Shown: positions 1-24,394 of the stretch, piece after piece
How the letters are laid out: each line of letters starts with the position of its first letter
Numbering within the stretch: position 1 is the first letter of the stretch
Source: a virus
Virus record (IMG/VR): IMGVR_UViG_3300025131_008852
Location: 1-24,394 of that record
Direction: 5' to 3' (one strand)
DNA length: 24,394 bases
Translations under genes and position numbers: made by a program
The notes under the pieces: model-generated
Database searches by the model: none
Told to the model about the DNA's origin: nothing
Seen by the model: only the letters and a program-made list of their open reading frames with translations

Positions 1-28
1 ACTCTTTTACACACCTTTACATTCGAAC

Positions 29-48
29 GTTGCACGTTCTCGTGCAGC
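29..48. repeat. Hairpin / operator-like dyad
   Basis: GTTGCACG, loop TTCT, CGTGCAGC forms an 8-bp stem with one G-U pair. An overlapping dyad, GAACGT-TGC-ACGTTC (25-39), is a perfect inverted repeat of operator type. No gene begins close by, so its target is unknown. Confidence 0.45.
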
Positions 49-81
49 GGACACAATTCATCTGAACAAGACATCTGGACA

Positions 82-101
82 TGGCTGGATGTGGCTGGAT
101 G
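82..101 (+). repeat. Tandem 10-bp repeat
   Basis: TGGCTGGATG occurs twice head to tail without mismatch (82-91 and 92-101), inside a G/T-rich stretch that lacks a gene. Confidence 0.6.
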
Positions 102-398
102 GCATCATGATATCTGGGTTGGGGATAACCCATGTGGCCATAGGAAATGTAACCAGCCAAGACGTGGGTGGATGGGATATGTGCTGGGAGGTTATGTGGG
201 CCTGTCTGCTACTGGGAGGGGTGTCTGCTGCTGGGGGCTGAAGTGATGTCGATACAGCACGTTCTCGCCGCGGCCTTTGGACAGTCGCCCTATTATAGTG
301 ACATTCTCATGTAAATATTCTCCAATTGTGATAGAATGTAATAAGGTTCTCGAGCTTAATATATTTCGCCTAGGCCCTCTTCTATGCGAACCGTCTTT

Positions 399-572
399 TC
401 AAATATTTGAACATTCTTGTGATGCATCCCCATCCTTTTCCTTCATCATGATTTTCAACAGGAGCTCTGCCTCTTTTTCTGTCATTTGGAATAGTCGTCG
501 CACCAGTTTATACCGGACGGCCCCCATCGGACGATTCATAACCAGCTCTATCAGTTGTTTCTTGTTGCACAT
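399..572 (-). CDS. Small hypothetical protein (57 aa)
   Basis: The minus strand reads ATG at 572 to TGA at 399 and gives a 57-residue, mostly helical, charged protein beginning MCNKKQLIELVMNRPMGAVR. The main support is an ideal ribosome-binding site, AGGAGG, seven bases before the ATG. A candidate promoter with ATACTTAT lies about 50 bp upstream (618-625). I do not recognise the family. Its size and strong start suggest a small early phage protein of the kind that acts on host machinery, but that is inference. A plus-strand open frame over the same bases has no ribosome-binding site and an implausible composition. Confidence 0.7.
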   Translation of the reverse strand: MCNKKQLIELVMNRPMGAVRYKLVRRLFQMTEKEAELLLKIMMKEKDGDASQECSNI

Positions 573-617
573 GTTTTGCCTCCTTGTGTTGGTGCTTTAG
601 CAGCATCCTTTTCATAT

Positions 618-648
618 ATAAGTATGGCCGTCGTTCAGAAATACACAA
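618..648 (-). promoter_or_regulatory. Candidate early promoter for the 57-aa gene
   Basis: On the minus strand TTGTGT (643-648) is followed after 16 nt by CATACT (621-626) within ATACTTAT (618-625). The 16-nt spacing and ATACTTAT are shared with the candidate promoters at 5588-5618, 5918-5948 and 6590-6620. It points toward the gene starting at 572. Confidence 0.45.
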
Positions 649-676
649 AAAAGCCCCATTATTTACAATCCTTAAC

Positions 677-889
677 ATGAAGAAACAGCTAGACAAGACC
701 AGCCGCAAGAAAAGGGGACCGACACCCGGAACCAGCTATCCAAAGAAAGAGGAAAGGGATGCGTCCCATCAGGAAATCGCAAATGTGTTTGGTTTGACCA
801 GGATGAGAATCGGCCAAATCGAGAAGGGTATCAAAGAAAAACTACAACACAACCCTGTATTGCGTGAGCTTTGGTTGAATGACACATGA
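677..889 (+). CDS. Solo sigma-70 region 4-like HTH protein (70 aa)
   Basis: Residues 30-68 look like region 4.2 of a housekeeping sigma factor: SHQEIANVFGLTRMRIGQIE, then KGIKEKLQH and a closing LRELWL. The F-G-L-T-R-x-R-I-x-Q-I-E core and K-L-x-H spacing match the helix-turn-helix that reads the -35 element in RpoD-type sigma factors. Regions 2 and 3 are absent; only about 29 basic and Pro/Gly residues precede it. A longer frame opens at 584, but its extra N-terminus is hydrophobic and unrelated, so the ATG at 677 is preferred. No clear ribosome-binding site precedes it. The likely role is a regulator touching phage DNA or host RNA polymerase. A late-type motif begins 10 nt after its stop. 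The fold is fairly sure; the role is inferred. Confidence 0.8.
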   Translation: MKKQLDKTSRKKRGPTPGTSYPKKEERDASHQEIANVFGLTRMRIGQIEKGIKEKLQHNPVLRELWLNDT

Positions 890-898
890 ACAACGGTA

Positions 899-919
899 CC
901 AGTGTTAAGTAGGGCCGCC
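899..919 (+). promoter_or_regulatory. Weak late-type motif (CCAGTGTTAAGTAGGGCCGCC)
   Basis: CCAGTGTTAAGTA resembles the CCAGTATCTAAA motif found before late cistrons and is followed by GGGCCGCC, much as the 9860 copy is followed by GGCGCCGCC. It lies between the sigma-like gene and the gene at 946. It is the weakest family member along with 8180. Confidence 0.35.
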
Positions 920-929
920 ATCCGGCCCC
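913..929 (+). promoter_or_regulatory. Leader hairpin before the 354-aa gene
   Basis: GGGCCG, loop CCATC, CGGCCC is a perfect 6-bp GC stem directly after the late-type motif and about 16 nt before the ATG at 946. It has no U-tract, so it is more likely a leader structure than a terminator. Confidence 0.45.
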
Positions 930-945
930 CACCGGAGCCGTCAGA

Positions 946-2010
946 ATGCCAAAGCTAGTTGCACCCAAACAAATACAGAAATGGACAAAAGACTGGTGGA
1001 AGATGTCAGACCACCAACGCAAAGTTGCGATGTTGGGTCTGGAAGGTGAAGACCTAGCAAAGCTAAAAGAAGCTCAGGCCAAGATTGAACAGGATGAAGC
1101 AGAAGGTCATGAGTACCTGAGAGAGGTTCCTGCTTCTGCCTTTGAACCTCAGGATATTCTAGGCGCCATAAGTGGCGGTGGCTATCGAGGAATGCTGGAA
1201 AAGTATGAAGACATTGGAAAGACACCCAAAGCCCTCTCCATGATTGAAGCCATGGACCTATTGGCCTTCTTGCTCCCGGGAGTTGCAGGTGTTGCAGCTA
1301 AAGGTAAGCAGCACCGCAGAATAAGCAAGATGCGCGGTCGTCCAAAGTACAAATCCAAAAAGGGCAAACCCACCCCGAAAGCTCCCCCGAAAGTAGAAGC
1401 TGCACAGAAAATGCTTAAAGAAATGGAAGACTTTGATAAACCGATGACCTATGGTCCGCCCCGGGTGGCCCGGGTCAAGTCAGACCTAGAGAGGCAGATT
1501 GAGGCAGAGGGTAAGAGCATCGACGCAGACCTCACCGCAGTAATCAAGAAGCGTAAGCAGCGTATCAAAGAGGCTGCTGACCGTGATATTGTACAGGCTG
1601 CAGCAGACAAAGCCAAAGAGCCAAAGGTCACTGAGCCCGGTACCCCCATGGGGGTGACGCGTGCGGATAGGGCAAGGCGTGGTGCTGTTGATGCTACGAA
1701 GTCCAAGGCTGTAAAAGACCACCTGTCTGGTGTTAAGCCTAAGGGTCCGGTATCCAGATGGTCTGAGGATGAGCTAGTATTCCACATCTACGATGCTTCA
1801 AATGAGACAACAAGTAGGGCAGCCTACCAAGAGCTGGCGAACAGGATTGAGCAGGGCATCTTAGACCGTGCCTTCAAGAAGGGTGCAAAGGCGCAGAAAA
1901 CCCAGGCTAAGCTTGATGCACTGAAGCCTGCCGTGTTCAAACGTATGCAGGAACTAATATCTCGGGCAAATGCGCGGCTAGGGCGTCCACCTAAGTCCAC
2001 GCTACATTAG
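946..2010 (+). CDS. Hypothetical protein, paralogue of the next gene (354 aa)
   Basis: I do not recognise a family. The N-terminal 45 residues, including MSDHQRKVAML (20-30), resemble those of the next gene (MSEKEKKVAML), so the two are paralogues. Residues 99-119 (MIEAMDLLAFLLPGVAGVAA) are hydrophobic, followed by a strongly basic Lys/Pro segment (about 128-150) and a charged helical C-terminal half. GGAG lies about 11 nt before the ATG, after a hairpin. The composition, a hydrophobic helix plus long Lys/Ala-rich helices, resembles internal virion proteins, but it could equally be a DNA-associated protein. Confidence 0.85.
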   Translation: MPKLVAPKQIQKWTKDWWKMSDHQRKVAMLGLEGEDLAKLKEAQAKIEQDEAEGHEYLREVPASAFEPQDILGAISGGGYRGMLEKYEDIGKTPKALSMIEAMDLLAFLLPGVAGVAAKGKQHRRISKMRGRPKYKSKKGKPTPKAPPKVEAAQKMLKEMEDFDKPMTYGPPRVARVKSDLERQIEAEGKSIDADLTAVIKKRKQRIKEAADRDIVQAAADKAKEPKVTEPGTPMGVTRADRARRGAVDATKSKAVKDHLSGVKPKGPVSRWSEDELVFHIYDASNETTSRAAYQELANRIEQGILDRAFKKGAKAQKTQAKLDALKPAVFKRMQELISRANARLGRPPKSTLH

Positions 2011-2014
2011 GGGA

Positions 2015-2033
2015 AATAGATGGTCGTGCTAAG
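2015..2033 (+). repeat. Flank repeat copy 1 (AATAGATGGTCGTGCTAAG)
   Basis: It begins five bases after the stop of the 354-aa gene and recurs with one base missing at 3293-3310, just at the stop of the next gene. The pair suggests that gene and downstream flank were duplicated together. Confidence 0.65.
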
Positions 2034-2052
2034 ACACAATGCTGGAGCCACA

Positions 2053-3297
2053 ATGCCAAACCAAGACACACCCAGGTCAGAACAAATCGAAGACTTCCTC
2101 AAAAACTGGTCTAATATGTCAGAGAAAGAGAAGAAGGTGGCCATGTTGATGGCTGACCCTGAGCTGTTGGATGCGCTGAGAGAGGAGCTCAATAAACACA
2201 TCAGCCAAATCGCCCCCAAGGACCACCTGAAGCGTAGACGTGATGAGGATAATGAGCGGGCCCGCATTCGCCAGTTGAATCGTAAGGCATCGGGTGTTGT
2301 GGCGTCTCCTTTGTTCGACCTGACCGACCTTATCCCGGGCAAGGCTATCGCCAAACTTGGTATAGGTGCTGGTGGTTCTGTGTTCGCTAAGCTGGCCCGG
2401 GAATTTGTTGAGGCCGGGTCCGAAGTGACTCAGAAGAAGGCTGAGAAGGAGCTTACGGAAGTCATTGTAGAGCAGCTCACCCAGAATCATCTAAGGCATA
2501 AGCTGCCTCCCCCGACCGGCGAACAGGTAAAGCAACTGTTCAACCGGCAGGTAGATAAGGCCAGGGCCCTTGTCAAAGGTGTCCCCATCAAGAAGTCCGC
2601 ACCCAAGAAGGCACCCCGGAAGAATGCCGGCAGAACCACCGCTGCCGGCACCCGGCTCACCAAGGAGGAGATTGCCAGCGACAACAAGTTGATGGAGGCC
2701 GCAAGGTTGCGAGCAGAGGAGCTTGCCAGCCGAGCACCCCTGAAACCGCGTCCGGAGCCGCCCATGACACCTGCTGGAGAAGCACGGTTCAAAGAGCTTC
2801 GTGACAAACTGGCCGCAGCGGTCAAGGACTCGTTGGCCCTAGATGCAAAGAAAGCTGCCGCCAAAGCGACTAAGAAGGAGGCGGAAGACGCTGCGGCAGC
2901 TACGGCAAGAGAGGCTGCCGCCTCAGCCGCCAAAGAGGCAGCTTACAAGGCGGGTGCCCCCGCTCGGGATGCGGCACCTGCATGGCTTGAAAAACTCGAC
3001 ATCCTGAAGATGCTTGGCTCGGCTGGGCGTGGGGGCTTCCGCAAGCGTCTTCGCAGGGCTACATCCCACCTTGAGCGGAAAGAAGTCCTTGAAGAAATCT
3101 TCGATGACATCAGCATGCAGGTTGAGCGTGCGGCAAAGACTGCGGGTGTCGACATTGAGGATGTCATCAAGACCATCGCGGACAAGACCGACGAGGTTGT
3201 GAACTACCTAGCCCAAGGCAGCCGGTCGTTAATCATGCGGGACCATGGCGCCAAACTGCGTGAAGAGGCGGCAAAGAAAGTGCTGAAAAAGCAATAG
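2053..3297 (+). CDS. Hypothetical protein, paralogue of the previous gene (414 aa)
   Basis: The start at 2053 is chosen because GGAG lies six bases upstream and the encoded MPNQ start parallels MPKL of the paralogue; an in-frame ATG at 2020 lies inside the flank repeat and has no better signal. The shared N-terminal domain covers about residues 10-48. A moderately hydrophobic, Gly-rich segment follows (about 85-115), then basic Lys/Pro linkers and an Ala/Lys/Glu-rich helical stretch (about 252-302) that should be a long helix or coiled coil. The DNA of that stretch is clearly more GC-rich than the late genes. It converges on the GIY-YIG gene with only eight bases between. Function unknown; internal virion protein is one possibility. 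Confidence 0.85.
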   Translation: MPNQDTPRSEQIEDFLKNWSNMSEKEKKVAMLMADPELLDALREELNKHISQIAPKDHLKRRRDEDNERARIRQLNRKASGVVASPLFDLTDLIPGKAIAKLGIGAGGSVFAKLAREFVEAGSEVTQKKAEKELTEVIVEQLTQNHLRHKLPPPTGEQVKQLFNRQVDKARALVKGVPIKKSAPKKAPRKNAGRTTAAGTRLTKEEIASDNKLMEAARLRAEELASRAPLKPRPEPPMTPAGEARFKELRDKLAAAVKDSLALDAKKAAAKATKKEAEDAAAATAREAAASAAKEAAYKAGAPARDAAPAWLEKLDILKMLGSAGRGGFRKRLRRATSHLERKEVLEEIFDDISMQVERAAKTAGVDIEDVIKTIADKTDEVVNYLAQGSRSLIMRDHGAKLREEAAKKVLKKQ

Positions 3298-3310
3298 ATG
3301 TCGTGCTAAG
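3293..3310 (+). repeat. Flank repeat copy 2 (AATAGATGTCGTGCTAAG)
   Basis: This is the second copy of the sequence at 2015-2033, with one G deleted. It spans the stop codon of the 414-aa gene and the last codons of the convergent GIY-YIG gene. Confidence 0.65.
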
Positions 3311-3659
3311 GCTTAACCGGCACGTTCTTCTCACCAATCGGCCCTGCGAATAGTTTGGCCAACGGATTGTTTTTGACATTGGTGAGTTTTTGCCCATATT
3401 TTGCAGCAGCATCCACAATTGCCTGCTTTTCCTTCTTTCCAAGCTGCTTTTTGGTGCAGATTTCCATAATTTGGAACGATAGGTCTTCAGGTTTTGTGAA
3501 AACAGCCTGCAAACCGGGATTGTGATGTTTTTTTGCTAACAAAGAGGTCAAATGGCCGTTCCAGCGCATGAAAATATCACTCGATTTCCCAACATAGACG
3601 TGACCTGAGGGTTTGTGGGTTATCAAATATATTCCTATGAAGTGTGGGCGCCTTCTCAT
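3306..3659 (-). CDS. GIY-YIG nuclease-domain protein (117 aa)
   Basis: This is a small free-standing GIY-YIG endonuclease. From the start at 3659, GIY is at residues 9-11, YVG at 22-24, the R-W-x-x-H pair at 32-36 and the likely metal-binding Glu at 77 in LGKKEKQAI, all with usual family spacing. The ATG overlaps the upstream stop as ATGA (3656-3659), which makes it better than the ATG three codons earlier. It is the last gene of a run of overlapping minus-strand genes. Family members cut DNA as homing enzymes, repair nucleases or host-DNA degraders; the sequence does not decide between these. No intron or DNA-binding extension is visible, so target choice may depend on another operon protein. 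Confidence 0.88.
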   Translation of the reverse strand: MRRRPHFIGIYLITHKPSGHVYVGKSSDIFMRWNGHLTSLLAKKHHNPGLQAVFTKPEDLSFQIMEICTKKQLGKKEKQAIVDAAAKYGQKLTNVKNNPLAKLFAGPIGEKNVPVKP

Positions 3660-4354
3660 ACTAAGCACAGGTCGATATGGGTTCCATGTTTGTCATGAAA
3701 GTTTTCGGTATAGAAGATTTTGATTCTGTCACGAATTTGTTCAACTTCTCGGACCTTGCAACCCTCAATTCGGGCCACGTCTCGTGTCGATATCTCCCCA
3801 AGAAGCCACATTAGGACATGGGAACCAAACTCAGCAGCCAACAGCTGAAAAGTTTCAGCCCAGATTAGCAATTTTTCTGGGCTGTGTTTCGAAACTGTTG
3901 AACTATGTGAGTTAAAACCAATTGCACCACCGGTCCCCTGTGCCATGGCTGTCATAAAGTTTCCACTTTCCTCATGTAGATACTCTTCAATTGCATCTTT
4001 CAGTCGGTGCCTCTTTGCCTCTTTCTCATCAAACTTTTTGTCACGTTTCAGACATGCCAAAGCAATCCATCTCATCATTGTTGCATGGAGAATCGTTGGT
4101 CGACCCTGTTGAATTTGCTTCATTATTGTCATTTGTGTCTCTTCAACCAATACGTCCCTGCCACAAAGCCTGTCGGCAAACCTGAGGAGTGTTCCGCAAT
4201 TGGGATGCCACCTCAGGGCAGAAATCTGTTTTGATGTGCACTTGGGATGCGCACAAGTCCCGCACTGTGAAGGGTGTTCAAACTCTCTGATGTAAAGATA
4301 CTTGAGCCCATGTTCTTCACATAACTTGTGGTCATACCAGGTTGCACGTTCCAT
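3656..4354 (-). CDS. Cys-rich protein with possible C-terminal HTH (232 aa)
   Basis: The first 64 residues contain C12, H15, C31, C34, C39, C53 and C64, including CGTCAHPKC, which would suit one or two zinc sites. The middle is helical and charged. Residues about 185-212 (STRDVARIEGCKVREVEQIR and following) resemble a helix-turn-helix. Its ATG overlaps the previous stop by one base as TAATG, with GAGG seven bases upstream, so translation is probably coupled. No named family is recognised. DNA or RNA binding is a reasonable inference from zinc ligands plus HTH, next to a nuclease gene. Confidence 0.85.
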   Translation of the reverse strand: MERATWYDHKLCEEHGLKYLYIREFEHPSQCGTCAHPKCTSKQISALRWHPNCGTLLRFADRLCGRDVLVEETQMTIMKQIQQGRPTILHATMMRWIALACLKRDKKFDEKEAKRHRLKDAIEEYLHEESGNFMTAMAQGTGGAIGFNSHSSTVSKHSPEKLLIWAETFQLLAAEFGSHVLMWLLGEISTRDVARIEGCKVREVEQIRDRIKIFYTENFHDKHGTHIDLCLV

Positions 4355-4980
4355 TACGCTTCCTCTGAAATATGTTCAACACCGGCCTTATACTCTTTGA
4401 CAATCGCCCTTTTTGTCTTCTTGTCGAGTTCTTCATCAAGCAAGTGATGGAACATTTGAATAATGCTGACCATTTCGCGGGCTGCACCAACAACAGTTTG
4501 ATTGTCTTCTGTCATATCCAATTCAACATTGGCTCGCAGAACCTCAATCCTGAAGAGCCAAAGTGGTAACACCTCAGCAATCAGTTTGTGCTTGGTCGTC
4601 AGTGTTACCATTTGTGTGTCTTTCATGATGTCATTTAACTGTGAAAGCTCAGCAAACCAAATGGCCATGGCCGCAACAAATGACGGGACCTGCCCAAGCT
4701 TTTTTGCTTCGGAGTGTGCTGTCACCTCAAGCGTTGCTGCCATTTCTTTAAGCGCATCAACAAAAACAGCTTCCACGACGTATTTGGGTGGTGTGCTTTC
4801 ATACGTCAGAACACCTTTGCCTTCCTCATCGGTGTAGAGCTTTGGTCCATTGTGATGAAGTTCTGGGTGTTTTTCTTCCATGTGGTCGAAAAAGACGGCC
4901 TGTTCCACTGTTTCATCACAGACCGGGCAAGTTGCCGTAGATTTTGATGCCACAACCTTCTCTGTTTTTACCTGTTTCAT
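4354..4980 (-). CDS. Protein with N-terminal C2H2 zinc finger (208 aa)
   Basis: CPVC at residues 18-21, followed by H33 and H38, forms a C-x2-C-x11-H-x4-H site, a single C2H2-type finger. The remaining 165 residues are predicted mostly helical, with hydrophobic segments (for example 102-112 and 131-145) that look like packed helices rather than membrane spans. GGGAG lies eight bases before the ATG, and the start overlaps the upstream stop as ATGA. I do not know the family. A nucleic-acid or protein-binding adaptor is possible. Confidence 0.87.
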   Translation of the reverse strand: MKQVKTEKVVASKSTATCPVCDETVEQAVFFDHMEEKHPELHHNGPKLYTDEEGKGVLTYESTPPKYVVEAVFVDALKEMAATLEVTAHSEAKKLGQVPSFVAAMAIWFAELSQLNDIMKDTQMVTLTTKHKLIAEVLPLWLFRIEVLRANVELDMTEDNQTVVGAAREMVSIIQMFHHLLDEELDKKTKRAIVKEYKAGVEHISEEA

Positions 4981-5261
4981 CTGTGTGCTCCCTTTTTGCT
5001 TTGCCTAGGGGTTACCATGGCTACCTTCTTCTTGGGCTTCTCAGCCACTTCTGGCGACCACACATCAGCCAGTGATTTGTGTTTGGATGCCATCTTTATA
5101 AGGATTTTTCTCTCCCTAGCGACCAGGTAACCTCTAGCTGCAAAGGCATTCCGGAATGCATAGACTGTGTTTAGTAGTTTGATGCCGATATCTGGGCATG
5201 CAAAGACATCCATCAAAAGCTTCAAGTCAGCGTAGTTTTTCTCTCTATTTCTATTACTCAT
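4977..5261 (-). CDS. Hypothetical protein (94 aa)
   Basis: A helical N-terminal part (MSNRNREKNYADLKLLMDVF) is followed by a basic C-terminal tail ending TPRQSKKGAHR. GGAG lies seven bases before the ATG. The gene overlaps both neighbours by four bases (ATGA), which fixes the frame and supports coupled translation. No domain is recognised; the basic tail hints at nucleic-acid contact. Confidence 0.8.
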   Translation of the reverse strand: MSNRNREKNYADLKLLMDVFACPDIGIKLLNTVYAFRNAFAARGYLVARERKILIKMASKHKSLADVWSPEVAEKPKKKVAMVTPRQSKKGAHR

Positions 5262-5443
5262 TCTTCTTCTCCATGTGTGTATTTCTCTACTAATCCATCC
5301 CTGAAATCATTATATAAGTCGCACACTGCCTCAAACAGTTTGGGGTCAGTATATTCCAGGAACAGTGATTCCAGCACTTTATGGCTGAGGTGGTTTAGTT
5401 CCCGTCTTTCTTCTTGCGTCAGGAGATTGATGTCAAACTTCAT
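5258..5443 (-). CDS. Small acidic helical protein (61 aa)
   Basis: It begins MKFDINLLTQEERRELNHLS and ends in a run of Glu, and is almost all helix-forming. The ribosome-binding site is weak (GAGA), but the ATG overlaps the previous stop as ATGA, so it probably depends on reinitiation. Family unknown. Confidence 0.75.
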   Translation of the reverse strand: MKFDINLLTQEERRELNHLSHKVLESLFLEYTDPKLFEAVCDLYNDFRDGLVEKYTHGEEE

Positions 5444-5568
5444 CGCTTTTTCTCTAGCTTGGATAGTTTCTCTTTGATGATTTCGATGTCATTGCGAAGA
5501 ATGCCAACCATCTCCTTTATGTATCTCAGTCTATCTAGGATTCTTTGTTTTTCTTTTTCGTTTGTCAT
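5440..5568 (-). CDS. Small coiled-coil protein, first gene of the operon (42 aa)
   Basis: ATG at 5568 to TGA at 5440 gives MTNEKEKQRILDRLRYIKEM and a further 22 residues with heptad-like spacing of I and L, a short coiled coil. It has the best ribosome-binding site in the operon (GGAGGGGAG) and overlaps the next ATG by four bases. It follows a candidate promoter (5588-5618). Its function is unknown; it may be a dimerising partner or a leader cistron for the coupled operon. Confidence 0.75.
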   Translation of the reverse strand: MTNEKEKQRILDRLRYIKEMVGILRNDIEIIKEKLSKLEKKR

Positions 5569-5587
5569 TTTTCTCCCCTCCATAGTT

Positions 5588-5618
5588 ATAAGTATCTGCT
5601 TCTTTCGGAAAGCTTCAA
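5588..5618 (-). promoter_or_regulatory. Candidate promoter for the minus-strand operon
   Basis: On the minus strand TTGAAG (5613-5618) is followed after 16 nt by GATACT (5591-5596) inside ATACTTAT (5588-5595), then CTATG (5581-5585), then the ribosome-binding site of the 42-aa gene. The -35-like element overlaps the stop codon of the HTH gene (5615-5617) and lies in a 20-bp block repeated in mirror image at 5908-5927. Confidence 0.55.
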
Positions 5619-5628
5619 TCTTTTTTCA
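5609..5628. repeat. Perfect 20-bp inverted repeat, left arm
   Basis: AAAGCTTCAATCTTTTTTCA is the exact reverse complement of 5908-5927. The two arms enclose the HTH gene. This arm contains the gene's last codons (KKD and stop) and the -35-like part of the operon promoter. Confidence 0.9.
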
Positions 5629-5857
5629 TTTCTGCGAAAAAATACGAAAAATACTCGTCAATGGCTATCCTGTGCTTCTGTACAAACTTCACCTTTTTTG
5701 CCCTGTCCATTCCATGAAACACCTCAGGTATTATTTTAGGCAACATCCTTATGTAGGCGTTGTTGATGACAATGCTAACACCACTCACTGATAGGCCCAT
5801 TTTGTCGCCTATCTCGGCAAGAGATGCCTTAAAAAGAAGTTTTGATGCGTGTGCCAT
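5615..5857 (-). CDS. Small HTH regulator flanked by inverted repeats (80 aa)
   Basis: Residues 12-38, SLAEIGDKMGLSVSGVSIVI and following, read as a helix-turn-helix of the sigma-region-4/transposase-resolvase kind. The rest is basic and helical and ends FFAEMKKD. AGGA lies about 11 nt before the ATG, a weak start signal. The gene sits alone between the minus-strand operon and the divergent plus-strand region. Its 3' end lies inside one arm of a perfect 20-bp inverted repeat, and the other arm is about 50 bp upstream of its ATG. The likely role is a transcription regulator of the two outward promoters and possibly of itself. It is not a recognised named repressor. Confidence 0.8.
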   Translation of the reverse strand: MAHASKLLFKASLAEIGDKMGLSVSGVSIVINNAYIRMLPKIIPEVFHGMDRAKKVKFVQKHRIAIDEYFSYFFAEMKKD

Positions 5858-5894
5858 TTGACTAAGTATCCTGTCAAAACTGAAATCTCGCCTT

Positions 5895-5906
5895 TTTTTA
5901 TAAAAA
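5895..5906. repeat. AT palindrome TTTTTATAAAAA
   Basis: This perfect 12-bp palindrome lies just inside the right arm of the inverted repeat, 38 bp upstream of the HTH gene. It could serve as an A/T-rich -10 region or an operator; nothing decides between them. Confidence 0.4.
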
Positions 5907-5907
5907 G

Positions 5908-5927
5908 TGAAAAAAGATTGAAGCTTT
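5908..5927. repeat. Perfect 20-bp inverted repeat, right arm
   Basis: TGAAAAAAGATTGAAGCTTT is the exact reverse complement of 5609-5628 and carries the -35-like TTGAAG of the plus-strand candidate promoter. Confidence 0.9.
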
Positions 5928-5948
5928 TGTGTTAAACACCATACTTAT
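5918..5948 (+). promoter_or_regulatory. Candidate plus-strand promoter, mirror of 5588-5618
   Basis: TTGAAG (5918-5923), 16 nt, CATACT (5940-5945) inside ATACTTAT (5941-5948), then two bases and CTATG (5951-5955). Block, spacing and CTATG match the minus-strand module. It reads into a stretch without an intact gene (5956-6403) and then the holin-like gene. Confidence 0.5.
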
Positions 5949-6038
5949 TCCTATGATAAACATACTAACTATTAACGATTGCAAACCCAAATCCATTTAA
6001 ATGCTAATTCTATCTTTGACATTCTACAAGTCTTCTGA

Positions 6039-6308
6039 CTCTCTAACTTTTCTATCGCTGCTGATGACTCACAACAGGTGGCGAGGTGTATTGAGTGTAA
6101 GACGATGCATGACATCGCATCTTTGGGCACTGGTGACTTCGGTCAAGCCAGGGGAAAATGAAACCGTCCTGTGCACATTAGAGAGTTGCTGCGGTCAACA
6201 GCGGTTGCAAAGAGCCGTGTATATTGCGCAACATGCGAAAGTTCCTTCAATGGCAGAACCCATGTGGTCTCATCCTCCGAGGAACTGAAGAACTTATCCA
6301 CCAATTAG
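6039..6308 (+). pseudogene. Decayed or split zinc-knuckle reading frame
   Basis: In one frame, RCIECKTMHDIASLGTGDFG and a short tail run to a TGA at 6159-6161. The same frame then continues with HIRELLRSTAVAKSRVYCAT, CESSFNGRTH and SSEELKNLSTN to TAG at 6306-6308. The two CxxC pairs would make one zinc ribbon if read through. There is no good ATG or ribosome-binding site. A GTG at 6171 could start a 45-residue second half. TGA is used as a normal stop elsewhere in this phage, so recoding is unlikely. A different-frame ORF over 6001-6288 has a less protein-like composition. Confidence 0.35.
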
Positions 6309-6339
6309 GTGTGACTTGTAGATATGATTGATAAGAAAG

Positions 6340-6357
6340 CCCCCTTCTGCCAGGGGG
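6340..6357 (+). terminator. Hairpin before the holin-like gene
   Basis: CCCCCT, loop TCTGCC, AGGGGG is a 6-bp GC-rich stem; AAAGC before it and GCTTT after it could extend the fold. It lacks a U-tract, so it is a weak terminator or a processing structure. The late-type motif follows 33 nt later. Confidence 0.4.
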
Positions 6358-6390
6358 TAATAGTTGTGCTTTAACTAAAAAAAGGCGCCT

Positions 6391-6402
6391 CCAGTATCTA
6401 AA
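6391..6402 (+). promoter_or_regulatory. Late-type motif CCAGTATCTAAA
   Basis: Exact family consensus, preceded by the palindrome AGGCGCCT. It ends one base before the ATG of the holin-like gene, so a transcript starting within or after it would be leaderless. Confidence 0.5.
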
Positions 6403-6403
6403 C

Positions 6404-6592
6404 ATGCGTCACTTACTCGACAAACATCTTAATCGTCTCCTCAGTAGAAAGTTACTTGTCTGGATAGCTGCCTCAGCTTTTCTAGCTACAGCTTCCCTCA
6501 GTTCAGAACACTGGGTGGCTATATCTTTAGCTTACATCTCCATTCAGGGTCTAGCTGATATCGCTTCTCAGTGGCGTTCATCTAAAAAGTAA
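6404..6592 (+). CDS. Holin-like small membrane protein (62 aa)
   Basis: A basic N-terminus (MRHLLDKHLNRLLSRK) precedes two hydrophobic segments, about residues 17-33 and 37-54, joined by a short polar turn, and a basic tail WRSSKK. This size and topology suit a class II holin, which would form membrane lesions to time lysis, but no lysin gene lies in the window and other small phage membrane proteins look alike. No ribosome-binding site is visible; the late-type motif abuts the ATG. Its stop codon overlaps the -35 of a further candidate promoter (6590-6620). Confidence 0.65.
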   Translation: MRHLLDKHLNRLLSRKLLVWIAASAFLATASLSSEHWVAISLAYISIQGLADIASQWRSSKK

Positions 6593-6620
6593 ACAAATCT
6601 GAGATGTAGCCTATACTTAT
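6590..6620 (+). promoter_or_regulatory. Candidate promoter for a short RNA
   Basis: TAAACA (6590-6595), 16 nt, TATACT (6612-6617) inside TATACTTAT (6612-6620). The spacing and ATACTTAT match the other three members of this promoter family. A hairpin and a terminator follow within 80 nt. Confidence 0.45.
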
Positions 6621-6623
6621 ATC

Positions 6624-6700
6624 TTGGTCAACCCCTCCTATTCTCTTGGTTGACCGTATCTTGCAGGAACCCCCGGGCTTTCATCTCCTGGGGGTTTTTG
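6624..6700 (+). ncRNA. Candidate small RNA with CCUCC loop
   Basis: Between the candidate promoter at 6590-6620 and the terminator at 6668-6700 lies about 77 nt with no reading frame. It begins with a perfect 8-bp hairpin, GGTCAACC (6626-6633) and GGTTGACC (6648-6655), whose 14-nt loop exposes CCTCC. CCCCUCC (6632-6638) is complementary over 7 nt to GGAGGGG in the ribosome-binding site of the 42-aa gene. It may be a regulatory RNA, or simply a terminated leader. Confidence 0.4.
6668..6700 (+). terminator. Rho-independent terminator
   Basis: AACCCCCGGG, loop CTTTCATCT, CCTGGGGGTT, then TTTG: a 10-bp stem with one G-U pair and a run of five T (6695-6699). It ends transcription coming from the holin region; a late-type motif begins eight bases later. 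Confidence 0.85.
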
Positions 6701-6707
6701 TTTAAGT

Positions 6708-6720
6708 CCAGTATTTAATA
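6708..6720 (+). promoter_or_regulatory. Late-type motif CCAGTATTTAATA
   Basis: A near-consensus copy just after a terminator and 10 nt before the ATG at 6731. Placement straight after a terminator fits a role in starting transcription. Confidence 0.55.
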
Positions 6721-6730
6721 GAGGTGTCGT

Positions 6731-6976
6731 ATGTCGATTAAAGAAGTTCAGAAGCTCATCAGGAAGCTACCAGAAGTCGAACTGGATGAAAAAGACATTC
6801 AGTCTGTCTGTCTACAGATTCTGTATGATATTGATGGTGACACAGCACAACACCACAGGGCAAAGATTGAAGCTCTCAGGTTGTTGGCTGATATCACACT
6901 CAAGAAGAAGTCAGATGAAGAGGGCGAATTTGGTGATGCAGCAGTGCTCAAAATCTTGGCTGGTGGGAAAAAGTAA
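6731..6976 (+). CDS. Small helical protein, possible terminase small subunit (81 aa)
   Basis: MSIKEVQKLIRKLPEVELDE begins an all-helical protein. The segment QHHRAKIEALRLLADITLKK (about 41-60) resembles the helix seen in some small terminase subunits that precede TerL. At 81 residues it is short for that family, and three genes separate it from TerL. GAGGTG precedes the ATG by five bases. It is the first cistron after the terminator at 6668-6700, so it may open the late operon. The terminase link is weak; a generic late regulator fits equally. Confidence 0.8.
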   Translation: MSIKEVQKLIRKLPEVELDEKDIQSVCLQILYDIDGDTAQHHRAKIEALRLLADITLKKKSDEEGEFGDAAVLKILAGGKK

Positions 6977-6990
6977 CCAGTATCTAAAAG
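6977..6990 (+). promoter_or_regulatory. Late-type motif CCAGTATCTAAAAG
   Basis: Exact consensus starting at the first base after the TAA of the 81-aa gene and lying 69 nt before the ATG at 7059, with a hairpin in between. Confidence 0.55.
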
Positions 6991-7010
6991 ACAGGGCCGA
7001 GTGGTTTCTG

Positions 7011-7039
7011 TTTTGACGTAAAAGTAGATGTAGTCAAAA
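7011..7039 (+). promoter_or_regulatory. Leader hairpin before the 144-aa gene
   Basis: TTTTGAC (7011-7017) pairs with GTCAAAA (7033-7039) around a 15-nt loop. It lies just upstream of the AAGGAGA ribosome-binding site and could affect translation or RNA stability. Confidence 0.4.
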
Positions 7040-7058
7040 GACAAGGAGAAACTACAAA

Positions 7059-7493
7059 ATGGCAAACACAATCGTAAATAAGCAGCCCGTATGGACGGAT
7101 GTTGTCTCAGTTGAGCTGAGCGCTCCTTCCGGAAGTGCGGCAGGTGAAACAAACTCAATACTTATCCCGGGAGGTAACTGGAAGATTACCTCAGCTTGGG
7201 GTATTAAAGAAACAGAAGGCGCCTCAACTGATACCCGAATCGATATCGGCGTCAGTGGTTCGGATGATACTTACACAGAGGCAGTTCTTATCTGCACCGG
7301 TGCTATTCAAGACGGAGAGATTCTACCTTTCCTCTCGGGCACAGTTGCTGCGGAACTATATCTCTCGGGTGCCAGCGACCAGCTGCGGGTGAGCGGCGGT
7401 CAGTATCTGTCACTTCGAAGCAAGTGCATCGGTGGCAGCGGCAACGGTAGCGCATCGGTCTTCATCAATCTGGTAGCTGTCCAGCCTGAGTAA
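7059..7493 (+). CDS. Beta-rich probable virion protein (144 aa)
   Basis: Rich in Ser, Gly, Thr, Ile and Val with alternating hydrophobic residues, as in beta-sandwich proteins; PGGNWKITSAWGI and GGQYLSLRSKC are typical strand-turn stretches. A strong ribosome-binding site (AAGGAGA) and a dedicated late-type motif suggest high expression. It could be a capsid decoration or fibre-related protein, yet it lies upstream of the terminase, away from the other structural genes. No family is recognised. Confidence 0.85.
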   Translation: MANTIVNKQPVWTDVVSVELSAPSGSAAGETNSILIPGGNWKITSAWGIKETEGASTDTRIDIGVSGSDDTYTEAVLICTGAIQDGEILPFLSGTVAAELYLSGASDQLRVSGGQYLSLRSKCIGGSGNGSASVFINLVAVQPE

Positions 7494-7510
7494 GTTAGAA
7501 GACATTTAGT

Positions 7511-7548
7511 TTGGTGGGCATAGCTAATAAGCGGGCTATGCCCACCAA
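7511..7548 (+). terminator. Perfect 14-bp intergenic hairpin
   Basis: TTGGTGGGCATAGC (7511-7524) and GCTATGCCCACCAA (7535-7548) pair without mismatch around a 10-nt loop. The following bases (GCCAACAACCC) hold no U-tract, so this may be an mRNA-stabilising or RNase-processed structure after the 144-aa gene rather than an intrinsic terminator. Confidence 0.7.
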
Positions 7549-7595
7549 GCCAACAACCCTGAAACCCTTATGGGCATCAACGACGGGAGAAAATA

Positions 7596-7949
7596 ATGGG
7601 ATTAAACAGTAGATGGTATGGTTCGCTGCCAACAGTAACAAGCGACACAGTTTTCATTTCACTTCCTGCAAATGCAGAAGCTGGAACAGCGGAATCCTTT
7701 AAAGAGGCGGTTGTAGACCAAATAGAAGGTGACGCCGGAACTATCACCAAGTTCCCTCGAACACTATGGTTATGCAATGACACAGGGGCAACCATCTACA
7801 TTCGAGGTAGAGAGATTACAGCTGCAGCAACAGGCGACGGAGTCCCAATTCCAGCTCTTGGGATTTTAGAAGTCTCATGGCAGAGTGAACCAGATAACAT
7901 GTTTCTGTATGAAGCAGCAGCAGCCTTCACGGTTGCATGTTTCTTCTAA
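7596..7949 (+). CDS. Beta-rich probable virion protein (117 aa)
   Basis: MGLNSRWYGSLPTVTSDTVF and later strands (ATIYIRGREIT, GILEVSWQSE) suggest a small beta-sandwich. The N-terminal SDTVFISLPANAEAGTAESF lacks a signal peptide pattern. GGGAG lies seven bases before the ATG. It pairs with the 144-aa gene across the 14-bp hairpin. Both might be decoration or head-fibre subunits, which is inference from fold and late position only. Confidence 0.83.
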   Translation: MGLNSRWYGSLPTVTSDTVFISLPANAEAGTAESFKEAVVDQIEGDAGTITKFPRTLWLCNDTGATIYIRGREITAAATGDGVPIPALGILEVSWQSEPDNMFLYEAAAAFTVACFF

Positions 7950-7964
7950 TTCTATGGGTGTATA

Positions 7965-8174
7965 ATGAAGAACAGTGAAGCGACGCGCTCAGCTGCACAG
8001 AAAATGCTTGAAAAATTGGAAGACTTGGATTTTGATGACATCAGGGCAATCAATCTCTCCATCATCATGAAAGGTGCTGAAAAGTGCGAAATGGATGAGG
8101 ATGATGAAGAAACGTCCGATGAAGAGAGGATGAAAACCATCGGCAAGAAGAAAGAAAAGGAAGAGGACGGTTGA
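7965..8174 (+). CDS. Small acidic protein upstream of terminase (69 aa)
   Basis: A helical first half (SAAQKMLEKLEDLDFDDIRA) is followed by an acidic run (EMDEDDEETSDEE) and a Lys-rich tail. The start signal is weak (GGGTG). Its place directly before TerL makes it another candidate for a small terminase partner, but no DNA-binding motif is visible. Highly acidic late phage proteins can also mimic DNA or assist assembly. Confidence 0.7.
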   Translation: MKNSEATRSAAQKMLEKLEDLDFDDIRAINLSIIMKGAEKCEMDEDDEETSDEERMKTIGKKKEKEEDG

Positions 8175-8179
8175 TTCAC

Positions 8180-8237
8180 AAGTATAGAGAATGGTGCCGC
8201 CGACCTAAACGGGCGCAGACTCGTCTCGCGACGTTAA
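8180..8237 (+). promoter_or_regulatory. Structured leader of terminase gene (copy 1)
   Basis: AAGTATAGAGAATGG, a weak relative of the late-type motif, is followed by hairpin CGCC (8198-8201) with GGCG (8212-8215) around a 10-nt loop. A second hairpin, CGTC-TCGC-GACG (8222-8233), comes next, then GTTAAAGG as ribosome-binding site. The same order, stem sizes and loop sizes recur before the scaffold gene at 9860-9920. Confidence 0.6.
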
Positions 8238-8246
8238 AGGATTGAC

Positions 8247-9845
8247 ATGATAACCGCCGCTGATAAGATGGCCTTGTTCTCTGATGAGATTCAAAGATGT
8301 TCTAGTGACTTCGTATATTTTTGTGAAAACCACCTGAAGATTATTGATAGGGACGGCAACCTAATCGATTTTCGATTGAAGCCGGCACAAATCGAATTAC
8401 TCAGAAAGATTGAGATGAATCCATGGCAGATGGTGCTCAAGGCACGCCAGCTTGGTTCATCAACATTGATTGCTGCTATTTTCTTCTGGAAGTCATTGTT
8501 CACACCGAATGAGAGAAGCTTGATTGTTGCTCACACACATGAAGCCGTCCGCAACATTTATCGAATCTACAAAACCTTCTACGACCACTTACCGAAGTTC
8601 CTTCAGTTCAGAACCAGGACGTCGTCTGCAAATGAAATCGTTTTCTTTCATGGTGGAACAGTTCGAATCTCCTCAGCATCCGGCCAGAACTTCCGCGGTG
8701 CAACTTACAATAATATTCACTGCTCTGAGGTTGCATTCTGGAAAGATATTGCAATGACCGTTGCTGGACTTTTCCAAACCGCAACTGGTAACTCAAGCAT
8801 CATAATTGAGACAACAGCACAAGGTCTTAACGGTTTCCATAGCATGTGGGTCGACCAAAACAACGGATTTGACAAGACATTCATCAGCTGGTTGCTGGAG
8901 CCCGATTATTCTTTGGATGAAATTGATATCAAACCCACAGAACAACTTATTGAATACGGAAAAGAGTGGGGATTAACACAAGGTCAACTTTGGTGGGCTG
9001 CGCAGACCTTGGCAATTAGATGCACCAACTCGTGGGCAATTTTCTGTCAGGAATATGCCGTAGATGAGTTGACCTGTTTCATCTCCTCAGGTGATAGGTT
9101 CTTTGATGAGGTTTATCCACACGCCCAGTTTGATACAGGCTACATAGAATATGAAGCACCGGGAAAGAATCAAGCATATGTGATGGGGGTTGATACTGCC
9201 GCAGGTTCCACAACAGGAGACTTTTCTGCATTCGCAGTTTTGGATGTCACTGGAACACGAAGAAAGATAGTTTCGACATTCGTTAATCGTGAAAGCCCAC
9301 TAAACTTTGCAAGGCTGGTTCATTCTGAATGCAAGAAATATAACTGTACAGTAGTTGTGGAGTCAAATAGCTATGGTCTAAGCGTAATAGAGTACCTCAG
9401 GCATCAAGAATGGGGAAAACTATACACAAACGAAAAGTATGATGACATCAACAAGGCATGGACATCTAAGATAGGTTTCAACACCAATTCAAGAACACGA
9501 CCAATTCTGTTGTCAGGAATTCAGGGTGCAATCAATGGCCATGCGTTAGTTCCTGACGATGAAAGACTCCAATTTCAAATCAACACATTTATCTACAACG
9601 AAAAAGGACGCCCGGACCATGCCAACGGTGCACATGACGATTTGATTATTGCAGTGGCACTAGCGCTTCAGGGAATCGACCAAGCAATGATTGACGTCGT
9701 AATGAGGCGAAGAGAACCACCGGCAAACCTTCCGGAAGTTCTAAGCCTTGAACGAAAAACAGGAAAATCTGTGTCTGAGCTACAAGAAGAAGGATACTTC
9801 TGCTACACAAACGAAGAGGAACTTTTCACAACTGTTGAGCATTAA
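8247..9845 (+). CDS. terL: Terminase large subunit
   Basis: The DNA-packaging motor with ATPase and nuclease domains. Walker A is KARQLGSST (65-73). The Walker B region is NNIHCSEVAFW with E161 as the likely catalytic Glu. The coupling motif is TTAQG (189-193). The nuclease acidic residues are D316 in VMGVDTAAG, E372 in VVVESNSYG and D464/D465 in GAHDDLIIAVALAL. At 532 residues it is of normal length. AAAGGA precedes the ATG by six bases. It would bind the portal and move DNA into the prohead, cutting at headful or specific sites. All catalytic motifs are intact. Confidence 0.97.
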   Translation: MITAADKMALFSDEIQRCSSDFVYFCENHLKIIDRDGNLIDFRLKPAQIELLRKIEMNPWQMVLKARQLGSSTLIAAIFFWKSLFTPNERSLIVAHTHEAVRNIYRIYKTFYDHLPKFLQFRTRTSSANEIVFFHGGTVRISSASGQNFRGATYNNIHCSEVAFWKDIAMTVAGLFQTATGNSSIIIETTAQGLNGFHSMWVDQNNGFDKTFISWLLEPDYSLDEIDIKPTEQLIEYGKEWGLTQGQLWWAAQTLAIRCTNSWAIFCQEYAVDELTCFISSGDRFFDEVYPHAQFDTGYIEYEAPGKNQAYVMGVDTAAGSTTGDFSAFAVLDVTGTRRKIVSTFVNRESPLNFARLVHSECKKYNCTVVVESNSYGLSVIEYLRHQEWGKLYTNEKYDDINKAWTSKIGFNTNSRTRPILLSGIQGAINGHALVPDDERLQFQINTFIYNEKGRPDHANGAHDDLIIAVALALQGIDQAMIDVVMRRREPPANLPEVLSLERKTGKSVSELQEEGYFCYTNEEELFTTVEH

Positions 9846-9859
9846 TCTGGAAATCTATT

Positions 9860-9920
9860 CCAGTATCTAAAATAGGCGCCGCCTGCCTTAAAGGGCGTTT
9901 GTTTCGTCTACGGACGTTAA
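9860..9920 (+). promoter_or_regulatory. Late-type motif plus structured leader of scaffold gene (copy 2)
   Basis: CCAGTATCTAAAATAGG opens the leader. Hairpin CGCC (9880-9883) with GGCG (9894-9897) has a 10-nt loop, and hairpin CGTC-TACG-GACG (9905-9916) closes on a UNCG-type tetraloop. GTTAAGAGGTGA then supplies the ribosome-binding site. It matches the terL leader in layout. Confidence 0.65.
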
Positions 9921-9931
9921 GAGGTGACAAT

Positions 9932-10708
9932 ATGGCTCTGTTGAATTCAGAAGCTATGGCCGAACTAAGTGTAAGGCTGGAATCTGAAGCGGAAGAAGCT
10001 TCAGTTGAAAAAGAAGCAGTGGTCGAGACCGAAACCCGCGTGGAATCGGAAGCCAAGACCGAAGAAAAGGACGAAAAGAAAGAATCCCAGGACTCGTCCA
10101 CCCATGAGGGAGAAACTGATTCAGGACACGCAGTACCTTACAAAAGGTTCAAGGGTGTTATCGACACGAAGAATGAACTTCAATCGAAGAACAGCAAACT
10201 TGAACAACAGCTAAGTGAACTACGTGCCCAGATGGAAAACCAGACCGCAACTCCTAAGGAGGAACGGGTTAGAGATGAGTTCGATGATATCTTCTCAGAC
10301 TTTGATGAACAGGACGCCCCGGCCGATGACCGTTATTCATCCCTGGAATCGAGACTGAGGACCTTCGAAGAGAAACAAGCTGTACACGACCTTGAGGCCG
10401 AACTACAGAGTGTTACAACTCAATTCCCTAGCGTTCCCGAGTCTGTTCTTCTCCAAGCTGTTGTCAACGACCCAGACGCCAATATGGTACAGGTCGCAAA
10501 AATGTACAGCAACTGGGTAGGAGAAGTTGAGGAAAAAGCAATCGCTCGCCATGTGGCCAATCATAAAGATGTCACAACAAATGCAGCACCACGCCGACCC
10601 TCAGCAACAGGAGCATCAGGTCCATCAACTCTATCAAAGCCACGCACAATGAGTGAAGCAAGAGATGCTGCGCTCGCATTCTGGAAAAGAGAGAACAACC
10701 TCAAATAA
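9932..10708 (+). CDS. Probable capsid scaffolding protein (258 aa)
   Basis: The start at 9932 follows GAGGTGA; an in-frame ATG at 9899 lies inside the leader hairpin region and is rejected. The N-terminal 60 residues are very acidic (Glu/Lys). VPYKRFKGVIDTKNELQS then opens a coiled coil (about 68-102), another acidic region follows, and the C-terminus is basic and helical (TMSEARDAALAFWKRENN). This order, and the place directly before the capsid gene, are typical of scaffolds that guide prohead assembly and then leave. No protease domain is seen. Confidence 0.82.
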   Translation: MALLNSEAMAELSVRLESEAEEASVEKEAVVETETRVESEAKTEEKDEKKESQDSSTHEGETDSGHAVPYKRFKGVIDTKNELQSKNSKLEQQLSELRAQMENQTATPKEERVRDEFDDIFSDFDEQDAPADDRYSSLESRLRTFEEKQAVHDLEAELQSVTTQFPSVPESVLLQAVVNDPDANMVQVAKMYSNWVGEVEEKAIARHVANHKDVTTNAAPRRPSATGASGPSTLSKPRTMSEARDAALAFWKRENNLK

Positions 10709-10730
10709 CGTTCGATAGGAGAACAAACAA

Positions 10731-11984
10731 ATGGCTACTATTTCAACCCTCACCGCTATCCTGAAGGAATTTTACCTCGGGCCGCTGGCTGAGCAACTAA
10801 ACCAGGAAGTCCTGGTATATGACATGTTCGATAAAGCTTCTGTAGATTGGAGCGGCCGCCGAGTCGTAATTCCAGTTCACGTTGCACGTAACACCGGCGT
10901 TGGCTTCTCGCCTGACGACGGACAACTGCCCACTGCTGGAACGCAAGAATTTAAGCGACTTGAAGTTGATGCTAAGTTCCTTTATGGCCGATTCGCCATC
11001 ACTGGTCCCGCGATTGCTTCGGCAAAAACCGGTCCCAATGCCTTCATCAGCTACGTTGATGCAGAGATGAGCAAACTGGGTGAGGACGTGAAAACCGTCG
11101 CCAACCAGCGAGCCGTTTATGGTGGAGCGGTTCTTGGTTACTTGTTTGACCAGGTCAATAACGCTGCACAGCCTTACTCAGGTCGTTCCACAGGTCTGAC
11201 CCTGAACCAGGCGCTTTCAACCGTCGATATCGTTCGAATGGATACCTACGCAACGGTTGCTTCTGCACAGCGTGTTAACACAGTCACTGAGACCGTGATG
11301 ACATTCGACCAAGCTCAGGACCTTACAGCCCCCGCTGCGATGCCTGCTGACCTCGTGTTCGCAGTTGTTGCCCCAACGGCTTCAATCATCGTCAACGGCG
11401 TTGCTGGTGCATGGAACAACGAGCCGGCCGGCATCACAACCAACCTGGCTGCACCGACACACTTTGGTGTTTCTCGAACTGATGCTTCCGGCAACGGTGA
11501 GCTTCAGTCCACACACCGAAAGGTGGGAACCGCGGCTGGTGATGACTACGAACCTTTGACTCTGGATAGGATTCAGTTGATTCTGGACCTGATTCTTGAG
11601 AAAAGTGGTGGAGCGCCGGACGTCATCCTAATGGCCCCTGCAATGCGGCAGGAATACACCGCCCTTCTGGTCGGTTCCTCGGCTGGTAACTTGTACGTTA
11701 CCACGGACAAGGCAACCAAGGGTGATGGCGGATTCACGGGTCTTTCATACGGAGACATCCCAATGAAGACCTCGAAGGACTGCTTCAAGGGCACTTTCTT
11801 CTTCCTCACTACGAAGAGCTGGAAGCTGGTTGAGCTCGAGAGCCCCGGATTCGCAGACTTGGACGGAGCAATCCTGTCCCGCATGCCGGGCCAGGACAAG
11901 TTCGAAGGCTTTTATCGCATGTACTACAATGTCGCTTGCAGCCGACCAAACGCCAACGGCGTTCTGACTGGCATCGAATTCTAA
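10731..11984 (+). CDS. Major capsid protein (417 aa)
   Basis: An HK97-fold type coat protein. The N-terminal KEFYLGPLAEQLNQEVLVYD, then RRVVIPVHVARNTGVGF, FLYGRFAITGPAI and the helix KLGEDVKTVANQRAVYGG match a common arrangement in podo- and siphovirus capsids. The C-terminal half has the P-domain-like helix and the strand ending SWKLVELE. No N-terminal delta domain long enough for internal scaffolding is present, which fits a separate scaffold gene upstream. AGGAG precedes the start. A hairpin downstream probably ends or stabilises this abundant message. Confidence 0.92.
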   Translation: MATISTLTAILKEFYLGPLAEQLNQEVLVYDMFDKASVDWSGRRVVIPVHVARNTGVGFSPDDGQLPTAGTQEFKRLEVDAKFLYGRFAITGPAIASAKTGPNAFISYVDAEMSKLGEDVKTVANQRAVYGGAVLGYLFDQVNNAAQPYSGRSTGLTLNQALSTVDIVRMDTYATVASAQRVNTVTETVMTFDQAQDLTAPAAMPADLVFAVVAPTASIIVNGVAGAWNNEPAGITTNLAAPTHFGVSRTDASGNGELQSTHRKVGTAAGDDYEPLTLDRIQLILDLILEKSGGAPDVILMAPAMRQEYTALLVGSSAGNLYVTTDKATKGDGGFTGLSYGDIPMKTSKDCFKGTFFFLTTKSWKLVELESPGFADLDGAILSRMPGQDKFEGFYRMYYNVACSRPNANGVLTGIEF

Positions 11985-12011
11985 GATATTGGTTAGTTAG
12001 TTCAATATGTT

Positions 12012-12037
12012 CGGGGTCTGGGTTTTCCCAGGCCCCG
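12012..12037 (+). terminator. Hairpin after the capsid gene
   Basis: CGGGGTCTGGG, loop TTTT, CCCAGGCCCCG: an 11-bp stem with one G-U pair, 28 nt after the capsid stop. There is no strong U-tract, so it may reduce read-through or protect the capsid message. A late-type motif follows 15 nt later. Confidence 0.65.
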
Positions 12038-12051
12038 TCCTACTTTAAGCA

Positions 12052-12064
12052 CCAGTATGATATT
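12052..12064 (+). promoter_or_regulatory. Late-type motif CCAGTATGATATT
   Basis: CCAGTAT is exact, the rest diverged. It follows the capsid hairpin and precedes the ATG at 12085, so it would restart transcription for the portal and tail genes. Confidence 0.45.
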
Positions 12065-12084
12065 GATAACCACCGGAGTGTCAA

Positions 12085-12495
12085 ATGGCAAAAAGCAATA
12101 TATCAGACATGTTGGAAATTCGCAAAGGAATTGCAGAACGAATGCTGAAAGAGTCAGAAGAAAATCAAGCGGCCGCAGAAGCTGGAAAAGCAATGAAACT
12201 GAAAGGTGGATTTGCCAAGGGCGGAACAGCACTAGGTACACTCATCGGCGCCATCTACGGACAACCCCAACTTGGTGCCAAGATTGGAAGCGCGGCTGGC
12301 GGCTCGGTTGGTGGTCTCGCTGCTGAAACTCAGCTGAAATCAAAAGGTGCCAAAAAGAAATTCAAAGAGCAGGGCGGCGAAAAAGAAGACCCGATTGCGA
12401 AGATAATTGGAAGCCTCGCAAAATATCAGGGTGCCCTTGGAAGCAAAGACGGCGTCTATGAGGGTGAATCTGACATCCTGAACGAAAGAATCTAA
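12085..12495 (+). CDS. Glycine-zipper protein between capsid and portal (136 aa)
   Basis: A charged helical N-terminus is followed by a glycine-zipper stretch (about residues 41-80): GGFAKGGTALGTLIGAIYGQ, then GAKIGSAAGGSVGGLAAE. Such repeats pack helices tightly and often insert in membranes. The C-terminus is Lys/Glu-rich and ends SDILNERI. GGAG lies upstream of the ATG. The late position suggests a virion protein. A DNA-ejection or internal head protein is plausible; a lysis-related membrane protein is less so. Confidence 0.83.
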   Translation: MAKSNISDMLEIRKGIAERMLKESEENQAAAEAGKAMKLKGGFAKGGTALGTLIGAIYGQPQLGAKIGSAAGGSVGGLAAETQLKSKGAKKKFKEQGGEKEDPIAKIIGSLAKYQGALGSKDGVYEGESDILNERI

Positions 12496-12504
12496 GAGGA
12501 AAAC

Positions 12505-14436
12505 ATGTTCGAACTTAAAGATGTCATCTCCAAGGTGGCTGACTCTAAAACCGCTAAGAACACAGAAGAGAAAGTTTGGGACCTGAATCAACGTTTCATT
12601 CAGGGACAGCAAAACATCTCGTATGATAGAAACCTACAATCATATGTGAATAGAAAGGAGGTGACAAATGTCCCTGTTATCAACCAGCTGCTCCCGCTTT
12701 ATCGAACTGTACTGTCACGTCTTGCTGCGTCTTATCCTGGTGTTGTTGTACTTCCGGCATCACCTTCGAAAGAAGATATTACCAAGGCCCAGGCATCAGA
12801 GGCAGCACTAAGATACTACTGGAAATCTGAGGATATCGCATGTGTCATAAATAAGTGCATTGAGTACCTGCTTCTTTTTGGAAATGCAGGGCTGTTAAGC
12901 TATTACGACCCAGATGCTGATAAGGTATGCACCAAACCAATTAGCCCATTTGATATTTTCTATGAATCAGGCCTAGGAAATGTTGAAGACGCTCGTTGGG
13001 TTGCAATTCGTCAATTCTACGATAAGGACGAACTATCTGAGGCATATCCGGAACACAAGGAGATAATTGAGGCTGACACCGAGGGCAAAGGTTCACCCTT
13101 CACACAGCAGAATAACACATACTCCAATTCAGTTGATTACATTCCTCCAGGAAAAGTGGAGGTGTTTGAGGTTTATCTGAAGAATGGCAAGTATGGTTTC
13201 TTGCTGAAGGATGAATTCATTTTTGAAGGTGAGATGCCGAACAAGGTTTGGCCATTCCAGCACTTGAAGTTCACTGATATTCCCAATCGTCTTTGGGGCC
13301 TATCAATGATAACCCCTTTGATTGAAATTCAGAGCTATTACAATAGGGCACGTGGACAGATTCTTCAGAATGTTGAGCTGATGGCAAACCCCAAGTGGCT
13401 GATTCCCAAGAGCTCAGGCGTTGCACCAAACGCAATTACCAAACGCTCAGGAGAGAAAATCTTCTTCAATCCTGCAGGTGGAAAGCCAGAGCAGATTTCA
13501 GCAGCTCCAATCCCGAGTTATGTCATCGACAACATTCGACAGCTTCAGTCTGAAATCATGGATGTTGCCGGAATCCACAGCACCACTTTAGGCAAGAGGG
13601 CCGTGGGTGTCATCTCTGGTAAGGCCATTGAAAAACTATCGGCGAATGATGTTAGTGCTCTCCAGACAACACAGGATAGCATTGAGAGGGGTTGTGGAGC
13701 CATGGCAAAGGCTGTTCTTTCACTCATGAAGGAATACTATAAAAAGCCGAAGATGTATCGCATGCTTGACAACCTTGGAAGGGTAATTTTTCATGAGGTT
13801 CATGATACAAACATCGTCAATGACCCAGAGATTCACATCGAGGCTGGTTCACTTTTCCATGATAAGGCACAGGATAGAGAGACACGAATCATGGCAATGT
13901 TTGAGGCCGGACTTCTTGAAAAGGAAGAGGCACTCAAGGAGTTAACTTACAGAACAGGAAATGCTTTCATCATTGAGCAGCTGGAAGGCAGGGCACATGC
14001 TCGAGATATGCTGGATGCCGTTCGAGCCGGTGCAGCCATCGAGGTCTTCTCAACTGATAATCTGAAATCGTTTGCCGAGGTATTCAATGAATTCTCTAAG
14101 ACACGTGATTTCTATGACTTGGATGAAGAGAGGCAGGATTATGTTCGTGACATCTTGATTGCCGTATCTGCACCACCCGGACCTGAAGGTGATGAGGTTG
14201 CAGAAGCTGCACGAAAGAATATGAAGGTCTTCCCAAGGTCTTCAGCCAAGAGTTTGGACCAAGCTAAGTTGCAGTCTGTTCAACAGCAATCACCGGTTGC
14301 TGCAGTTCAAACGGCGGCTGGAGCAGTTGACCAAATGGGCGAACAAGGATTGTTGAACAAAATGGAAATGGCTGAGAGTCGACAGGCTGACACTAGCGTA
14401 AATGAAGCCATCAAACAACGAGGCGCAGCGAGGTAA
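12505..14436 (+). CDS. Portal protein (643 aa)
   Basis: The dodecameric portal at the capsid vertex, through which DNA passes and to which terminase and tail attach. Support comes from length, late position and characteristic stretches: YVNRKEVTNVPVINQLLPLY near the N-terminus, the wing/stem region around FTDIPNRLWGLSMITPLIEI and QSYYNRARGQILQNVELMAN, and IMDVAGIHSTTLGKRAVGVI (about 350-375), typical of podovirus (P22-like) portals. A Gln/Ala-rich C-terminal tail (about 590-643) would be the barrel/crown region. AGAGGA precedes the ATG. Confidence 0.9.
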   Translation: MFELKDVISKVADSKTAKNTEEKVWDLNQRFIQGQQNISYDRNLQSYVNRKEVTNVPVINQLLPLYRTVLSRLAASYPGVVVLPASPSKEDITKAQASEAALRYYWKSEDIACVINKCIEYLLLFGNAGLLSYYDPDADKVCTKPISPFDIFYESGLGNVEDARWVAIRQFYDKDELSEAYPEHKEIIEADTEGKGSPFTQQNNTYSNSVDYIPPGKVEVFEVYLKNGKYGFLLKDEFIFEGEMPNKVWPFQHLKFTDIPNRLWGLSMITPLIEIQSYYNRARGQILQNVELMANPKWLIPKSSGVAPNAITKRSGEKIFFNPAGGKPEQISAAPIPSYVIDNIRQLQSEIMDVAGIHSTTLGKRAVGVISGKAIEKLSANDVSALQTTQDSIERGCGAMAKAVLSLMKEYYKKPKMYRMLDNLGRVIFHEVHDTNIVNDPEIHIEAGSLFHDKAQDRETRIMAMFEAGLLEKEEALKELTYRTGNAFIIEQLEGRAHARDMLDAVRAGAAIEVFSTDNLKSFAEVFNEFSKTRDFYDLDEERQDYVRDILIAVSAPPGPEGDEVAEAARKNMKVFPRSSAKSLDQAKLQSVQQQSPVAAVQTAAGAVDQMGEQGLLNKMEMAESRQADTSVNEAIKQRGAAR

Positions 14437-14438
14437 AA

Positions 14439-15140
14439 ATGGCACTTAAGTACGTAGAAGATGTTGCGGGATATTTCCGCAAAATAACTGATGAGAGTGA
14501 TACAACTTTTATGTCTGATGCAGATATGCAACAGTTTTTGGAAATTGGAGAGAATGAGTTTATTCAGCATGTTTCTGACATCGACCCAAACTTCTATTTG
14601 GTCTCTCAGAATTACACACTGTCAAATGTCAATCAGTACAGTTTGGCAAATGTTGACCCTATCATGGGTTCACTGGCTGTGCCACCCCTACAACGTCAGG
14701 TTTCACAAATCATTCGAATTGTTCAGCTAGACGATTCAGGCAATGTGTCTCATGTTTTCAATCCGGTGTACTCTTATGAAGCACTTGTCTCACCGGGTGG
14801 TGGATGCCCGGCCAAATATATGCTTCAGAATACAGACCTGAAGTTTAGTGGAAATGTTACTGCTACAATTCGTGTAGAATTCATTCCTCTATCAAATGTT
14901 GATTGGACAAAAACTGACTCCGGTGATAATGAGTACATCTCAGAGCTGATTGCTTTCCATGACTTGATTGCTTTGTTTGCAGCAAAATCATACTTCATGA
15001 TTGATGATGCTAACAACTCTTCAACTATGCGACAAATCAAAGTTCGATTAGGGCATCTTCAGGACTTCACAGAGAGGGGCCGCTTGCGAAATGCAAATCG
15101 TTATGTGGGTGATGAAGATATGTGGCTAGTTAATGGGTAA
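14439..15140 (+). CDS. Head-tail adaptor-like protein (233 aa)
   Basis: It starts two bases after the portal stop, with GAGG upstream. The helical beginning (DVAGYFRKITDESDTTFMSD, ADMQQFLEIGENEFIQH), a beta-rich middle and a helical end (ELIAFHDLIALFAAKSYFMI, RQIKVRLGHLQDFTERGRLR) fit the connector proteins that sit below the portal in podoviruses. Position between portal and nozzle gives most of the support. Confidence 0.7.
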   Translation: MALKYVEDVAGYFRKITDESDTTFMSDADMQQFLEIGENEFIQHVSDIDPNFYLVSQNYTLSNVNQYSLANVDPIMGSLAVPPLQRQVSQIIRIVQLDDSGNVSHVFNPVYSYEALVSPGGGCPAKYMLQNTDLKFSGNVTATIRVEFIPLSNVDWTKTDSGDNEYISELIAFHDLIALFAAKSYFMIDDANNSSTMRQIKVRLGHLQDFTERGRLRNANRYVGDEDMWLVNG

Positions 15141-15150
15141 AGGAGAATAA

Positions 15151-18129
15151 ATGGCTGTCTTCAACAAAAACTCCAAAATGCTCGAGTTACTCAAGAAGGG
15201 TATGACACCCAATAAAGATGACAAAGGCGTAAGTTGGATTCAAAATCTCCAAAGAAACAAGGATAGCTGGGAGGTTCGACCTGGATTCGGAACCCGAGCT
15301 ACGTTGGACACCTGTTTGACGACCGGAAAGGAACAGGTCGACGGACAACCTGTAGGTCTACAGCGGCATCTGGGTTCCTATTTGTTGCGTGATACAGGAT
15401 TTGGACACAAACAGATTATCTCCATTTTTCGCACGCTAGCATATACATCTGATTTTCTTCGAAGTGAGGAAAGTGCAGCCTCAGAGTGGACACGACTAGG
15501 ACAGTATCGTGTTCTATACACTGCATTTGTCTATGACCTTACTACAGACGAAAGGTTTGAGATTCCTTTTGTTCGACATACCAGCCAAGTAAGTTCAGAA
15601 ATTTCTGACCGTCATGCCAACTATGAAACGTCTCGTGGCACAAAGTATGAGAGGGATTATCAGGTATGGATTAACGCAGGTCAAAATGAGGCAAGCACTG
15701 GAAGTGAATTCAATACTGATGAAAAAGAGTTTTTCTGGTTCACTGAGCAAAAGGATAATGCTGGACGAGTTTATGTGTTCTTCGGAAATGCCCGGGCTGG
15801 TGCTTGGTTCTATACACCAATTGACCCCCGATATTCTGAGAAGAGTTGGCGACAACGAAGAATGGCAGTAAATGGAATCTACACCCAGGATTTCAAAGAC
15901 CCATACGGTGAAGTTTCATGTATCCAACCACTGGTTGTTCGAGATGGAATCTTTACAGATGATGGAATAACCTACACAACCAATGATGAGTTTGGATTGC
16001 CACAGGCCGCTTGCGCGCTAGGCAGACGAATGGTCTATGCTGTTGGAAATGTTTTGTATTTCTCAGACCCTGAGGATTTCAACGCAATTATGGATGGCAA
16101 TATTCAAGGTTTCAAGTCTAACATTGTGGCCGTGGCCGCAACACTTGGTAACTTGCTTGTTTGGACTGAGGATGGAAAAACCCATTACTACAACCCAGCA
16201 CAAGGTGACCTAATCTCAGGTGGTCGAACTGTAACAATCTCAGATGATGTGGGTATCCTAAATCCAAACTCATGGGTCAACGTAAATGGCGCAATTATTT
16301 GGGTGGATAAGAACGGCATCTATCGAAACTACGGAAACACCACAGTTCAGCGAATCTCAGATAATCTCGAGCTATTCTTCCAACGAGGAATCAGCAATGG
16401 TTTGATGAACTATTACACTTACAACGGTGCATCACAAGGAACTGACCCGCAGCCACATACATTCTATGAGTGGAATAGAACATCTCAGGTTGGTGTCAAC
16501 CTATCATATCAACCAACTGACGAGCAAATCTTCATCAACATTCCATTCTTGAATATTTCGTTTGTGATTGAAGATGGTGGTTTCCATGTTTGGAATTATG
16601 AATCGATTGTGTCGATGATTGATTCCGGAAGTTTTAGTATTCCGGACGTAGCAGCGGTTCAAAATATGCCACAACCATGGGTTCTTGGTGATACAAACAG
16701 TGTTTTCATGGTGACAGATGTTACAACCACAGCAATAACAGATGAAACGATATATGATGAAAATGCAACAGATTTCAATACTGCTGAGGGGTCATTCTCA
16801 ATTTTAGAATTGGGCCGCGGCGGTGGTATCGATGCATCAATTTCATCATATATTGAAGATAGACGAACAATCAACGGTGAATGGTTTGACAATGGAATAA
16901 GCCAGGATATCACGTCAAACCTTCGTGATAGAGGCTTCTACTTTATCAACAAACCTATCAAGATTCCTGACGGATATAATTTCACATGGGCAGGAGCTTC
17001 TGTTGATTCGTCGTCAGAACTTGGTCCGATTTGGATTCCTATTGAGCTGGTTCCGGTTCGGTCTCAGATTGGGGTTTATCCGGAAACGCTGAAAAATATT
17101 GAAAAAATCTCCATGGAATTCAAGTTTGATAACACATCCTGGGCACCATATATCAACGCAAACGCTACTGAATCCTATGAGCCAGTTTTTGATTTGCCAC
17201 CTGAGAGGTTGGGTGCAAAAGGCGCATACTTTGTAGGTTCTGCAAATGAAACACTTAGTAAGGGTGTTAGGGTTTATGACTCAGGTGGCGCAACACCTTC
17301 AGCCACCGGTGATACAATTCGAATCGATTTGAATGCCGCTAGCGGGTCTCATGTAATAACCCCGAAGTTTGGTTTGATTCCACGATATAGAAACCCAATT
17401 CTAATGATGGCTTTCTACAAAAAAGCATCTGCAAATAATGATTCTTATGCACCAGCATTTGAAAATATCCTTTGCACGATGTCCGGGAGTCACATAGCAC
17501 AAGCACCGCTGAGAGTTTGGAATGACCAAGCACGCGGCCTGGAAATTGTGCAAAATACAAATACAGCACAATCAGTTGATTGGATGTACACAGCCAAAGA
17601 AATCTCCAGTGATGACACCGGATTCATGATGAAGGCAAGAGGCATTAATATTGATGTCGAATCATCTTCAAATGCAACACTTCAGTCTGATAATCCTGGA
17701 CAAGGTGACCTTCCAGGAGAATGGCCGATTCGAGTCTTCAATGTTTTGACTTCCACAAACTATAAGCACTATGCTGCTCAGCTGTTGGATTTCACATCTG
17801 ACCCAGCTGCCTTGATTCGTGTGGCTAAAGATGCTGTTCGAAACAGGATGGGAACATCAGCAGTTCAGTTTGCTGCAAAGTTCTCAACAATTGGGGGAAA
17901 GCTTAGCACAACAAAACCAAAGTGGGGTGACCATGATGTCAGCACTGAAGGAAACCTATTGATTGGTGACCCTGAGTACGACAATATCAAAACCTCTGTA
18001 GGTGTCAAGGGTGACAGAATCATTGTTCAAATGTTCGGCCATATTCTTTCTCCTGCTGAAAAGCTAAGAGTTGGAATGGCAAAACTCTTTACTCGAATTA
18101 TGCCCGGGCTACGAAGGCGAGGTCGATAA
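15151..18129 (+). CDS. Tail nozzle-like protein (992 aa)
   Basis: The largest gene in the window. Residues about 280-420 contain beta-propeller-like stretches (GRRMVYAVGNVLYFSDPEDF, NLLVWTEDGKTHYY, GAIIWVDKNGIYRNYGNT) like those in P22 gp10/T7 gp12-type nozzle proteins that close the tail tube and hold packaged DNA. The second half is beta-rich and may carry extra domains for fibre attachment or receptor contact. AAGGAG precedes the start. It follows the adaptor, as expected for a short tail. The assignment rests on fold-like patterns and order; this protein is longer than the classical nozzles. Confidence 0.75.
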   Translation: MAVFNKNSKMLELLKKGMTPNKDDKGVSWIQNLQRNKDSWEVRPGFGTRATLDTCLTTGKEQVDGQPVGLQRHLGSYLLRDTGFGHKQIISIFRTLAYTSDFLRSEESAASEWTRLGQYRVLYTAFVYDLTTDERFEIPFVRHTSQVSSEISDRHANYETSRGTKYERDYQVWINAGQNEASTGSEFNTDEKEFFWFTEQKDNAGRVYVFFGNARAGAWFYTPIDPRYSEKSWRQRRMAVNGIYTQDFKDPYGEVSCIQPLVVRDGIFTDDGITYTTNDEFGLPQAACALGRRMVYAVGNVLYFSDPEDFNAIMDGNIQGFKSNIVAVAATLGNLLVWTEDGKTHYYNPAQGDLISGGRTVTISDDVGILNPNSWVNVNGAIIWVDKNGIYRNYGNTTVQRISDNLELFFQRGISNGLMNYYTYNGASQGTDPQPHTFYEWNRTSQVGVNLSYQPTDEQIFINIPFLNISFVIEDGGFHVWNYESIVSMIDSGSFSIPDVAAVQNMPQPWVLGDTNSVFMVTDVTTTAITDETIYDENATDFNTAEGSFSILELGRGGGIDASISSYIEDRRTINGEWFDNGISQDITSNLRDRGFYFINKPIKIPDGYNFTWAGASVDSSSELGPIWIPIELVPVRSQIGVYPETLKNIEKISMEFKFDNTSWAPYINANATESYEPVFDLPPERLGAKGAYFVGSANETLSKGVRVYDSGGATPSATGDTIRIDLNAASGSHVITPKFGLIPRYRNPILMMAFYKKASANNDSYAPAFENILCTMSGSHIAQAPLRVWNDQARGLEIVQNTNTAQSVDWMYTAKEISSDDTGFMMKARGINIDVESSSNATLQSDNPGQGDLPGEWPIRVFNVLTSTNYKHYAAQLLDFTSDPAALIRVAKDAVRNRMGTSAVQFAAKFSTIGGKLSTTKPKWGDHDVSTEGNLLIGDPEYDNIKTSVGVKGDRIIVQMFGHILSPAEKLRVGMAKLFTRIMPGLRRRGR

Positions 18130-18645
18130 ATGACTAAACATGTCCGAGAACTGCCTGTTGTTAAGCAGACCAATCCTAAGGAGCAGTATCAGCAAGAAGT
18201 CCGACAAGAGGCATTTCGAACCCTGGATGCTCTGGGCTTGACGACAAACAAAAGCGTTGTTAAGAAAACGGATACACTTCACTTTTTGGCAGCACAGAAG
18301 TTTCCTTTGGGAGCTTTTTCCGGTGATGATATTAGAATCAACTCAACCGGCGGTTCAGAGATAACGGCCAAGACAGACTTTTCCAGTGGTAATCATGTGG
18401 TTTCAAATGTGGATTTCACAAAGGGCATCACACTTCAGGATAATGCAATTGTGGCCTTTAACGGATGTCGGATTCAGGATGTTGTTACAGTTGCTGATGG
18501 AGGAAAAGCTGTTTTTGCTGGCTGCGTTTTTGAAGACGATGGATACGTAAACAATGCCGGACCTGCTGCAAATGTGGGTATTGTTGGATGCATAAAAACA
18601 TCATCAACACTTCACGTCAACGCAACAGACATTTTTTCGGTGTAG
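18130..18645 (+). CDS. Small beta-helix-like tail protein (171 aa)
   Basis: The ATG follows the previous stop with no gap (TAA-ATG), with GAGG inside the preceding gene. After a helical N-terminus (residues 1-45) come short repeated strands, such as DNAIVAFNGCRIQDVVTVAD and GGKAVFAGCVFEDDGYVNNA, typical of a right-handed parallel beta-helix. It may be a short spike, a fibre connector or a tail-plug protein. There are not enough coils for a full tailspike. Confidence 0.78.
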   Translation: MTKHVRELPVVKQTNPKEQYQQEVRQEAFRTLDALGLTTNKSVVKKTDTLHFLAAQKFPLGAFSGDDIRINSTGGSEITAKTDFSSGNHVVSNVDFTKGITLQDNAIVAFNGCRIQDVVTVADGGKAVFAGCVFEDDGYVNNAGPAANVGIVGCIKTSSTLHVNATDIFSV

Positions 18646-18652
18646 GAGAAAC

Positions 18653-19540
18653 ATGAGCACTCGCAAGATTTCAAAACAGCAATTCGAAGATGGCGTGTTG
18701 ATAGACACTTCTGGAATTTCCAGGTTTGTTGATGATGCTGTTAATCATTTCAATTTCATCCCACCCGGCACAGACAAATCTAGCTGGATTCAACAGCAAG
18801 CTGTTTTTGGTTACACTGAGCGTCGATTCGATTGGTTGGTGGGCGCAGACAATGATACTGTTTTTCGTGAGCCGCCGTTCATGCAAGCCGTCAACAACAA
18901 TGTGGCAAACCCAACTGATGGCATTCGAATGAAAGGTGTCAACTCTAAATCAGCTGCCATAAATGTTCAGGCAGGTTCTGGCGGAAAGTATTGTCGAAAT
19001 GGTTTCATTTGGCAGTCATCGTTCTGGGCTGACAGACCTTTGGTTGTGACTGATATGGACCTGTTCTTGCAGGTCGATTCTAATTATATTTCCGGAACAG
19101 ATGCGCCATACAACAAAGACTGGACATGGTCAACAACCGGACCGGTCGACACAATTACTAGTGGTTCTTTTGTGGAAGATGTTGTATTGCAGCTTGAGGT
19201 TGATTCACCCATGAATGCTTCTCAGGTTGATACAAGCAATGTTGAATTGCATAAGTCAGAATTCTATCTTGATGGTCAGCTGGCGATGTATGATGCATCA
19301 TGGTCATCTGATATGCTGCCTAGCATGGGAAATCAGGCTTACGGTGTTTGCATAACAGCACGTGATATCAATGTTCCTATTGCTGCGAAGTCACGCGTCA
19401 GAGTAAACATTTTCATACCGGATTGGGATACATCATCAACAGTAGATGTTGGAGATGTCAGGTGGATGACTCAACCATACGCGCCTTGGCGCCAGCAGGG
19501 TTATAATCTCACATTGACGTGGCTCGAAAGGAAAACTTAA
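18653..19540 (+). CDS. Probable tail/fibre protein (295 aa)
   Basis: It begins MSTRKISKQQFEDGVLIDTS with a short helical N-terminus suited to attachment, then a long beta-rich body with many Asp, Ser, Trp and Thr. TAGGAG precedes the ATG. The next gene starts with a similar K-I-S-K sequence, so both may dock on the same tail site. Family not recognised. Confidence 0.8.
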   Translation: MSTRKISKQQFEDGVLIDTSGISRFVDDAVNHFNFIPPGTDKSSWIQQQAVFGYTERRFDWLVGADNDTVFREPPFMQAVNNNVANPTDGIRMKGVNSKSAAINVQAGSGGKYCRNGFIWQSSFWADRPLVVTDMDLFLQVDSNYISGTDAPYNKDWTWSTTGPVDTITSGSFVEDVVLQLEVDSPMNASQVDTSNVELHKSEFYLDGQLAMYDASWSSDMLPSMGNQAYGVCITARDINVPIAAKSRVRVNIFIPDWDTSSTVDVGDVRWMTQPYAPWRQQGYNLTLTWLERKT

Positions 19541-19542
19541 TT

Positions 19543-21348
19543 ATGACTAAAATTTCGAAGGTCAATCTAACACGCGGTACGAAACTTTCCAAGCAGCACT
19601 GGAATACACCTATGCTTGAAATCGAGCAGATGTTGGTAAGTGGAACAGTTCAGGCTGAAAACCTGGAACGAAACAATGCTAACTTTAGCATGACATTCAA
19701 TATTCCCAGGCTTCCTGCCTATGCATTCTCTGAGCAAGACCCAGATTTTGACCGGTCGCAACTGGTTATTCCGTTCGTTCTACCGCCTTTGCAAGACCAC
19801 TGGACAAAAACGGTTGTTGGTTCTGACACACCAATGTCTGTTTTGAAGTCAATGTCTGTTTCGTTGGATTTGGGAATGGGTCCAAATGCGGCATTCGATA
19901 CCTGGGATGGAACTGCAACGCCAGATGATTCAGAGTTTGAGTCCGAACGGGCATTCACCTATGACATGGATATCGAAATTCGTTCCAAAGACCAGAGCTA
20001 TGTTTATGGCGACTCAGCAGATGTTGTCTATAACGTTCCCAAGGAATCGATTTATAGCGGAAGTATTCCTGGTATGGCCTTTTTCAATGGTATGGCCCAG
20101 CAATTCAATCCCGTTTTTATTACAGATATTAATGAGGCAATTGACCCACTGAAGACGTACACACTAAATATCAACTTCCCAAACCTATGGGAAGGATGGG
20201 TAAACGATGTTGATGCAACAGAGCGCGCTGCAATATCATCTCTAACAATGAAGCTTAACTTTGAGGGCGCAATCCAAGAAAGGGATGTGTATGTCTCAGG
20301 TTCTTATGGAATCCAAAACATTCCCACTTCAATGTCAGGTACAAAATCCGGACAGTCAATCACCTTTGATTCTGTAACATCGGGTTCCAACATCACAGCT
20401 CGAGCAGGTACTGCAGCCAATGGTCGCCTACAAAGAAATGCAGAAATCCTTGATGTGAATGCGAGTAAAGGTCTGGCTGCTGGCCGCGATATTCGAGGTG
20501 TCCAGCCGGCTGAGGAACCCATTGAAGCTGATACAGGATATTTCGTTCTTGCTGTTCCAATGTTTGGCGGATGGAATGATATTCGAGCATCTGACATCAA
20601 TGAGATTGGTCTCCCTTATGGTCCGCAACAAACCTCAGGCACTCTTGACCCATGGTCCGGCAACATTCAGGACAGGAGAATCATTCCAATTTCTCAGCCT
20701 TTCACAATTCACCGAGTGATTGCTGTTCATAGTTACTATTCTCATGCCCACACAGATGGTTCAAGTTATCCTAACTTTGATGGCGATGGCAGGGATGGAG
20801 GCACGTGGGGAGCTGGACATGTTCCATCAAACGCTAGTTTCACCTCAGCTATTGGTGTAGGAATCAGTACAGGACTTCGAGCTGATGCCAAGGAATACGA
20901 ACAGGTTGCTTATGCCACAATGACACCAGGCGACAAGACAGACTATCTCGTTGACAGGGTCAAGAGCGGAAAGTTTGCTCCGGGTTGGGGCGGCGGAACT
21001 TGGACAAACAATAATTACGACTTTGAAATCTTTGAGATTCCTTTGGTGGAGAATGTTGTTTCCGGAGAGAACACTCGTGGTTACTACAATCAAGGCTTCC
21101 CATATTACGTTGGCAAGTCAGGTCTTGGAACCTATGAGAGACAACCTGTTGGCACTGTTGCCGGCGGAACCAGAGAACCAAATACAGAGGGCGGCGAGCT
21201 TGTGATGGAAGTAAGGTGGATAATATCAGATGCTGGCGGTTTGAACGTTGGTGCTGGTGCCCACACAAATAACACGTGTTTTGTAGGGATGGGTGGAAAT
21301 TGGGTTTACATCTACGGAAAGATGTCGACGTCCACGACGCATATATAG
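19543..21348 (+). CDS. Probable receptor-binding or tail protein (601 aa)
   Basis: The ATG at 19543 follows AAAGGA by 10 nt; an in-frame ATG at 19519 would overlap the previous gene by 22 nt and is less likely. The N-terminus (MTKISKVNLTRGTKLSKQHW) is helical. The rest is beta-rich, with a Gly/Asp segment SYPNFDGDGRDGGTWGAGH (about 413-432) that could bind calcium, and a Gly-rich C-terminus ending in strands (GNWVYIYGKMSTSTTHI). Large size and position after the nozzle fit a fibre or spike that meets the host surface. The sequence does not show a polysaccharide-degrading site. Confidence 0.8.
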   Translation: MTKISKVNLTRGTKLSKQHWNTPMLEIEQMLVSGTVQAENLERNNANFSMTFNIPRLPAYAFSEQDPDFDRSQLVIPFVLPPLQDHWTKTVVGSDTPMSVLKSMSVSLDLGMGPNAAFDTWDGTATPDDSEFESERAFTYDMDIEIRSKDQSYVYGDSADVVYNVPKESIYSGSIPGMAFFNGMAQQFNPVFITDINEAIDPLKTYTLNINFPNLWEGWVNDVDATERAAISSLTMKLNFEGAIQERDVYVSGSYGIQNIPTSMSGTKSGQSITFDSVTSGSNITARAGTAANGRLQRNAEILDVNASKGLAAGRDIRGVQPAEEPIEADTGYFVLAVPMFGGWNDIRASDINEIGLPYGPQQTSGTLDPWSGNIQDRRIIPISQPFTIHRVIAVHSYYSHAHTDGSSYPNFDGDGRDGGTWGAGHVPSNASFTSAIGVGISTGLRADAKEYEQVAYATMTPGDKTDYLVDRVKSGKFAPGWGGGTWTNNNYDFEIFEIPLVENVVSGENTRGYYNQGFPYYVGKSGLGTYERQPVGTVAGGTREPNTEGGELVMEVRWIISDAGGLNVGAGAHTNNTCFVGMGGNWVYIYGKMSTSTTHI

Positions 21349-21349
21349 T

Positions 21350-21362
21350 CCAGTATCAGTAG
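21350..21362 (+). promoter_or_regulatory. Late-type motif CCAGTATCAGTAG
   Basis: CCAGTATC is exact. It starts two bases after the stop of the 601-aa gene and 17 nt before the ATG at 21379, and so separates the tail genes from the last gene group. Confidence 0.45.
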
Positions 21363-21378
21363 GAAGAGGTAAAACAAA

Positions 21379-22074
21379 ATGGCAGATAACGTAGGAAACA
21401 CAGTTGACACCGATGACACCGAAGGCATCTCTGGGAAGTATACCGCTGGAACAGGAAAACAAGTCACAATGAATGGCGTTGTATACAGAGTTCCAGTGGA
21501 CTTTGATGAAAGCATTTTTCAAGGCGAGCTAGATATTGAAGAGCAGCTTGTAGAAGGTCTTAAAGGTGAAGTAACTGCTGCACAAGAAGGTATCCAAGAG
21601 ATTGGAAAGCAAGAAGAAGCTGCGGTCAAAGGTTTACGACGTGGTGCTGCCACAGCACTGGCAACCCAGCGAGGCCTAATCGAGGGTGGTAAAGGTCTTT
21701 CAATGGCTCGAGGAACAGCTGCACAGGCAGCGGATAAGGAAGCTGAATTCAGGGCTGGCTTTGCGAAACAAATGTCAGCAGCAAAACAAAAAGCTGCGGC
21801 AGCTAAAACACAGGCGTTGGCAGAAGAGGGCAAACTATTGTCAGCCAAGAAGGCACGTGCAGGTGAGACAGCGGCAGCACACGCAGATGTCAAGGCAATC
21901 GTTACACAACATGAGGGAACTGTATACACCTCAGATTATGATTGGCGACAAATGGAAGATGCATTCAATGCTAAGGCAAACTCAGCAACAAATCCTGCAG
22001 TTGCAGCAATCTATCGGACGGCAGCCCAAGGCGCCAAAAATCAAACGCTGGATAGTGGTTCGTTGTTTGGATAA
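21379..22074 (+). CDS. Ala/Lys-rich probable internal virion protein (231 aa)
   Basis: GGAAGAGG precedes the ATG. After a polar N-terminus with VYRVPVDFDESIFQGELDIE comes a long Ala/Lys/Glu/Gln helical region (about 55-170), including AAQAADKEAEFRAGFAKQMS, likely a coiled coil. The C-terminus is helical and Asn/Ala-rich. This pattern resembles ejection or internal proteins of podoviruses that leave the head with the DNA, but no known family is recognised. Confidence 0.8.
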   Translation: MADNVGNTVDTDDTEGISGKYTAGTGKQVTMNGVVYRVPVDFDESIFQGELDIEEQLVEGLKGEVTAAQEGIQEIGKQEEAAVKGLRRGAATALATQRGLIEGGKGLSMARGTAAQAADKEAEFRAGFAKQMSAAKQKAAAAKTQALAEEGKLLSAKKARAGETAAAHADVKAIVTQHEGTVYTSDYDWRQMEDAFNAKANSATNPAVAAIYRTAAQGAKNQTLDSGSLFG

Positions 22075-22084
22075 GGGGAAAACA

Positions 22085-24133
22085 ATGGCTCGAATTATTA
22101 GTAACGTATCAGGTTATCTTGACCGTAGAGGTCAGCACGACATAACAAAAATCAAGAGTGCACCTCGTGAAGATGTTATGACCAAAATTGGAAAAGCCCT
22201 GAGCATGGCAGACAAGGTTGTTTCTTCACCTGCATTGATTGGTGTGGCAGGTCTTATCAAAGGTGGTGTTGAAGCTGCTGGTAAACACAATGATGACCTG
22301 ATGAAGCAGGCTGCTGCTGCAAGGTTGAAAGCTAATCAAGCTTCCCAGGCACCACAAGGTCCATCGCCAATTCAGGATGGCCCAACACCTGGTGTTCCGG
22401 ATGTTCCTGCCCCGCCAACAGTTGCGCCCGGTGTTGTGTCTTCACCTGCTGCACCTGCTGGGGCACCAACAGCACCTCTGGATATGCAACCTGTCATGGG
22501 CGCTGATGAAAGGCGTGCACAGAAAGAGGCAGCAATCTTCGAGAAACAAGATGCCGCTGATAAGGCAAAAGTCAAGCAGAAAATGGATAAGCTGAAAGAT
22601 TCCATTACAAAGAAAGGTGTGACTGCACAGTTTGCTGAGCTTCTTCGTAGACCACGAAAAGAGGCTGTTGAATACCTGAATCGCTACATAAATGCAGGTA
22701 ACCCAGAGACAGTCAAAGAAGCACAATTCTTGATGAATTCATTGCAACAGTATCAGCATCTGGTAGGTGAGGAACCGGCCACACCTGCTGGCAAGACCGA
22801 CAAAATCCTTGGTGAAGAGTTTGATAATGCTCTTTTGGTAAAACAAGGATTGGTTGACACCGGTTCGCGTGCTCCTCGTGAAATTGGTGAAGTTCGTGAG
22901 CAAATGGCACGTCGAACCGGTATTGGCGGCGACCTTCTATCGCAAGGTGAGGTTGTTCAGCCCGCTGGACCTACACTTGAACAGCAACGATACGCTGGTG
23001 AGGTTTATCAAAGAGCACAAATGATGAAAGATGCTCAGGCACCGATAGCACCAGCACTGACACCAGTCTTGGCTGGAGACCCGGAAATTCCTGATGTACC
23101 TGTTACTACGGCCTCAATCGGTCCGGAACAAGCAGCAACGTCTGGGGTGGCCCCGGCAGCAGCACCCGCACAAGTTCTTGGTGCACCACCTGCGCAGGCT
23201 GCATCACAGTTCGATTTGAACACACCTGAAGGTATTTATGCGGCCGCGCGACTGGCAAAATCACCTCAGCAACAGGCACTCATCCTTCAGGCAGCATCCC
23301 ATGTTCTTCGACCTGAGCGAAGACGACCAACCACAATCTTTGAGGCGTTTGGAATGGGTGGTCCGACACAACCGTCCGCTTCCCAGATGGCAACTGTTCA
23401 GCGACTCTTCCCGAAGATTGCAACCCAGTCCGAGAAGGACATGGCACGAGCAGAGCTATATCGTGCACAGGCTGAGAAGGCAAGGGCAAATGCCAAACTG
23501 TATGGTCAGAAGACACTAACAGAATCCGGTCTTCGTGGTTCAAAAAATGACCTGTTGATTGCCAAAGCATATAAAGCACGTGTTACAGCAAACGCTGCAT
23601 GGAAACGTGCGCTGGATGCACTGAAAATTGCTGGTAAGAGAAGGGGACGCGGAGGTCCTTCAGCAGCCGGCAAGGCACTTAAGGCAGCAGCTAGGGGTGC
23701 AACAGCTGCAAACAACAAGTTGCGAGCCAACGCTGAGCGCAGACATCAAGAACTAAAATCTGAAGAGCGCCAGCTGGCCAAGGTCAAACATCCTGGCCTT
23801 GCCCCAACTCCGCCGACAGTTACGTCTCGAAGGAGAATGGCTGCTTACAACAAAGAAAAACGCAAGTGGGAAGCTGCAAATAGTTCGTACACAGCTGCAC
23901 AAAACCGACTAAGGGCAATTCCTAAAGAGAAACAATCACTGGATGAAGTTGTTCAAGAAACGCTAGACAATAATGCTACAATTTTGGAAGACACAAAGAA
24001 GGGTGTTGAGGCTGTTAAGAAATCACTCAGACGCGGTAGTACCACGAAAGGTAAGAAGCGACCATCAAAAAAGAAGAAGAAGAAGGGCAAGCCCAAGGGC
24101 AAGCCGACAGCTGAAGACTTTTTACCAGACTAA
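22085..24133 (+). CDS. Large Ala/Pro/Lys-rich probable internal virion protein (682 aa)
   Basis: GGGG upstream and the upstream gene's stop at 22074 place the start at 22085; a longer in-frame opening back to 21686 merely overlaps the previous gene. Residues 1-85 are helical with a hydrophobic patch (VVSSPALIGVAGLIKGGVEA). Two Pro/Ala linkers (about 86-137 and 340-385) separate helical domains. The C-terminal third is strongly basic and helical and ends in Lys/Gly/Pro repeats (KKGKPKGKPTAEDFLPD). The architecture suits a DNA-associated internal protein ejected with the genome. Function is inferred. Confidence 0.83.
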   Translation: MARIISNVSGYLDRRGQHDITKIKSAPREDVMTKIGKALSMADKVVSSPALIGVAGLIKGGVEAAGKHNDDLMKQAAAARLKANQASQAPQGPSPIQDGPTPGVPDVPAPPTVAPGVVSSPAAPAGAPTAPLDMQPVMGADERRAQKEAAIFEKQDAADKAKVKQKMDKLKDSITKKGVTAQFAELLRRPRKEAVEYLNRYINAGNPETVKEAQFLMNSLQQYQHLVGEEPATPAGKTDKILGEEFDNALLVKQGLVDTGSRAPREIGEVREQMARRTGIGGDLLSQGEVVQPAGPTLEQQRYAGEVYQRAQMMKDAQAPIAPALTPVLAGDPEIPDVPVTTASIGPEQAATSGVAPAAAPAQVLGAPPAQAASQFDLNTPEGIYAAARLAKSPQQQALILQAASHVLRPERRRPTTIFEAFGMGGPTQPSASQMATVQRLFPKIATQSEKDMARAELYRAQAEKARANAKLYGQKTLTESGLRGSKNDLLIAKAYKARVTANAAWKRALDALKIAGKRRGRGGPSAAGKALKAAARGATAANNKLRANAERRHQELKSEERQLAKVKHPGLAPTPPTVTSRRRMAAYNKEKRKWEAANSSYTAAQNRLRAIPKEKQSLDEVVQETLDNNATILEDTKKGVEAVKKSLRRGSTTKGKKRPSKKKKKKGKPKGKPTAEDFLPD

Positions 24134-24142
24134 GGAATTCAA

Positions 24143-24394
24143 ATGCCAACAGTTAGAGAAAGAATAAACGCTGCTCGCAAAGCCGGTGTGTCTGGTGAAA
24201 AAATCAAGGCACGCATGTTCGAACTTGGTCTTCGTAAGGAAGATGTTGACCTTGATTATGAGATAGCAAAGAAGATTGGTGCAAATCGTAATCTTGGTAT
24301 TGACCCGGTTCCTGTTGCCAAACCCCAAACCATTGGTGAGATGATGCGGGCGCAAGGGATTGCAACTGACATAGGTCCTAGTGGTTTGGGAACT
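24143..24394 (+). CDS. Partial gene, 3' end outside the window (84 aa seen)
   Basis: The ATG at 24143 follows the previous stop by nine bases; the upstream signal is weak (AAGGAATT). MPTVRERINAARKAGVSGEK and KIKARMFELGLRKEDVDLDY suggest two short helices, then a Gly/Pro linker (IDPVPVAKPQTIGEMMRAQG). The frame is open to the window edge. It is probably another large late protein, but no family can be named from this part. Confidence 0.75.
   Translation, partial: MPTVRERINAARKAGVSGEKIKARMFELGLRKEDVDLDYEIAKKIGANRNLGIDPVPVAKPQTIGEMMRAQGIATDIGPSGLGT

Follow-up and report, generated by a model that had tools for sequence, protein, structure and literature searches.

A conserved intergenic CCAGTAT element as a candidate phage-specific late promoter in an uncultured podovirus-like phage

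In an uncultured bacterial virus, a short sequence, CCAGTAT, recurs between genes: what function can it be assigned, and what would read it? The DNA analysed (the window), 24,394 bases long and linear, is a genome fragment that encodes terminase, capsid and portal proteins, and belongs to a podovirus-like phage. The first-pass annotation placed the sequence at 6391, 6708, 6977, 9860, 12052 and 21350, and proposed that it is a late promoter specific to the phage. All six coordinates are correct, all copies are on the plus strand (none on the minus strand), and all are intergenic, although intergenic DNA makes up only about 10% of the window. Three copies do lie within 15 nt after a stop codon, at distances of 0, 1 and 14 nt, and the "several" copies said to be extended amount to three exact occurrences of CCAGTATCTAAA (6391, 6977 and 9860). 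Both of the weaker relatives are real, one at 899 (CCAGTGTTAAGTAGGG) and the other (CAAGTATAGAGAATGG) at 8179, one base to the left of the position first given (8180). The sites and the features discussed with them are collected in Table 1.

Table 1. Motif sites, hairpins and candidate regulatory genes in the window.
Feature	Position	Strand	Remarks
Stand-alone sigma-70 region 4 protein, 70 aa	677..889	+	Pfam Sigma70_r4, E = 2.3e-6, above cut-off
Variant motif CCAGTGTTAAGTAG	899..912	+	before gene 946-2010
Candidate phage sigma factor, 232 aa	3656..4354	-	among leftward genes; 45% identical homologue in G003
Motif CCAGTATCTAAACA	6391..6404	+	before small membrane protein gene 6404-6592; ATG starts at motif position 14
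Terminator-type hairpin with U tract	6663..6701	+	-24.2 kcal/mol; upstream of 6708 motif
Motif CCAGTATTTAATAG	6708..6721	+	behind terminator hairpin; ATG at 6731 after a 10 nt leader
Motif CCAGTATCTAAAAG	6977..6990	+	directly after stop of 6731-6976 (81-aa gene), before gene 7059
Variant motif CAAGTATAGAGAAT	8179..8192	+	before terminase large subunit gene 8247-9845; leader like that of 9860 site
Motif CCAGTATCTAAAAT	9860..9873	+	between terminase and putative scaffold gene
Terminator-type hairpin, weak U tract	12012..12037	+	-24.1 kcal/mol; after major capsid gene, upstream of 12052 motif
Motif CCAGTATGATATTG	12052..12065	+	between capsid-gene terminator and gene 12085
Motif CCAGTATCAGTAGG	21350..21363	+	before gene 21379

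Taken by itself, the copy number is moderately unusual, because six copies of CCAGTAT were reached in 2 of 100 shuffled versions of the window (mean 1.86 on both strands), and because CCAGTATCTAAA, the only 12-mer with three copies in the window, has its equal in 13 of 300 simulated sequences, in which some 12-mer occurred three times. A search of the window with the 12-mer, allowing three mismatches, gave 25 matches where 17.8 were expected, which is not significant alone, and a literature search for the literal 7-mer showed no relevant paper among the results listed. The case for the motif rests on position, strand and conservation, rather than on copy number.

The annotated phage collection yielded no close relative of the window (capsid matches there are 23–34% identical). 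Four IMG/VR contigs with major capsid proteins 71–73% identical to that of the window were the only close relatives found, and were retrieved by a capsid alignment of three sequences, the window and two distant phages. They are denoted G001, G002, G003 and G004 (L006, L007, L008 and L009, respectively, where positions are cited). All are linear fragments, and they have a gene order in common with the window. G003 is near-identical to G002 over the shared part, so that the number of independent genomes is four (the window, G001, G002/G003 and G004). Single-sequence searches of viral_contigs with the terminase, the capsid and a 992-aa protein gave no relatives; alignments of the portal, the terminase and the candidate sigma factor gave no further close relatives in viral_contigs, and those of the portal and candidate sigma factor gave no close relatives in genome_contigs. 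Scanning for a pattern of the 12-mer plus a ribosome-binding site returned at least 120 matching stretches, one per contig among the matches listed. In a distant relative, G005 (35% capsid identity), the motif is absent at the equivalent places.

A motif search in relatives had been suggested as a check in the first-pass annotation; it showed the motif at boundaries shared with the window, and CCAGTA concentrated in coding-strand intergenic DNA. No other 6-mer is as concentrated there when the window is left out (8/13; p = 1.4e-6 uncorrected, or about 0.006 when corrected for 4,096 words), and the 6-mer ranked second, AATAGA, is another portion of the motif consensus. The terminase–scaffold boundary carries the motif in 4/4 independent genomes (9860 in the window, L006:3372, L008:9093 and L009:1621), as does the boundary behind the capsid gene (12052, L006:6404, L009:3781, and a variant, CAAGTAT, at L008:11325). 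At the 6977 boundary it is kept in all three genomes that cover this region (also L006:945 and L008:4385), and the arrangement at 6391 is repeated in G001, with the motif at L006:500 and the ATG at 513. The motif was not found at the boundary equivalent to 21350 in the relatives, nor in front of the membrane-protein gene of G003. A matrix trained on the six window sites only gave intergenic, plus strand sites the four highest ranks in G001 and the two highest in G004. For G002/G003 the true sites were mixed with gene-internal ones and had no clean lead; G003 has three sites only, and many gene-internal matches of equal score.

The two copies described as following terminator-type hairpins (6708 and 12052) do so, the second hairpin having a weak U tract. 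The succession of capsid gene, strong hairpin, motif and next gene occurs in three of the four independent genomes (the window, G003 and G004), with post-capsid hairpins of -24 to -28 kcal/mol and a U tract that is good in G003 and G004. In G001, an endonuclease-like ORF (L006 about 5570-6380) lies between the capsid hairpin and the motif, and the motif keeps with the downstream gene. A hairpin is also present upstream of the motif at L006:1515. Another hairpin of the window, at 7509-7549, is very strong (17 bp, -31.9 kcal/mol) and has no U tract; it lies between genes 7059-7493 and 7596-7949, in the sole sizeable rightward gap without a motif. The terminase and scaffold genes have a common leader (8179-8249 and 9860-9934, plus strand), in which the motif is followed in order by CGCC...GGGCG, a hairpin-like CGTC...GACG, TAAAG and then the ribosome-binding site, and every close relative keeps a leader of this type before its scaffold gene.

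Eighteen sites were aligned. As these were picked by the CCAGT core, conservation of the core follows from the selection, and columns 8–15 are the fairer test. The consensus is CCAGTAT, one free base (position 8), an A/T/G-rich stretch and, usually, a purine at position 14. Among the 126 cells of positions 9–15 there is a single C; position 12 is always A or T (18/18 sites), and a purine stands at position 14 in 15/18 (G in 11/18). From -45 up to the motif, the aligned sites show no conserved block and no -35 element. The earlier statement that the motif is not a consensus -35/-10 pair holds for the window sites: with hexamers at 15–19 nt spacing, as expected for host sigma70, a pair of at least 8/12 is missing at six of the eight, and those at 9860 and 21350 are in differing registers. 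The alignment fits a single-element promoter that starts close to position 14. Taking position 14 as +1 would put CAGTAT at -12 to -7, the place of the -10 hexamer for sigma70-type polymerases. The distance from this predicted start to the AUG is 0–69 nt at the eight window sites, and never passes the start codon. In two genomes the ATG lies exactly at position 14 (6391 in the window and L006:500 in G001), and the window copy has no ribosome-binding site ahead of it, which suggests that leaderless mRNAs are made from these sites. A -35 role for the motif was rejected, because transcripts beginning some 35 nt farther on would start inside genes 6404, 6731, 12085 and 21379.

A phage-specific promoter should appear as a conserved element that is repeated in front of genes, on their coding strand, and is kept in relatives, and CCAGTAT has these properties. 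The first-pass proposal of a phage-specific late promoter is the reading best supported by the shared boundaries, the positions after terminators, the purine at a fixed distance and the sparing of the AUG, and we consider promoter activity probable, with good confidence. The sequence itself shows the motif, where it lies, that it is conserved and that no upstream element accompanies it; from this we infer promoter function, a start site, late timing (virion genes lie downstream) and a reader. CCAGTAT would be the core of a single-element late promoter, at about -13 to -7, from which an easily melted A/T/G-rich stretch would run on to -1; transcription would start at or near position 14, usually a purine, and no -35 would be used. 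Eight such promoters, two of them variant, would drive rightward virion-gene operons, and several would reset transcription just past a terminator. With moderate confidence, the reader is predicted to be host RNA polymerase with a phage-encoded sigma factor, the first candidate being the 232-aa protein of Table 1.

The first-pass annotation had offered three options for how the motif is used: host polymerase with a phage factor, which is favoured here, a phage polymerase, which comes second, and an RNA processing site, which has become less likely. A single-subunit (T7-class) RNA polymerase, encoded in a genome part missing from the contigs, would suit an element that is compact, lacks an upstream partner, is one-sided in its placement and has an A/T-rich stretch running up to a purine start; a terminator behind the capsid gene is also found in T7, and every close-relative contig is a linear fragment. 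On the other side, no PF00940 polymerase was detected in the four close and 17 distant relatives (many 40–48 kb) when the phage T7 control was found, although the distant relatives, with only about 25–35% capsid identity, bear weakly on the clade of the window, and the close ones, being fragments, leave room for a polymerase in the missing part. We regard a T7-class reader as unlikely. Ordinary sigma70 promoters are less likely because there is no -35. Alternatively, a phage activator or repressor might bind the motif next to weak promoters that the host's own sigma factor reads; the motif's conservation, orientation and intergenic position, together with the other small HTH-type proteins of the window, are in keeping with this. 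Such a role is nevertheless quite unlikely, given the six window sites without a -35/-10 pair, the lack of a conserved flanking block, and the start codon directly behind the motif in two genomes, which leaves no downstream room.

A signal for processing or translation, working in RNA within a polycistronic message, would explain the coding-strand location of the motif between genes, often just past a stop codon, and the conserved, hairpin-rich segment that follows the motif in both the terminase and the scaffold leader. However, the motif recurs immediately behind terminators, stays with its downstream gene despite the inserted ORF of G001, and takes no consistent position in predicted RNA folds, and the leader alignment supports structure weakly (-2.9 kcal/mol). 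Processing in particular is disfavoured by the retention of the motif downstream of terminators and by the ATG at position 14, and a role in RNA is considered highly unlikely. Chance repetition of a functionless word, for which the rare shuffles with six copies might be cited, is contradicted by the independent conservation at the same boundaries in relatives, and is scarcely credible.

If host polymerase is directed by a phage sigma factor, the leftward genes supply a candidate. The 232-aa protein is Cys/His-rich at its N-terminus, and shows a sigma region 2-like segment (about aa 58–110) and a region 4-like helix-turn-helix (about aa 187–215), both resemblances being judged by eye. Comparison was limited to the window and G003, the two contigs that cover its region. 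Predicted models have mean pLDDT values of 57 (window) and 52 (G003 homologue), and the PDB matches of both are mostly ECF sigma factors, with no Foldseek E-value below 0.36. The only NCBIfam match of the window protein is to an RNA polymerase sigma factor (aa 71–135, E = 0.014, far below cut-off). Nothing was found in Pfam or PHROGs, a pairwise profile comparison (hhalign) with E. coli RpoE gave no match, and there was neither a match in the phage collection nor a solved relative. These resemblances are weak but concordant, and make the protein a reasoned lead as a candidate phage sigma factor. Its region 4-like domain might suggest use of a -35, contrary to the sites, which have none. The stand-alone 70-aa sigma-4 protein is a possible co-factor of the reader; in G002/G003 its homologue is encoded immediately upstream of the terminase, and it could therefore also be small-terminase-like or regulatory. 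A further protein of 80 aa, encoded by the first leftward gene (5615-5857, minus strand), contains a helix-turn-helix that weakly matches the sigma region 4 type (E = 0.036). Tentatively, this may be an orphan phage lineage whose late genes are read by a highly divergent ECF-type sigma factor with an N-terminal Cys/His-rich domain, perhaps with a sigma-4-only helper, from a new single-element promoter able to launch leaderless mRNA, a combination that is possible but doubtful as a whole.

The late promoter sequence of T4, TATAAATA, differs from CCAGTAT, and T4 also requires a sliding clamp; the two are alike in their short element, recognition confined to the downstream part, and lack of a -35. 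T4 late promoters (gp55, gp33, gp45) have an 8 bp element and no -35, and gp33 has been called a sigma-4 mimic (PMC2988020), to which the separate sigma-4-only protein found here may be likened. In phiEco32, the phage sigma factor gp36 reads middle/late promoters with a single element, tAATGTAtA, and no -35, the starts being 6–8 bp downstream of the element and ahead of virion genes (PMC8948821). The window is similar in its one conserved element, lack of a -35, position before virion genes, matching geometry, and early genes on the opposite strand. It differs in the element, which is CCAGTAT-N-A/T/G-rich and not phiEco32-like, and in a candidate sigma factor for which the phage collection offers no detectable relative and which carries a region 4-like domain, whereas gp36 is reported to be without one (PMC8948821). 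Phage 7-11 likewise uses a phage sigma factor (here a candidate) to read promoters before virion genes, but its late promoters are bipartite, GTAAtg-(16)-aCTA (PMC8948821), and CCAGTAT has no upstream partner. Phage-specific promoters had earlier been predicted from repeated intergenic words (PMC4331800), but for phage 7-11 subsequent experimental work revealed another element, a bipartite one (PMC8948821), so predictions of this kind can fail; conservation across genomes is stronger evidence than repeats inside one genome. T7-class promoters are similarly compact, start right after an A/T-rich segment and are repeated before late genes, but differ in recognition sequence, and a T7-class polymerase was not found in the 21 related contigs, of which the close relatives are fragmentary.

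Because the promoters of phage-specific sigma factors are short and few, predicting them is difficult. The set described here was defined purely by comparing uncultured relatives, and one gene can be named as the likely reader. Phage-specific single-element promoters are already known, and what would be new is the sequence CCAGTAT as a promoter. If the prediction is correct, a new sequence specificity and a divergent sigma-type protein would join a small list, and would constitute an orthogonal promoter–factor pair.

Two other gene features were observed in the window. The adjacent genes 946-2010 and 2020-3297 (plus strand) have no assigned function and encode proteins with similar N-termini (WxxMSxxxxKVAML), and 3306-3668 (minus strand) is a homing-endonuclease-like gene of the GIY-YIG type.
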